From the NCBI GenBank assembly GCA_017541995.1, contig JAFXYD010000073.1, positions 1 to 54,926 on the forward strand: DNA of 54,926 bases, in the 5' to 3' direction. Positions 1 through 54,926 of the stretch are shown here, piece by piece; position 1 is the stretch's first letter, and each line of letters begins with the position of its first letter. The notes under the pieces were generated by a model that worked only from the letters and a program-made list of their open reading frames with translations, was not told the origin of the DNA and made no database searches. The position numbers were made by a program, and so were the translations under genes. The DNA is from Oscillospiraceae bacterium (GTDB taxonomy: Bacteria > Bacillota > Clostridia > Oscillospirales > Oscillospiraceae).

Positions 1-20
1 CAATCCTGAGAGGCAAACCC

Positions 21-42
21 GTAGCGGCGCACATTGTGCGCC
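21..42 (+). repeat. REP-like GTAG hairpin in the rRNA operon spacer
   Basis: A GTAG head is followed by an inverted repeat, GGCGCAC-ATT-GTGCGCC. It matches the layout of the other GTAG-headed hairpins in the backbone but has its own stem sequence. It lies just upstream of the 5S rRNA, probably in the 23S-5S spacer, although the 23S gene itself is outside the window. Confidence 0.6.
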
Positions 43-62
43 ACGAAAGAGCGCCTCAAGAA

Positions 63-177
63 GTTGGTATTGATTGGCTTGAGGGTCCACCTGTTCCCAT
101 CCCGAACACAGAAGTTAAGCTCAAGTTCGTCGACGATAGTACATGGGTGACTGTGTGTGAAAATAGATAATGCCAAC
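63..177 (+). rRNA. rrf: 5S ribosomal RNA
   Basis: This is the 5S component of the large ribosomal subunit. The terminal helix is visible as GTTGGTAT at the 5' end and ATGCCAAC at the 3' end. The internal CCGAACACAGAAGTTAAG block is the universal bacterial 5S loop region, and the length of about 115 nt is normal. It is the last gene of an rRNA operon entering from the left and is followed directly by an intrinsic terminator. Confidence 0.93.
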
Positions 178-182
178 ATTTT

Positions 183-213
183 AGCTCCATCCGAAAGGAT
201 GGGGCTTTTTTTA
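183..213 (+). terminator. Intrinsic terminator of the rRNA operon
   Basis: The stem AGCTCCATCC / GGATGGGGCT closes on a GAAA tetraloop and is followed by seven T residues. This is a textbook Rho-independent terminator immediately after the 5S rRNA. Confidence 0.9.
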
Positions 214-242
214 TTGCAAAATGCCGGAAAATACGTTAAAAT
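214..242 (+). promoter_or_regulatory. Predicted housekeeping promoter for the ECF-sigma/ABC operon
   Basis: TTGCAA (214-219) and TAAAAT (237-242) are separated by 17 bp, a good sigma-A arrangement. It starts at the end of the rRNA terminator and lies 55 bp before the sigma factor gene. A self-regulated ECF promoter could also exist here but none can be identified with confidence. Confidence 0.5.
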
Positions 243-296
243 CCAGCTGCTGCTGCGTCTATACAAGCAGAGCGGCAAGGAAGGGAGTGGTCAGAC

Positions 297-854
297 TTGG
301 AGGATCAGGAAATACTCGCGCTGCTGGATCGCCGTGACGAGGCGGCGATTCCGGCCCTGCAGGAGGCCTACGGCGCCTATTGCCGCAAAATCGCCGCCGG
401 TATTCTGGAACGGCCGGAGGACTGCGAGGAGTGCCTGAACGACCTGTGGCACCAGGCCTGGCGGCACTTGCCGGGCAATCCCCCCCGGGAGCTGCGCCTG
501 TACCTGGCTGCCGCCACCCGGAATCTCTGCGTCAGCCGCTACCGGGCCCAGACTGCGGAGAAGCGGGGCGGACGCTCCGCCCTGCTGCTGGAGGAGCTTT
601 CCGAATGTATCACAGACGGCCGCTCCGCTGAGGACGCCGTGCTCCAGCAGGAGCTGGCCCGGGCGGTGAACGACTTTTTGAAAACCCTGTCCGCCCGCAG
701 CCGGGATCTGTTTCTGCGCCGGTATTTCTACGCGGAATCGATTCAGGAGATTGCGGCGCGCTACCGGCTTCGGGAGGGGGCGGTGTACATGTCCCTGTCC
801 CGCACCCGCATGAAGCTGCGAAAGTATCTGCAGAAGGGAGGTTATCTGGAGTGA
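297..854 (+). CDS. ECF-type RNA polymerase sigma factor
   Basis: A sigma-70-family factor of 185 residues, the usual ECF size, that would direct RNA polymerase to a small regulon. Region 2 spans about residues 10-95 and contains the conserved RNLCVSRYRA stretch. Region 4 spans about 125-178 with a helix-turn-helix around QEIAARYRLREGAVYMSLSR. The start is TTG preceded by AAGGGAG; no in-frame ATG fits. The stop overlaps the next gene, which looks like its membrane-bound partner, so the pair probably senses an envelope signal and controls the downstream lipoprotein/ABC genes. That regulatory role is inferred from context. Confidence 0.85.
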   Translation: MEDQEILALLDRRDEAAIPALQEAYGAYCRKIAAGILERPEDCEECLNDLWHQAWRHLPGNPPRELRLYLAAATRNLCVSRYRAQTAEKRGGRSALLLEELSECITDGRSAEDAVLQQELARAVNDFLKTLSARSRDLFLRRYFYAESIQEIAARYRLREGAVYMSLSRTRMKLRKYLQKGGYLE

Positions 855-2116
855 ACGTCTACGATCTGTACGAGGCCATTGGCGGCGCCGAGGAGCAATA
901 TCTGCTTCACAGCGAGCGGCGGGTGAGCAAGGCGGGACGGCGTATGTTCCGACTGTGTACGGCGCTGGGGATTTTGATTATGGCCCTGCTGACTACAGCG
1001 GCGGCCAGTCCCTCTGTCCGACGCTGGCTCTTTGGGGTGGAGCAGCTTCGGACCGTGCGCATGGGCGAGAGAATTGCCATCGTCAACGGCGATTTTCAAT
1101 ATGAGCAAAACAGCTTCCTCTCCGTGATTCCGGAGGCGGAGCTGCAAGAGAATCCGCCCCAGACCCTGGAGGCCCTCTATATTCCCCGAATCCTGGCCGA
1201 GGAATGGGTTCCCGGCGATCCCTACACGGTGGAGCGGGAGTACCCGGAGCTGTTCTATCAGGTGGAGGCGAATCGCCGGTCGAAGAACCAGGAGACCTGT
1301 CTGGTCTTCTATGGGCAGGATTCCGTTACGGAGCAGGGCAGCCGGGTTCGGGCAATCTACCATCAATATGCAGTCTCCCTTTTGCAGAGCGGCGAACCGC
1401 TTCTGCTGCCGGAGCTGGGGCCGGACAACGCCTATACAGTCAGCAACGAGACCGTCGCGGATCGGGGCGTCTGCTCCATTGTCATCCCCGCCTGGAAATC
1501 GACGACGCGCACCGCTGACGCCCAGTATTGGTACTTCTGGTCTGACGGAGACTATCTCTATTCCGTTGGCTTCAACTGTCAGCCGGAGCAGGCGCTGCTG
1601 GAGGGGATCATTACGGATCTCAAGCAGGTTCGCTCCACCTACCGCTATATCAATTCCGAAAACCGCAAACTGCTGCGGCCCCTGACACGAAATCTGATGC
1701 CGGCCTGGGTACCGGAGGGTTACACGTGGCTGGAGGATTACATTCCCTATGATTTCAAGGACGGCTCCGTCAGCTTCTTCTGGTTCGGCCCCGCGAAGGA
1801 GACCGGCGGGCGCGGCTATTTCCGGCTAAAGCTCTCCACCGACCCCGAGGCGCTTCGGAATGAACAGATGTTCTGGGCGGCGGAGGCCTTCCCGGAATAC
1901 AGGGAGTACACCCGGACAGAATGCACCGTGCGGGGCAGACCCGCTGAGCTCTATGCGTCCAAGCAGGCTGTGGAGCTGGTTTGGCAGGAGGCCGACGGCG
2001 TTACCGTGGAGCTGCACTCTGAATATGCCCGCCGTCTCAGCGCGGAGGAGCTTCTTAAGATTGCGGAGTCTCTGACCGACGCACCCATTTCGTACTATGA
2101 GGAGGAAACGCCATGA
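851..2116 (+). CDS. Membrane-anchored anti-sigma-like protein, DUF4367-type C-terminus
   Basis: A 421-residue single-pass membrane protein. The N-terminal cytosolic segment (about 1-34, MNVYDLYEAIGGAEE) resembles proteins paired with ECF factors in Clostridia. One membrane segment lies at about 35-53. A large extracellular region ends in a DUF4367-like domain (about 285-410, with PAWVPEGYTW and a closing LSAEELLKIAESL). The start is GTG at 851, overlapping the sigma-factor stop (GTGA), which implies translational coupling. An anti-sigma role is inferred from position and topology; no ZAS-type zinc motif is visible. It could also be a signal sensor that acts indirectly. Confidence 0.65.
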   Translation: MNVYDLYEAIGGAEEQYLLHSERRVSKAGRRMFRLCTALGILIMALLTTAAASPSVRRWLFGVEQLRTVRMGERIAIVNGDFQYEQNSFLSVIPEAELQENPPQTLEALYIPRILAEEWVPGDPYTVEREYPELFYQVEANRRSKNQETCLVFYGQDSVTEQGSRVRAIYHQYAVSLLQSGEPLLLPELGPDNAYTVSNETVADRGVCSIVIPAWKSTTRTADAQYWYFWSDGDYLYSVGFNCQPEQALLEGIITDLKQVRSTYRYINSENRKLLRPLTRNLMPAWVPEGYTWLEDYIPYDFKDGSVSFFWFGPAKETGGRGYFRLKLSTDPEALRNEQMFWAAEAFPEYREYTRTECTVRGRPAELYASKQAVELVWQEADGVTVELHSEYARRLSAEELLKIAESLTDAPISYYEEETP

Positions 2117-3588
2117 AAAAGCTGCTCTGCGGCCTGCTTGCCCTGCTGCTGCTTGTGAGCTTGCCGGGCTGCAAGGACAAGCCGGAAACCACCGCGCCGT
2201 CGGTGAGCCTATCCTCGGCGACTGATCAGCAGGCAGAAACCGACCCGCCTCAAACTGAGCCGCCGGAGCCCCTGCCCATTCTGCCCCTGGACGACAGCCA
2301 GATGGAAGACCCGGCGGCCCGGGTCATCGACCGGGCGCCGACGGAGGGCCGGGAGGGGCTGGCCATACCGGGCATGACAAAGTATCCGCCCGAAGGAATG
2401 AGCATCAACTACATGACTTCTTACGGGGGACTCATCCTGTACCCCAACGCCTCTCCGCTGCATTCTTATCGCAGCATCGAACCCAGCTTTCAGCAGTGGA
2501 ATCCGGAAACCTTTCGCCTGTTGGCGGATCCCTTCCGCTCCGCCTATCAGCTGGAGATCCGGGAATGGACGCCGGAGGCAGCTCCGCAATTGGATCCTGC
2601 TGCGCAGCCCAATGCCCTGCCCTATTTCATCTACGCCTCCTGGCGGGGCATGGATTGGAAGGAGCTGGCCTGCCTGGAGCTGGCCGCCCGGGAGGATCCT
2701 GACGGCGGGGACGCTGCCCGGGCCCGGGATGCCTTCCGGGATCAATACCTGGAGGACTTTCTGGCCCTGCAGCCGGAGGATCTGCCGTCCCTGCCCTATT
2801 TGTACGAGATTGCGTTCTCCTTCCCGCCGGAGGTCGAGGGCGGACAGGTGGTGGATGAAAACGTCTCCGATCTGACATGTACCGTGGACGATTTCCACCT
2901 CGGAGGCTGCAGCTTCGGGGGCTACGGTTTCTCGCTGCGGGCGGAGGATCCCCGCCCTGCCGAGAGCCCGGGGCTGAGCCTGTTGCAGCCGGGGTACGAG
3001 GCTTTGGCCGCGCCCCTTAACAACGGCGACTGCCGGGCAAAGGCGATGGAATTCACTGCCGGGGCAGATCTGACCCTGCGCGGCCTCAAGCTGTACAAGT
3101 CCAAGATTCAGATGGAAGGAATCACCGTCCTTCGCACACGAAGCGGGGAGACCCGGGAGGAGCCCTGGGACGGGGCAAGCGACCTGCCGGTACGCGCCGG
3201 GGAGACTGTGGAAATCCTCCTGACCCTTCACGACCCCGAGGCAGAGAATCGGGTCAATGTGTTCTGGCCGGACGGCGTCATCCACGGCCACAACCCCAAG
3301 GCTGCCCGCCCCGAGGATCGGGTCGAGTACTTCAACGCCACGCTGGGCGCCTATTGCAGGGATCAGTTCTGCGTCCTGGACTACAGCCTGGGGGAGGAGG
3401 CCCACACGGCGGTCTCCGAGCTGATCCTGCGCCATGAGGTCAACCCCTGGGAGCTGATCTTCCTCATTGCCTGCGACGGGGATCATCAGTTTTCCAAGCA
3501 TCTGTATTCCTATTATCTGGACTATTACAATCCCCTGTTCAATCCAGCCTGGCAGGGGGAAACGCCTTCTATGGAGGTAACGCCATGA
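2113..3588 (+). CDS. Surface lipoprotein, paralogue A of a tandem pair
   Basis: A 491-residue predicted lipoprotein with a hydrophobic signal peptide and lipobox LPGC (Cys20), followed by a Thr/Pro/Glu-rich linker to about residue 60. I do not recognise the family. It shares blocks with the next gene: YFIYASWRGMDWKELA here against YYLYQIYRGTDWKEYA there, similar acidic YLEDFLAL / YWQDYLSL and DLPxxY stretches, and a C-terminal tail rich in YY pairs. ATG overlaps the previous stop (ATGA). In this operon it could be a ligand-binding or client protein of the ABC exporter, which is inference only. Confidence 0.75.
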   Translation: MKKLLCGLLALLLLVSLPGCKDKPETTAPSVSLSSATDQQAETDPPQTEPPEPLPILPLDDSQMEDPAARVIDRAPTEGREGLAIPGMTKYPPEGMSINYMTSYGGLILYPNASPLHSYRSIEPSFQQWNPETFRLLADPFRSAYQLEIREWTPEAAPQLDPAAQPNALPYFIYASWRGMDWKELACLELAAREDPDGGDAARARDAFRDQYLEDFLALQPEDLPSLPYLYEIAFSFPPEVEGGQVVDENVSDLTCTVDDFHLGGCSFGGYGFSLRAEDPRPAESPGLSLLQPGYEALAAPLNNGDCRAKAMEFTAGADLTLRGLKLYKSKIQMEGITVLRTRSGETREEPWDGASDLPVRAGETVEILLTLHDPEAENRVNVFWPDGVIHGHNPKAARPEDRVEYFNATLGAYCRDQFCVLDYSLGEEAHTAVSELILRHEVNPWELIFLIACDGDHQFSKHLYSYYLDYYNPLFNPAWQGETPSMEVTP

Positions 3589-4883
3589 AAAAAACACGGA
3601 TCTTCATCCTGACAGCCCTTCTGCTGCTGTCCTGCCTGACTGGCTGCGGGAGCGAGCCGGAACCCACCGCGTCTGCGTCTACGGAGGCGACTGCGCCCCA
3701 GGAGAGCTCCATCCGCCCCACGGCCCCGGCGGAATACGCCAATCCCTTTTCCGACACACCCCCGGAGGGGGACGTGATCGTCCTCAATCCCGGCTTCGGC
3801 CAGGACATCTGGCCACGCCATTCCGGGTTTCCGGAGTTCGACCTGTATGTGATTTCCAAGCATCTGCTGGATACCACCGACTTTTCCCTTTCCATGCCGA
3901 TCCAAAGCGGCTACACGGCGGAGGTTAATGAAATCTCCGTGATCCCCGCACCGAATCTTGACATGCCCAGCGACGCGAATACCGCCATCCATGGCATCCA
4001 TACCTTCCCCTATTACCTCTACCAGATCTACCGGGGAACGGATTGGAAGGAATATGCCAGCCTCCAGCAGAAGCTCGAAAGCCTTGACATTTTTTCGGAT
4101 CCGGATGACTACAACGCGACGCAGGAGGCCCGGGACACGCTTGCCCTGCAATACTGGCAGGACTATCTCTCACTGACCGCCAGGGATCTGCCGGTGTTCT
4201 ACGCCTATCAGATCCAGGTTCGTTTCTCCATGGACACTGCGGAGATCTACGATGAGGAATGCAGCCGGATCGAGCTGCACCTGGGGGACTTCGATACCGT
4301 GCTGGAGGGCGGAAGCTTCCGCATCCACGCGGAGTCTCCGCCCCTGGAGGTTCCGTCATTTGACGGCTGGCTGGGCATCCATCCGGGCATTCTGGGCCCA
4401 TTTCGGGCGTACTGCTGGGCCTGGGACCAGGGGATCGAGCGGATCGAGCAGCTGATGGACCTGGACGCCACGGAGGACATCACCCTGACAGACTTCTCCA
4501 TCTATGGCGGCAGGCTGGAGGTTCTTGCGCTCAACGTGACCATCTCCTCCGACAGCGGCGGTGCTGTGGACTTCTATTGGGACGGAAAGACCCCGGTGAA
4601 GCTGAAGGCGGGTGAGCATCTGGACATCACCGCCGTGGTCCGGGATCCCTCCTGGTCCGGCAGCTACAACTACGGCGCGCGCTCCCTTGCCATCATGCGG
4701 TACAGCTGCGGCGAGAAGACGGCCACCCACTTGGCGGAAATCATTCTCGAAAGCGCCCCGGATCTCTGGGAGGCCTACGCCGCCTGGTTTGACGGCCTGG
4801 ATATTTCCTCCTATTATCGGGATTATTACCGGTACGACTGGAGAAATGACTGGCGGGCAGAGTTCACGGAGGCCCAGCCATGA
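3585..4883 (+). CDS. Surface lipoprotein, paralogue B of a tandem pair
   Basis: A 432-residue predicted lipoprotein with lipobox LTGC (Cys21) and a short Ser/Thr/Ala-rich linker. It is a diverged paralogue of the preceding lipoprotein: the DWKE block, the DYLSL...DLPVFYAYQI block, a sheet-rich C-terminal half and the terminal SSYYRDYYRYDW tail all have counterparts there. The tandem pair points to a local gene duplication. ATG overlaps the upstream stop by four bases and the stop overlaps the permease start, so it is part of one coupled operon. Molecular function unknown. Confidence 0.75.
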   Translation: MKKTRIFILTALLLLSCLTGCGSEPEPTASASTEATAPQESSIRPTAPAEYANPFSDTPPEGDVIVLNPGFGQDIWPRHSGFPEFDLYVISKHLLDTTDFSLSMPIQSGYTAEVNEISVIPAPNLDMPSDANTAIHGIHTFPYYLYQIYRGTDWKEYASLQQKLESLDIFSDPDDYNATQEARDTLALQYWQDYLSLTARDLPVFYAYQIQVRFSMDTAEIYDEECSRIELHLGDFDTVLEGGSFRIHAESPPLEVPSFDGWLGIHPGILGPFRAYCWAWDQGIERIEQLMDLDATEDITLTDFSIYGGRLEVLALNVTISSDSGGAVDFYWDGKTPVKLKAGEHLDITAVVRDPSWSGSYNYGARSLAIMRYSCGEKTATHLAEIILESAPDLWEAYAAWFDGLDISSYYRDYYRYDWRNDWRAEFTEAQP

Positions 4884-6133
4884 GGCCCCTGCGGCGGCTG
4901 GGCCACGCCGCGAAGATGGTCTGGCGGAACAAAAAGCGCTACGCCTTTTTATCCGTCACCATCGTGCTGTCCTTTTCCCTGCTGCTGGGCTATTTGCTCT
5001 ACGCAGACAGCAAGAATTATAACAACTATAAGGGCGTCTTCGCCTGTGACCGGGGCATTGTGATCCTGAGTACCGTGGATAAAAGCAGCGCCTATTGGGA
5101 GCGGGTGGACCGTCTGCTGGAAAAGATCCCCGATACCCATGCCTACGCAATGTTATATTCCAGCCTTCCTTTTATCGGCAATGCCATCGACCTTGCAAAA
5201 CCGGAAGGACGGATCGAAGGTGGCGGCATTTCCGTATACGCCCTGCCCCAGCAGGTGTTCGGCCTCTATGACGGCTTCGGTTCTACCCTGGGAATCGAGT
5301 GGCGGGAGGGGGAGGAGCGGGAGGGCATCCGTCTGGGGCCCGGAGAGGCCCTGGCCAACGAGGCCCTGCTCTCCATGCTGCCCGAGGGGGCCACAGAGCT
5401 GGATGAAGCCTTTGGCTCCCATACGGATCAAGACGTCCTGCACTTTGTCAAGCTGAAGCTGGTGGGCACCGTGAAGCCGAAGGACAGCGGCGCGGAAGCC
5501 CAAAGCAGGCAGCAAAACACGCAGCCCACCCTCTACGTCTCCCGGGCGGAGTTTAACCCAACCGAGCTGCCGGACCTGACTTGGAGCCAGCGGATCGTGA
5601 TCCACTCCCCTCAGCCCGAGAAGGTCTATCAGCTGGGCAAGGGCCTCGGCCCGGACACCTGGGAGCCCCGGGCGGTTTATCGCGACCAAGACCGGGCTAT
5701 GGAGCAGGAGCGGCAAGACGCCAGGATCAAGGCAATTCTCACCGTGGGCCTGTTTCTGCTGCTGGGGATCAACCTCTATTCCAGCTTCTCCAACGCCCTG
5801 AACGAGCGGAAGTTCGAGATCGGCGTCAAGCGGGCCATCGGCGCCGGTGCGCCCCAGATCGTGGGGCAGTTCACCCTGGAGAGCCTGCTGGTGCTGCTGG
5901 GGGACCTGGCCCTCTCCGTGGCCCTGGTCACGGGGGCCGGGATCGCCTATAAGTTCTTTATGGAGCGGACGCCGGACGATCTGGGCCGCTTCCACGTGTT
6001 CACCCTCTATATCACCCCCTGGTCCGTGGCGATGTTCGCCGTCTGCTCCCTGTCGCTGACGGTGGTGTTCAGCCTCCTGTTCTCCTACCAGGCCACCCGG
6101 GTTCAGGTCATCGACTACCTGAAGGGAGAATAG
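4880..6133 (+). CDS. MacB/FtsX-type ABC transporter permease
   Basis: A 417-residue permease. One N-terminal membrane segment (about 23-43) is followed by a large extracellular MacB-PCD-like domain (about 45-275) and three C-terminal membrane segments (about 283-303, 335-360, 375-400), the FtsX arrangement. The ...ALNERKFEIGVKRAIGAG... stretch after the second segment is the conserved FtsX/MacB cytoplasmic motif. Together with the adaptor (6167) and ATPase (7030) it makes a MacAB-like or lipoprotein/peptide exporter. Substrate unknown; resistance to envelope-active peptides is a common role for such systems and is only inferred here. Confidence 0.85.
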   Translation: MRPLRRLGHAAKMVWRNKKRYAFLSVTIVLSFSLLLGYLLYADSKNYNNYKGVFACDRGIVILSTVDKSSAYWERVDRLLEKIPDTHAYAMLYSSLPFIGNAIDLAKPEGRIEGGGISVYALPQQVFGLYDGFGSTLGIEWREGEEREGIRLGPGEALANEALLSMLPEGATELDEAFGSHTDQDVLHFVKLKLVGTVKPKDSGAEAQSRQQNTQPTLYVSRAEFNPTELPDLTWSQRIVIHSPQPEKVYQLGKGLGPDTWEPRAVYRDQDRAMEQERQDARIKAILTVGLFLLLGINLYSSFSNALNERKFEIGVKRAIGAGAPQIVGQFTLESLLVLLGDLALSVALVTGAGIAYKFFMERTPDDLGRFHVFTLYITPWSVAMFAVCSLSLTVVFSLLFSYQATRVQVIDYLKGE

Positions 6134-6166
6134 CCCTCCCCACGGCGTCAAAAGAAAGGAGCCTTT

Positions 6167-7033
6167 ATGAAAAAAGTCCTCAAATTCTGTATGCGTTTCG
6201 TCTTCGTCCTGGTGATCTTAGCCCTGCTGGCGGCGCCCCTGTATCTGATCCATCGGATCTCCGCCGACGAGATCAAAAGCTATAACACCCCGGAGCAGCT
6301 GGTCTTTGTGGACGCCTCCTTCGGCGTGCCTGTCCTCGCCGCCCGGGAGGACGTGGCGGAGAAAATCCACGTTTCCGGCGTCTTCGTGCCGGTGGAAAGC
6401 TACGATATGGAGCTCAAGGGCTGGGGCCTGGATCAGATCCGCTGGAGCGTGGACCCCGGCGCTGAGGTCACCGAGGGGCAGGTGCTGGGTCTGCTGCGGG
6501 ACAGCGAGATCCAGAGCCCCGTCAACGGCATCGTGGTGAGCCTGAACAACTACGGCAGCAAGCCCTACGTCCGCTTCCGGCTGGTGGAGCCCATCCAGCT
6601 GGAGTGCCACGTGGACCAGCAGACCCTGGAGGATCTGCGGGCCTCCGAGGCCCTGAGCACCAAGGCGGGGGAGACGGTGCGGCTGGAAAGCGTGTCCATC
6701 ACCCGGGACCTGGAGGGTCTGACCACGGTGCGCCTGTCCATCGACTCGGAGCGCTACGTCTGCGGCCAGGGGGTCAGCGAGCTGGAGCTGAACACCGGGG
6801 TGGTCTTCCAGAAGACCCTGGTGCTGCCGGTGAGCTGCGTGTATCAGAAGACCCCCGGCGAGGAGGAGCCCTGGTACGCCCGGGAGGTCACCAAGGACGG
6901 GGCCCTGGTGGGTGAGATCGAGGTGAAGCCGGGCTACACCGACGGCAAAAAGATCTGCGTCACGGGAGCCGTGGAGGGTCACTATTACGACTCCGGCTAC
7001 GGCTCGTTCACGACAACGGGTGGCGGACAATGA
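6167..7033 (+). CDS. HlyD/MacA-like periplasmic-type adaptor subunit
   Basis: A 288-residue protein with an N-terminal membrane anchor (about 8-28) and an extracellular barrel-sandwich/lipoyl-like region: WSVDPGAEVTEGQVLGLLRD and SPVNGIVVSLNNYG form the two half-motifs typical of membrane fusion proteins. A C-terminal beta-barrel-like region follows. The 33-bp gap from the permease carries the ribosome site AAAGGAGCC. In Gram-positives such adaptors pair with MacB-like permeases and probably span the cell wall zone. The stop overlaps the ATPase start. Confidence 0.75.
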   Translation: MKKVLKFCMRFVFVLVILALLAAPLYLIHRISADEIKSYNTPEQLVFVDASFGVPVLAAREDVAEKIHVSGVFVPVESYDMELKGWGLDQIRWSVDPGAEVTEGQVLGLLRDSEIQSPVNGIVVSLNNYGSKPYVRFRLVEPIQLECHVDQQTLEDLRASEALSTKAGETVRLESVSITRDLEGLTTVRLSIDSERYVCGQGVSELELNTGVVFQKTLVLPVSCVYQKTPGEEEPWYAREVTKDGALVGEIEVKPGYTDGKKICVTGAVEGHYYDSGYGSFTTTGGGQ

Positions 7034-7668
7034 AGGAGCTGAACGTGACCCTGGAGCACGTCCGCAAGGCCTACGCCCGTCCGGTGCTGGAGGACGTCAA
7101 TCTGGAAATCACCAACGACAGCTACATCGCGGTGGTGGGGCGCTCGGGCTCGGGAAAGTCCACCCTGCTGAACATCCTGGGGCTGGTGGAGGAACGGGAC
7201 GGGGGCGAGTACCGCTTCAACGGCAAAAAAATCACCGTCGGCGGGGACTACGCGAAGCTCCGGCGGGAGAACATCGGCTTTATCTTCCAGGCCTACCATC
7301 TGATCCCCACCCTGTCCTGCCGGGAGAATATCCTGCTGCCCACCCTCTACGGGAAGGGCGGGGCCCTGTATGACGAGCTGGTGGAGCGCCTGCAGCTGGA
7401 GCCCCTGCTGGGGCAGCGGGTGAACACCCTCTCCGGCGGCGAAAAGCAGCGGGTGGCCATCGCCCGGGCCCTGATCCTGGACCCCTGCCTGATCCTGGCG
7501 GACGAGCCCACGGGAAATCTGGACCCGGCCAACCGGGAGATCATCTACGGCGTCCTGCACCGGGAGCACGAAAAGGGCCGGGGCATCCTGGTCATCACCC
7601 ACGACAAGGACACCGCCGCCCAGGCGGAAACCGTCCTGCGCCTGGAGAGCGGCCGGCTGGTCTCGTAG
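7030..7668 (+). CDS. ABC transporter ATP-binding protein
   Basis: A 212-residue nucleotide-binding domain of the MacB/LolD class. Walker A is GRSGSGKST (37-45), the Q-loop is FIFQAYH (85-90), the signature is LSGGEKQR (134-141), Walker B with D-loop is [12 protein letters not shown] (154-165), and the switch histidine is H191. The length is normal for a stand-alone subunit. It is the last gene of the operon and overlaps the adaptor stop (ATGA). It would energise the permease at 4880. Confidence 0.93.
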
Positions 7669-7683
7669 CGGCGGCCCCGCCCG

Positions 7684-7799
7684 CAGCGGCGGTCATCGGC
7701 AGCCCTGTCCCTGTAGGGGCGGTCATCGGCCGCCCTAACCCTGTAGGGGCGGTCACCGGCCGCCCTATCCCCCGCCCGCAGCGGCGATCACCGATCGCC
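7684..7799 (+). repeat. Cluster of four REP-like GTAG/GCAG hairpins
   Basis: Four head-to-tail hairpins lie at 7684-7706, 7713-7735, 7743-7765 and 7778-7799. Two have the head GTAG and the stem GGGCGG/CCGCCC. The last has GCAG and a different, still perfect, stem (GGCGATC-ACC-GATCGCC). The first is degraded. They fill the gap after the ABC operon and no gene is visible here. Confidence 0.75.
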
Positions 7800-7824
7800 A
7801 CATGCGCCCCGCCGGGCAAAAAAA

Positions 7825-7897
7825 GGAACAAAGAATAAGGAATAAGGAATAAGCTGCCGACAATCGCGCTTATTCCTTATTCCTTATTCCCTGTTCC
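7825..7897. repeat. Heptamer inverted-repeat element (GGAATAA)n / (TTATTCC)n
   Basis: The left arm is three near-perfect copies of the 7-mer GGAATAA and the right arm is three copies of its complement, around a 15-nt loop. The arms can form a stem of over 20 bp. It lies between the ends of two convergent genes and could serve as a transcription barrier, though there is no clean T-run. Related elements sit at 10541, 24079 and 33257. Confidence 0.75.
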
Positions 7898-7923
7898 GGA
7901 TATGTTTTTGCGGACGTTTTCCG

Positions 7924-8514
7924 TTATTCCCGCGCCGCCGCTTCCGGCTCGCCGTTCAGACTGCTGAGATAGGCCTTGAGATAGCGGATCAGCAGGCGGG
8001 CTTCCTTCTCGGGCATGGCCCGCAGATCCAGCCCCAGGCTGCCGTTGGTGTGGATCAGCTCCAGCAGGGTCTTCCTGTGGATGCTGTAGAGCAGGAAGAA
8101 GACCCCCGCCAGCAGCAGGCAGATGGCCCCGTCCAGCATGGGATTGATGACCAGCCCCTCGCTGAAATGGGTCAGCTTGTCCAGCAGCACCAGCACCGGC
8201 CCCAGCAGCAGGAAGAAAAAGGCCAGGCTGAGCAGCACCTGGTTGCGCTGGGGCATATACTTCATGCCCTGGAATTCCTGCAAATCCAGGCGGAAATCCG
8301 TCTTTTTCATCTGATAGCTGCGGCGGTCCCGGCTGACGGCGCACTTGCCCTTGCAGTAGACGGCCCGGTCGGAGAGCACCGCGAAGCACTTGCCCAGCCG
8401 CCCGTTTTTCAGGTAGGAGCGCAGCTGGGAGCTGCCCGCCGCGCAGAGATATTTTTCATCGTTCTCCAGGAAAATCTCGCCCCGGATCTGTTCTTCTTGG
8501 ATCGGCTTTGCCAT
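7924..8514 (-). CDS. Two-TM membrane protein of unknown function
   Basis: A 196-residue protein. I chose the ATG at 8514 because AGGAGG stands seven bases upstream; an earlier in-frame ATG lacks such a site. Residues 1-90 are soluble and basic, two hydrophobic segments span about 93-111 and 128-145, and a cytosolic tail of about 50 residues ends in acidic and alanine-rich sequence. The N-terminal part could be a PH-like or DUF-type domain followed by a hairpin membrane anchor, but no known motif is evident. It is transcribed divergently from mnmG. Confidence 0.7.
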
Positions 8515-8605
8515 AAAGCGCCTCCTGTTATGATTTTCATTTGTCATATAGTATCACGTTTCGGCTTGGATGTCAACGAAAGCGCAAGAAAAATTCATTT
8601 ACCCG

Positions 8606-8634
8606 TTGCCATTCCGGGCGGAATTCGGTATAAT
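8606..8634 (+). promoter_or_regulatory. Promoter of mnmG
   Basis: TTGCCA (8606-8611) and a perfect TATAAT (8629-8634) are separated by 17 bp. The transcript would start about 25 bases before the mnmG start codon. Confidence 0.8.
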
Positions 8635-8667
8635 ATAGGGAGAGCAACGAAGGAAGGAACCGGAAGC

Positions 8668-10560
8668 ATGGGATACTTTGCCGGAAGCTATGACGTGGCG
8701 GTGATCGGCGCGGGCCACGCGGGAATCGAGGCGGGCATGGCCGCGGCGCGGCTGGGCTTGAAAACCGCCGTCTTCACCCTCAACCTGGACGCCGTGGGCA
8801 ACATGCCCTGCAACCCCGCCATCGGCGGCACCGGCAAGGGCCACCTGGTCCGGGAGCTGGACGCCCTGGGAGGCCAGATGGGCATCGCCGCGGATCACTG
8901 CTGCATCCAGTACCGGATGCTGAACCGGGGCAAGGGCCCCGCCGTCCACTCCCTCCGGGCCCAGGCCGACCGCCGCCGCTACCAGGAATACATGAAGCAG
9001 CTGCTGGAGAAGCAGGAGAACCTGGAGCTGAAGCAGGCGGAGGTGGTATCCCTGGAGACGGAGCAGGGGGCGGTCCGGGGTCTGAGCACCCGCCTGGGGG
9101 CCTTTTACGAGGCGAAGGCCGTGATCCTGGCCACGGGCACCTTCCTGGAATCGGAAATCATCATCGGGGAGAACGTGATCACCTCCGGCCCCGACGGGAT
9201 GCATGCGGCCCGGGGCCTCTCCGCCTGCCTGCGGCGGCTGGGCCTGTCCCTGCGGCGCTTCAAGACCGGCACCCCGCCCCGGATCAACGCCCGGAGCGTG
9301 GATTTCTCCAAAATGGAGCTCCAGCCGGGGGATCCGGAACCGGAGCCCTTCTCCTTTTCCACGGAGCGCGCGCCGGAAAATCGCACAAATTGCTGGCTCA
9401 CCTATACCAACGAGAAAACCCATGAGATCATCCGGAATAATCTGGACCGCAGCCCCCTGTATGACGGCACCGTCACCGGGGTGGGGCCCCGCTACTGCCC
9501 CTCCATCGAGACCAAGATCGTCCGCTTTGCGGACAAGCCCCGGCACCAGCTCTTTGTGGAGCCCACGGGGCTGAACACCCAGGAGCTCTACCTCCAGGGC
9601 TTCTCCTCCTCCCTGCCGGAGGACGTGCAGCTGGAAATGCTGCACTCTGTCCCCGGCCTGGAAAAGGCGGAGATGATGCGGCCCGCCTACGCCATCGAGT
9701 ACGACTGCGTGGACCCCACAGAGCTGCTGCCCACCCTGGAGTGCAAGAAGGTCCCGGGGCTCTACGGAGCCGGGCAGTTCAACGGCTCCTCCGGCTATGA
9801 GGAGGCCGCCGTCCAGGGCTTCGTGGCGGGAGTCAACGCGGCCCTGAAGCTGAAGGGGGAGCCCCCCCTGATTTTGAAGCGCTCCGACGGCTACATCGGG
9901 GCCCTCATCGACGATCTGGTGACCAAGGGCACCGAGGAGCCCTATCGGATCATGACCTCCCGCAGCGAATACCGCCTTCTGCACCGCCAGGACAACGCGG
10001 ACTGGCGGCTGAGCCCCATCGGCCACCGGATCGGGCTGATCTCCGACGCGCGCCTGGCGGCGGTGGAGGAGAAGTACGCTGCCGTGGCCCGGGAGATCAA
10101 GCGCCTGGAGCACAGCGGCGTGGCCGCCTCCGAGGCCCTGAACGAGTTCCTGGCGGCCAGGGGCTCCTCCCCGGTGGAGAGCTCCGTCCGGCTGGCGGAG
10201 CTGGTGCGCCGCCCGGAGCTGGGCTATGACGAGATCGCCCCCTTTGACTCGGAGCGCCCGGCCCTCCCCGCCGCCGTGGGGGAGCAGGTGGAGATCCAGC
10301 TGAAATACGCGGGCTACATCGCCCGGCAGCAGAAGCAGGTGGAGGAATTCCAGAAGGCCGAGGCCCGCCGCCTGCCCGAGAACATGGACTACGCCGCCAT
10401 TCCGGCCCTGAAGCAGGAGGCCCGGGAGAAGCTCTCCCGGATCCGCCCCGTCTCCATCGGCCAGGCCTCCCGGATCTCCGGCGTCAGCCCCGCCGACGTG
10501 GCCGTCCTCATGGTCTGGCTGGAGCAGAACAGGGGACGGGGGACAGGAAATAAGGAATAG
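8668..10560 (+). CDS. mnmG: tRNA U34 carboxymethylaminomethyl synthesis enzyme MnmG (GidA)
   Basis: With MnmE it adds the cmnm5 group to wobble U34 of several tRNAs, using FAD, NADH and methylene-THF. At 630 residues it has the expected length from the ATG at 8668, which follows GGAAGGAAC and a strong promoter; upstream in-frame sequence belongs to the divergent gene. The FAD-binding GAGHAG motif is near the N-terminus, and [13 protein letters not shown] and the C-terminal [15 protein letters not shown] are MnmG signatures. The last residues (about GRGTGNKE) are encoded by a heptamer repeat that supplies the stop codon, so the native C-terminus was probably replaced or extended. Confidence 0.95.
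10541..10560 (+). repeat. Half heptamer element at the mnmG stop codon
   Basis: GGAAATAAGGAATAG is one arm of the GGAATAA heptamer family. The arm encodes the final residues and stop of mnmG. No complementary arm is found downstream. Confidence 0.55.
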
Positions 10561-10591
10561 GTAGCAGGCGGCGGAACAGGTATGAAACGCC

Positions 10592-10656
10592 GTAGGGGCG
10601 GTCATTGGCCGCCCGCCGTTCCGCACCTACGCCGTAGGGGCGGTCATTGGCCGCCC
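10592..10656 (+). repeat. Two REP-like GTAG hairpins in direct orientation
   Basis: Copies at 10592-10614 and 10634-10656, each GTAG + GGGCGG-TCATTGG-CCGCCC. They share the sequence type seen at 7713-7765, with T for C in the loop. Confidence 0.75.
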
Positions 10657-10660
10657 GCAA

Positions 10661-10706
10661 AGCCTTCCCCTTGAGGGGAAGGTGGCCCGAAGGGCCGGAT
10701 GAGGTG
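10661..10706 (+). repeat. Two-hairpin dispersed repeat
   Basis: One hairpin, CCTTCCCC-TTGA-GGGGAAGG (10663-10682), is followed by a second, GGCCCGAAGGGCC (10684-10696), then GGATGAGGTG. This unit is different from the GTAG family. From memory, similar units are common between genes of gut Clostridia, which should be checked by search. Confidence 0.55.
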
Positions 10707-10974
10707 GCGTCCCGACCACCGCGGCGTGTCCGCAGAACGCGTCTGGGCCCCAGCCCGGTCATGATCTCTCCCCCTCTGCTTCTGTAAGAATGGGCTGAAA
10801 GGAATAGAAACAAGTACATTCAGAGTAAAACAATACTTGCTTATCAACAGAGCAACATCTCAAACCGCTTCTCCCGGACGGCAGCAGTTTTATGGGAAAT
10901 GCTCAGCGACAGGCCCGGCAGGGCTGGGGAGGATCTGAGGTCTGGAATGCGGCCGTGACGCGGCAACCGTCGGC

Positions 10975-11092
10975 GGGCGCTCGGTGAGCGCCCCTACGGC
11001 GGGGGACGGAGGCGGTTTGGAATCGGCGGACAAGCGCGGCTTGTCCCTACAGAGGTATTTCGTTACGGCGGACAAGCGCGGCTTGTCCCTAC
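10975..11092 (-). repeat. Three REP-like GTAG hairpins, minus orientation
   Basis: Copies read on the minus strand. One at 10975-10997 has stem GGGCGCTC/GAGCGCCC. Two identical ones at 11027-11050 and 11069-11092 have stem GGACAAGC-CGC-GCTTGTCC. Each begins with GTAG on the minus strand. They end 29 bases before the pnp start codon. Confidence 0.75.
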
Positions 11093-11121
11093 ATCATACA
11101 ACACAGAATGGAGGAATGTAT

Positions 11122-11943
11122 ATGATCCCCTTTGCACACTATGAACAGAGCGCGGCGTATTTGCGCGAAAAACTGGGCGGCTTCCAGCCGGACATTCTCC
11201 TGATCCTGGGCTCCGGGCTGGGGGACTTTGGGGAGCGGGTGGAGGCGCCGATTTCCGTGCCCTACGCGGAGATCCCCCATTTCAGGTATTCCACGGTCCC
11301 GGGGCACAAGGGTCGCTTCGTCTTCGGCAGCCTGGCGGGGAAAAAGGTGGCCGTCATGCAGGGCCGCCTGCACCTCTATGAGGGCTGGAGCCCCGAGGAG
11401 GCGGTCTACGGGGTCCGGGTGATGAAGCTGCTGGGCGTCAGCACCATGATCGTCACCAACGCCGGCGGCGCCATCAACCTGGACTACAAGCCCGGCCAGA
11501 TCATGCTGATCTCCGACCACATCCTCCTCTTCCCCGTGACGCCCCTCACCGGGCCCAACGAGGAGCGCTTCGGGACCCGCTTCCCGGACATGTCCAAGGC
11601 CTACAGCCCGGCGCTGCGGCAGCTGGCGCGGCAGACCGCGGCGGATTGCGGCGTCCATCTGAACGAGGGCGTCTATATGTACTTCCCCGGACCCCAGTTC
11701 GAGACCCCGGCGGAGATCCGGGCGGCCCGGGCCCTGGGGGCCGACGCGGCGGGCATGAGCACCGTGCCGGAGGTCATCGCCGCCCGGCACTGCGGCATGG
11801 AGGTCCTGGGCTTCTCCCTGGCCACCAACATGGCCGCGGGCATCCTGGACCAGCCCCTGACCCACCGGGAGGTCATGGAGATCGGGGCGGCCAGCAAGGC
11901 TGTTTTCTCCAAGCTGATGCTTGAAATTCTACGGAAACTGTGA
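11122..11943 (+). CDS. punA: Purine nucleoside phosphorylase, type I (PunA)
   Basis: It reversibly phosphorolyses (deoxy)guanosine and inosine to base and ribose-1-phosphate in purine salvage. The protein is 273 residues, normal for the trimeric PNP-I family. Visible motifs are LGSGLG near the N-terminus (phosphate loop), HFRYSTVPGHKG, QGRLHLYEG, VTNAGGAIN and FPGPQFETPAEIRA. I chose the ATG at 11122, seven bases after GGAGGA, rather than the ATG at 11116, which sits only one base from it. It is followed by the cupin gene 10 bases downstream and is probably cotranscribed with it. Confidence 0.93.
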   Translation: MIPFAHYEQSAAYLREKLGGFQPDILLILGSGLGDFGERVEAPISVPYAEIPHFRYSTVPGHKGRFVFGSLAGKKVAVMQGRLHLYEGWSPEEAVYGVRVMKLLGVSTMIVTNAGGAINLDYKPGQIMLISDHILLFPVTPLTGPNEERFGTRFPDMSKAYSPALRQLARQTAADCGVHLNEGVYMYFPGPQFETPAEIRAARALGADAAGMSTVPEVIAARHCGMEVLGFSLATNMAAGILDQPLTHREVMEIGAASKAVFSKLMLEILRKL

Positions 11944-11953
11944 GGTACTTCCA

Positions 11954-12295
11954 ATGATTAAACGCAGACAGGAAATGACGGTGGAGCCCCGCTTTGAGGT
12001 CAAGGGCGGCAAGGGCCCCTATGACTCCACCCACGTCTTCACCGCCGCCGAGCTGGACAAGATCAATCTCTTCGCCGTGAACACCCTGCCCCCCGGCAGC
12101 TCCATCGGCGTCCACCAGCACAACAGCGAGGGGGAGGCCTATGTGATTTTGCAGGGCCAGGCCACCGTCACCGAGGACGGGCAGGACTTCCTCCTGGGCC
12201 CCGGGGACGCGGAATACTGCACCGGCGGCCACACCCACGGCATTGCCAACGACTCCGACGGGACGCTGGTATTTTTGGCGATTATCATCAAGTGA
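11954..12295 (+). CDS. Small cupin-domain protein
   Basis: A 113-residue single cupin barrel. Metal-binding motif 1 is HQHNSEGEAYVILQG and motif 2 ends in GGHTHGI, so a metal site with several His and one Glu is likely. Start ATG 11954 follows GAGG by eight bases. Substrate is unknown; such proteins are sugar isomerases, dioxygenases or small-molecule sensors. It sits between a nucleoside phosphorylase and a radical SAM gene, which does not fix its role. Confidence 0.8.
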   Translation: MIKRRQEMTVEPRFEVKGGKGPYDSTHVFTAAELDKINLFAVNTLPPGSSIGVHQHNSEGEAYVILQGQATVTEDGQDFLLGPGDAEYCTGGHTHGIANDSDGTLVFLAIIIK

Positions 12296-13185
12296 TGAGG
12301 CAACAGGCAACAGGCAACAGGCAACAGCAGCCGCAAAAACGTTTCAAGAAGGTTTATCTGGAGATCACCAACGTCTGCAACCGGGACTGCGCCTTTTGCC
12401 CCAAGACGAAGCGGACGCCGGGCTTTCTGGCGGAGGCGGACTTCGTCTGCCTGCTGGACAAGCTCCGGCCCTGGACGGATTTCCTCTACTTCCATCTGAT
12501 GGGGGAGCCCCTGCTCCACCCGGCGCTGGGCCGCTTTCTGGCCCTGGCCGGGGCGCGGGGCTTCCGGGTGATCCTCACCACCAACGGCACCCTGCTGCCC
12601 CAGGCGGCCGGGACGCTGCTGGCGTCCCCTGCCCTGCACAAGCTGAACGTTTCCCTCCACTCCTTCGAGGCCAACCAGGGGGGCAGCCTTGAGGATTATG
12701 TCAACCAGTGCGCCGCCCTTGGCGCCCGGGCCGCGGAGCGGGGGATCCTGGTGAATTTCCGGCTCTGGAACGGGGACAGCGCCGCCCGCAGCGGCTGGAA
12801 CGCCGAAAATCAGCGGATCCTGTCCCTGCTGGAGGCGGTCTTTCCCCGACCCTGGGCCCCCAGCCGGGGCGGGGAGCGGCTGGCGGAGCGGGTCTATCTG
12901 GACCGGGCGGAGATCTTCGACTGGCCGGACCGGGAGGCCCCGGAGACGGGGGCCCGCCACGGCTGCTACGGCCTGCGGGATCAGCTGGGCGTGCTCTGGG
13001 ACGGCACGGTGGTGCCCTGCTGCCTGGACCACGAGGGAGAACTGGCCCTGGGGAATCTGCTGACGGAGGAGCTTTCCGACGTTCTGGAAAGGCCCCGGGC
13101 CCGGGCCATGCTGGCGGGCTTCCGCCGGGGCGAGGCGGTGGAGGAATTATGTAAACGCTGCGGCTACGCCGCAAGGTTCCGATAG
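12292..13185 (+). CDS. Radical SAM protein with SPASM-like C-terminus
   Basis: A 297-residue radical SAM enzyme. The 4Fe-4S motif CNRDCAFC (CxxxCxxC) lies near residue 30, and HLMGEPLLHP and ILTTNGTLL are typical core strands. A second cysteine cluster in the C-terminal third (GCYG..., VPCCLD, CKRCG) suggests a SPASM/twitch domain with an auxiliary cluster. The reaction is unknown; related proteins modify peptides or act in cofactor synthesis. The start is GTG 12292 or ATG 12295, overlapping the cupin stop. The first 11 or so codons come from a GGCAACA heptamer array, so the N-terminus looks repeat-derived. Confidence 0.8.
   Translation: MMRQQATGNRQQQPQKRFKKVYLEITNVCNRDCAFCPKTKRTPGFLAEADFVCLLDKLRPWTDFLYFHLMGEPLLHPALGRFLALAGARGFRVILTTNGTLLPQAAGTLLASPALHKLNVSLHSFEANQGGSLEDYVNQCAALGARAAERGILVNFRLWNGDSAARSGWNAENQRILSLLEAVFPRPWAPSRGGERLAERVYLDRAEIFDWPDREAPETGARHGCYGLRDQLGVLWDGTVVPCCLDHEGELALGNLLTEELSDVLERPRARAMLAGFRRGEAVEELCKRCGYAARFR
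12298..12328 (+). repeat. GGCAACA heptamer array inside the radical SAM start region
   Basis: Four tandem copies of GGCAACA encode the RQQATGNRQQ part of the radical SAM N-terminus. It follows the same heptamer pattern as the GGAATAA, GGCATCA, GGATCAR and TTGAAAR arrays elsewhere in the backbone. No complementary arm is seen close by. Confidence 0.7.
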
Positions 13186-13211
13186 AAGCGCAGACTGGGA
13201 TTTGTCTGATT

Positions 13212-13270
13212 GTAGTGCCGGCAATCTGCCGGCCCGGTCGCCCTTACAGCCGGCAGATTGCCGGCACTAC
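13212..13270. repeat. Inverted pair of REP-like hairpins
   Basis: A plus-strand unit at 13212-13233 (GTAG + TGCCGGCA-ATC-TGCCGGC) faces a minus-strand unit at about 13248-13270 with the same sequence. The two can also pair with each other into one long stem, as in BIME-type pairs. Confidence 0.7.
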
Positions 13271-13309
13271 AGACTTGCAGATCCCGATCTGTCAAAGGGA
13301 GGACTGGTT

Positions 13310-14215
13310 TTGATTTCCAAAATGAACGCCGCGTTGAAGCGGATGCGTCAGCTCCGGGCGGACGGCTGCATCATCGTCTCGGAGGAGCTGGTGGACGGGC
13401 TGCTGCCCCGGCGGGAGCGGAACGCCCACAAGGGCAGCTTTGGCCGGGTGCTGATTGTGGCCGGCTCCGTGGGCTACACCGGCGCCCCGGTGCTGGCGGC
13501 CAACGCCGCCCTCCGGGCCGGGGCCGGGCTGATTTTCACGGGGGTTCCGGAGGCGGTCTATCCCATCGTGGCCCAGAAGCTGGACGAGCCCATGGTCTTC
13601 CCCCTGCCCTGCGACGGGGAGGGCCGCCTGAATACCCGGGCCGTGCCGCCCCTGCTGGAGCGGCTGGCGGGCTGCGACGCCTGCCTCCTGGGCCCGGGCC
13701 TGGGCCGGAGCCCCGCCATTCTGGACGTGGTGAGCGCGGTGCTGACCCATGCGGGCTGCCCGGTGATTTTGGACGCCGACGGCATAAATTGCCTGGAGGG
13801 GAATATAGATGTGCTGGGACAGGCAGCCTGCCCCGTGATCCTGACGCCCCACGACGGGGAGTTCCGCCGCCTGGGGGGCGACCCGGACCCCGCCCGGCGC
13901 TATGAGAGCGCCCGGGCGCTGGCCCGGCGCTGGGGGCTCACCGTCCTGTTGAAGGGCCACAGGAGCCTCACCGTCAGCCCGGAGCGGGTTTATCTGAACC
14001 CCACCGGGAATCCCGGCATGGCCACCGGCGGCAGCGGGGACGTGCTGGCGGGGATCCTCCTGGCCCTGCTGGGCCAGGGTCTGGCCCCGGCGGAGGCCGC
14101 CGCGGCGGCGGCCTGGCTCCACGGCGCCGTGGGGGACTACTGCGCCGAGGCCTGGGGGGAGTACGGCATGACTCCCACGGATATGATCGCGAATCTGCCC
14201 CTGTTTTTGAAGTAA
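13310..14215 (+). CDS. nnrD: ADP/ATP-dependent NAD(P)H-hydrate dehydratase
   Basis: It repairs hydrated NADH and NADPH. The protein is 301 residues and contains only the dehydratase (YjeF C-terminal) domain without the epimerase half. Motifs: NAHKGSFGRVLIVAGS, GPGLG, ILDADGIN, LTPHDGEFRRL and NPTGNPGMATGGSGDVLAGI. I chose TTG 13310, seven bases after GGGAGGA; the alternative ATG at 13322 is 19 bases away from it. It opens the nnrD-lipoprotein-alr-mazF cluster, which resembles a conserved Firmicute order. Confidence 0.9.
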   Translation: MISKMNAALKRMRQLRADGCIIVSEELVDGLLPRRERNAHKGSFGRVLIVAGSVGYTGAPVLAANAALRAGAGLIFTGVPEAVYPIVAQKLDEPMVFPLPCDGEGRLNTRAVPPLLERLAGCDACLLGPGLGRSPAILDVVSAVLTHAGCPVILDADGINCLEGNIDVLGQAACPVILTPHDGEFRRLGGDPDPARRYESARALARRWGLTVLLKGHRSLTVSPERVYLNPTGNPGMATGGSGDVLAGILLALLGQGLAPAEAAAAAAWLHGAVGDYCAEAWGEYGMTPTDMIANLPLFLK

Positions 14216-14248
14216 ATCCCCGGAAGAAAGCAAAAGGAGTTGAACCCC

Positions 14249-14851
14249 GTGCGGCGAAGATGGATGATTTTTGCCGTACCGATGATGACGCTTTGCCTCC
14301 TCTGCGCCTGCGGAGGCAAGGAACAGAATCCCCTGCGGGCGCCGATGGATTTCCGCGCCGAGCTGCTGGCCCGGGGCGGCTGCGCCTTTGAGCTGGCGGC
14401 CCGCAGCGAGGCGGGAGATCGGCTCTGGGAGCTGGAGCTGGCCTGCGAGCTGGACGCCGAGGGCAATGGCAGCGTGACGGTGCTGGCCCCGGAGAGCATC
14501 GCGGGCATCCGCGCCGTCCTGGAGGGGGGCAAGGGCAGCCTCCGCTATGGGGAGCTCTCCCTGGGGCTGGGCAAGCTGCCCGGCACGGAGCTGGCCCCCG
14601 CGGCGGCCCCCGGAGCCCTGGTCCGAGCCTGGGCCCGGGACTGGATCGCCTCCGCCGGGCCGGAGGAGGAGGGGCTGCTGGTCTGCTACGGCGACGGGCC
14701 CCTCACGGTCCGCACCTGCTTCGACGCCGGGGGCGTCCCCCTCCGGGCGGAGCTGCTGGTGGAGGGCAGGACCCGCTTTTCCGCGGAAATCCGAAAATTT
14801 GAATGGAAGGCCAAAGAACACAATGAAACTACTGAAGAGAACCTGGGCTGA
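14249..14851 (+). CDS. Lipoprotein in GerS/YdcC position next to alr
   Basis: A 200-residue predicted lipoprotein: basic start, hydrophobic stretch, lipobox LCAC, then a region rich in beta strands. GTG 14249 is nine bases after AAAGGAG; a TTG at 14240 touches that site and is less likely. It overlaps the alr start by 29 bases. In Bacillus subtilis ydcC (LolA-like lipoprotein) and in Clostridioides difficile gerS (lipoprotein needed for cortex hydrolysis in spore germination) occupy the slot before alr. Equivalence is inferred from position, size and lipobox; sequence similarity is not obvious by eye. Confidence 0.65.
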   Translation: MRRRWMIFAVPMMTLCLLCACGGKEQNPLRAPMDFRAELLARGGCAFELAARSEAGDRLWELELACELDAEGNGSVTVLAPESIAGIRAVLEGGKGSLRYGELSLGLGKLPGTELAPAAAPGALVRAWARDWIASAGPEEEGLLVCYGDGPLTVRTCFDAGGVPLRAELLVEGRTRFSAEIRKFEWKAKEHNETTEENLG

Positions 14852-15998
14852 CATCTCCATGGACAATCTCAGCCATAACTATCATCTGCTGCGCAGCCGC
14901 ATCCCCTCGGACTGCCGATTCTTAGGGGTGGTGAAGGCGGACGCCTACGGCCACGGCGCCGTGCCCGTCAGCCGCCAGCTGGTGGATCTGGGGGCGGACT
15001 ATCTGGCCGTCTCCAACATGGAGGAGGCGGTGCAGCTCCGCCGGAGCTACATCCGCCTGCCCATTCTGATTCTGGGCTACACCCCGGCCTTTTACGCCGA
15101 GGATATGGTGGACATGGGCATCCGGCAGGAGGTCCACTCCCTGGAATACGCCCGGCAGCTTTCCGAGGCCCTGGCGGGCACCGGCAAGCGGCTGAAGGTC
15201 CACATCAAGCTGGACACCGGCATGTCCCGGCTGGGCTTTTTCGCCTGCCACGCGGAGCAGACCCTGGAGGAGATCCGTCAGACGGCGGCCCTGGAGGGCC
15301 TGGTCCCGGAGGGGGTCTTCACCCACTTCCCCGTGGCGGACAGCCTGGATCCGGCGGATCAGGCCGCCACGGCGGCCCAGTTTGCCGCCTTTACCGCCAT
15401 GGTGGAGGCGCTGGAGGCCGCCGGCCTCCAGTTCAAGCTGCGCCACTGCTGCAACTCCGCCGCCACCCTGCTGCATCCGGAGTTCGCCCTGGACATGGTG
15501 CGGCCCGGCATCGCCACCTACGGCATCAGCCCCAGCCAGGAGCTGGAGGGCCGCTTCGACCTGCGGCCCCTCATGAGCCTGCGGACCACCATTTCCCAGA
15601 TCCGCCCCTTTGAGGCGGAGGTGGGGGTCAGCTACGGCTGGTCCTACAAGACCCCGGGCCCACGGCGCATCGCGGTGCTGGCCATCGGCTACGCCGACGG
15701 CCTCAGCCGCAGCCTCTCCAACCGGGTCAGCTTCCTGCTCCACGGGAAGCGGATCCCCGTGGTGGGGCGGATCTGCATGGATATGTGCATGGTGGACGTG
15801 ACCCAGGTGCCGGAGGCCCAGGTGGGAGACGTGGTGACGGTCTTCGGCAGCGACGGCGAGGCGTCCATCCCCGTGGACGACCTGGCCAAGGCCACCGGCA
15901 CCATCCCCTACGAGACCCTCTGCTCCATCAACAAGCGCACCCCCCGCTTCTACCTGGACGGCGAGCAGCGGATGGAAGTGCTGCAATATATCGTGTGA
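14823..15998 (+). CDS. alr: Alanine racemase
   Basis: A PLP-dependent enzyme that makes D-alanine for peptidoglycan. It is 391 residues, with the PLP lysine in VVKADAYGHG (Lys38), the second catalytic residue in VSYGWSY, and the C-terminal RICMDMCMVDVT motif. Start ATG 14823 follows GGAAGG and lies inside the end of the upstream lipoprotein gene, so translation is probably coupled. In spore formers Alr can also affect germination through D-alanine, which fits the neighbouring GerS-like lipoprotein. Confidence 0.95.
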   Translation: MKLLKRTWADISMDNLSHNYHLLRSRIPSDCRFLGVVKADAYGHGAVPVSRQLVDLGADYLAVSNMEEAVQLRRSYIRLPILILGYTPAFYAEDMVDMGIRQEVHSLEYARQLSEALAGTGKRLKVHIKLDTGMSRLGFFACHAEQTLEEIRQTAALEGLVPEGVFTHFPVADSLDPADQAATAAQFAAFTAMVEALEAAGLQFKLRHCCNSAATLLHPEFALDMVRPGIATYGISPSQELEGRFDLRPLMSLRTTISQIRPFEAEVGVSYGWSYKTPGPRRIAVLAIGYADGLSRSLSNRVSFLLHGKRIPVVGRICMDMCMVDVTQVPEAQVGDVVTVFGSDGEASIPVDDLAKATGTIPYETLCSINKRTPRFYLDGEQRMEVLQYIV

Positions 15999-16025
15999 CA
16001 GATTCGGATTTGGCGGGTTCAATTC

Positions 16026-16096
16026 GTAGGGGCCGATGCCCACATCGGCCCTGACACATCAGGGTACGAAGGGCCGATGTGGGCATCGGCCCCTAC
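16026..16096. repeat. Inverted pair of REP-like hairpins after alr
   Basis: A plus-strand unit at 16026-16051 (GTAG + GGGCCGATG-CCCA-CATCGGCCC) faces a minus-strand unit at 16071-16096 with the same stem. Each arm is a hairpin and the two arms also pair together over about 25 bp. It probably stalls or ends alr transcription. The rest of the alr-mazF gap (16097-16214) shows only the mazF ribosome site. Confidence 0.75.
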
Positions 16097-16214
16097 GGCG
16101 CGCCAAATCCCAATATGACAAATTTCGCCCAGACGGCATAGACTGACATGGAAGTATATTTCCCGGTCCTCTGTGGAAGAATAGGAGGGAAATCAAAACC
16201 GGAGTGTGAGTCGC

Positions 16215-16571
16215 ATGGAAAGCAATGTCAGACGGGGCGATATTTTTTACGCGGATCTGAGCCCGGTGGTGGGCAGCGAGCAGGGGGGCACCCGGCCGGT
16301 GCTGATCGTGCAGAACGACACGGGCAACCGCCATTCCCCCACGGTCATCGCCGCCGCCATCACCAGCCAGCTGGGCAAGGCCCGGCTGCCCACCCATATC
16401 ACGGTGCCGGGTCGGGAGGTGGGGCTGGCGAAGGACTCGGTGATTCTGCTGGAGCAGATCCGCACCCTGGATAAACGCCGCCTGCGGGAGCACATGGGCC
16501 GCCTCAACGAGGAGCAGATGAGCCGGGTGGACAACGCCATCGCCGTCTCCTTCGGCCTGGAGCGACAATAG
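16215..16571 (+). CDS. MazF/PemK-family endoribonuclease (NdoA-like) without adjacent antitoxin
   Basis: A 118-residue protein matching the EndoA/NdoA type: [20 protein letters not shown] and RPVLIVQND are the family N-terminal motifs, and the basic and acidic C-terminal stretch is typical. ATG 16215 follows GGAG by ten bases; GTG 16206 is too close to it. In Bacillus subtilis the order is alr-ndoAI-ndoA; here no antitoxin gene fits between alr and this gene, since the gap holds only hairpins. It may be paired with a distant antitoxin or have one that is not recognisable. Confidence 0.88.
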
Positions 16572-16578
16572 CCAAACA

Positions 16579-16624
16579 GACAAGCCGGGCCGCTTCCCAC
16601 ACACGGGAAGCGGCCCGGCTTGTC
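16579..16624. terminator. Perfect 20-bp stem between convergent genes
   Basis: Two 20-base arms, starting GACAAGCCGGGC, are perfectly complementary around the loop ACACAC. It lies between the ends of mazF (plus) and the Nudix gene (minus). There is no T-run on either side, so it may be an mRNA 3'-end protection or Rho-type structure, not a classical intrinsic terminator. Confidence 0.55.
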
Positions 16625-16673
16625 GTGACCACGCATCGCGGTTCTCGGAATGAGAAAAAGAGCGTTTTGCCTG

Positions 16674-17159
16674 TCATTCAAGCTCCGTTCGGAGCGTGAA
16701 GCGTTCCGGCAAGCGATAGATCTCGTTTTTCAGGAAGAGAGGATAGAAATACTCGCCTTTTAGCCGCTCGAAGGCGAGCCATTCAAAGTCATGGGTGTGC
16801 GAACCCTCTCGCAGGGTGAAGCGCCCGCCTCGCTCGAACAGTCCCGTCTCGGAAACGTCTGCCAGAAAATAGACGCAGAGCTCGTGATAGCGCAGTCTGT
16901 CCACGTCCTCGGTGAAAAAGCTCTGGTTCAGCCAGAGGGGACGGAGGAGCTTCGCCGCGATATGCAGCTCCTCCCGCAGCTCCCGGAGCAGCGCGGCCTC
17001 GGCGGTCTCACCCAATCGGACCCGGCCGCCGGGCAGATAGAAGTAGGGAGAGCGCTCGTCGCGCATGGCGAGGACCCGGCCCTCATGCACGATCACGGCG
17101 CAAACGCGATAGTTGAATTTTTCACTTCCCAAAACGTAAGATATGTCGCGGTGATCCAT
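16674..17159 (-). CDS. Nudix hydrolase
   Basis: A 161-residue Nudix protein that would cleave a nucleoside diphosphate linked to another group. The Nudix box begins GRVRLGE and ends RELREELHI, matching Gx5Ex7REUxEExGU except that His replaces the last Gly. ATG 17159 is five bases after AAAGGAGG; an upstream in-frame ATG has no such site. Substrate cannot be told; ADP-ribose or damaged nucleotides are common. Single gene, convergent with mazF. Confidence 0.88.
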   Translation of the reverse strand: MDHRDISYVLGSEKFNYRVCAVIVHEGRVLAMRDERSPYFYLPGGRVRLGETAEAALLRELREELHIAAKLLRPLWLNQSFFTEDVDRLRYHELCVYFLADVSETGLFERGGRFTLREGSHTHDFEWLAFERLKGEYFYPLFLKNEIYRLPERFTLRTELE

Positions 17160-17182
17160 AGAGGCCTCCTTTAAAACCGGAT

Positions 17183-17244
17183 GCAGGGACAAGCAAGGCT
17201 TGTCCCTGCAGCGGGACGGGCGGGCGCTCCCTGAGCGCCCCTAC
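17183..17244. repeat. Two REP-like hairpins
   Basis: A palindromic unit at 17183-17209 (GCAG head, stem GGACAAGC/GCTTGTCC) is followed by a minus-strand GTAG unit at 17222-17244 (stem GGGCGCTC/GAGCGCCC). They separate the Nudix gene from the next, divergent gene. Confidence 0.7.
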
Positions 17245-17300
17245 GGCGGAATCGCAACGCGGTCCCGCCGCATAGAATGATGCGGAAGGGAGTGCTGCAA

Positions 17301-17774
17301 ATGGAATACACTGTGTTTTATCAAGGCGCGGAGATCGGGCAGGCAGTCGTAGAGCCCGAGGGCCTGTATTACCGGCTCTCGGCCTCCGCCGCCGAGCCCG
17401 GGCCCGGGGTCTGGCGGCTCTGGGGCTGCTTCGGGGCGGAGAGCCGCTGCCTGGGGGTGCTGTTTCCGGGGGAAGGGGGGCTCAGACTGGAGCGGCGGGT
17501 CTCCCGGCACAGCTGGGCCATCCTGCCGGAGGCCTTCGTGCTGGGCCGGGAGGCCGAGGGCTTCCGCCCCTGGCGGGGGGTCCTGGAGGGGCAGGAAGTC
17601 CCGGACGCCATGCTCCGCACCGAGGGCGGGCGCCTCACGCTGGCCCTTTTCGCCCCGCCCGAGGGCCCCGTGCCCTTCGCGGAGCGCACGGATCAAATGC
17701 GGGAAGGCGAGCTGGGCGGACGTTCCTGTTTGCTGCTGGACTGGCCGCCGGAGGAATTGAAAGTTGAAAATTGA
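17301..17774 (+). CDS. Hypothetical protein
   Basis: A 157-residue protein with no recognised domain. The start ATG 17301 follows GGAAGGGAG. It begins EYTVFYQGAEIGQAVV, contains alternating short hydrophobic and glycine/arginine-rich stretches suggesting a beta-rich soluble fold, and has no signal or membrane segment. The last few codons (KVEN) and the stop fall in a TTGAAAR heptamer array. It stands alone between repeat elements, convergent with exoIII. Confidence 0.6.
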   Translation: MEYTVFYQGAEIGQAVVEPEGLYYRLSASAAEPGPGVWRLWGCFGAESRCLGVLFPGEGGLRLERRVSRHSWAILPEAFVLGREAEGFRPWRGVLEGQEVPDAMLRTEGGRLTLALFAPPEGPVPFAERTDQMREGELGGRSCLLLDWPPEELKVEN

Positions 17775-17852
17775 AAATTGAAAGTTTCGGAGTTTTTCAA
17801 ATTGCAATTTGAAAAACACAATCATTTTCAATTTTCAACTTTCAATTCTCAA
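17755..17852. repeat. Heptamer inverted-repeat element (TTGAAAR)n with inner palindrome
   Basis: The left arm has about four copies of TTGAAAA/G and the right arm has matching copies of TTTTCAA. Between them is a palindrome, TTTTTCAAATTGCAA and its complement (17793-17816). The centre plus right arm closely matches 30220-30283. It covers the stop codons of both flanking convergent genes. Confidence 0.75.
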
Positions 17853-18596
17853 CTGCAATTCCACCGGGCAGTGGTCGGAGCCGAAGATCTCCTGGTGGAT
17901 GTCCGTGGAGATGAGCTTCTCCCGCAGCCGGTCGGAGATGACGAAATAGTCGATGCGCCAGCCCACGTTCTTCTCCCGGGCCCGCATCCGGTAGCTCCAC
18001 CAGGAGTACTGGTCCACGGCCTCCGGGTGCTGGAAGCGCCAGGAGTCGGTGAAGCCCGCCGCCAGCAGCTCGGAGAACTTGCCCCGCTCCTCGTCGGAGA
18101 AGCCCGCGTTGCCCCGGTTCTGCTTGGGGTTCTTCAGGTCGATCTCCTGGTGGGCCACGTTCAGATCCCCGCAGTAGATCACGGGCTTAATCTGGTCCAG
18201 CCGCTGCATATAGGCCCGGAGGGCGTCCTCCCAGGCCATGCGGAAGTCGATGCGCTTGAGCCCGTCCTGGGCGTTGGGGGTGTAGCAGGTGAGCAGATAG
18301 AAGCCCGGGTATTCCAGGGTGATGAGCCGGCCCTCGTGGTCCAGCTCCTCCACCCCCAGGCCATAGGAAACGGACAGGGGCTCGTGCTTCGTGAAGACCG
18401 CGGTGCCGGAGTAGCCCTTTTTCTCCGCGGAGTACCAGAATTGCCGGTAGCCAGGCAGCTCCAGGCTCAGCTGATCCGGCTGCATCTTGGTCTCCTGCAG
18501 GGAGAAGAAATCGGCGTCCAGGGCCCGGAAGGCCTCCAAAAAGCCCTTGTCCACGCAGGCCCGCAGGCCGTTGACGTTCCAGGAGATGAATTTCAT
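17835..18596 (-). CDS. xth: Exodeoxyribonuclease III
   Basis: An AP endonuclease / 3'-5' exonuclease in base excision repair. The protein is 253 residues, and starts at ATG 18596 after GGAGGTATCTCCC. Family motifs: FISWNVNGLRA, LQETK, GDLNVAHQEID, WRIDYF and the C-terminal GSDHCPVEL carrying the catalytic Asp-His. The final residues overlap the right arm of a heptamer element. It is divergent from uppP with a shared 138-bp control region. Confidence 0.94.
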   Translation of the reverse strand: MKFISWNVNGLRACVDKGFLEAFRALDADFFSLQETKMQPDQLSLELPGYRQFWYSAEKKGYSGTAVFTKHEPLSVSYGLGVEELDHEGRLITLEYPGFYLLTCYTPNAQDGLKRIDFRMAWEDALRAYMQRLDQIKPVIYCGDLNVAHQEIDLKNPKQNRGNAGFSDEERGKFSELLAAGFTDSWRFQHPEAVDQYSWWSYRMRAREKNVGWRIDYFVISDRLREKLISTDIHQEIFGSDHCPVELQLRIES

Positions 18597-18673
18597 GGGA
18601 GATACCTCCGTTTGTGGTGTTTTCCGATATTCTACCATAATTCGCGCCGTTGCGCAACATCGAAAAATGATGG

Positions 18674-18702
18674 TTGTAAAACCGAATAGACTGTGATATA
18701 AT
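18674..18702 (+). promoter_or_regulatory. Promoter of uppP
   Basis: TTGTAA (18674-18679) and TATAAT (18697-18702) with a 17-bp spacer, 32 bp before the uppP start. Confidence 0.75.
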
Positions 18703-18734
18703 AACAAAACACGGGTTTAGAGGGAGGCGGGAGT

Positions 18735-19565
18735 TTGCTGATTGAACTGCTTAAGGTCATCTTTCTCGGAATCGTGGAGGGCGTCACGGAGTGGCTGCCG
18801 GTGAGCTCCACGGGGCATATGCTGCTGGTGGATGAATTCCTGCGGCTGGACGCCTCCGACGCCTTCAAGGAAATGTTCTTTGTGGTGATCCAGCTGGGCG
18901 CCATCCTGGCGGTGGTGGTGCTGTTCTGGAAGCAGCTCTGGCCCCTGGGCAGAAAGGCGGAGGGCGGGATCACGCTGAAGCGGGAGACCGTCTCCCTCTG
19001 GTTCAAGGTGGCGGCGGCCTGCATCCCCGGCGCCCTGGCGGCCCTGCTGCTGGACGACTACATAGACGACCATCTCTCCACTCCCACGGTGATCGCCGGG
19101 GCTCTGATCCTCTACGGCGTGGGCTTCCTGGCGGTGGAGCGCTGGAATCGGGGGCGGCAGCCCCGGGTCAGCCGGGTGGAGGAGATCTCCTACGCCGACG
19201 CTGTGGGCATCGGCCTGTTCCAGGTGCTGTCCATCATTCCCGGCACCTCCCGCTCCGGCGCCTGCATCATCGGTGCCCTGATCCTGGGGGTGGCCCGGCC
19301 CGCCGCGGCCTCCTTCACCTTCCATCTGGCGGTGCCGGTGATGTTCGGGCTGAGCTTTCTCAAGCTGCTGAAATTCGGCCTGGCCTTCAGCGCCCCGGAG
19401 CTGGTGATCCTGCTGGCGGGCATGGCGGTGGCCTTCGCAGTTTCCATGCTGGTGATCCGCTTCTTGATGAACTACATCAAGAAGCACGGCTTCGAGGCCT
19501 TCGGCTGGTATCGGATCGTGCTGGGAATTGTGATCCTGGTCTATTACTTTGTTCTGGCAAAATGA
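18735..19565 (+). CDS. uppP: Undecaprenyl-diphosphatase (bacitracin resistance protein BacA type)
   Basis: A membrane phosphatase that recycles undecaprenyl diphosphate for cell-wall synthesis. It is 276 residues with seven or eight hydrophobic segments. Both family motifs are present: EGVTEWLPVSSTGH near the N-terminus and PGTSRSGA in the middle. The start is TTG 18735 after GGGAGGCGGGAG. Monocistronic with its own promoter; a repeat-rich gap follows. Confidence 0.95.
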   Translation: MLIELLKVIFLGIVEGVTEWLPVSSTGHMLLVDEFLRLDASDAFKEMFFVVIQLGAILAVVVLFWKQLWPLGRKAEGGITLKRETVSLWFKVAAACIPGALAALLLDDYIDDHLSTPTVIAGALILYGVGFLAVERWNRGRQPRVSRVEEISYADAVGIGLFQVLSIIPGTSRSGACIIGALILGVARPAAASFTFHLAVPVMFGLSFLKLLKFGLAFSAPELVILLAGMAVAFAVSMLVIRFLMNYIKKHGFEAFGWYRIVLGIVILVYYFVLAK

Positions 19566-19581
19566 TACAAAGCGTTTCAAA

Positions 19582-19823
19582 AGGCATCAGGCAATAGGCA
19601 TCAGGCATCAGGCACCGCACGAAACAGATAGCAAGAGTGAACGCCTGTAGCCCGTTCCAGAGTCTGCAAAAGCACAGAAATGCGGCAGTTTTTGTTTTAT
19701 TCATGGTTTCTTTGACGTATATGGCTGTTGTTCTCACGCATTCATTCTGAACGGGGTATCCGGTTACGTTGTAAGAACACCAAACAGGCGCTGCCTGATG
19801 CCTGATGCCTGATCCCTGATGCC
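19582..19823. repeat. 176-bp insert bounded by inverted GGCATCA heptamer arrays
   Basis: The left array (19582-19615) has four or five copies of GGCATCA and the right array (19790-19823) has the complement, about 175 bp apart. The enclosed sequence has no gene longer than a few codons and is AT-richer than its surroundings. It fills the 337-bp gap between uppP and the Mrp gene and looks like a small mobile or MITE-like unit. Confidence 0.6.
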
Positions 19824-19902
19824 TCGACGAGAAAAACCTTACGAAGAACCAAATGATCAAACAAATCAAAAAAACTATAGTATAACAAGCGAGGTAATTC
19901 TA

Positions 19903-20721
19903 ATGAGCGACTGCACACACAACTGTTCCACCTGCGGCCAGGACTGCGCCTCCCGCACCGAGGAGAGCCTGCTGGCACAGCTGAATCCCAAGTCCAAGGT
20001 CCGTAAGGTCTACGCCGTGGTCTCCGGCAAGGGCGGCGTGGGCAAATCCACCGTCACCTCCATGCTGGCCGTGGCCATGCAGAACCGGGGCCACCGGGCT
20101 GCCATTCTGGACGCCGACATCACCGGCCCCTCCATCCCCAAGGCCTTCGCCCTGGACTCCACCGACGCCTACGAGGACGGCCTGCTGGCCCCCGCCGTCA
20201 CCCGCACCGGCATTCAGGTCATGAGCCTGAACCTGCTGCTGGAGGACGAGACGGCCCCCGTGGCCTGGCGCGGCCCCGTGCTGGCCGGCGCCGTGAAGCA
20301 GTTCTGGACCGACGTGTACTGGGACAACGTGGACTATATGTTCGTGGATATGCCTCCCGGCACCGGCGACGTGCCCCTGACGGTCTTCCAGAGCCTGCCC
20401 ATTGACGGCATCATCCTGGTGACCACCCCCCAGGATCTGGTTTCCATGATCGTCTCCAAGGCCGTGGGCCTGGCGAAGCTCATGAACATCCCCCTGCTGG
20501 GCATTGTGGAGAACTACGCCTGGCTGACTTGCCCCGACTGCGGGAAGAAGATCGAGGTCTTCGGCAAGTCCCACGTGGAGGAGATGGCCGCCAAGTACGA
20601 TCTGCCCGTGCTGGCCCGGCTGCCCATCGACCCCATGGTGGCGGGCTTCATGGACGCCGGCGAGGCCGAGAGCATCGACGTAGGCGACCTGGAGGACGCG
20701 GTCAATCTGCTGGCTCGGTAA
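19903..20721 (+). CDS. Mrp/NBP35-family iron-sulfur carrier ATPase
   Basis: A 272-residue P-loop ATPase that probably binds and transfers Fe-S clusters. The deviant Walker A KGGVGKS is at 43-49, followed by DADITGPS and the FVDMPPGTGD Walker B region. An N-terminal cysteine set (CTHNCSTCGQDC) and a C-terminal CPDC pair can hold clusters. I chose ATG 19903, after GCGAGGT, because the upstream in-frame part runs into the heptamer array. Monocistronic with a bidirectional terminator after it. Confidence 0.92.
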   Translation: MSDCTHNCSTCGQDCASRTEESLLAQLNPKSKVRKVYAVVSGKGGVGKSTVTSMLAVAMQNRGHRAAILDADITGPSIPKAFALDSTDAYEDGLLAPAVTRTGIQVMSLNLLLEDETAPVAWRGPVLAGAVKQFWTDVYWDNVDYMFVDMPPGTGDVPLTVFQSLPIDGIILVTTPQDLVSMIVSKAVGLAKLMNIPLLGIVENYAWLTCPDCGKKIEVFGKSHVEEMAAKYDLPVLARLPIDPMVAGFMDAGEAESIDVGDLEDAVNLLAR

Positions 20722-20748
20722 GCGCCATATGCGGCGGAGCCGCGAAAA

Positions 20749-20802
20749 CAAATAAGCGCAAAAAAGCCTGTGCCGCGGCACAGGCTTTTTTGCGCTTATT
20801 TG
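20749..20802. terminator. Bidirectional terminator, 54-bp perfect palindrome
   Basis: Two perfect 26-base arms around a central GC; the core is AAAAAAGCCTGTGCC and its complement, with A6 and T6 on either side. It can end transcription of the Mrp gene on the plus strand and of the barnase-barstar operon on the minus strand. The last codons and stop of barstar lie inside it. Confidence 0.85.
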
Positions 20803-21059
20803 ATGATCAGTTTGACGTGCCCGCTCTCGGAGGCGTCCTTCAGCATCCGGAAGAGCCGGTCCGCGTAGTCCCCCAGGCGCTGGCGCAGCAGCTCGGGGTG
20901 CTTGACGGTGATGATCCGGTCCTTGCCGGGCTCCGTCAAAAGGTCGTAGACCGCGTCCAGATTCCTGCCGCAGTCCTGGGGCAGATTCAGCTTCTGCCGC
21001 AGCAGGGCGTGGAGACTCTCCTTGTCCGTGACACGTTTGCCGTTGATGGTCGCTCTCAT
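20796..21059 (-). CDS. Barstar-family ribonuclease inhibitor
   Basis: An 87-residue cytosolic inhibitor that would bind the barnase active site. The family core GRNLDAVYDLL is present, and Asp35 and Asp39 fall at the same positions as the barnase-contacting Asp35 and Asp39 of Bacillus barstar. Start ATG 21059, two bases after the barnase stop, so the two genes are translationally linked. It protects the cell from the RNase before export. Confidence 0.9.
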   Translation of the reverse strand: MRATINGKRVTDKESLHALLRQKLNLPQDCGRNLDAVYDLLTEPGKDRIITVKHPELLRQRLGDYADRLFRMLKDASESGHVKLIIK

Positions 21060-21061
21060 AT

Positions 21062-21700
21062 TCAGTCCTCCCATCCGTCGTAGAGCAGGGTGAAGCTCTC
21101 GTAGTGATCGTCGGTGTAGTAGATGAGGCCGTCGTTGGAGAAAATGATGCGCTTGGCCCCCCGGGATTTCCGGTTCAGGGTGTCGATGTCGCACTCGGTC
21201 CACTTCCGGCCGGGGGCGTCGGGCAGCAGACCCTCGTAGTTGCCGAAATGGCTGCCGCCGATGCACTTGCCGGGGGCGTAGGGCCGCAGATCGCCGCCGG
21301 GCCAGCCCAGGGCCTCGGCCTGCTTCTTGGTGATGTAGTTGGAGGGCAGGTGGCGGTAGAGGTGAATGTACAGGGCCACCTCCTCCTTGGAGTCATAGAC
21401 CCCGTCCTCCGTCACCGTCAGCCCGGGGGCCTGGGTTTCGGGAGGCTCGGTGTCGGGGACCAGGGGTTCCGGGACCGCGGTGGCCGGGGCTGCGGGCTCG
21501 GTCTCGGGCTGCGTCTCCGGCTGGGCCGGAGACGTCGCCGGGGCGGCGCTGTCCGTCGGGGTCTTGACGCCGGGCGCTGTGCTGTCGGCGGGGATCACGG
21601 AGATGTCGATGGGCTGCTCCGAGGCGCTCGGCATCGCCATGCAGCCGCCAAGCCCTGCCAGCAGGAGCAGAATCAGAATCACGCTGAGAATTCGTTTCAT
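21062..21700 (-). CDS. Lipoprotein-anchored barnase-type ribonuclease
   Basis: A 212-residue predicted extracellular lipoprotein. The signal peptide has lipobox LGGC (Cys20), then a Pro/Thr/Glu-rich linker (about 22-95), then a full barnase-like domain (about 98-209) with NYITKKQAEALGW and APGKCIGG as in Bacillus barnase. Catalytic residues are all present: Glu169, Arg180/Arg184 and His199 match barnase Glu73, Arg83/Arg87 and His102. ATG 21700 follows AAAGAGGCG. Unlike the freely secreted Bacillus enzyme it would be tethered to the membrane, perhaps for nucleic acid use or contact killing, which is inference. Confidence 0.88.
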   Translation of the reverse strand: MKRILSVILILLLLAGLGGCMAMPSASEQPIDISVIPADSTAPGVKTPTDSAAPATSPAQPETQPETEPAAPATAVPEPLVPDTEPPETQAPGLTVTEDGVYDSKEEVALYIHLYRHLPSNYITKKQAEALGWPGGDLRPYAPGKCIGGSHFGNYEGLLPDAPGRKWTECDIDTLNRKSRGAKRIIFSNDGLIYYTDDHYESFTLLYDGWED

Positions 21701-21734
21701 GAAATCGCCTCTTTCTGTTGTGTGGTTTTTTGTT

Positions 21735-21763
21735 ATTATAGCGTTCCGCCGGGGGAAATGCAA
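21735..21763 (-). promoter_or_regulatory. Promoter of the barnase-barstar operon
   Basis: On the minus strand TTGCAT (21758-21763) and TATAAT (21735-21740) are 17 bp apart, about 35 bp before the barnase start. Confidence 0.7.
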
Positions 21764-21855
21764 GAAATAATCAAAAAACTTACAAAAAGCCCTTTTCAAA
21801 CACTACAGATTGTGATAAAATGAATGCACCAACACAAAATAAAGGAAGGTTTCTC

Positions 21856-23082
21856 ATGAAATACAGCATAGACGCGCTATATACCCGCCCGGAGGACCGG
21901 GCGCGGCTGCTGGGGCTGCGGGAGGAGCTGCTCCGCCTGGGCCACCCGGCGGAGGAAATCCGCCTCTTTACCGCCCCGGGCCGCACGGAGCTGGGAGGCA
22001 ACCACACGGACCACCAGCACGGCCTGGTGCTGGCCGCCGCCGTGGACGTGGACACCGCCGCCGCCGCTGCCCCCAACGGCAGCGACAAGATCCGGCTCTG
22101 GTCCGCGGGCTTCCCGCCCTGCGAGATCTCCGTGGATCCCGCCGCCAACCCCCCGGCTCCCCGGGAGAGCGCCCTGTCCCTGCTCCAGGGCATGGCGGCC
22201 CTCTGCGCCCCCCTGGGGACGCCCTGCGGCCTGGACATTCACGCCGCCTCCACGGTGCTGCCCGGCGGCGGCCTCTCTTCCTCGGCCTCCTTTGAGGTGC
22301 TGCTGGCGGAGGTCTTCAACTGCATCTGGTGCGGCGGGACCCTGGCGCCCCTGGAGCTGGCCAAGCTGGGCCAGCGGGTGGAGAACGAGTGGTTCGGCAA
22401 GCCCAGCGGCCTGCTGGATCAGTCTGCCAGCGCCGTGGGCGGGGCCACCTTCATGAGCTTTGCCGATCCCGCCGCTCCCCTGGTGGAGAAGCTGGAGCTG
22501 GATCTGGAGGCCGCGGGCTACGCCCTGTTCATCGTCAACTGCGGCGCGGGCCACGCGGATCTCACCGGGGAATACGCCGCCATCCCCGGGGAGCTGAAGG
22601 CCCTTTGCGGCTGCTTCGGCAAGTCCGTCCTGGCCGAGGTGCCGGAGGCGGAGTTTATGGCCCGGCTGCCGGAGCTGCGCCGGGCCTGCGGGGACCGGGC
22701 CGTGCTCCGGGCTCTGCACGTCTATGACGAAAACCGCCGGGTGCTGTCCATGCGGGAGGCGCTGAAGGCGGGCAAGTTCGACGCCTATCTGGCCCTGGTC
22801 CGGGCCTCCGGCCTCTCCTCCTGGCGCTATCTGCAGAACGTGGCCCCCGCCGGGGCCACGGCGGAGCAGCCCATGGCCCTGACCCTGGCCCTCTGCGAGC
22901 GGCTGCTGGCCGGGGAGGGCGCCTGCCGGGTCCACGGGGGCGGCTTCGCCGGTACGGCCCAGGCCTACGTGCCCCTGGCCCGGGCGGAGGAATTCCGGGA
23001 GGCCCTGGAGGCGGTGCTGGGGGCGGGAGCCTGCCAGCGGCGCTGCGTCCGGGCCGTGGGGGCCGCGGAGCTGTGCCTCTGA
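21856..23082 (+). CDS. galK: Galactokinase family (GHMP kinase)
   Basis: It phosphorylates galactose or a related sugar using ATP. The protein is 408 residues. The galactokinase signature GRTELGGNHTDHQHG is near residue 40, with GG replacing the usual xGE. The GHMP ATP loop LPGGGLSSSAS and the C-terminal VHGGGFAGTAQ are both present. Start ATG 21856 follows AAAGGAAGG. It is isolated from other Leloir genes, so another sugar such as N-acetylgalactosamine is possible. Confidence 0.9.
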   Translation: MKYSIDALYTRPEDRARLLGLREELLRLGHPAEEIRLFTAPGRTELGGNHTDHQHGLVLAAAVDVDTAAAAAPNGSDKIRLWSAGFPPCEISVDPAANPPAPRESALSLLQGMAALCAPLGTPCGLDIHAASTVLPGGGLSSSASFEVLLAEVFNCIWCGGTLAPLELAKLGQRVENEWFGKPSGLLDQSASAVGGATFMSFADPAAPLVEKLELDLEAAGYALFIVNCGAGHADLTGEYAAIPGELKALCGCFGKSVLAEVPEAEFMARLPELRRACGDRAVLRALHVYDENRRVLSMREALKAGKFDAYLALVRASGLSSWRYLQNVAPAGATAEQPMALTLALCERLLAGEGACRVHGGGFAGTAQAYVPLARAEEFREALEAVLGAGACQRRCVRAVGAAELCL

Positions 23083-23150
23083 GGGAGGCCTCCGGCAATC
23101 TTCTATAAGTTGACATAATTCTACTAAATTCGTCACGATTTTGGCCGCAC

Positions 23151-23157
23151 TGTCGAA
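23151..23157 (+). promoter_or_regulatory. Candidate Spo0A box upstream of spo0A
   Basis: TGTCGAA followed by AAA matches the 0A-box consensus and lies 124 bp before the spo0A start, consistent with the autoregulation known in Bacillus. A TTGACA hexamer at 23110-23115 has no convincing -10 partner. Confidence 0.45.
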
Positions 23158-23280
23158 AAATCGGGGAAATCTCTGGCATTTCCCGGGGCTTTTCCGCTTG
23201 AAAGGGCGCTCCGCCTGTGTTACAGTAAGCGTTGCGGAGAGAGAAATAACGCGATCTTGAATGTACAAGGAGAGGAAACT

Positions 23281-24054
23281 ATGGAAAAACGCACAAGCGT
23301 TCTGATTGCGGACGGCAGCGAGGAATTTTGCGCCCAGCTCACAGCGGCGCTGCAAAACGCGGGCTATCAGGTGCTGGGCTCCGCCACCGACGGCCAGTCC
23401 GCCGTGGAGCAGCTGAAGGCGGCGGCGCCGGACGTGGTGATTCTGGATCTGATGCTGCCCAAGGCGGACGGCTTCTCCGTCCTGCGCACCGTGCCCCGGG
23501 AGAGGCGGCCCAAGGTGCTGATGCTGGCGGCCCTGGCCACGGACTACGTAATCTCCATGGCCAACGCCGAGAACGTGGACTATCTGATGCTGAAGCCCTG
23601 CACCGCCCAGACCGTGGCCGAGCGGGTCCGGGAGATTCTGGAGGCGGGGCAGGCCTCCGCCCGGCGGCGCTCCCCGACGGAGCCGGACATCGAGACCCTG
23701 GTCACCAACGTGATCCATGAGATCGGCGTCCCGGCCCACATCAAGGGCTATCAGTACCTGCGGGAGGCCATTATCATCGCCGTGGGGGATATGGAGGTCA
23801 TCAACGCCATCACCAAGGTGCTCTATCCCCAGGTGGCCCGGACCTTCGCCACCACCCCCTCCCGGGTGGAGCGGGCCATCCGTCATGCCATCGAGGTGGC
23901 CTGGGACCGGGGCGACCTGGACACCCTCCAGCGTTTCTTCGGCTACACCGTCTCCAACACCAAGGGCAAGCCCACCAACAGCGAGTTCATCGCCCTGATC
24001 GCGGACCGGCTCCAGCTCCAGCTGAAGGGCGGGGAGCTCAGAGCGGCCCGGTAA
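23281..24054 (+). CDS. spo0A: Stage 0 sporulation master regulator Spo0A
   Basis: A response regulator that commits cells to sporulation. It is 257 residues: an N-terminal receiver (about 5-120) with the phospho-acceptor Asp56 in VVILDLMLP and Lys105 in MLKPC, and a C-terminal Spo0A DNA-binding domain (about 145-250) with the diagnostic [18 protein letters not shown] helix. ATG 23281 follows AAGGAGAGG. The receiver is unusual: only one residue of the usual acidic pair is kept (ADGS) and the conserved Thr/Ser is Ala (about 83). Monocistronic, followed by a heptamer element. Confidence 0.95.
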
Positions 24055-24078
24055 ACAGAAATCCGAGGGAAGCAAAAA

Positions 24079-24128
24079 AGGAATAAGGAATAAGCAGCCC
24101 GCGCATGGGGCACTTATTCCTTATTCCT
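24079..24128. repeat. Heptamer inverted-repeat element (GGAATAA)n
   Basis: Two to three copies of GGAATAA on the left, the complement on the right, with a 17-nt GC-rich loop and an A-run before and a T-run after. It lies between the convergent ends of spo0A and the next gene and could act as a terminator in both directions. Confidence 0.75.
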
Positions 24129-24130
24129 TT

Positions 24131-24577
24131 TTATTTGTTCCCCCTCTGCTCGGCCCGCCGCAGCCGCAGATAGCGGGCGGCCAGCAGGGCGCAGAGGAGA
24201 TCCAGGAAGATCAGCCCCCCCAGGGCCCAGAGGAGCTCGGAGCGATTGATGGGATCCAGGGCCACCATGGGGACCAGCTCCAGGGCCTCCTCCATGGTGC
24301 AGCCGTATTGAGCGTTGCTGCGCAGGATCAGTTCCGCGCAGCCGTACCAGAGCCCGGGCAGGGCCGCCGGGGGCGTCAGCAGGGCCGCCAGACCCAGGCC
24401 GAAGCCGTCCAGGTCCCCGGCGCCCAGCCGCCAGCCCAGGGCGGAAAGGCAAAAGCCCGCCAGCCCGGCGATGCCGGTGAAGAGGCCGCCGCGGAGCAGC
24501 AGCCAGGCCAGGGGCGCCGCGGCGAGGGCCCCCAGGAGGGCGAGCAGGCTTCCAAGCAGGCGTCGGGCAGGCGTCAC
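24131..24577 (-). CDS. Small integral membrane protein
   Basis: A 148-residue hydrophobic protein with about three or four membrane segments (roughly 5-28, 32-50, 60-75 and 112-135). I chose GTG 24577, eight bases after GGGAGG; GTG 24586 touches that site. No family recognised. It follows the LCP gene by 19 bases and is likely the last gene of the sortase-LCP operon, suggesting an envelope role, which is inference. Confidence 0.6.
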   Translation of the reverse strand: MTPARRLLGSLLALLGALAAAPLAWLLLRGGLFTGIAGLAGFCLSALGWRLGAGDLDGFGLGLAALLTPPAALPGLWYGCAELILRSNAQYGCTMEEALELVPMVALDPINRSELLWALGGLIFLDLLCALLAARYLRLRRAEQRGNK

Positions 24578-24596
24578 GGTCAGCACCTCCCGGGCC

Positions 24597-25742
24597 TCAG
24601 TCCACAGGCAGATAGAAGAGCTCCAGCACGGCCTCGAAGAGATCCAGCTCGTCGGGATAGAGGACGGCGGTGCTGTTGAGGACGCCGTAGGTGCCGGTGA
24701 TGCTCCGCAGGGTGAATTCGGCCCCGTGGCTCAGGAAGGTGGAGCTCAGGAAGGTCACGTCGGGGATGTCCAGATTCGTCACCATATAGGGGGCCAGGGC
24801 AGAGAAGAGATCTACCGGGAAGCTGAGGGAGGCCTTGGACTTTTCCACCACCAGCTTGGAGAAGGCCTGCACGTACTGCACCTGCCGCTCCATGCGCTTG
24901 GCGTTGGCGTCCACCACCTTCTTGGAGCGGGTCCGGAGATAGCGGTCCAGCCAGGGGCCCTGGAGCTCGATGGGATCTCCCTTTTTGAATTTGGTGCCGT
25001 CGGTCATTTCGATGTCGTCCAGGGCCTTCACCGTGACGTGGCCCACGGCCTCGTTGGCCGCCTGGATGCCGTTCATGTCCAGGGCCAGATAGGAGTGGAT
25101 GGGCAGGTTGTAGAGCAGGCGGGAGACGGAGCGGACGGCGTTTTCGCAGCTGGTCTCCTTGCCGTTGCCGTAGGCAAAGGCCGTGGTGATCTGCAGGGGC
25201 TTGGTGCCCATGTAGACGCCGTCGGCGGCGTAGGCCTCCACCTCGGCGTAGGTGTCCCGGGAGATGTTCAGAATCCGGGTCTTGCCGGTCTTGGTGTCCA
25301 TGGCGATGAGCAGGATCACGTCGGACTGGCCGCCGTCGCCCACCAGCTCCGCGTCGTGGATCGTGTGGTCAATGCCCAAAAAGAGAATGGTAGCCAGATT
25401 CCGGTTCAGCTCATAGGTGCGGCCCTGGTAGACGATGGTGGTGCCGTCGTTGAGCCGGACGATGTAGTCCTCCTCGGGCTCGGAGGAGGGCAGCTCGTTG
25501 TAGATGGGGATCTCCTTGACGGTCTTGCCGATGTCCACGGCGTTTACCTCGCCGTAGATCAGCATATTCCGGCCGCCGATGAAGAGATCCGCGTAGCTCA
25601 GCAGCTTGAAGGCCTCGGCTCCCAGCCGCACCAGGCTCAGCAGCAGCGCCAGCAGCAGCACCGCCGCGCCGGTCATCCGGGCGGTCTTTTTTTTCGGGGC
25701 CGAAAAGCGGCCCTGATAATGACGCTCAGTTTGTGGGCTCAT
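24597..25742 (-). CDS. LytR-CpsA-Psr (LCP) family glycopolymer transferase
   Basis: LCP enzymes attach teichoic acids or capsular polymers to peptidoglycan from undecaprenyl carriers. The protein is 381 residues with a cytosolic basic N-terminus, one membrane helix (about 23-41) and an extracellular LCP domain. Characteristic stretches are FLGID, GGQSDVILLIAMD and ISRDTY, with the conserved Asp and Arg. Its start overlaps the sortase stop by 17 bases, so both are made from one mRNA and probably act on the same cell-wall surface. Confidence 0.88.
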   Translation of the reverse strand: MSPQTERHYQGRFSAPKKKTARMTGAAVLLLALLLSLVRLGAEAFKLLSYADLFIGGRNMLIYGEVNAVDIGKTVKEIPIYNELPSSEPEEDYIVRLNDGTTIVYQGRTYELNRNLATILFLGIDHTIHDAELVGDGGQSDVILLIAMDTKTGKTRILNISRDTYAEVEAYAADGVYMGTKPLQITTAFAYGNGKETSCENAVRSVSRLLYNLPIHSYLALDMNGIQAANEAVGHVTVKALDDIEMTDGTKFKKGDPIELQGPWLDRYLRTRSKKVVDANAKRMERQVQYVQAFSKLVVEKSKASLSFPVDLFSALAPYMVTNLDIPDVTFLSSTFLSHGAEFTLRSITGTYGVLNSTAVLYPDELDLFEAVLELFYLPVD

Positions 25743-26601
25743 CGCTGATCAGCACCCCCTGCACAATATAGCGGGTCGCGCCGTGCTCCAGACAGGTGCT
25801 CAGAATCAAGAGCTTGTCCTCCAGCCCCACTTCCACGTCGGGACGCACGGAGCGGATCATGGTCTTGGGGTTGCGGATGTAGTTCTGGATCCAGTCCTCA
25901 AAGACCCGGTCGCTGGAGAAATCGAAGCAGTTGAGAATGTGGCGGGTGTCAAACTGGATGGCCGCCGCGATCCGGTAGGTCAGAATATGACCCGGTGTGT
26001 AAACGTAGAAAAACTCGTGCTCGTCGAAGATTTTTTGATCCCGGAGATTTGCCAGGGGGGCGAACATGCTGCCGTTGAGCATGTTGTGGCCGTACATCAC
26101 CGTCACCCGGTCGGAGAAGTCCTTGGCGTTGGCCTTCTGGGTGTAGACGGTGCCGGAGAAGAGGTACTTCCGGTAGATGTCCCGGTGGAGATAGAAGTTG
26201 TCCTCGTCCGTGGGCCGGGACTGGCACACGGGCAGATCCACGTCGCTGCACTCCGGCCCCAGGGGCACGTAGATCCAGGCGTAGATGTCCGGGTTGATCT
26301 CCTGCAGGGCCTTGAAGTCCACCGGGTTGTCCGGCAGGGGAGGCTCCGTGGTCTCGGTGGGCAGAGTCTCCGTGGTGACCGGCGCTGCGGTACCGGTGGG
26401 GACGGTGGGGGCCTCGGTGCTGAGGGCCGGGAGCGTCGAGCTGGGAGTCTGGCTGTGGAACTGGCCGGGATCAATGGGCTTTTCCCACCAGGGATTGGTG
26501 AGGATCAGGGCGGCGACGCCTGCCAGCAGCACCAGCAGCGACAGCAGCAGCACCAGCAGCCACAGCTTCTTTTTGGAGCGTTGAGAATCTTGCTTCGGCA
26601 T
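25726..26601 (-). CDS. srtB: Class B sortase
   Basis: A transpeptidase that fixes surface proteins to peptidoglycan or builds pili. The protein is 291 residues with an N-terminal membrane anchor (about 13-34), a Thr/Pro-rich linker (about 50-92) and a catalytic domain carrying His172 (YGHNM), Cys270 (LSTC) and Arg277 (GATRY), the sortase triad. The order and length fit class B. No sortase substrate with an obvious sorting signal is nearby, so the clients are encoded elsewhere. Cotranscribed with the LCP gene. Confidence 0.9.
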   Translation of the reverse strand: MPKQDSQRSKKKLWLLVLLLSLLVLLAGVAALILTNPWWEKPIDPGQFHSQTPSSTLPALSTEAPTVPTGTAAPVTTETLPTETTEPPLPDNPVDFKALQEINPDIYAWIYVPLGPECSDVDLPVCQSRPTDEDNFYLHRDIYRKYLFSGTVYTQKANAKDFSDRVTVMYGHNMLNGSMFAPLANLRDQKIFDEHEFFYVYTPGHILTYRIAAAIQFDTRHILNCFDFSSDRVFEDWIQNYIRNPKTMIRSVRPDVEVGLEDKLLILSTCLEHGATRYIVQGVLISDEPTN

Positions 26602-26637
26602 GGGGAAACTCCTTTCAGAAAGAATTGCAAGGAGAGT

Positions 26638-28083
26638 TTAGCGCTTCATCCAGGTGGAGGGGGAGAGGGAGATCAGCATGGGGTAGATCTCCAGCCGCCC
26701 GAAGAGCATGGCGAAGGAGAGCACGAGCTTGATGTAGGGGGAATAATGCCAATAGCCCAGGGTGGGGCCTACCAGGTTCAGACCCGGGCCGATGTTGTTG
26801 TAGCAGGCGGCTACGGCGCTGAAATTGGAGACGCCGTCAAAGCCGGGCTGAAAGGAAACCAGGAACCAGAACCCGGCAAAGAGGCCGATGTAGAGGGCAA
26901 AGTAGGTGCCGACGCTGATCAGAGTGGTCTGGTCCACCGGCTTGCCCTCGAAGCGTACCGAGTTGACGGACTGCGGATGGAGCAGGTGGCGAACCTCCCG
27001 GCGAGCGGTTTTGAACAGCAGAACCACGCGGGAGACCTTGAGGCCGCCGGCGGTGGAGCCCGCGCAGGCGCCCACGAACATCAGCAGCACCAGAATCATC
27101 CGGGAGAGGGTGGGCCACTGGTTGAAGTCCACCGTGGCAAAGCCCGTGGTGGAGGAGATCGTGGTCACCTGGAAGAAGGCGTGGCGGATGGCCTCGGAGA
27201 AGCTCCCCATCTGGGGCAGAATGTTCCAGCAGATCAGCGCCGTGGCCGCCAGAATGATGCCCGCGTAGGTCCAGAGCTCCTCGCTGCGGAAGGCGGTCTT
27301 GAAGCGGCGCATGGCCAGCAGGAAGTAGAGGTTGAAGTTGACGCCGAAGAGCATCATAAAGGTGGCGACCACCCACTGCAGATAGGGACTGTAGCCCCCC
27401 ATGGAGTCGGCTTTCAGACTGAAGCCGCCGGTACCGGCGGTGCCGAAGGTATGGATGGCGCTGTCGAAGAGAGGCATACCCCCCGCCACCAGCAGAATCA
27501 GCTCCAGCACGGTCATGGCGATGTAGAGCAGATAGAGGATCTTGGCGGTGTCCCGCAGCTTGGGGGAGAGCTTGCCCATGGTTGGCCCGGGCATCTCCGC
27601 CCGGAGCACGTGGATGGTCCGGCCGGGGAGATTCGGCATAATGGCCACCATCAGCACCAGCACCCCCATGCCGCCGATCCAGTGGGTGAAGCTCCGCCAG
27701 AAGAGCATGGAGTGGGACATGGATTCCACGTCCCGCAGAATGGAGGCGCCTGTGGTGGTGAAGCCGGATACCGTCTCAAAGAAGGCGTCCACGTAGTTAG
27801 GGATCTCTCCGCTGAGCAGAAAGGGCAGGGCGCCAAGAGCCGATACGCTGAGCCAGGCGAGGGAGGTGATGAGAAAGCCCTCTCTGGCAAAGAAGACCTG
27901 ATTCTCCGTGCGGAAGAGCTTACAGAGCAGGAGGCCCAGAAACAGGCAGATGGCAATGGTAATCAGGAAGGGAGAGCGGCCGTTGTCCCGGTAGTAAAAG
28001 GAAACGCAGAGCGGCAGGATCAGAAGCCCGCCTTCCAGCAAAAGAATACGGCCCAGCAGGAAATATACCATTTTCCGGTTCAT
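26638..28083 (-). CDS. trkH: Trk-type potassium uptake membrane subunit TrkH
   Basis: A potassium-conducting membrane subunit of 481 residues with eight or more membrane segments. Four pore-loop regions are visible, for example SGFTTTGAS, GTAGTGGFS, STTGFATVDFNQW and YNNIGPGLN, giving the TrkH/KtrB selectivity-filter pattern with a Gly in each. It lies 11 bp downstream of trkA in the same operon. Sortase B begins 37 bp further on. Confidence 0.92.
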   Translation of the reverse strand: MNRKMVYFLLGRILLLEGGLLILPLCVSFYYRDNGRSPFLITIAICLFLGLLLCKLFRTENQVFFAREGFLITSLAWLSVSALGALPFLLSGEIPNYVDAFFETVSGFTTTGASILRDVESMSHSMLFWRSFTHWIGGMGVLVLMVAIMPNLPGRTIHVLRAEMPGPTMGKLSPKLRDTAKILYLLYIAMTVLELILLVAGGMPLFDSAIHTFGTAGTGGFSLKADSMGGYSPYLQWVVATFMMLFGVNFNLYFLLAMRRFKTAFRSEELWTYAGIILAATALICWNILPQMGSFSEAIRHAFFQVTTISSTTGFATVDFNQWPTLSRMILVLLMFVGACAGSTAGGLKVSRVVLLFKTARREVRHLLHPQSVNSVRFEGKPVDQTTLISVGTYFALYIGLFAGFWFLVSFQPGFDGVSNFSAVAACYNNIGPGLNLVGPTLGYWHYSPYIKLVLSFAMLFGRLEIYPMLISLSPSTWMKR

Positions 28084-28094
28084 GCGCGGCCTCC

Positions 28095-29453
28095 TCAGTA
28101 CAGGATCTCAGCCAGGGCGTTGAGCCTGTGCTGGCCCGCGATGACCACCACCCGGTCGCCGGGGAGTATCATATCGTCGCCGGCGGGGATGATGGCTCTG
28201 CGGTCCCGAAGAATACCGGCGACAAGGATGTTTTTCTTCATCCGCAGATCCTTGAGGGGGATTCCGGTATAGGGGGCCTCCCCCTGCACGATGAATTCCA
28301 AAGCCTCGGCCCGGCCCTCCATCAGCTGATAGAGATTCTCGATGGAGGAGCCCATGGAGGATTGCAGGGCGCGGGCATAGCGGAGCACCACGTTCACCAC
28401 CACGTCCTTGGGGGATATGACGCTCTCGAGGCCCATTTGTTCCGCCATTCGGGCCATTTCGTCCCGGTTGACCTTGGCGATGACCTGGCTCACCTGCTGG
28501 CTTTTGGCGTAGTAGGCCACCAGGATGTTCTGCTCGTCCAAGCCGGTCAGCGTAACGAAGGCGTTCTGATCCAGCAGTCCCGCCTCCCGCAGCAGCTCCT
28601 GCTGGGTGCCGTCGCCGCAGTAGACGCGGATGCCGGCCAGCAGGTCGCTGAATCTGTGACACATAGCCCGGTCGCTTTCGATCAGGGTCACGTTCGTGCC
28701 GGAGCTGAGGAGCATTTTTGCCAGATAGAAGGCGATGCGGCTGCCGCCCATCAGCGTGACGTTCCGGGCCTGGCGCTTGGCCAGGCCGGTGGCCTTCAGG
28801 AGCTTCCAGAGCTCGGTCCGGTCGGCGGTCAGGCCGATGCGGTCCCCGGCCTGGAGCCGGAAATCGCCCCGGGGGATGATGACCTCGCTGCCCCGCTGCA
28901 CGACACAGACCAGGAACTTGGCCTTGAAGCGGCCGCGCAGATCCATCAGGCGCTGGCCCAGCAGGGGAGAGTCCTCCTTCAGCCGCAGCTCCACCATCTC
29001 GAAGCTGCGCCGGGAAAAGGTTTCCACCTTGGAGGCGGCGGGGAGCTTGAGAATGTGCAGCAGCTCCTGGGCCGTCAGCAGCTCGGGGTTGATGACCATG
29101 GACAGATCCAGCTGCTGGCGCATAAAGCCCAGAGCCTTGTCGGTGTATTGCGGGTTGCGGATTCGGGCGATGGTGTGCTTGGTTCCCATGCGCTTTGCCA
29201 GAAAGCACATCAGCATGTTCAGCTCGTCGGAGCCGGTGACGGCAATGAAGAGCTCGGCCTTGCCCACGTCGGCCTCCTGCAGGGCTTCGCAGTCGGTGCC
29301 GTTGCCCTCCAGGCACATCACGTCATACTGATTGGTGAGGTCGTCCAGCACGTCCCGGCGGATGTCCACGGCCACCACGTCGTGACCCTCGGACACCAGG
29401 GCGCTCAGCAGCGCCACGCCGATCTTGCCGCAGCCTACAAGGATGATTCTCAT
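28095..29453 (-). CDS. trkA: Trk potassium uptake regulatory subunit TrkA
   Basis: A 452-residue cytosolic NAD-binding regulator made of two RCK units, each with a Rossmann (RCK-N) and an RCK-C domain. The first dinucleotide site starts IILVGCGKIGVALL and the second NVTLMGGSRIAFYLA. It gates the TrkH channel in response to nucleotides. Directly upstream of trkH. Confidence 0.92.
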   Translation of the reverse strand: MRIILVGCGKIGVALLSALVSEGHDVVAVDIRRDVLDDLTNQYDVMCLEGNGTDCEALQEADVGKAELFIAVTGSDELNMLMCFLAKRMGTKHTIARIRNPQYTDKALGFMRQQLDLSMVINPELLTAQELLHILKLPAASKVETFSRRSFEMVELRLKEDSPLLGQRLMDLRGRFKAKFLVCVVQRGSEVIIPRGDFRLQAGDRIGLTADRTELWKLLKATGLAKRQARNVTLMGGSRIAFYLAKMLLSSGTNVTLIESDRAMCHRFSDLLAGIRVYCGDGTQQELLREAGLLDQNAFVTLTGLDEQNILVAYYAKSQQVSQVIAKVNRDEMARMAEQMGLESVISPKDVVVNVVLRYARALQSSMGSSIENLYQLMEGRAEALEFIVQGEAPYTGIPLKDLRMKKNILVAGILRDRRAIIPAGDDMILPGDRVVVIAGQHRLNALAEILY

Positions 29454-29537
29454 AAATAGATTTGCTCCTTATTACAATGAAAAGTAGAAATTAAGGCACC
29501 AGGCGCCCGATTTCCGGCGCCTCCGCTGCGCGTTTGC

Positions 29538-30185
29538 TCAGTGGATGTGGAAGCACTTGTACAGCTTTTTCATTTCCCCCACGGCGTAGACCACGTCGCC
29601 CTTTTGGAAGGGAACGTCGGAGCGGGGGATGGTGACCTGGCCGTCCCGGCGCAGGGAGATCAGGTTCACCTCATATTTCCGCCGCAGGTCCAGCTCCAGC
29701 AGGGTCTTGCCCGCCCAGTCGTCGGGGACGGCCATCTCATAGATGGAATAGCCCGCGTCGAACTGGATAAAGTCCAGAATCTGCTCGGAGGCGTACTTGG
29801 TCGCCAGCCGCAGGGCCATCTGCTTTTCGGGGTAGACCACCTCGTCGGCGCCGTTGCGCAGCAGGAACTTCTCCTGGATCTCGTTCTTGGCCCGGGCGAT
29901 GACCTGCCGGGCCCCCAGATCCTTCAGCAGGGAGGTGGTCTCCAGGGAGGTCTGGAAGTTTTCGCTGATGGTCACCACGCAGAAATCGTAGTTGTCCACC
30001 CCCAGGGTGCTGAGGAAGGCGGGGTTGGTGCAGTCGCCGATCTGCGCGTCGGTGACGTAGGGCATCACGGCGTTGATCCTGGCCTCCCGGGCGTCCACGA
30101 TCATAATCTCAAAGCCTTGGGCGTTCATTTGCCGGGCCAGCATGGAGCCGAAATTCCCGGCCCCCAGGATAAGGACAGACTTCAT
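29538..30185 (-). CDS. ktrA: Ktr potassium uptake regulatory subunit KtrA
   Basis: A 215-residue single RCK protein: N-terminal VLILGAGNFGSMLA dinucleotide motif, followed by the acidic IVDARE strand end, then an RCK-C domain (about 135-215). In Bacillus KtrA rings bind ATP/ADP and c-di-AMP and gate KtrB. It lies between ktrB and trkA, with a 98-bp gap from ktrB that carries a repeat. ATG 30185 follows AGGAGG. Confidence 0.9.
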   Translation of the reverse strand: MKSVLILGAGNFGSMLARQMNAQGFEIMIVDAREARINAVMPYVTDAQIGDCTNPAFLSTLGVDNYDFCVVTISENFQTSLETTSLLKDLGARQVIARAKNEIQEKFLLRNGADEVVYPEKQMALRLATKYASEQILDFIQFDAGYSIYEMAVPDDWAGKTLLELDLRRKYEVNLISLRRDGQVTIPRSDVPFQKGDVVYAVGEMKKLYKCFHIH

Positions 30186-30219
30186 AGAAGAAACCTCCTG
30201 TCGGAATGCAAAACATCTT

Positions 30220-30283
30220 GTTTTTCAAATCGAAATTTGAAAAACACAATCATTTTCAATTCTCAATTTTCAATTTTCAATTG
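30220..30283. repeat. TTGAAAR-family half element between ktrB and ktrA
   Basis: An inner palindrome (TTTTTCAAAT ... ATTTGAAAAA) is followed by four copies of the TTTTCAA heptamer ending at the ktrB stop codon. The block is nearly identical to 17793-17850, showing one dispersed family. Confidence 0.7.
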
Positions 30284-31627
30284 TTATCCCACGGTGACGG
30301 GCTCCTGGGGCTTCCGGCCCGGGGGATTCTTGCCGCCGGGGAGCAGGGCGTAGACCAGGGTCAGAGCCCCCACCCGGCCCAGGAACATCAGCGCCATGAG
30401 CACCAGCTTGGAGGGCAGGTGCAGGCCGGGGGTGATGCCCAGGGTCAGACCCACGGTGCCCACGGCGGAGCCGGTTTCAAACATGCAGGTCAGCAGGGGC
30501 AGATGCTCCACCCGGCTCAGCACCGCAGAGCCCAGGCAGAAGAGGGTCAGATACAGGAAGAGAATCGTACCGGCGTTGCGGATCACGTCCTCCCCGATGC
30601 GGCGGCGGAAGCACTCCACGTCGTCCCGGCGGCGGAACACCGTCATGCCCGCCAGAAAGAGCACGGCCACGGTGGTGGTCTTCATGCCGCCGGCGGTGGA
30701 GCCGGGGGAGCCCCCCACCAGCATCAGAAAGATCATTTGCAGGATGCCCGGCTCCGAGAGCTTTGTCAGATCCGTGGTGTTGAAGCCCGCGGTCCGGGTG
30801 GTGACGGACTGGAACAGGGCGGCCAGCAGCCGTTCCCCAAAGGGCAGATGGGCGTATTCCAGCCAGAAGTTCAGCACGGCGGGGATGAGGATCAGAAGGC
30901 CGGAGCTCACCAGCACCAGCTTGGTCTGGAGCCGGTAGCGCCGGAAGCGCAGGCCGTTTTTCAGCAGGTCCTCCCAAACCAGGAAGCCGATGCCGCCGAT
31001 GACAATCAGCAGCATGATGACGACGTTCACCCAGGCGTCGGCCCCGTAGCCGGTGAGGGAGGAGAACTTCTCCCGGACGCCCATCAGGTCAAAGCCCGCG
31101 TTGCAGAAGGCGGAGACCGCGTGGAACAGGCTGTACCACAGCCCCTTCGGGAAGCCGAAGTCCCGGGCGAAGACCGGCAGCAGCAGCAGGGCGCCGGAGA
31201 GCTCCACGCAGAGGGAGCCCTTGATGATGAAGCCTGTCCGCCGCACGATGCCGCCCACCTGGGGGGCGGAGATGGACTGCTGCATCATGTTCCGCTGGGC
31301 CAGGCTGATGCGGCGGCCCGAGAGGCGGAAGAAGGTGAGGGCCACGGTGATGACCCCCAGGCCCCCGATCTGGATCAGAAGCAGGATCACCGCCTGGCCG
31401 AAGAAGGACCAGTGGGTGGCGGTGTCCCGGACAACGAGGCCCGTGACGCAGGCGGCGGAGACGGAGGTGAAGAGGGTATCGGAAAAGGGGGTAAAGCTCC
31501 GGTCCCGGCTGCAGATGGGCAGGGTCAGAATCAGAGCGCCCAGCAGCACCAGCCCCAGAAAGCCCAGCAGAATCACCTGGAAGGAGGAGGTGGTGCGGTT
31601 TTTGCGTTGGAAGAGACGAAGCTTCAC
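30284..31627 (-). CDS. ktrB: Ktr-type potassium uptake membrane subunit KtrB
   Basis: A 447-residue TrkH/KtrB-family potassium translocator. Pore loops include VSAACVTGL, SAFCNAGFD, TRTAGFNTTD and GSAVGTVGL. The GGSPGSTAGGMKTTT stretch after the third loop matches the family. Paired with ktrA downstream. It follows the MATE gene by 21 bp, so it may be cotranscribed with it. Confidence 0.9.
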   Translation of the reverse strand: MKLRLFQRKNRTTSSFQVILLGFLGLVLLGALILTLPICSRDRSFTPFSDTLFTSVSAACVTGLVVRDTATHWSFFGQAVILLLIQIGGLGVITVALTFFRLSGRRISLAQRNMMQQSISAPQVGGIVRRTGFIIKGSLCVELSGALLLLPVFARDFGFPKGLWYSLFHAVSAFCNAGFDLMGVREKFSSLTGYGADAWVNVVIMLLIVIGGIGFLVWEDLLKNGLRFRRYRLQTKLVLVSSGLLILIPAVLNFWLEYAHLPFGERLLAALFQSVTTRTAGFNTTDLTKLSEPGILQMIFLMLVGGSPGSTAGGMKTTTVAVLFLAGMTVFRRRDDVECFRRRIGEDVIRNAGTILFLYLTLFCLGSAVLSRVEHLPLLTCMFETGSAVGTVGLTLGITPGLHLPSKLVLMALMFLGRVGALTLVYALLPGGKNPPGRKPQEPVTVG

Positions 31628-31648
31628 GGCAGAAGCCCCCTTTCTTGC

Positions 31649-33046
31649 TCAGGCGGCCTTTTCCGCCATTTCAAAGCCGTGGATCCAGTCGGACTTGTAG
31701 TAGTAGACCAGGTAGATGAAGGAGCTGATGAGCCAGGTGATGGGGTAGGCCCAGAACAGCAGGTCGATGTTGTGGTTGATCCGCATGGCTACGGTGATAT
31801 AGGCGATGCGGAACACGCACCAGACCCCCAGCATCACAAACATGGGCACCGTGGCCTTGCCCGCTCCCCGGAAGATGCCCGCCAGGCAGTGGGAGTAGGA
31901 GAGCAGGAAGAAGAACAGAGACTCGATCATGCTCTGCCGCACGCCGATGGCAATGGCCTCCGGGCTGTCGATGAAGAAGGCCACAAAGGGCTTGGCAAAG
32001 AAGAAGAGGATCACGCCGATGATCTCCGCCATGACCATGGAGGACCAGATGCCGAAGCGCGCCCCGGCCTTGGCCCGGTCGTAGCGCCTGGCCCCCAGGT
32101 TCTGACCGATGTAGGTGGTCAGCGACATGGAGAAGGAGGTGATGGGCAGGAAGGCGAAGCCCTGGATCTTGGCGTAGGCCCCGCAGGCGGCGGTGCCCAG
32201 CTTGCCGAAGGTGTTGATGTGGGACTGGACCATGACGTTGGCCAGGCCGATGACGGAGTTCTGAATGCCGGTGGGCAGGCCGTAGCGCAGCACCTGCTTC
32301 AAAATCTCCGGGTCGATGCGCAGCTTTTCCCAGGACAGGGCGTAGACCGTGCCCTTCCGGCACAGCTGGGCCAGGCAGAGCAGGGCGGAGACCACCTGGG
32401 AAATGGTGGTGGCAATGGCGGCCCACTCGATGCCCAGATCCATGGGCCCCAGGAAGAGCCAGTCCAGGCCGATGTTCAAAAGGGAGGAGACGATCAGATA
32501 GTACAGCGGACGCCGGCTGTCGCCCACGGCGTTCATGACGCCCTTGAAGGTGTTGTACATCACCAGGGCCACGGAGCCCGCGAAGTACCAGCGCAGATAG
32601 GCCACCGCGTGGGGGACGACCTCCGGGTCCAGATTCATCCAGACCGGAATGAAGGGGGCCAGCACCACGCCGCAGACCGTCAGCACCAGTCCGCAGATCA
32701 GGGAGATCAGAATGCTGGTGTGGACGCCCTTGGACATGCGCTCCGGATCCTGGGCGCCGAAGTAGCGGCTGATGACCACCCCCGCGCCCATGGAGGCGCC
32801 CACGAAGAAGCTGATCATCAGATGGATCAGATTGCCGGAGGAGGAGACGGCGGCAAAGGCGTCGTCCCCCAAAAACTCACTGACCAGCCAGGCGTCCGCG
32901 ATGCTGTAGAGCTGCTGGAAGAGCTGGCTCAGAAAGATGGGCAGGGCGAAGGCGAAAATGACCCGGCGGGGGTTGCCCTCGGTCATCAGCGTGGCGTCCC
33001 GGCGTCGATGCTCGGGCGCGTGCATGTGAAAATATTTGTATGGCAT
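31649..33046 (-). CDS. MATE-family multidrug/metabolite efflux transporter
   Basis: A 465-residue 12-segment membrane protein with two MatE halves. The N-terminal PRRVIFAFALPIFLSQLFQQ and the paired sequence in the second half (QVLRYGLPTGIQNSV) are typical. Exports cationic or small organic compounds with Na+ or H+; substrate unknown. The ATG at 33046 is weakly served by GGAG 13 bases away; an internal ATG at about residue 21 (MTEGNPRR) is possible. First gene of the minus-strand potassium/envelope block. Confidence 0.88.
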   Translation of the reverse strand: MPYKYFHMHAPEHRRRDATLMTEGNPRRVIFAFALPIFLSQLFQQLYSIADAWLVSEFLGDDAFAAVSSSGNLIHLMISFFVGASMGAGVVISRYFGAQDPERMSKGVHTSILISLICGLVLTVCGVVLAPFIPVWMNLDPEVVPHAVAYLRWYFAGSVALVMYNTFKGVMNAVGDSRRPLYYLIVSSLLNIGLDWLFLGPMDLGIEWAAIATTISQVVSALLCLAQLCRKGTVYALSWEKLRIDPEILKQVLRYGLPTGIQNSVIGLANVMVQSHINTFGKLGTAACGAYAKIQGFAFLPITSFSMSLTTYIGQNLGARRYDRAKAGARFGIWSSMVMAEIIGVILFFFAKPFVAFFIDSPEAIAIGVRQSMIESLFFFLLSYSHCLAGIFRGAGKATVPMFVMLGVWCVFRIAYITVAMRINHNIDLLFWAYPITWLISSFIYLVYYYKSDWIHGFEMAEKAA

Positions 33047-33081
33047 GACAGTAAATACACTCCGTAAAAAACATTCATACT

Positions 33082-33110
33082 ATTATACATGAAAAGGGGC
33101 TTTTTGTAAA
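33082..33110 (-). promoter_or_regulatory. Promoter of the MATE gene with palindromic operator
   Basis: On the minus strand TTTACA (33105-33110) and TATAAT (33082-33087) are 17 bp apart. A 20-bp palindrome with arms GGGGCTTT/AAAGCCCC (33097-33116) covers the -35 box and could bind a repressor. Beyond it is a perfect 20-bp tandem duplication (33117-33136 and 33137-33156). Confidence 0.65.
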
Positions 33111-33162
33111 GCCCCGACGTGGGAGAAAATCAAGGGACGTGGGAGAAAATCAAGGGTTTTGC

Positions 33163-33307
33163 CGGATCAGGGATCAAGGATCAGGGATCAAGGATCAGGG
33201 AACGTAGGGACGGCACCCTGCCGTCCGCGTTTTCCGCCCGCAGCAAAGGAAAAAAAAGGAATAGGGAATAAGCTGCCTATAACACACTTATTCCTTATTC
33301 CTTGTTC
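33163..33307. repeat. Composite of GGATCAR heptamers, a REP hairpin and a GGAATAA element
   Basis: Three repeat types follow each other: tandem GGATCAA/GGATCAG heptamers (33163-33201); a GTAG hairpin with stem GGACGGCA/TGCCGTCC (33204-33226); and an inverted GGAATAA element (33257-33307). Together they fill the gap between the MATE promoter and the amidase end. No gene is visible here. Confidence 0.75.
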
Positions 33308-33319
33308 CTGATTACTTGC

Positions 33320-34807
33320 TCAGCCGAGGGGGCGGGAGAAGGGGATCTCGCAGAGATCCCGCCAGGGGCGGAGCCTCTCGAAGGCCGCGGCGGCGGCCAG
33401 CACGTCCCCGTCCCGGAAGCGGCGGCCGATGAGCTGCATCCCGATGGGCAGCCCGCTTTGGGACAGGCCCGCCGGCACCGAGGCCGCCGGGTGGCCCGTA
33501 AAGTTGGCGAAGAAGGTCAGACACCAGCCGATGAGCCGCTCCGTCTCCACCCCGTTGACAGCGGCGGGGCCCAGGGTGTCGCCGTCGTCGGCGTTCAGCA
33601 CCGGCAAGCAGGCCGTGGTGGGGGAGATCAGCAGATCGAAGTCCGTCAGGGCTGTTTGCAGGGCGTCGAAGAGCTCGGTGCGGACGCAGTTGAAGGCGTA
33701 GTAGTCCAGGATGCCGCCCCGGGCGGCGGTTTCGTTCCAGCGGATGAAGGCCTCCGGCAGCTGATCCCGGTAATCCCGGACCAGATCCAGACCCTCCCGC
33801 TTCCAGAGGGCCAGGTCGATGGCGGTGTCCACGCAGATGGCCCGGTCCCAGCACTCCGCCAGCTCCTTCGCGCTGCGGCGGAGATGGAATTCCACCGGCT
33901 CCACCGAGGCTCCCGCCTGGGCAAAGCAGGCGGCGGCCTGTTCCACGGCCCGGACGATCTCGGGCTCCACCGGGAAGACCCCGAAGTCCGGGGTAAAGCC
34001 GATGCGCCAGCCCTTCAGAGAGCGGCCCAGGTGCCGGGTGTAGTCCGGCTCCGTCCGGGGCAGGCTCAGGGGATCCCGGGGATCGTGGCGGGCCATATAG
34101 TTCAGCAGAATGGCGCTGTCCTCCACCGTGCGGGTGATGCCCCCGTTGAAGCAGTAGGGGTGGGTGGCGGTCCAGGCGTCGGGACGGCACACGGAGGGCA
34201 CCGTGCCCACAGAGGGCTTGAAGCCGAAGAGTCCGCACCAGGCGGCGGGGATGCGGATGGAGCCGCCCCCGTCGGAGCCCTCGGCAATGGGCACCAGCCC
34301 GTCCGCCACCGCGGCGGCGCTGCCCCCGGAGGAGCCGCCGGAGTTGCGGCGGGTGTCGAAGGGGTTGGCGGTGGGGCCGTAGAGCTTGTTGTCGCAGGTG
34401 CCCCGGAAGGCGAAGGCCGGGGCGTTGGTCTTGCCCAGGGCGACGCCGCCCGCGGCCTCCATGGCCCGGGTGAACTCGGAGTCAAAGGGATCCCTGCGGA
34501 TCAGAGCCTTCACGCCGCCGTGGGAGTTGGTCCAGCCCTGCTTGGAGGGCAGAAAGTCCTTCAGGGCGAAGGGCACCCCGGCGAAGGGGCCGGGGTCCTC
34601 CCCCCGGGCCAGCCGGGCCTCCAGGCGCTTCGCGGCGGCCCGGGCCTCCTCCAGCTTCGTGTAGACAAAGGCGTTGAGGCTGGGGTTCCGTTCCTCGATC
34701 CGCCGGGCAAAGTAGTCCAGCACCTGGCTGGGGGCGAGCTGTCCGGCCTTCACGGCCCGGCCCAGCTCCGCGGCGGAGCGGTATTCCAGACGATCGCTGC
34801 GCTCCAT
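33320..34807 (-). CDS. Amidase signature family hydrolase (GatA-like)
   Basis: A 495-residue amidase. The Ser-cisSer-Lys triad is indicated by the Lys in FALKDF, the GGSSGGSAAAVA glycine/serine loop and EGSDGGGSIRIPA. Substrate unknown; the family hydrolyses amides and includes the GatA subunit, but no gatB/gatC neighbours are present, so a stand-alone catabolic amidase is more likely. Start ATG 34807, three bases after the transporter stop, so it is cotranscribed with the queuosine-precursor transporter and may fall under the same riboswitch. Confidence 0.85.
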   Translation of the reverse strand: MERSDRLEYRSAAELGRAVKAGQLAPSQVLDYFARRIEERNPSLNAFVYTKLEEARAAAKRLEARLARGEDPGPFAGVPFALKDFLPSKQGWTNSHGGVKALIRRDPFDSEFTRAMEAAGGVALGKTNAPAFAFRGTCDNKLYGPTANPFDTRRNSGGSSGGSAAAVADGLVPIAEGSDGGGSIRIPAAWCGLFGFKPSVGTVPSVCRPDAWTATHPYCFNGGITRTVEDSAILLNYMARHDPRDPLSLPRTEPDYTRHLGRSLKGWRIGFTPDFGVFPVEPEIVRAVEQAAACFAQAGASVEPVEFHLRRSAKELAECWDRAICVDTAIDLALWKREGLDLVRDYRDQLPEAFIRWNETAARGGILDYYAFNCVRTELFDALQTALTDFDLLISPTTACLPVLNADDGDTLGPAAVNGVETERLIGWCLTFFANFTGHPAASVPAGLSQSGLPIGMQLIGRRFRDGDVLAAAAAFERLRPWRDLCEIPFSRPLG

Positions 34808-34810
34808 CCC

Positions 34811-35554
34811 TCAAGCCCTCGCGCCGTAGCGGTCCAGGTAGTCCCGGCCCACGTCCCGGGCCTTCCAGCTTTTGACGATGCGGTAGCCGATGGGGGCGAA
34901 GAGCACCTCGGTCAGCAGCTCAAACACCGCGCAGAGCACCGAGGCGCCGATGCACTGGGGAATGCTCCAGCGGACCTGCAGGGCCCCGGGCAGATAGGGG
35001 AAGAGGACGAAGGCCAGGAAGACGAAGAGGAAATTGTCCACGATCTGGGAGAGGAAGGTGGAGATGAAGGAGCGGGCGGCGTAGGCCGCGGCCCCGTCGG
35101 GGTTCTTGCGGAAGCGTCCGCCGATGGCCACGTTGGTGTAGTTGTTGGTGAGGGCGGAGAGGATGTAGGCGATGGTGCTGGCCAGCAGAACGGACCACTG
35201 GCCCCCCACCACCATGTCCAGACCGGGATAGTCCCAGATCCGGCTGATGACGACGCAGATCAGGCTGCACAGCAGATTGGCGGCAATGGCCACCAGAGAC
35301 AGCAGATTGGCCGCCCGGGCGCCGTAGTGCTTGGCCACGATGTCCATCAACAAAAAAGACAGCCACGAAACCAGAATCCCGGCGTTCAACGCCAGCCAGG
35401 GCAGGGAGACCAGGGTGATCCGGGCCAGGAAGTTCATGGTGATGACGGCCAGGATGAAGAGAATGGTCACTGCGCTGGGAATGGATCTGATCAGGGCTGA
35501 CAGCATGGCAAATTCTCGGCGGAGCCATGTTCCGTCGTTGGTTCTCTTGTTCAT
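34811..35554 (-). CDS. Queuosine precursor transporter (VUT/YhhQ family)
   Basis: A 247-residue inner-membrane protein with six or seven hydrophobic segments. It resembles the VUT (formerly DUF165) family, which imports preQ0/preQ1 for queuosine tRNA modification; SNxxAxK-like and late SFISTFLSQIVDNFLF stretches fit. The leader carries a preQ1-type aptamer overlapping the ribosome site, which strongly supports the assignment. ATG 35554 follows AAGGAG by eight bases. Confidence 0.85.
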   Translation of the reverse strand: MNKRTNDGTWLRREFAMLSALIRSIPSAVTILFILAVITMNFLARITLVSLPWLALNAGILVSWLSFLLMDIVAKHYGARAANLLSLVAIAANLLCSLICVVISRIWDYPGLDMVVGGQWSVLLASTIAYILSALTNNYTNVAIGGRFRKNPDGAAAYAARSFISTFLSQIVDNFLFVFLAFVLFPYLPGALQVRWSIPQCIGASVLCAVFELLTEVLFAPIGYRIVKSWKARDVGRDYLDRYGARA

Positions 35555-35560
35555 TTTGCG

Positions 35561-35612
35561 TTCTCCTTGGTTTTGATTTGTATCGCGGAGGATTTAGAGG
35601 CCGAACTCCGCT
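35561..35612 (-). promoter_or_regulatory. PreQ1-I type riboswitch
   Basis: Read on the minus strand: P1 GCGGAG (35606-35611) pairs with CTCCGC (35585-35590). The loop starts TTCGG, and an A-rich tail GATACAAATCAAAA leads to CCAAGGAG. The loop GG can pair with the CC just before AAGGAG, making the H-type pseudoknot of preQ1-I riboswitches (TTCTAG with CTAAGG in the Bacillus queC leader). The pseudoknot would cover the ribosome site, so ligand should block translation of the transporter. Confidence 0.7.
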
Positions 35613-35631
35613 GTTTGCTTGACGCCGCAGT

Positions 35632-35660
35632 ATCATACCACAAGCTGCGGAAAAAAGCAA
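35632..35660 (-). promoter_or_regulatory. Promoter of the transporter-amidase operon
   Basis: On the minus strand TTGCTT (35655-35660) and TATGAT (35632-35637) with a 17-bp spacer, placing the start of transcription just before the riboswitch. Confidence 0.6.
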
Positions 35661-35697
35661 GATTCGTTTTCAAAAAACCGGAATTCTGTGTCAAACC

Positions 35698-35970
35698 GCC
35701 GGGCAGCCGGGCAGCCGCCTTCAAACAGCCCGGGCAGCCGCTTACAAGCAGCCGGGCAGCCGGGCAGCCGCTTTCAAACTTCCGGGCAGGCGCTTTCAAA
35801 CTTCCGGGCAGGCGCTTTCAAACTTCCGGGCAGGCGCTTTCAAACTTCCAGGCAGGCGCTTTCAAACTTCCGGGCAGGCGCTTTCAAACTTCCGGGCAGG
35901 CGCTTTCAAGCTTCCGGGCAGCCGCCTTCAAACAGCCCGGGCAGCTGCTTACAAGCAACCGGCAGCCGCC
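35698..35970. repeat. 22-bp tandem repeat array with a repeated flank
   Basis: Eight copies of a 22-bp unit (CCGGGCAGGCGCTTTCAAACTT) begin at 35760, 35782, 35804, 35826, 35848, 35870, 35892 and 35914; the inner six are almost identical. About 42 bp before the array recurs, nearly unchanged, after it (35709-35750 and 35917-35957). The unit is not a multiple of three and there are no spacers, so neither a protein nor a CRISPR is likely. No gene is present between 35,661 and 36,018. Confidence 0.8.
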
Positions 35971-36018
35971 TCCGAAGGCGTTGGAACGGACGCCGCCCCG
36001 CCAGCGCCCGGGGGCGGC

Positions 36019-36060
36019 AAAACGCCGCCCCGATCCGGCCAAGCGGATCGGGACGGCGTC
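36019..36060 (-). terminator. Terminator of the truncated SASP gene
   Basis: On the minus strand GACGCCGTCCCGATCCG pairs with CGGATCGGGGCGGCG and is followed by TTTT. It lies 17 bases after the SASP stop codon. Confidence 0.75.
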
Positions 36061-36076
36061 CGCCGGTTCCCGGAGC

Positions 36077-36199
36077 TTACTTCATGCTCTGCTCGTAGGA
36101 CTCGATCATCTTCTTGACCATCTGGCCGCCGACAGAGCCGGCCTCGCGGGAGGTCAGGTCGCCGTTGTAGCCGTTCTTCAGGTTGACGCCAACCTCCCT
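36077..36199 (-). pseudogene. 3' remnant of an alpha/beta-type small acid-soluble spore protein gene
   Basis: The minus strand encodes the last 40 residues of an alpha/beta SASP, from EVGVNLKNG through GYNGDLTSREAGSVGGQMV to the C-terminal QSMK and stop. Intact SASPs are about 60-90 residues and coat spore DNA. The similarity stops at about 36,196 and the next codon upstream is foreign; an in-frame stop follows. Sequence beyond this point belongs to the conjugative element, so the gene was split by its insertion. The 5' half should lie at the far end of the element, outside the window. Confidence 0.85.
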
Positions 36200-36274
36200 T
36201 GGTGTACCCGTGCCTTATTAAAAAACCCAAAAATCCACTACTTATTCTATCCAAATGTGATCCATCCTGCAAGG

Positions 36275-36299
36275 AACCCGGCTGTAGGCCGGGTTTTTT
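36275..36299 (+). terminator. Hairpin terminator near the left end of the element
   Basis: AACCCGGC-TGTAG-GCCGGGTT followed by TTTT. It lies 21 bp before the repA start and would stop transcription from the element end into repA or act as an attenuator. Confidence 0.7.
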
Positions 36300-36319
36300 G
36301 CATCTATGGAGCTGCTGCT

Positions 36320-37264
36320 ATGGACAACACACAAGCATTCTCTTTTTTCTACGGGAATGAATCCGAACAGTTCCGCTTTTACCGTATCCCTCGCCTGCTG
36401 ATCACCGGGGAACGGTTTCGAGGCTTATCCACCGACGCTAAGCTGCTATACGGGCTGATGCTGGATCGGATGGAGCTTTCCGCCAGAAACGGATGGTACG
36501 ATTCGCTTGGCCGCGTCTATATCTACTTCACCCTGGAGCAAATCGAGGAGGCGCTGTGCTGCGGTCACAACAAGGCTGTGAAGCTGATTGCCGAGTTAGA
36601 CCAAGGCAGCGGAATCGGGCTCATTGAGCGAAGAAAACAAGGTCAGGGGAAACCGACGATCATCTATGTAAAGCGCTTTACGGACAGGGATGGTCCCACA
36701 GCACGACAAGCCGAGGAGTCAAGCACGCGCACCGCTGACAGACCTGACGTTTGCAATCCGGAAGTCTTGACTTCCGAAAATCAAACTTCAAGACTACCCC
36801 AAACGGGAAGTCCTGACTTCTCAAAAGCAAACGGGATCAATACGGATGGTAATAATACCAATTCAGCGATACCAATCCGATCTGATCCTTCCGTGCGCAA
36901 CCTCCAGTCGGACCTAAACGGCTGCCGCAACGCGCTTTATACGCAGCTTGGCTATACCGGCTTAACAGCGCGTTATCCGGCAGAAGAAGTCGATGGGATT
37001 CTGGAGCTGATTGCCGAAGTGCTGTGCAGTACAAACGCTACCATACGAGTCAATGGAAGCCAGATTCCGATTCGCTTTGCGAAAGAGCGGTTTCAGAAGC
37101 TGGATCAGTCTCACATTGAGTATGTGATCGCTTGTCTGCGGCAAAACACAACGAATGTGCGGAACATTCGTGCGTATCTTTTGACCACGCTGTATAATGC
37201 GCCGACTACCATAGAACACTACTATCAGGCGAAGGTCCAGCATGACTTATACGGTCAACCGTAG
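36320..37264 (+). CDS. repA: Replication initiator protein A (RepA_N family)
   Basis: A 314-residue replication initiator. The N-terminal domain (about 5-110) with FRFYRIPRLLITGERFRGLSTDAKLLYG is the RepA_N hallmark seen in plasmids and Tn1549-like elements. A polar linker (about 125-190) joins it to a C-terminal helical domain (about 200-310; DUF6017-like). It suggests the excised circle can replicate. ATG 36320 is eight bases after GGAG. Followed by a palindrome-terminator and then parB. Confidence 0.88.
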   Translation: MDNTQAFSFFYGNESEQFRFYRIPRLLITGERFRGLSTDAKLLYGLMLDRMELSARNGWYDSLGRVYIYFTLEQIEEALCCGHNKAVKLIAELDQGSGIGLIERRKQGQGKPTIIYVKRFTDRDGPTARQAEESSTRTADRPDVCNPEVLTSENQTSRLPQTGSPDFSKANGINTDGNNTNSAIPIRSDPSVRNLQSDLNGCRNALYTQLGYTGLTARYPAEEVDGILELIAEVLCSTNATIRVNGSQIPIRFAKERFQKLDQSHIEYVIACLRQNTTNVRNIRAYLLTTLYNAPTTIEHYYQAKVQHDLYGQP

Positions 37265-37294
37265 ACAAAGAGACAAACCCCATTCTTCGTATTT

Positions 37295-37319
37295 GCGTCC
37301 CAAGTTGGGACGCTTTTTT
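37295..37319 (+). terminator. Palindrome site 1 (GTCCCAAGTTGGGAC), also a terminator
   Basis: The 19-bp palindrome GCGTCCCAAGTTGGGACGC (37295-37313) is followed by six T residues, 30 bases after the repA stop and 47 bases before parB. It can end repA transcription, but the same core recurs four more times in the element without a T-run, so a protein-binding role is also likely. Confidence 0.7.
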
Positions 37320-37359
37320 GATCGATACAATTCGAAAGCCTAACTTTAAGGAGGTCACT

Positions 37360-39135
37360 ATGCCCGAAGAACAAAACAAAGCAAAGAGTTCCGGAAACCC
37401 GGAAAAGCCCGCCGAGGCCAAGTCCGGCAAGCCGGAGGAGGCCAAGAAGCCCGAGGCTCCGGCGAAGCCTGCGGAGGCCAAGCCCGGTAAGCCGGAGGAG
37501 GCCAAGAAGCCCGAGGCTCCGGCGAAGCCCGCCGAGGCCAAGTCCGGCAAGCCGGAGGAGGCCAAGAAGTCCGAGACTCCGGCGAAGCCTGCGGAGGTCA
37601 AGCCCGGCAAGCCGGAGGAGGCAAAGAAGCCTGAGCCTCCGGCGAAGCCTGCCGAGGCCAAGCCCGACCAGCCGCAGGAAGCCAAGAAGTCCGAGGCTCC
37701 GGCGAAGCCTGCGGAGGCCAAGCCCGGCAAGCCGGAGGATGCAAAGAAGCCTGAGGCTCCGGCGAAGCCCGCCGAGGCCAAACCCGAGAAGCCGGAGGAA
37801 ACAAAGAAGCCTGAGCCCCCGGCGAAGCCTGCAGAGGCCAAGCCCGGCAAGCCGCAGGAAGCCAAGAAGCCTGAGACTCCGACAAAGCCCGCCGAGGTCA
37901 AGCCCAAAAAGCCGGAGGAGGCAAAGAAGCCCGAGGCTCCGGTAAAGCCCCAGGATGACAAGGCCGCCCGCACTAAAGCAGAGAAAAAGCCCGACGAGCA
38001 GAAGAAGCCCGTCGAACAGCAGAAGAAAGCGGAAGGTCCCGCAAAGGTCCCCGCCGCTGATCCGCAGAAAAAGCAGGAGGACAACGAGAAGGCCGGAGCT
38101 GTAGGGCTGGGTCTGGCGATCACGCAGATCTTTGCGGACCGTCTGGATTACCCCGACGAGAAGGCCATGAAGTCCCTTCCCGTTCCCAAGGAGAACGAAG
38201 GCTTTTCCATGCGCCTGCATCCGGCCTATTTCCGGGAGTTCCTGGATCATCCCTTCTCCATCAACCGGAACGTCAAGGACTACAAGGACCTGTATGAATC
38301 CATCCGGGACAACGGCATCTCTGAGCCGGTGCTGGCCCGTCCCGGTAAGGACGGCGGCCTGGAGCTGATTTCCGGCCACCGCCGTCACGATATTGCCAAA
38401 CAGCTCAACTATCCCATCCCCGTGGTCATTCGACAGATCGACGACGACTCCGCGCAGATCGCCGTGGTGGACGGCAACCTGCACCGCCAGGACATTCCCA
38501 CCTCGGAGCTGGCCCGCGCCGCCAAGATGAAGATGGACGCGCTGGCCCGGAAGGCTGGCCGACGTTCCAAAATGGAGCAGCTTACCTCTCCCGAGAAGCA
38601 GAAGCGCACGGATCAGATTGTCGCGGAGGATATGGGCATGAGCCGTAATCAGGTCCAGCGCCTTGTCCGCATCGACGCCCTGGTGCCGGAGCTGAAGCAG
38701 CAGGTGGACGACAAGAAGCTGCCCTTCAATACCGCCGTCGAGCTGTCCTACCTCAAGCCCGAGGAGCAAAAGCAGGTCGTAGACGTGATGCAGAAGGAAC
38801 AGATCACGCCCTCTATGGCCCAGGCAACGCAGCTCAAGGAGGCCAGCCGTCAAGCGGCGTCGTTGGAAAAGACAGCTCCCAGCGCAGCAGCTACCCACAG
38901 GGTTGACGAGAAGAAGGTCGCCCAGATCATTAAGCCCAAGGCGGACCCGCCCCTGAAGGTCACGCTGACCGAAGTGGAGCTGAAGGCCTACTTCCCTTCT
39001 CCGCTGCCCAGCCCTTTTGTCATCAAGCAGACGATCTACGAAGCCCTGTCCATGCGGAAAAAGGCACTGGAGAAGCAGGCCAAGAAGGACGCTGTGAAAG
39101 ACACGGTCAAGGCTGCGGTCAAGCCTGCCAGATAA
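37360..39135 (+). CDS. parB: ParB/Spo0J-family protein with nine N-terminal 20-residue repeats
   Basis: A 591-residue partition-type DNA-binding protein. Residues 16-195 are nine tandem copies of a 20-residue Lys/Pro/Ala/Glu-rich unit (KPAEAKPGKPEEAKKPEAPA), followed by a charged linker to about 225. The ParB N domain has the SGHRRHDIAKQL arginine motif, and a helix-turn-helix (about MSRNQVQRLVRI) follows. ParB proteins of similar elements are usually much shorter because they lack this tail. No ParA is adjacent. ATG 37360 follows AAGGAGG. Confidence 0.88.
   Translation: MPEEQNKAKSSGNPEKPAEAKSGKPEEAKKPEAPAKPAEAKPGKPEEAKKPEAPAKPAEAKSGKPEEAKKSETPAKPAEVKPGKPEEAKKPEPPAKPAEAKPDQPQEAKKSEAPAKPAEAKPGKPEDAKKPEAPAKPAEAKPEKPEETKKPEPPAKPAEAKPGKPQEAKKPETPTKPAEVKPKKPEEAKKPEAPVKPQDDKAARTKAEKKPDEQKKPVEQQKKAEGPAKVPAADPQKKQEDNEKAGAVGLGLAITQIFADRLDYPDEKAMKSLPVPKENEGFSMRLHPAYFREFLDHPFSINRNVKDYKDLYESIRDNGISEPVLARPGKDGGLELISGHRRHDIAKQLNYPIPVVIRQIDDDSAQIAVVDGNLHRQDIPTSELARAAKMKMDALARKAGRRSKMEQLTSPEKQKRTDQIVAEDMGMSRNQVQRLVRIDALVPELKQQVDDKKLPFNTAVELSYLKPEEQKQVVDVMQKEQITPSMAQATQLKEASRQAASLEKTAPSAAATHRVDEKKVAQIIKPKADPPLKVTLTEVELKAYFPSPLPSPFVIKQTIYEALSMRKKALEKQAKKDAVKDTVKAAVKPAR
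37405..37944 (+). repeat. 60-bp in-frame tandem repeats in parB
   Basis: Nine 60-bp units encode the 20-residue repeats of ParB. Units differ by third-position and a few coding changes (for example GKPEE to DQPQE), so the array has been kept in frame while drifting. Confidence 0.9.
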
Positions 39136-39147
39136 GGAGACGCTGCT

Positions 39148-39555
39148 ATGAACGTGCTTGTTGTCGAACCCGGTTATGCCCCCTATGAAAAAGAGATCAA
39201 CGGTCTGGAGGAGATGCAGGGCGTGGTGGGCGGCCTGATAACCGCAATTTACCCCTATGAGGAGCAGGTTGCCGTTGTCTGCAACGACGAAGGAATCCTG
39301 CTGCAGATGGACTTCAACCGCAGTATGCCCGGCGGCTACGGCGGCGTCTTCGGCCCCTTCTTTATCTGCGGTCTGAGTGAGGACAACTTCGATACCCTGC
39401 CGCCGGAGCTGATGCAGAGGTTCAAAAAGGAGTTTGCGAAAGCGGAAATCCTGCTGGGCTTCAAGGGAAACGATGCCGTTACCATCAAGGTAGACCCCAA
39501 GCAGCGCAGCCCGGAGGAGCAGCGCCGCAAGCCCAGACGCCCGGAGCGGTGCTGA
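39148..39555 (+). CDS. DUF3846 domain protein
   Basis: A 135-residue protein resembling the DUF3846 family found in conjugative elements and plasmids of Firmicutes: NVLVVEPGYAPYEKEI at the N-terminus, GGLITAIYPY and CNDEGI in the middle. The basic C-terminal tail (RRKPRRPERC) may bind nucleic acid. Function unknown. ATG 39148 after AAGGAG, 12 bp after parB; its stop overlaps the next gene's start region. Confidence 0.75.
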   Translation: MNVLVVEPGYAPYEKEINGLEEMQGVVGGLITAIYPYEEQVAVVCNDEGILLQMDFNRSMPGGYGGVFGPFFICGLSEDNFDTLPPELMQRFKKEFAKAEILLGFKGNDAVTIKVDPKQRSPEEQRRKPRRPERC

Positions 39556-39557
39556 CC

Positions 39558-40514
39558 ATGCCCTTCGCAAAATACGCCGCCGCACAGTCCCAGGAGGAAC
39601 GTTTGCGGGAGCTGACCGACAGGCTGGAAAACGGAATCAAGGAGCTATACGCCAGCGGACGCTACGCAGAATACCTGGCCGCCATGTCAAAGTTCCATCA
39701 CTACAGCTTCGGCAACGTGATTTTGATTCTTCTGCAATGCCCCACCGCTACCAAGGTCGCGGGCTACAACCGCTGGAAAAAGGACTTTGGCCGACAGGTC
39801 AAAAAGGGCGAGCATGGGATTTCCATTCTCTGCCCCTGTCCGCAAACCCGGTGGACGCAGAAGCAAAAAACAGATTCCGTTTCCGGTCTGCCGATCCTTT
39901 CCGAAGACGGCAGCCCCGTCATGGAGACTGTGCGCGTCACGATCCCGCGATTCAAGATCGGCACCGTCTTCGACGTAAGCCAGACCGAGGGCCGCGAGCT
40001 ACCCAGCATCGTGGCCTCGGAGCTGACGGGAGAGGTCGAATCCTTCCAAAGACTCTATGCCTGTCTTGCGAAGCTTTCCCCGGTCCCCATCACGGAGGAC
40101 GAGCTTCCCGGCGCCGCAAAGGGCTTTTTCAGTTCTGAGGAGCAGAGAATCGTCCTGCGGCGCGGGATGCCCCAGCTCCAGATCATAAAAACCCTGGTGC
40201 ATGAGATCGCCCACGCCAAGCTCCACGACAAAACCAAAATTCCCATTGAGGAGCAGAAGGTCCGCTCTCAGAAGGAGGTGGAGGCGGAAAGCGTGGCCTA
40301 TGTGGTCTGCCAGTACATTGGTCTGGACACCTCGGATTACTCCTTTGGCTACGTCGCCGGATGGAGCAGGGACAGGGAGCTGCGGGAGCTGAAGGACTCT
40401 CTCGGTATCATTCAAGCAGCCGCCGGAGAAATAATCTCCCAAATTGAGGCCGCCTTCGGACGGAGCCGGGAGCCGGAGCCGGTTCCCGAAAAACAACAAC
40501 TACAACAGCGTTAG
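39558..40514 (+). CDS. ArdC-like ssDNA-binding antirestriction protein with zincin domain
   Basis: A 318-residue protein of the ArdC class. The N-terminal ssDNA-binding part (about 20-110) has HHYSFGNVILILLQCP and AGYNRWKKDFGRQVKKGEHG. The C-terminal metallopeptidase-like part carries an intact HEIAH zinc motif (LVHEIAHAKLHD) and the third ligand in EAESVAY. Such proteins shield incoming single-stranded DNA from host restriction. ATG 39558 is chosen over GTG 39549, which lies too close to GGAG. Confidence 0.82.
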   Translation: MPFAKYAAAQSQEERLRELTDRLENGIKELYASGRYAEYLAAMSKFHHYSFGNVILILLQCPTATKVAGYNRWKKDFGRQVKKGEHGISILCPCPQTRWTQKQKTDSVSGLPILSEDGSPVMETVRVTIPRFKIGTVFDVSQTEGRELPSIVASELTGEVESFQRLYACLAKLSPVPITEDELPGAAKGFFSSEEQRIVLRRGMPQLQIIKTLVHEIAHAKLHDKTKIPIEEQKVRSQKEVEAESVAYVVCQYIGLDTSDYSFGYVAGWSRDRELRELKDSLGIIQAAAGEIISQIEAAFGRSREPEPVPEKQQLQQR

Positions 40515-40525
40515 GAGGAACGCAT

Positions 40526-40864
40526 ATGCCTATTCAAGTTATCAACCCCAATCTTGACAGCTTCCCGAAAACGGAGCTGCTGGGCTTCCCGATCCTGATG
40601 ATTCAGGCACGGGTGAGCCCCGAGACCGTCCACTTCGATCTTCACGTCTACGAGCTGAAGGCGGAGTTTGGCAAGAAAGACACGCTCACCCTTGTCCGGG
40701 ACGCAGGCGATCTGTTCATGGGGACGGTCATTTCCGCACTTCCCATTCTGCCGTCCGGGGAGGACAGCATCGCCCTCGAAGGAGGGGATTTCGAGCAGAC
40801 AAGCGCTCCGGTGGAAACCATGACCCTCTCTGAATTTGAAGCACGGTATGGGGCGCAGGGCTGA
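40526..40864 (+). CDS. Small accessory protein of the element, possibly LPD28-like
   Basis: A 112-residue protein without signal or membrane segments. It resembles, weakly and by eye, the LPD28-type domains of clostridial mobile elements (TVHFDLHVYEL, LFMGTVISALPI). No catalytic motif is visible. Start ATG 40526 follows GTTAGGAGG. The 3' end overlaps the next gene by 17 bases, so the two are coupled. Confidence 0.6.
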   Translation: MPIQVINPNLDSFPKTELLGFPILMIQARVSPETVHFDLHVYELKAEFGKKDTLTLVRDAGDLFMGTVISALPILPSGEDSIALEGGDFEQTSAPVETMTLSEFEARYGAQG

Positions 40865-41444
40865 GATTATCGACGTGCTGGCCTTCCTGGAAAAGATCGT
40901 CCTGGAGAACACAGACCACTACCGGGAAGACTTCCAGATGGACACTACCGTACTGACCAACGCCGCAAGGAACGAGCCGCCCGAGACAGCCTTCTTTTGG
41001 ATGAGCCGGGAAAACGGGACCTGGTGTGAGCCGGAACGGGAAACCTTCATCAAGGACAGCATCGCCTATAAGATCTGGACCTACTATGAGGGCTCTGAGG
41101 CAGCTGACCGGATCCGGGCTTACCGGATCGAGCTTCACGGCATGAAGGGCGATACAGTCCTGGGAATCGTCACACCGCTGGATTACAAGACCCATATCCA
41201 GCGGGTGATCCGAAGCGCGGTTCCCTATTCCCACATCCGGATCGGCTATGCCGATGGACATACCCAGCTTGTTGACACGGGACAGGACCGCTGGCACAGA
41301 GAATGTGACCGTCACGGAGAAATCACCGAGTACAGCTTTGTCCCGGCAGATGAACGAGCGCTGAATCTGGCAATCGCTGCCGAGCGAACAGCCCTTGCAC
41401 GCAAGCCGGAACGGAGGTCAAAACCGAGAAGCCCCGCGAGATAA
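40848..41444 (+). CDS. Hypothetical conserved element protein
   Basis: A 198-residue soluble protein not recognised. The N-terminal half is acidic (AEIIDVLAFLEKIVLEN, then ETAFFWMSRENGTWCE), the middle has an HGMKGDTVLGIVTP strand region, and the C-terminal 25 residues are basic (ARKPERRSKPRSPAR), hinting at DNA contact. Start ATG 40848 lies inside the preceding gene. It is the last gene before the putative oriT region. Confidence 0.65.
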   Translation: MGRRAEIIDVLAFLEKIVLENTDHYREDFQMDTTVLTNAARNEPPETAFFWMSRENGTWCEPERETFIKDSIAYKIWTYYEGSEAADRIRAYRIELHGMKGDTVLGIVTPLDYKTHIQRVIRSAVPYSHIRIGYADGHTQLVDTGQDRWHRECDRHGEITEYSFVPADERALNLAIAAERTALARKPERRSKPRSPAR

Positions 41445-41446
41445 AA

Positions 41447-41545
41447 CCAGCGGCGCCTGCGGCGTCGCTGGATTAGCAAGTATAGCATTTTGATAGCAAA
41501 ATGCACTTGTTAGGGGCCATGGCCCCTAAAACCCCAACGGTCAAT
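41447..41545 (+). other. oriT: Putative origin of transfer (oriT) region
   Basis: A non-coding stretch upstream of the mobilisation genes with three inverted repeats: CCAGCGGCGCC...GGCGTCGCTGG (about 41447-41471); CAAGT-ATA-GCATTTTG with CAAAATGC-ACTTG (41477-41509); and a perfect 20-bp palindrome centred on GGGGCCATGGCCCC (41510-41529). Inverted repeats of this kind next to mobC and a MOBP relaxase are the usual look of an oriT. The nick site cannot be fixed by eye. Confidence 0.55.
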
Positions 41546-41564
41546 GCGTCCCAACCTGGGACGC
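41546..41564 (+). promoter_or_regulatory. Palindrome site 2 (GTCCCAACCTGGGAC)
   Basis: GCGTCCCA-ACC-TGGGACGC, 19 bp, right after the putative oriT and just before the DUF7007 gene. No T-run follows. It is the same core as the sites at 37297, 46045, 48171 and 51729. Confidence 0.65.
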
Positions 41565-41587
41565 AATCCATGAAAGGAAGTGAGCTT

Positions 41588-42010
41588 TTGCAGCCCAGCT
41601 ATTCACCCTGGGGCGAGGTCGATTGGAGCGAAACCCTCTGCCCCGGCTTTGAGATGGTGGCCACCCCGAGCCACGGCGGGATCATGGTGGAGCGTACCGC
41701 GGCTATGCGTCTGTCTGCTGCCGCCCGGAAATGCGGCCAATGGGACGGCGGCTATCTCTGCTTTGAGGAAGACTGCGCCGAGAACGTGGTCCTGCGGGAG
41801 CTGCTGGACAAGGATATGTGGCAGATTCCGGAGCGCATCCGTGATCCCGAGGCCTTCGAGGAAGCAATCAATAAAAATATCCGGGAGTACAATCCGGAGT
41901 ATTGGAGCGCAAGACAACGGTGGTACAGGAAACGGGAGCAGGCGAAGCAGACAGAGAAGGAGGCGGGAGGGGCCCCTCGCAAGAGGCCGTTGCCTGCCGC
42001 TGTCAGATAA
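41588..42010 (+). CDS. DUF7007-like element protein
   Basis: A 140-residue protein of the type regularly found just before mobC in Tn1549-like elements: QPSYSPWGEV at the start, SHGGIMV, RKCGQWDGGYLCFEEDC and NPEYWSARQRWY. I prefer TTG 41588 because AAAGGAAG stands seven bases upstream; ATG 41570 has no ribosome site. Function unknown; its constant place suggests a role in relaxosome formation or early transfer, which is inference. Confidence 0.7.
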   Translation: MQPSYSPWGEVDWSETLCPGFEMVATPSHGGIMVERTAAMRLSAAARKCGQWDGGYLCFEEDCAENVVLRELLDKDMWQIPERIRDPEAFEEAINKNIREYNPEYWSARQRWYRKREQAKQTEKEAGGAPRKRPLPAAVR

Positions 42011-42013
42011 GCT

Positions 42014-42322
42014 ATGCGGAACAACGTCAAATCGGTACTGCTTCGACTGGACGCCGCAGAGCTTTCCAAACTGGATGCCTTGGTCCAAACCTCCGGCTTG
42101 AAGCGGGAACAGGTGCTTCGCAAGCTGATCCTGGGCGTCGAGCTTCGCCCTCGCCCACCCGACGCTCTGGGAGATCTCCTGCGAGAGCTGTCCGCCATCG
42201 GCAACAACGTCAATCAGATCGCGTACTGGGCCAATGCCAGACGGGGGATCACAGATGAGCGTATCCGGGAGGCGCAGGAGTTGGTCCGCCAGGCCCTGCG
42301 GCTGATCAAGGAGCGTTTGTAG
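42014..42322 (+). CDS. mobC: Relaxosome accessory protein MobC
   Basis: A 102-residue protein with an N-terminal ribbon-helix-helix-like segment (SVLLRLDAAELSKLDALV) and the MobC core (LRELSAIGNNVNQIAYWAN). It binds oriT and helps the relaxase open the strands. Begins three bases after the previous stop and ends immediately before the relaxase start. Confidence 0.88.
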   Translation: MRNNVKSVLLRLDAAELSKLDALVQTSGLKREQVLRKLILGVELRPRPPDALGDLLRELSAIGNNVNQIAYWANARRGITDERIREAQELVRQALRLIKERL

Positions 42323-43660
42323 GTGGCCTACGACAAGATCATTGCCATCCGCTCCCGGCTGGATCACTGTGTCAGCTACGCGCTGAACCCGGAGAAAACC
42401 GATCTGGCCGCCGCCCTGCGGTACATTGAGAACGAGGAAAAGATCAGCGGCGAACACCGGGTATTTGCAACAGCGCTGAACTGTTCTCTGGAAACAGCCT
42501 TCCGGGAAATGCAGGAAACCAAGCAGCGCTGGGGCAAGCCCGGCGGCGTCCTGGGCTATCACGTCATTCACTCCTACGCCCCCGGAGAAGTGATGCCGGA
42601 GCAGGCCCATGAGATCGGCGTCGAATTTGCCGCTGCCCTGCTGGGCGGCAGCTATGAGGCTGTTGTCTCCACCCACCTGGACCGGGATCATCTGCACTGC
42701 CATATCGTTTTCAACTCAGTCTCCCTGCTGGATGGACGGAAGTACCGAAGCAACAAAAAGACCTACTATGAGGAGCTGCGCGGGCTTTCCAATGAGATCA
42801 ACCGGAAGCACGGTCTGTCCGTGATTGAGACAAACGGAAGCGGAGAAGCCTATGCGGAATGGCAAGCCCAGGCCCAGGGCAAGCCCACGATCCGGGGCAT
42901 GATCCGTAAGGACATTGACGACGCGCTTGCCCAAGCCTTTACCCTGCATTCGCTCCTGTCTATTCTGCAAAAGCAGGGCTACACCATAAAAATCGGTCCA
43001 AAGCTCCGGCATACGGCAATCCGCCCACCGGGGGGCACAAGGTTTATCCGGCTGGACAGTCTGGGCGAAGGCTACACCGAGGCCGAGATCATCCAGCGGC
43101 TGAAAGCGGTCCGAGGCGGTACGCCTCCAAAGCAGACACCAGCAGAGAAAGCTCCTACAGTATTTCTTCCGCGGGGGAAATGCAGATATGTGCGAAAACC
43201 CACGCATCCCTTCCGGCGAAAGCCGGGCAGTCTGCGTGGGCTGTATTTCTACTATCTGCATTTGCTGGGAAAAGACCGGCCTATGAGAAGGCCGCCGTCC
43301 TTCGCCCTGCGGAAAGAGATCATCCGGCTGGAGCGATACCAAAAGCAGTTTCAGCTTTTGCGGGAATACCGCATCGACAGCGCTGCCCAGCTTGATGTGC
43401 TTCATTCTGCCCTGCAAGCCCAGATCGACGCCCTGACAGAGCGGCGCGGATTGTTCTACCGGGAGAAGCGCAGAGGAGCGGACGCCTCGGAGCAAATCGC
43501 CGCACTGACCGCAGCGCTGCGTGTCTGGAGAAAAAAGCTCCGACTGTGTGAACAGATTGCAGATACACTTCCGCAGCTCTCCCTGTCAGCGAAGCAAACC
43601 GACGATCCTGCCAAGCAGAACACGCCGTGTCCCGATCATCCGAAGAGCTTTGCGAGATAG
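42323..43660 (+). CDS. MOBP-type relaxase (MobA/VirD2 family)
   Basis: A 445-residue conjugative relaxase that nicks oriT and pilots the strand. The catalytic Tyr is probably Tyr19 in SYALNPEKT, and the metal-binding histidine motif is HLDRDHLHCH (118-127). A helical C-terminal part (about 330-430) may contact the coupling protein. The start is GTG 42323, directly after the mobC stop. The last 25 bases overlap the end of the convergent toxin gene. Confidence 0.92.
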   Translation: MAYDKIIAIRSRLDHCVSYALNPEKTDLAAALRYIENEEKISGEHRVFATALNCSLETAFREMQETKQRWGKPGGVLGYHVIHSYAPGEVMPEQAHEIGVEFAAALLGGSYEAVVSTHLDRDHLHCHIVFNSVSLLDGRKYRSNKKTYYEELRGLSNEINRKHGLSVIETNGSGEAYAEWQAQAQGKPTIRGMIRKDIDDALAQAFTLHSLLSILQKQGYTIKIGPKLRHTAIRPPGGTRFIRLDSLGEGYTEAEIIQRLKAVRGGTPPKQTPAEKAPTVFLPRGKCRYVRKPTHPFRRKPGSLRGLYFYYLHLLGKDRPMRRPPSFALRKEIIRLERYQKQFQLLREYRIDSAAQLDVLHSALQAQIDALTERRGLFYREKRRGADASEQIAALTAALRVWRKKLRLCEQIADTLPQLSLSAKQTDDPAKQNTPCPDHPKSFAR

Positions 43661-43944
43661 TCCGTTCTGCCATCCAGAATGCGGACGATCTCGATGTGTT
43701 CCGCTTCTATCAGGTAGAACACAAGCTGCTTTGACACCACCAAAAAACGATAATCCACTTCGATCCCGTCGTATTTGCTGCTCAGGGGCGTCCCCATAAA
43801 GGGATTGTCTTTCAATAGAGAGACGCTGTGCAGGACCTTCCGGCTGAGGGAATCCGCCGCAGCTGGATTGTGCAGCTTGTTCCGCAGATAGCCGCAGGTA
43901 AGCTCCAGATCCTGAAGGGCCGCTGGTCTGTATTTGATCTTCAT
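43636..43944 (-). CDS. RelE/ParE-family toxin
   Basis: A 102-residue toxin: KIKYRPAALQDLELTCGYL at the N-terminus and a conserved core DYRFLVVSKQLVFYLI before EIVRILDGRTDYL, typical of the RelE/ParE fold. It would cleave ribosome-bound mRNA or poison gyrase; the family branch is uncertain. ATG overlaps the antitoxin stop by four bases. Its 3' end overlaps the relaxase 3' end, so the two mRNAs are antisense there. Confidence 0.85.
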   Translation of the reverse strand: MKIKYRPAALQDLELTCGYLRNKLHNPAAADSLSRKVLHSVSLLKDNPFMGTPLSSKYDGIEVDYRFLVVSKQLVFYLIEAEHIEIVRILDGRTDYLAKLFG

Positions 43945-44246
43945 TCCGGCGTTACCCCAAATCTACGGTAAGCTTCCTCTTCCTCAATCAGCTCTCCGGA
44001 CTTCCGGCCCGCGTCCAGCTCCGCCATCAGCCGCTTCATGGCCTCGGCTCTGACGTATTCGGCGTTGTCCGACGTTACCGGAAACGGGAAGCCCCCGGCG
44101 TTCAGCGACTGCTGGATAAAAATGTTGATGGCCTGGGTGAAGCTGATGCCGCTTTTTGCATAGACAGCCTCCACCTCAGACCGAACCTGCGGATTGATGC
44201 GGAAATGATAACTGTCCGTCTTCGGCGCGGTCACGATGTTTTCCAT
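43941..44246 (-). CDS. RelB/DinJ-family antitoxin
   Basis: A 101-residue antitoxin with a RelB/DinJ ribbon-helix-helix N-terminus (SYHFRINPQVRSEVEAVYAK and FTQAINIFIQQSL) and a toxin-binding acidic C-terminus (ELIEEEEAYRRFG). I chose ATG 44246, after GGGAGGG; an upstream ATG at 44276 lies in the promoter. It is the first gene of the toxin-antitoxin operon and probably represses it. Confidence 0.85.
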   Translation of the reverse strand: MENIVTAPKTDSYHFRINPQVRSEVEAVYAKSGISFTQAINIFIQQSLNAGGFPFPVTSDNAEYVRAEAMKRLMAELDAGRKSGELIEEEEAYRRFGVTPE

Positions 44247-44276
44247 CCCAAATCCCTCCCATTCCTTGATACCCAT

Positions 44277-44304
44277 ATTATATCATAGAAAACGGCAAAG
44301 TCAA
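44277..44304 (-). promoter_or_regulatory. Promoter of the toxin-antitoxin operon
   Basis: On the minus strand TTGACT (44299-44304) and TATAAT (44277-44282) with a 16-bp spacer, about 30 bp before the antitoxin start. Confidence 0.75.
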
Positions 44305-44348
44305 TAGATGTAGCACAATGTTCCACAAATATAAGGAGGTGAACCAAA

Positions 44349-44933
44349 ATGGACGCAAGCACTGAGGTCGCTGACCTTGTGGTAAAGGAAAGCGTCCAGG
44401 TTGCCGAAGGCGCGTTGAAAATTGCCGGAAGCAGCCTGAAAAACATTGCCGCCCTGCTCCTGGCTCTGGCGAAGCAGGACGCGAAGGTGGTCGGCAAGAC
44501 CACCGCCAAGCGGCTGGCCCGCGATCCCAACGCGGCCATCGTCGTGCAGATTCCAGAAGCCGACAAGTCCAGATTCCGCAGGCTGGCGAAGAAGTTCGGC
44601 GTTCTGTATTTCATTGCCCAGAAAAAGGGCAATCAAAGCGGCGTGATCAACGTCGTCTCCAATGAAAACTACGCTGCCCAGCTCAACGCCATCATGCAGG
44701 AGCTGGGCTATCCGCTTCCCGAGAAGCCGGTGGAAACGGCAAAAAAAGCGACGCCCCGTACTCAGTCCGAGAGATCCTCGCCAGAGCGAAGGAATGGCTC
44801 GACACCGAGGACGGGGACACAGACCAGTGATGCCCCTGAAAAGCCCTCCGTCCGGAAGCGGCTGGAGGCGCTGAAGCAGGCTTCCGACAAGATGAAGAAC
44901 GGCCCGGAACGGGAAAAGGAACACACACGTTAA
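44349..44933 (+). CDS. PcfB/DUF3801-family conjugation protein
   Basis: A 194-residue protein of the PcfB/DUF3801 family, whose enterococcal member PcfB is a relaxosome-coupling adaptor. The N-terminal helix region (1-45) is amphipathic, the core has IVVQIPEADKSRFRRLAKKFGVLYF and the GVINVV strand, and the C-terminal 60 residues are charged and disordered. Strong site AAGGAGG before ATG 44349. Divergent from the toxin-antitoxin promoter. Confidence 0.82.
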   Translation: MDASTEVADLVVKESVQVAEGALKIAGSSLKNIAALLLALAKQDAKVVGKTTAKRLARDPNAAIVVQIPEADKSRFRRLAKKFGVLYFIAQKKGNQSGVINVVSNENYAAQLNAIMQELGYPLPEKPVETAKKATPRTQSERSSPERRNGSTPRTGTQTSDAPEKPSVRKRLEALKQASDKMKNGPEREKEHTR

Positions 44934-44943
44934 GGAGGAACCT

Positions 44944-45813
44944 ATGGCTAATTTAGCAGAACTGATTTCCCAAAAAACCCAGAAGGATGAACAGTGGAAG
45001 GCAGAAAAGGCAGCCGAGCGTGAGAACGCCGTCGCCATGCAGGACACCGGTATTTCCCTGATTGCCAGCGACCCGGACGCCTACGCCCGCTATCTGGATA
45101 TGCAGGGCGTCAATTATATGTACAGCCCCGGCAACATTGCCCTGGCTATGGTCCAGAACCCGGAGCTGAGCGTCATCGGCACGAAGGACCGCTGGCGCAC
45201 CCTCAACCGCAGTATCCGCGACGGCGAGCAGGAGAAGGGCGTCCAGATTTTCGCCCGGTCTCCGCTGGGCAAGGGCTACAGTCTCGCATACGCCTACGAC
45301 ATTACCCAGACCGCCGGGCGGGAGCTTCGGCAGCCCCATCTGGAGGACGATTCGCCCCAGATGGCTTCCGCGCTGAGCGTCCTGCTCAACTACTCCGTCG
45401 TCCCCATCAAGACCGACGATCAGATGGGGGAAGCGGCCTACTACGATCCGAACCGCATGGAGCTCTATGTGAATCCCAACGTGGCGGATCACACGGCCTT
45501 TGCAGCCATCGCCGCCGAAATCGCCCATGTGCGCTTCCATTCCAAGGGCGCCAACAGCGGTTACTCCCGAGATGACTATGAGCTGGACGCCCAATCGGTC
45601 TCCTATCTGCTCTGCAAGCGCTTCGGCGTCGAATGCGAAATGCCCGAGCTGTCCGGCCTTTTGGCGCTGTATCAGGGCTGGTCCCCCCAGGAGATCCGGC
45701 AGGCCCTGGATGCCGTGCAGGACATGAGCAAGCAGATCGGCGGCTCCATCGACAAGGCGATCTCGCCCCAGCAGCACATGCGGGGCCAGGCCCTGCGGCG
45801 GCCCGCCAGGTAA
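44944..45813 (+). CDS. Degenerate zincin-like (ArdC-related) element protein
   Basis: A 289-residue protein whose C-terminal half is related to the metallopeptidase domain of the ArdC-like protein at 39558: AAEIAHVRFH lines up with VHEIAHAKLH and LDAQSVSYLLCKRFGVE with VEAESVAYVVCQYIGLD. The first zinc His is Ala here and the distal Glu is replaced, so zinc binding and catalysis are probably lost. The N-terminal half (about 40-140) resembles the ssDNA-binding part. ATG 44944 after AAGGAGG, 10 bp after the DUF3801 gene. Confidence 0.7.
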   Translation: MANLAELISQKTQKDEQWKAEKAAERENAVAMQDTGISLIASDPDAYARYLDMQGVNYMYSPGNIALAMVQNPELSVIGTKDRWRTLNRSIRDGEQEKGVQIFARSPLGKGYSLAYAYDITQTAGRELRQPHLEDDSPQMASALSVLLNYSVVPIKTDDQMGEAAYYDPNRMELYVNPNVADHTAFAAIAAEIAHVRFHSKGANSGYSRDDYELDAQSVSYLLCKRFGVECEMPELSGLLALYQGWSPQEIRQALDAVQDMSKQIGGSIDKAISPQQHMRGQALRRPAR

Positions 45814-45836
45814 AGCCTCGGCGCAAAACCCGGAAA

Positions 45837-46032
45837 GCGGGGTGTGTCCCCCTTTGACAGTATATGCCGGCAGCCACCGGCAGTAAAGGCGCCGACCAGT
45901 TTGCGAACTGGTCGGGCCTTGACAGCCGGCGTCCGCCGGCATGGGCCTCAAACAAGGGGATCACACCCCTGCTCTGCCCGGGCGGGCGGAGCAGCAATCA
46001 TGGGGGCGGGTGCGGATTTCGTACCCGTCCCC
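45837..46032 (+). ncRNA. Structured RNA candidate before virD4
   Basis: A 196-nt non-coding stretch with five nested or consecutive stems. A long-range helix GGGGTGTGTCCCC (45839-45851) pairs with GGGGA-T-CACACCCC (45956-45969) and closes a domain with three hairpins: GCCGG/CCGGC (45866-45881), a roughly 15-bp hairpin around GACCAGTT-TGCG-AACTGGTC (45886-45920) and GCCGGC-GTCC-GCCGGC (45925-45940). Two further hairpins follow, GCTCTGCCC/GGGCGGAGC (45971-45992) and GGGGGCGGGT/ACCCGTCCCC (about 46003-46032). It could be a cis-regulator or a trans-acting RNA. Confidence 0.6.
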
Positions 46033-46044
46033 GGCATGAAATGC

Positions 46045-46059
46045 GTCCCAAGCTGGGAC
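46045..46059 (+). promoter_or_regulatory. Palindrome site 3 (GTCCCAAGCTGGGAC)
   Basis: The 15-bp palindrome lies 9 bp before the likely virD4 start, between the structured region and the ribosome site. If bound by a protein or folded in RNA it would sit next to virD4 translation initiation. Confidence 0.65.
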
Positions 46060-46068
46060 AGAAAAGAG

Positions 46069-47838
46069 GTGCTGCCTATCCGTCAACGAAACTCCTTCCG
46101 GAAACAGTTCCCGGCCTATGCCGTGTTTTCCGTTTTTGTCCTCTGGCTCGGAGCCCTGGCCGCCGCCGCCTACACGGAGGGAATGAATCTGTTGTCCTTT
46201 CTGCAGGCGTTTTCCGCGCAGCTCTCCCGGCCCTTCGCTCTGAACTGGACCCCGCACAGTTTGAAGTTCCTCGTCGGAGCAATGGGGCTCTATGTCGCAG
46301 TAGTTGCTTTCTTCTGCGTCACAAAAGAGAACCGTCGTCCCGGCGAGGAACACGGCTCCGCTCACTGGGGCAGCGCAAAAGCGCTCTGCCGGAAATACCG
46401 GGACAAGGACGAGACAAAGAACGTCATTTTGACCGAGCACGTAAAAATGAGTCTGAACAGCCGATTACACCTGCGAAATCTCTTACAGGTAATTGTCGGC
46501 GGCTCTGGCTCCGGCAAGTCCCGGTATGTAGTCAAGCCCAATGTGATACTTGCCAACTCCAGCTACATTGTTACGGACCCCAAGGGCGAGCTGCTGCGCT
46601 CCTGCGGTTCCTTGCTCTTGCAGGAGGGCTACACGCTGCGGGTCTTTGACCTGATCGACCCGGAAAACTCCAACTGCTTCAATCCATTCCGCTATATCCG
46701 CAAGGACAGCGACGTGTTCCGGCTGATCGACAACTTCATCAAGAACACGACCCCGAAGAACGCCCAGCAAACGGACCCCTTCTGGGAAAAATCCGAAATC
46801 GCCCTGGACGCATCCATCATGCTCTATCTGCGGCACGAAGCACCGGAACGGGAGCAGACGATGGAAATGGTGCTGACCATGATCGAATACGGTGGGGCCA
46901 AGGAGGAGGACGACGATTACAAGTCTCCCCTCGATCTGCTCTTTGAAGCGTTGGAGGAGGAAAAGCCAAACCATATCGCGGTCCGCCAGTATCACATCTT
47001 CAAGCAGGCAGCAGGCAAGACGGCGAAATCCATCCTTGTGGGGGCCGCTGTCCGGCTCACCGCCTTCACTCTGCCGGAGATCCAGCGCATCACGGATACC
47101 GACGATATGGAGATCAGCCAGTTGGGAGAACGGAAGCAGGCTATTTTCTGCATCATCCCGGACAGCAACGACGCCAGCTTGAACTTCCTGGTGGGTCTGC
47201 TCTACACCTGCGCGTTTCAGGAGCTTTATTACCAGGCGGACAAGGTACACGGCGGCGGGCTCCCGATCCCGGTGCGGCTGATGTTCGACGAGTTTGCCAA
47301 CGTCGCCCTTCCGGACGGCTACGCCAGATTGCAGGCCACCATGCGGAGCCGGAACATCATGGCGACCATCATCCTGCAAAACATCTCCCAGCTTAAAGAA
47401 CTGTTCAAGGACAGCTGGGAGGGTATCATCGGCAACGCGGACGCCTTCCTGTACCTGGGCGGAAACGAGCAATCTACCCACAAATACATTTCCGAGCTGC
47501 TGGGCAAGGAGACGATTGATACCCTGTCCACCAGCCAGAGCAAGGGCAGAAACGGATCGTACAGCAAAAACCGGCAGCAGACTGGCCGGGAGCTGATGAC
47601 CCCGGACGAGGTACGGATGCTGGACAACCGGAATGCGATCCTGCTCCTGCGGGGTGAGCCGCCGGTCATTGACCAAAAGTACAATTTGATGAAGCATCCC
47701 AACATCAAACGCACCGAGGACGGCGGTGCGGCCCCTTACCATCACAGCCCGGTCTGTCTCTATGAAGCGGACGATCTTGACTTCTCCTTTACCACACTTG
47801 ACGAACTGGACATCATTGATATGGAGGACCCCGAATGA
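46069..47838 (+). CDS. virD4: VirD4/TraG-type conjugative coupling ATPase
   Basis: A 589-residue coupling protein that links the relaxosome to the transfer channel. Two N-terminal membrane segments lie at about 17-36 and 66-84, Walker A GGSGSGKS at 144-151 and Walker B with following motif in RLMFDEFANVALPDG. The start is unsure: GTG 46069 directly follows AAAAGAG, while ATG 46036 has no ribosome site and would put palindrome site 3 inside the gene. The stop overlaps the next start by four bases. Confidence 0.88.
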   Translation: MLPIRQRNSFRKQFPAYAVFSVFVLWLGALAAAAYTEGMNLLSFLQAFSAQLSRPFALNWTPHSLKFLVGAMGLYVAVVAFFCVTKENRRPGEEHGSAHWGSAKALCRKYRDKDETKNVILTEHVKMSLNSRLHLRNLLQVIVGGSGSGKSRYVVKPNVILANSSYIVTDPKGELLRSCGSLLLQEGYTLRVFDLIDPENSNCFNPFRYIRKDSDVFRLIDNFIKNTTPKNAQQTDPFWEKSEIALDASIMLYLRHEAPEREQTMEMVLTMIEYGGAKEEDDDYKSPLDLLFEALEEEKPNHIAVRQYHIFKQAAGKTAKSILVGAAVRLTAFTLPEIQRITDTDDMEISQLGERKQAIFCIIPDSNDASLNFLVGLLYTCAFQELYYQADKVHGGGLPIPVRLMFDEFANVALPDGYARLQATMRSRNIMATIILQNISQLKELFKDSWEGIIGNADAFLYLGGNEQSTHKYISELLGKETIDTLSTSQSKGRNGSYSKNRQQTGRELMTPDEVRMLDNRNAILLLRGEPPVIDQKYNLMKHPNIKRTEDGGAAPYHHSPVCLYEADDLDFSFTTLDELDIIDMEDPE

Positions 47839-48167
47839 AACAAACGAAGAAAACCAAAAACAACTGCAAACAATCCATCCGGCTGTTGGGCGCTTGGGCG
47901 GCCCTGGTGCTCTGCGCCGCGACACTGCCAACTGCGGCCTATGCCGCCGGAGGCGACCCTCTGAGCGTCGTCAACAATCTGTCCGATTTCATCTTTGCCG
48001 CGATCCGTGCCATTGGCATTATCATCCTGGGCTGGGGCGTGGTGCAGGTGGGCATGAGCGTCCAGAGCCACGACGCCAGCCAGCGAACCCAGGGCTTCCT
48101 GTGTCTGTTCGGCGGCCTGCTGATTACCTTTGCCAAAGACATTCTGACCCTGATCGGCGCGATCTGA
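47835..48167 (+). CDS. VirB2/TrbC-like (Maff2-type) pilin subunit
   Basis: A 110-residue small membrane protein: basic N-terminus, first hydrophobic segment (about 17-37) with a possible signal-peptidase site at AYA-AGG, then two hydrophobic segments (about 52-73 and 85-107) separated by a short polar turn. This is the layout of VirB2/TrbC pilins. It may line the channel or form a short surface appendage. ATG overlaps the virD4 stop. Palindrome site 4 follows three bases after its stop. Confidence 0.72.
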   Translation: MKQTKKTKNNCKQSIRLLGAWAALVLCAATLPTAAYAAGGDPLSVVNNLSDFIFAAIRAIGIIILGWGVVQVGMSVQSHDASQRTQGFLCLFGGLLITFAKDILTLIGAI

Positions 48168-48170
48168 GCT

Positions 48171-48185
48171 GTCCCAACTTGGGAC
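48171..48185 (+). promoter_or_regulatory. Palindrome site 4 (GTCCCAACTTGGGAC)
   Basis: Perfect 17-bp palindrome including flanks (TGTCCCAACTTGGGACA, 48170-48186), between the pilin stop and the virB6-like start. No T-run follows. Confidence 0.7.
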
Positions 48186-48202
48186 AAATAACAGGAAGGA
48201 AG

Positions 48203-49042
48203 GTGGAGCCAAACTGGATCATTGATTTACTCGAATCCGCCCTTCAAATCTGGACGGACAAACTCTCCGAAATCTGGAGTCTGCTGACGCAGACGCCCCA
48301 GAGCTTCCGGGGCGGCAGCATTTGGGGCGCGGTCTCCAATATCAGCGGGGCTTTGACCGGCATCGGCTACGGTCTGCTGGTGCTGTTCTTTGCCATGGGC
48401 GTCTTCTCCTCGGCGTCGTCCTTCCGGGAAATGCAGAGGCCGGAGTTCGCGCTGCGCTTCTTCATTCGCTTTGCCGCAGCCAAGATCATGGTGGGTCACG
48501 CTATGGAGATCATGCTCGCGGTGTTTGAGATCGTGGGCGGCGTTGTCTCCGCTGCCATGAACAGTATCGCAGGCGGTGTCAGCTCGGCGGCGCATCTTCC
48601 CGCGGAGATCGTTGCCGCCATCGACGATCTGAGCTTTCTGGAATCCATACCGCTCTGGCTGGTCTCGCTCCTGGGAACGCTGCTTATCACAGTCTTGTCC
48701 TTTGTGCTGATCCTGACGGTATATGGGCGGTTTTTCCGGCTCTACGTCTATACCGCCGTCGCGCCGCTTCCCATGGCCGCCTTTGCCGGAGAGGAATCAT
48801 CCCAGCACGGCAAGGCGTTTCTGAAATCCTACACCGGGGTCTGCGTTGAGGGCGTCGTCATCGTGCTGGCCTGCATGATCTACAACACATTTCTTTCCGG
48901 CAGCGCCTATACCGTGGATGCCACAGCCTCGGCCGTGACCATGTGCTGGGAATACTTGGGGGAAACGGTATTCAATATGCTGATCCTGGTGGGATTGGTC
49001 CGAGGCGCTTCCAGAATTGCAAAGGAGATGTTTGGATTATAA
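48203..49042 (+). CDS. VirB6/TrbL-like channel protein
   Basis: A 279-residue polytopic membrane protein with about six hydrophobic segments (for example GLLVLFFAMGVF, IPLWLVSLLGTLLITVLSFVLIL and VVIVLACMIYNTFL). It corresponds to the CD0411/TrbL-type protein found between the pilin and PrgI genes in Tn1549-like elements, a likely inner-membrane channel part. The best start is GTG 48203, six bases after AGGA; no ATG is available. Confidence 0.78.
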   Translation: MEPNWIIDLLESALQIWTDKLSEIWSLLTQTPQSFRGGSIWGAVSNISGALTGIGYGLLVLFFAMGVFSSASSFREMQRPEFALRFFIRFAAAKIMVGHAMEIMLAVFEIVGGVVSAAMNSIAGGVSSAAHLPAEIVAAIDDLSFLESIPLWLVSLLGTLLITVLSFVLILTVYGRFFRLYVYTAVAPLPMAAFAGEESSQHGKAFLKSYTGVCVEGVVIVLACMIYNTFLSGSAYTVDATASAVTMCWEYLGETVFNMLILVGLVRGASRIAKEMFGL

Positions 49043-49060
49043 CGAAAGAGGTGAGGAGTT

Positions 49061-49405
49061 ATCGAAATCAAAATACCGAAAGAAGTACGGGCGCACAGTG
49101 AAACGATTGTGCTGGGGCTGACCGCAAGGCAGCTGATTTGCTCTGTGATTGCCATTGCCCTGGCCGCTGGGCTCTATCTCGGCCTGAAGGACACGCTGGG
49201 AAAGGACAACGCAAGCTGGATCTGCCTGCTGGCTGCCGCGCCATTTGCCGCGGCGGGCTTTTTCCGCTACAACGGGATGAGCTTTGAGCAATTCGTTTTC
49301 GCCTGGTTCAAGGTCAGCTTCCTCTGCGGCGGCAACCGGGGCTATCACAGCGAAAACATCCATTATGCCGCCCTCGGCAGGAAGGAGCGTGACGACTTTG
49401 ATTAA
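49061..49405 (+). CDS. prgI: PrgI-family conjugation membrane protein, non-canonical start
   Basis: A PrgI-type protein of about 114 residues with two membrane segments (about 24-41 and 50-68), part of the Gram-positive type IV channel. Coding similarity begins at EIKIPKEVRAHSETI, the usual PrgI N-terminus, but the frame has no ATG, GTG or TTG there. The codon in the expected start place is ATC 49061, preceded by GAGGTGAGGAG. The first canonical codon is GTG 49109, which would remove the conserved N-terminus. I annotate from ATC 49061 as the most likely biological start. Confidence 0.7.
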   Translation: MEIKIPKEVRAHSETIVLGLTARQLICSVIAIALAAGLYLGLKDTLGKDNASWICLLAAAPFAAAGFFRYNGMSFEQFVFAWFKVSFLCGGNRGYHSENIHYAALGRKERDDFD

Positions 49406-51725
49406 GACCCTCGCTGCGGCGAACAAATCCGAAAAGGTCCCGTTCCGTGTGCCGAAGACCGTCCAGCAATCCATTCCCATTGAACGGATTTATCCGGACG
49501 GCACCTGGCTGGTGGGCCGCAAGCACAGCCGGACCTGGCGCTTTACAGACATCAACTACGCTTCCGCCTCTGACGCGGATCAAAAGCGGATCTTCAAGGG
49601 CTACTGCGCCGTCATCAACAGCCTGCCTACGGATGCCAGCTGCAAGATCACGATCGTCAATCACAGGCTGAATCCGGTGGACTTTGAGCGCACAATGCTG
49701 ATGAAGGACCGGAGCGACGGCCTGGACCAGTACCGGCACGAAAAGAACCGGCTCCTGATGGATCGGGCTTCACTCAGCAACAACCTTGTGCAGGACAAAT
49801 ACATTACCATCTCCATCCCCCAGCGAAAGAAGAAGGACAGCGACGACTACTTCTCCCGGGTGGACAGCAATCTGACCGGCAGCTTCGGCAAGCTGTCCTC
49901 AATGGCAGCGATGCTCGGAAACGCGGATCGGCTCCGTCTGTTCCACGATTTTTTCCGGGCAGGGGAGGAGCCCTATTACCGCTTCGACCATGAAGCCTTG
50001 TTGCAAAGCGGCGCCAGCTATAAGGACCTGATTGCCCCCGACGGTCTCGCCTTCAAAAAGGACTATTTTGAAATGGGCGGCAAATACGGGCGGGTACTGT
50101 ATCTGCGGGAGTACGCCAGCTACATCTCCGATCAGTTGATCTCCAATCTGACGAACTTTCCCCGGAGCCTGATCCTCAGCATTGATATGCTCCCGATCCC
50201 CACGGATGAAGCGGTCAAGGATATTCAGCGGAAGATTCTCGGTGTAGAAAGCGACATTACCCGCTGGCAGCAGCGGCAGAACGGCAAAAATAATTTCTCC
50301 GCCAACATTCCCTACGAGTTGGAGCAGTCCCGGGCCGATACCCGCGAATATCTGGACGATCTGACCAACCGGGACCAACGGATGATCTTTGCCGTGGTGA
50401 CGCTTGTGCATCTGGCCGATACCAAGGAGCAGCTGGACGCCGACACGGAAAGCCTGGTCAGCATCGGCGGGGAGAGCGTCTGTACCTTCGGCACGCTGCG
50501 CTACGAGCAGGAGCAGGGGCTGAACACGGTGCTGCCCTACGGTCTGCGGCAGGTCCACGCTCTGCGGACGCTGACCACCGAGAGCACGGCGACCCTAATG
50601 CCCTTCCGGGTGCAGGAGATCCAGGATCGGGGCGGCTTCTGCTACGGCGTCAACGCCATCTCCCGCAATCTTCTGATCTGTGACCGCAAGCGGCTGATTT
50701 CTCCCCACGCCTTTTATCTCGGCGTCAGCGGCTCCGGCAAGTCCATGACCATGAAGAACACCATTGCGGATGTGGTGCTCGGGACCGAGGATGATGTGAT
50801 TATCATTGACGCCGAGCGCGAATACGGCTCCCTTGCCCGTGCCTTCGGCGGCGAGGTCATTCAGATCTCCCCGTACAGTCAGCACCATATCAACCCGCTG
50901 GAGGTCAGCGCCGCTCTGGGCAAGGACGAAAACCCGGTGGCCATGAAGTCCGAGCTGCTGAACTCGATTATAGAGCAGCAGATGGGCGTCGGCATCTTCA
51001 CAGGCGCGCACAAGTCCATCATAGACCGCTGTGTGCAAGCTGTGTTCCGGCCTTGGCAGAAGAGCAAAGGTCGGAAGCCCATGCCGCTGCTGACCGACTG
51101 GCGCAGCGAGGTCCTGAAGCAGCCGGAGCCGGAGGCCCGGGAAATTGCCCTTGCCGCAGAGATCATCACGGAGGGCAGCCTGAACGTCTTTGCCCATCCC
51201 AGCAACGTGGATGTGAACAGCCGGATCATGGTGCTGGACCTCTACGAGATGGGCGACCAGCTCCGTCCGACAGCCCTGGTCGTCACCCTCGACGCCATCC
51301 AGAACCGGGTCATGGAAAACCGCAAGCGGGGCAAGTTCACCTGGGTTTTCATCGACGAGGTATATCTGTACTTCAAGTACCACTACTCGGCGGAAATCCT
51401 CTACAAAGCTTGGAAGCGTTTTCGGAAGTACGGCGCGGCGTTGACCGCGGCGACGCAGAATGTGGAGGAATGCCTGCGCTCCGAAACCGCCCGACTCATG
51501 TTCGCCAACTCGGAGTTCCTGATCCTGCTGAACCAGGCAGCCACCGATCGGGAGGAGCTGGGGCGGCTGCTTCACATCTCCGAAACGCAGATGGGATTTA
51601 TTACCGACGTAGAGGCCGGTCACGGCTTGCTCCGTATGGGCGGGGCAATCGTTCCCTTCGCCAACACCATGCCGAAGGACACGAAGCTCTACAAGCTGAT
51701 GAGCACCACGCCGGGAGAAGGCTAA
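49398..51725 (+). CDS. virB4: VirB4/TraE-type conjugative ATPase
   Basis: A 775-residue transfer ATPase that powers channel assembly and transport. Walker A GVSGSGKS lies at about 442-449 and Walker B with FTWVFIDEVY at about 648; the EREYGSLARAFGG and AALTAATQNVEECL stretches fit VirB4. TTG 49398 is ten bases after AAGGAG and overlaps the prgI stop by eight bases; GTG 49389 is only one base from that site. Palindrome site 5 follows three bases after its stop. Confidence 0.92.
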   Translation: MIKTLAAANKSEKVPFRVPKTVQQSIPIERIYPDGTWLVGRKHSRTWRFTDINYASASDADQKRIFKGYCAVINSLPTDASCKITIVNHRLNPVDFERTMLMKDRSDGLDQYRHEKNRLLMDRASLSNNLVQDKYITISIPQRKKKDSDDYFSRVDSNLTGSFGKLSSMAAMLGNADRLRLFHDFFRAGEEPYYRFDHEALLQSGASYKDLIAPDGLAFKKDYFEMGGKYGRVLYLREYASYISDQLISNLTNFPRSLILSIDMLPIPTDEAVKDIQRKILGVESDITRWQQRQNGKNNFSANIPYELEQSRADTREYLDDLTNRDQRMIFAVVTLVHLADTKEQLDADTESLVSIGGESVCTFGTLRYEQEQGLNTVLPYGLRQVHALRTLTTESTATLMPFRVQEIQDRGGFCYGVNAISRNLLICDRKRLISPHAFYLGVSGSGKSMTMKNTIADVVLGTEDDVIIIDAEREYGSLARAFGGEVIQISPYSQHHINPLEVSAALGKDENPVAMKSELLNSIIEQQMGVGIFTGAHKSIIDRCVQAVFRPWQKSKGRKPMPLLTDWRSEVLKQPEPEAREIALAAEIITEGSLNVFAHPSNVDVNSRIMVLDLYEMGDQLRPTALVVTLDAIQNRVMENRKRGKFTWVFIDEVYLYFKYHYSAEILYKAWKRFRKYGAALTAATQNVEECLRSETARLMFANSEFLILLNQAATDREELGRLLHISETQMGFITDVEAGHGLLRMGGAIVPFANTMPKDTKLYKLMSTTPGEG

Positions 51726-51728
51726 TCT

Positions 51729-51743
51729 GTCCCAACTTGGGAC
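51729..51743 (+). promoter_or_regulatory. Palindrome site 5 (GTCCCAACTTGGGAC)
   Basis: Identical core and flanks to site 4 (TGTCCCAACTTGGGACA, 51728-51744). It separates virB4 from the surface-protein genes and lies about 28 bp before the next -35 box. Confidence 0.7.
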
Positions 51744-51771
51744 AAAAAAGAAGCCGGGATATTTGAAAAAT

Positions 51772-51800
51772 TTGCGTTGAGGTTTTGTTTTCGCTATAAT
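51772..51800 (+). promoter_or_regulatory. Promoter of the surface cargo lipoprotein
   Basis: TTGCGT (51772-51777) and a perfect TATAAT (51795-51800) with 17-bp spacing, 43 bp before the lipoprotein start. It is the clearest plus-strand promoter inside the element. Confidence 0.65.
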
Positions 51801-51843
51801 AGGGTCAGACCAAGGCAAATCCAAGATCACGGAGGTATGTTCC

Positions 51844-52914
51844 ATGAAGCTCAAATCCATCATCGTCCTTGCGGTTCTGCTCCTGCTGGCTGGCTGCGGT
51901 AAAACTCCCGCTCCCTCCGCAAGCTCTAAGATGCCGCCAAACAGTTCCGTAATTACTGAGGCCGCAGCAGCGCCGTCGCAGGAACTTGTCAGCCGGGAAT
52001 CCGTCGAGACTGTGGCGGTTTTGGAAAGCAGTTCTGTTTTCCAGACGGAAACAGAAGCTATTTCAACGACAGAAACCGAAGCTCCTTCATCGACGGAAGC
52101 CGAGGCTGATTCCCAAGCCATACAGACGGAAGCTGCGCATGCGGAAACAAAACGTCCCGACGCGCCTGATCCATCTCAGCACCCGGCACAGTCAGAACCG
52201 CCAAAGGACACCGAGCCTAAAGCGACTGATCCGGCGCCAACGCCGACGCAGCCCACGGAACCGAAGCCGACCAATCCGCCCCACACCCATAGCTACAAAA
52301 CCAAGACGGTCTCCCCCACCTGCACCGAGAAGGGCTACACGGAGCATAGCTGCTCCTGCGGAGACAGCTACCGCGACAGCTACACCGACGCCCTGGGGCA
52401 CAGTTTTACGGAACAAAGCATAGCGGCAACCTGTACCAGCGGCGGCTACACCCTGCGGACCTGCTCCCGCTGCGACGCGACGGAAACCACCAACAACACC
52501 CCGGCCCTGGGCCATGACTACCGGGATACCGTCGTTGCCCCTACCACTTCCGCACAAGGCTACACGGAGCACACCTGCTTGCGCTGCGGCGACAGCTACC
52601 GGGACAACTACAAGGACAAGCTCAAGGAAGTCTTTGATTTGCAGGCCGTGATCGACTACGGCAACGCCTACGCGCAAAGCCTGGGCTTCACCGTGGACAA
52701 GTCCATGACGCTGGCAAATTCGAGCTACTATCCCGGTTACTATGGAAGCGGTTATAGCCTGGATTTTCTGAAGCAGGAGGCCGCAGGAAATGTCCGGTAC
52801 ACCTACGACAGCTTGATTGCCCTGGGCGATACGATTCCGGGCTTTCGCTGCAATATTCATGCCAGCTACGAGCCCTACACGGATAAGTACTACATCGTCT
52901 TCTTGTACGGCTAA
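51844..52914 (+). CDS. Surface lipoprotein with CxxC-type repeats
   Basis: A 356-residue predicted lipoprotein (lipobox LAGC, Cys18), then a Ser/Thr/Glu/Pro-rich stalk (about 20-147) and three repeats of about 35 residues (about 148-262) with paired cysteines, such as TCTEKGYTEHSCSCGDSYRD and TCLRCGDSYRD. The last repeat lacks its first Cys. Such zinc-ribbon-like repeats are common in clostridial surface proteins. The C-terminal 95 residues (FDLQAVIDYGNAYAQSLGF...) form an unknown globular domain. It has its own promoter and terminator and is probably surface cargo of the element. Confidence 0.75.
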   Translation: MKLKSIIVLAVLLLLAGCGKTPAPSASSKMPPNSSVITEAAAAPSQELVSRESVETVAVLESSSVFQTETEAISTTETEAPSSTEAEADSQAIQTEAAHAETKRPDAPDPSQHPAQSEPPKDTEPKATDPAPTPTQPTEPKPTNPPHTHSYKTKTVSPTCTEKGYTEHSCSCGDSYRDSYTDALGHSFTEQSIAATCTSGGYTLRTCSRCDATETTNNTPALGHDYRDTVVAPTTSAQGYTEHTCLRCGDSYRDNYKDKLKEVFDLQAVIDYGNAYAQSLGFTVDKSMTLANSSYYPGYYGSGYSLDFLKQEAAGNVRYTYDSLIALGDTIPGFRCNIHASYEPYTDKYYIVFLYG

Positions 52915-52946
52915 CCCCTGGGCCGACCAACTGAACACTGACACGG

Positions 52947-52977
52947 AAAGCACGGTTTTGCGACCGTGCTTTTTTTG
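52947..52977 (+). terminator. Intrinsic terminator after the cargo lipoprotein
   Basis: GCACGGT-TTTGCG-ACCGTGC followed by seven T residues, 33 bases after the lipoprotein stop. Confidence 0.9.
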
Positions 52978-53012
52978 TGCTCAAAACAACTTATAAGGAG
53001 GAAAAAAACAGA

Positions 53013-54926
53013 ATGAAGAAACGCATTCGCCGAATTCTGTCGCTGCTTCTGTTTCTCGCCCTGCTGTTTGGAATGCTTCCGTCAAGCGGCATGATGAAGG
53101 TCTACGCAACAGAAACGGAACCCGTTGCCGCAGGGACGGAGGAAAGCACAGAAGTCCCCGCTATGACGGGAGAAACCACATCTGGAACGGAAGCGTCCCC
53201 GTCCTCGGAGTCCGAGACTGAAGCTGAGCCGGAAGCGTCCGCAGAAGAGGACACCGAACCATCTAAAGCGGACGAACCACCCAGAGACCCCGCAACCGGC
53301 TATGGAAGACCGACAGGGACGGTTGAGGAGCTGGAGACCATTCCGGTCCCGGATGAGATCCTTGCCTCCACCTACAATCTGCAAATCCCGGTCATTCTCT
53401 ACGGCACGACCACCTTCACCGTATCATTCAAATACCCAAGCGATCCAGCATATACGACCTATACGACGCATCTTTCCGGTTTCCGGTATCACTATCTGAA
53501 TGGGCAGATGGCCTACTGTCTGGAACCACAGGCTGGCTCTACTGCGGGTGCTGTTTATTCTCAGATCGCAGGAGGTTCTGACCTGAATGTCTGGGAGCGT
53601 TTCTTATCCATCAGCCAAAGAAACGCGATTGCCCTTGCACTGGCCTATGGCGCTCCCAATGGGCTGAACAGTACCACCAAGCTGACACTTCATGGGTATG
53701 AAGCCGCAACTCAGGTGATTATCTGGGAGATGATTATCGGCTATCGGAATACCGTGGCGCCGTTTGCCTGTACCAACAGCGGCCTTTACAACTTCGTGCT
53801 GAATTTGTGCAACACCAACGACAGCACCGGTGCACTCCGGGCGGCGTATATCAACGGGTATAATTCCATCGTATCCAGTATGCAGAGCCACGGCGTCATT
53901 CCAAGCTTCGCCTCCAAGAAGCAGGCCCAGGCCCCGGAGCATGAAATGACCTATGATGCGGCAAGCGGCCTTTACAGGATCATTCTCACCGACAGCAACA
54001 ACGCGATCAACAACGATTTCCCGTATACCAGCAGCAACGGTCTGACATTTACAAAATCGGAAAATCGCCTCACCGTCACCGCGACGGCGGAGGCTTTGCA
54101 GAACCAGCCCGTTATGGTGAGCGCCACCGGCAGCGACCCCGACACGGATAGCGTCTCTCCCGTGATCTGGGGCACGACCAACAGCAACCACAACGTCGGA
54201 CAGATCCTTTCCCAACTGGCGAAGCCGGACCCCGTACACGTGTATTTCAAGCTCAAGGCCTCCACCACGACCAATCTGACCATTCAAAAGGTCTGCGAGG
54301 ACGGGAATATCAGCGGGCTCACCTTTACCGTGGCTGACAGCAGTGGCAATGTGCTGTTCACCGGGCAGACGGATCAGAACGGCAAGCTGAACGTACCGAA
54401 TCTGGAAGTCGGTAAGACCATCACCATTACCGAGACCGTGCCGGAAAACTATGTTGCCGAAAACCGCGTCCAGACCGTGACCCTGGCTGCCTCTGGCAAC
54501 AACGTCACCTTCCGCAACTATCCGCTGGGCACCGCGACCATGATGAAGGTCTCGGAAAAGGGCGACGTGGCCGGGTACTGCTTCAACCTGTATCGGCACA
54601 AGGACGGAAGCAATGGTTCTAAGACATGGCACGGCAAGTCTGATACGGATGGCCGTGTCTATGAGACAGACAGCGACTTCAACATCCTCGGAGATGAAAA
54701 GTCCTTTGTGTTTCTCGGATTGACGGACGGCAAGTATTCCTTCCGGGAGCTGCTGTCCCTCCACGGGGCCGGGAATGTATGGCCCGAAAGCATTACCTTT
54801 ACTACCGGTGGCGGCTCGACCCCGGCCTGCAATCTGAGCTTCACCGGAGATCAGCTGGTTGCCCAGGAAAACGGCGACTGCACCGTTTCCGGGATTGCGC
54901 TCACTGGGCTGGATGGCGGCGGGACG
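53013..54926 (+). CDS. Thioester-domain/SpaA-type surface adhesin, 3' truncated by window end
   Basis: An open frame of 638 codons that runs off the right edge. It has a signal peptide (about 1-34, ending VYA), an acidic Ser/Thr/Glu linker (about 35-100), a thioester domain with Cys169 (MAYCLEPQ) and Gln234 (AATQVIIWEM) that can form the internal Cys-Gln bond, and then Cna-B/SpaA-like beta domains from about 425 (LTIQKVCEDGNISGLTFTV, GKLNVPNLEVG, ITITETVPENY). Such adhesins bind host surfaces covalently. ATG 53013 follows AAGGAGG. The C-terminal wall anchor, if any, is outside the window. Confidence 0.85.
   Translation, partial: MKKRIRRILSLLLFLALLFGMLPSSGMMKVYATETEPVAAGTEESTEVPAMTGETTSGTEASPSSESETEAEPEASAEEDTEPSKADEPPRDPATGYGRPTGTVEELETIPVPDEILASTYNLQIPVILYGTTTFTVSFKYPSDPAYTTYTTHLSGFRYHYLNGQMAYCLEPQAGSTAGAVYSQIAGGSDLNVWERFLSISQRNAIALALAYGAPNGLNSTTKLTLHGYEAATQVIIWEMIIGYRNTVAPFACTNSGLYNFVLNLCNTNDSTGALRAAYINGYNSIVSSMQSHGVIPSFASKKQAQAPEHEMTYDAASGLYRIILTDSNNAINNDFPYTSSNGLTFTKSENRLTVTATAEALQNQPVMVSATGSDPDTDSVSPVIWGTTNSNHNVGQILSQLAKPDPVHVYFKLKASTTTNLTIQKVCEDGNISGLTFTVADSSGNVLFTGQTDQNGKLNVPNLEVGKTITITETVPENYVAENRVQTVTLAASGNNVTFRNYPLGTATMMKVSEKGDVAGYCFNLYRHKDGSNGSKTWHGKSDTDGRVYETDSDFNILGDEKSFVFLGLTDGKYSFRELLSLHGAGNVWPESITFTTGGGSTPACNLSFTGDQLVAQENGDCTVSGIALTGLDGGGT

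Follow-up and report, generated by a model that had tools for sequence, protein, structure and literature searches.

An orphan ParB as the probable reader of dispersed palindromes in a conjugative element of gut Clostridia, and a code linking half-site to helix-turn-helix domain

What would place one and the same short palindrome at gene boundary after gene boundary of a conjugative element? The question is raised by a stretch of 54,926 nucleotides from an Oscillospiraceae bacterium (contig JAFXYD010000073.1, positions 1 to 54,926; hereafter the window), in which a sequence-only reading had listed five copies of a 15-bp palindrome and, given the nearby parB gene, had suggested either parS-like sites or operators of a single transfer regulator. 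An exact search for the motif GTCCCAASYTGGGAC returned all five copies just where they had been listed. Each consists of a pair of GTCCCAA half-sites with a single base between them, two of the five copies being one base off in the right half. The sites and the genes around them are as follows.

36320 to 37264, + strand: repA (RepA_N, DUF6017), left neighbor of site 1
37297 to 37311, no strand: site 1, GTCCCAAGTTGGGAC, in the gap between repA and parB
37360 to 39135, + strand: parB, with ParB_N and HTH_ParB (Pfam), the proposed reader of the sites
41548 to 41562, no strand: site 2, GTCCCAACCTGGGAC, 3' of an oriT-like inverted repeat
42014 to 43660, + strand: MobC/NikA-like protein and relaxase, 3' of site 2
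46045 to 46059, no strand: site 3, GTCCCAAGCTGGGAC, immediately 5' of virD4 and 3' of the IrrE-like gene
46072 to 47838, + strand: virD4 (T4SS-DNA_transf), 3' of site 3
47835 to 49042, + strand: TrbC-like pilin and TrbL/virB6 genes, flanking site 4
48171 to 48185, no strand: site 4, GTCCCAACTTGGGAC, in the gap between the TrbC-like pilin gene and virB6
49392 to 51725, + strand: virB4-like ATPase, 5' of site 5
51729 to 51743, no strand: site 5, GTCCCAACTTGGGAC, immediately 3' of virB4

The element, which we take to be Tn1549-like, begins with repA, parB, the genes for DUF3846, ArdC-like and LPD28 proteins, the oriT-like repeat, MobC/NikA and the relaxase, and continues with RelB/ParE (on the other strand), DUF3801, the IrrE-like gene, virD4, the TrbC-like pilin gene, TrbL/virB6, prgI and virB4; the TrbC and IrrE-like matches lie under the curated Pfam cut-off. 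A transfer module of MobC/relaxase, VirD4, PrgI, VirB6 and VirB4 is thus present along with RepA_N; contig and window end together, so that what lies further right in the element is out of view. The RelB/ParE-type toxin-antitoxin pair (window 43636-44276, - strand) sits within the transfer region. At its left edge the element adjoins a cut-off spore protein gene (window 36080-36199, - strand), whose 40 remaining codons match the Pfam SASP profile from position 21 to its end; this truncated gene is possibly the site of insertion. Megablast found no relatives of the element DNA among annotated plasmids and a scan of viral contigs likewise none, while a distant search with virB4 gave two weak matches from Subdoligranulum.

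With up to three mismatches the window contains 12 matches to the motif against a shuffle mean of 6.55 (sd 3.30), and 9 of 100 shuffles reach as many; this being unremarkable, the weight rests on the exact copies. In the genome searched (2,483,587 bases in 122 contigs, 78% complete) searches with GTCCCAANNTGGGAC and with the looser GTCCCANNNTGGGAC both return these five places alone, and the reversed control returns none. The motif is hence confined to the element, in agreement with the earlier remark that the backbone had no copies. Among 391 Clostridia genomes GTCCCAANTTGGGAC was found at 13 places in 8 genomes (its reversed control in 3 of the 391, once per strand); three of the 13 are in this window, six of the other ten lie within parB genes of a shorter type and four elsewhere. 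The copies had been described as always lying in short non-coding gaps: they do stand at gaps, but at sites 2 and 3 reading frames stay open upstream across the site, so that "non-coding" there hinges on the start codon used. At site 2, which is 5' of the gene preceding mobC, a frame starting at ATG 41501 runs open through the site and a later start, ATG 41570, avoids it. A promoter arrangement common to the five sites was looked for and none was found.

To see the palindromes in the context of related elements, we gathered 46 loci around VirD4 relatives, 44 of them at least 68% identical. GTCCCA palindromes stand at corresponding gaps in seven loci (L063, L064, L067, L068, L080, L090 and L100, with L063 and L067 from one genome). 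A motif-free search, in which several short loci yielded no repeated palindrome, recovered, in many relatives, palindromes of different sequence at these gaps; they are built around one central base from GTCTCAC with GTGAGAC, or from GTTTCAC with GTGAAAC. The GTTTCAC half-site equals that of chromosomal parS, where no central base separates the half-sites. Counting palindromes of any type, the gap between pilin gene and virB6 is occupied in 36 of 38 loci, that upstream of parB in 5 of 6, that upstream of mobC in 8 of 13, that upstream of virD4 in 15 of 36, that between virB6 and prgI in 13 of 34 and that after virB4 in 10 of 27. The richest related element has 22 sites across 37 kb, seven of them in one ORF and six of these at 123-bp spacing. 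GTTTCAC-type sites are seen within a coding tandem repeat with a period of 123 bp (41 codons), reminiscent of a centromere array, at L077 17308-18094, L075 16930-17299 and L095 6551-6688. Around more distant VirD4 matches (48-62% identical) the exact GTCCCAA palindrome is absent from all 20 loci (L043-L062), L062 having one single-mismatch copy inside virD4. One of these loci, L048 (G231, 810-18791), displays a dispersed palindrome of its own, AACATTCCCAATGTT, at similar places together with a ParB of different HTH; this palindrome is AT-rich and its reversed control is not clean in G231 (10 vs 5). GTCCCAASTTGGGAC itself also lies at position 1501 of L006, L142, L147 and L148 within an ORF with the peptide SQLGT, which to us looks MobC-like; these copies may be a coding coincidence or a second site. 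Conservation in related elements had been proposed as a check on the palindromes: their position and symmetric build are indeed kept, but the half-site sequence switches between groups. Of the two outcomes named beforehand as refuting the reading, neither came about, since the rest of the host genome lacks the motif and palindromes recur at these gaps in relatives.

The type of palindrome goes with the type of ParB. A GTCCCANNNTGGGAC site is present in 14 of 43 genomes, and at least two in six: G346 (12), G370 (10), G380 (10), G347 (7), G362 (3) and G350 (2). In these six genomes GTCTCA sites and GTTTCA sites each number fewer than two; conversely, genomes with at least two of either contain at most one GTCCCA site. 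Six genomes have at least two GTCTCA as well as at least two GTTTCA sites. Four genomes have at least seven GTCCCANNNTGGGAC sites, and these same four alone have a ParB sharing 68-75% identity with that of the window, while orthologous ParBs of the other palindrome groups are 39-46% identical to it. Over the matched part the values are 63-76% for GTCCCAA elements against 40-45% for the others, the largest contrast seen. For G350 and G362, which have few sites, the search for a matching ParB came up empty. As to the reversed control of GTCCCANNNTGGGAC, G370 has 7 copies and each of the other 42 genomes 0-2. The VirD4 tree does not reject the GTCCCAA elements as one clade (p-AU 0.169), and the VirD4 and VirB4 trees together leave their single-clade status undecided; as they are possibly one clade, the link to ParB within this family could reflect a single event or shared descent.

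The window ParB consists of Lys/Pro/Ala/Glu-rich repeats followed by ParB_N (PF02195, 4.7e-09) and HTH_ParB (PF17762, 1.7e-05), both above the Pfam cut-off. It aligns with Spo0J, ParB and Noc chains and, as regards CTP binding and clamp closure, the SGHRR and GNLHR segments are present in the alignment. It has D, the HTH segment SRNQVQR and an N at the position of residue 201 of Caulobacter ParB; this numbering rests on alignment to Spo0J and on the spacing of 28 residues, free of gaps, between R173 and G201. A structure model built with 7 sequences is of moderate confidence (mean pLDDT 63.6, pTM 0.42). In the ParB of a GTTTCAC element (L071 3189-5132) ParB_N falls in two stretches, and there the window ParB has Lys/Pro-rich repeats.

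A second source of information on what such proteins bind is provided by the shorter parB genes (about 300 aa) of sister elements, which often contain a perfect palindrome in the linker directly before the HTH codons. These intragenic palindromes (L164-L202 and L210-L299) reach 31 bp, vary from gene to gene and match the HTH. In a first set of 46 shorter-type genes, with redundancy kept, arms of 12-15 nt were seen in 27; when the synonymous codons of such a gene were shuffled 300 times, at most one shuffle attained this length. Five members of the set (L156-L160) came via the motif search, and the same five are also among the protein-search matches. A second set comprised 90 of 132 listed matches, of which 13 were dropped as more than 95% identical; among the 77 that remained, arms of at least 12 nt were present in 18 and arms of at least 7 at the expected place in 39, the other 38 having none. 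Shorter palindromes (arms 9, 6, 7 and 8) also occupy this position in four parB genes from named plasmid records; they are matched by 7, 90, 22 and 10 of 300 shuffles and are weak if taken alone. Comparison of half-site with HTH used the 35 genes of the first set and the 39 of the second that have an arm of at least 7 in the expected part, a total of 74 genes with 37 distinct 7-nt half-sites.

In the 35 genes the distance between sites follows that between HTHs (Mantel r 0.586) far more closely than that between N-terminal domains (0.137), with a partial value of 0.60 and 0 of 5000 permutations as high; as the intragenic site adjoins the HTH codons, linkage alone could create part of this correlation. 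At the level of single residues, all 13 genes with R201 have C at half-site position 6, and none of the 61 genes without R201 has it; the new genes alone give 8 of 8 against 0 of 31. The same R201-C6 rule has been measured for Noc (PMC7383237). On the N-terminal-domain tree the R201 genes cluster, two changes being forced and four required by parsimony, so that the Fisher value of 9.6e-15 overstates their independence. Two other rules drawn from the first set failed on the new genes (17/35 and 29/39). Prediction from the nearest neighbor at nine HTH positions, chosen after the first 35 genes and with neighbors less than 70% identical, recovered 87% of bases and 33 of 74 half-sites exactly, against 58% and 2.8 for shuffles, the maxima over 300 shuffles being 64% and 11. 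In 39 gene pairs the N-terminal domains share 85% identity or more. Three of these pairs (L171/L172, L181/L187 and L164/L179) have N-terminal domains 95-99% and C-terminal parts 96-100% identical, but HTHs 41-69% identical and sites that differ at 2-4 of 7 bases. In L171 and L172 the proteins are 99% and 100% identical outside the HTH and 69% within it, and 2 of 7 site bases have changed.

How does the window ParB fare under this code? A clean test set of 131 genes, obtained by protein search whether they had a palindrome or not, comprised 127 distinct genes; the combination D, RNQ and N201 goes with GTCCCAANTTGGGAC in all eight genes that have it and GTCCCAANTTGGGAC is found in none of the 119 others, and D, RNQ and R201 goes with GTCCCCANTGGGGAC in all three. 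The window ParB equals two of the GTCCCAANTTGGGAC genes at all nine positions compared, and its own dispersed GTCCCAA sites are unlinked to the HTH codons. The GTCTCAC and GTTTCAC groups have no close neighbor and received no full prediction. Application to the window ParB of a code drawn from other parB genes is the strongest evidence for ParB as the predicted reader of the palindromes.

We therefore propose, at a probability of roughly three in four, that the palindromes are candidate loading sites for a clamp formed by the element's own ParB (37360-39135), acting without a nearby ParA and put to a KorB-like use. A ParB dimer would read the two GTCCCAA half-sites around the central base via its HTH, a step predicted from the sequences compared here. 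By analogy with its family, the clamp would then probably close with CTP and slide onto the adjoining DNA, and with sites every few kb through the part that serves replication and transfer, such clamps would become spread over the element. The least certain step, again by analogy, is that transfer genes and replication genes might thereby be damped in concert, much as by KorB. Relatives retain the positions of the sites, while their half-site changes at many of them at once along with the HTH of ParB.

The parS-like or regulatory role that had been suggested from the nearness of parB is thus supported, with the recognition code now pointing to ParB itself, but its partitioning version has become less likely. 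In that version the sites would be centromeres by which an excised, replicating element is partitioned, with the ParA coming from elsewhere, such as the host Soj or another element. We regard this as improbable, though it draws on membership in the ParB family, on the relative with its evenly spaced sites in one ORF and on the same half-site being used by sister parB genes that do have ParA (the shorter type has ParA within 1.5 kb in 11 of 19 cases). Against it, the sites are dispersed along the transfer region instead of clustered. Moreover, no ParA gene (Pfam) lies between repA and parB in the window, and ParA (PF13614) was found within 1.5 kb of 0 of 13 parB genes of the window type from 12 genomes, some on short contigs, which makes partition less likely than KorB-like control. 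The ParA-box G[KR]G[LFI] was also considered as evidence: it is absent from 26 of 26 orphan ParBs but also from 35 of 35 shorter ParBs and, being missing in both types, is uninformative.

Another reading would have the palindromes act in RNA, as hairpins at gene ends serving as terminators, processing signals or mRNA-stability elements. Several sites do lie a few bases 3' of a stop codon and site 1 resembles a terminator, with a stem at 37295-37313 and six T behind it, but site 1 alone among the five has such a T-run, as the sequence-only reading had observed in setting aside a shared terminator role, and sites 2-5 are absent from the terminator-like matches in the window. Rfam matches nothing in the window except 5S rRNA. 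Across 32 GTCCCA sites, some from one genome counted twice, the flanks have symmetric base preferences, and flanking bases pair in 21, 17, 29 and 15 cases against 16.4, 18.1, 29.1 and 17.6 in shuffles; symmetry with pairing no higher than in shuffles suits a dimer reading two half-sites better than it suits a paired stem, and leaves an RNA role very unlikely. Hardly any credence goes to operators of another element protein (MobC/NikA, IrrE-like or RepA), which would accord with the site adjoining the oriT-like repeat and with IrrE-like identities of 57-59% among GTCCCAA elements against 34-51% for the others (21-24% cross-matches to the ardC locus excluded), since the contrast is largest for ParB and the code learned at other loci points to it. 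No observation made here favors RepA.

Parts of the proposed system have precedents. The closest is KorB with its operator O_B on plasmid RK2, which PMC11790492 describes as another member of the ParB family from a conjugative element, one on which short inverted repeats are numerous and dispersed, with long-range control of replication and transfer genes; a title cited there speaks of 12 O_B sites on RK2, to be set beside five in the window and up to 22 in a relative. The same text describes the CTP clamp and sliding of ParB-family proteins. KorB differs in belonging to a Gram-negative plasmid, in its site and in working with a ParA partner (IncC) and KorA, and the window protein matches HTH_ParB with no Pfam KorB domain listed; the likeness is further limited in that the window is known from sequence and repression there is a proposal. 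The ParABS and Noc systems of Bacillota share ParB_N with HTH_ParB and the R201-C6 rule (PMC7383237), but the window sites have a central base, no ParA near them and are spread over a mobile element. The integrative conjugative element ICEclc likewise encodes a ParB-like regulator, BisD, but BisD is an activator acting with BisC, has a parA in the same region and, in the available text of PMC7423338 and PMC12704722, comes with no report of dispersed palindromes. ParT of the Streptomyces plasmid SCP2 resembles the shorter parB genes in having its parS inside its own ParB-like gene, but it is a single plasmid system and CTP-independent (PMC12260392), whereas the sites that go with the window parB are intergenic and dispersed. 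As a class, orphan ParBs of mobile elements have been described (PMC12704722), and PMC5512222 mentions both Tn1549 and ParB. KorB, BisD, orphan ParBs of mobile elements and the intragenic parS of ParT are thus already known; in the open-licence literature searched we found no prior report of these sites or this code, and Tn1549, palindrome and ParB nowhere together.

In sister elements the site inside parB directly precedes the HTH codons, so that reader and target may be exchangeable as one cassette. We lean toward a broader picture in which conjugative elements of gut Clostridia would be organized by an orphan ParB clamp with evolvable, centromere-like sites that track its HTH, with exchange of such cassettes and with a predictive code. 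If this is true, a natural code would allow an unstudied ParB's target to be predicted from the protein sequence, and the palindromes would be a candidate means of global control over conjugative elements of a widespread type. The 74 genes and 37 half-sites offer a naturally occurring collection of ParB genes, each with a matching target, for the question of HTH specificity, and the near-identical pairs with different HTH and site suggest how mobile elements may gain mutual independence.
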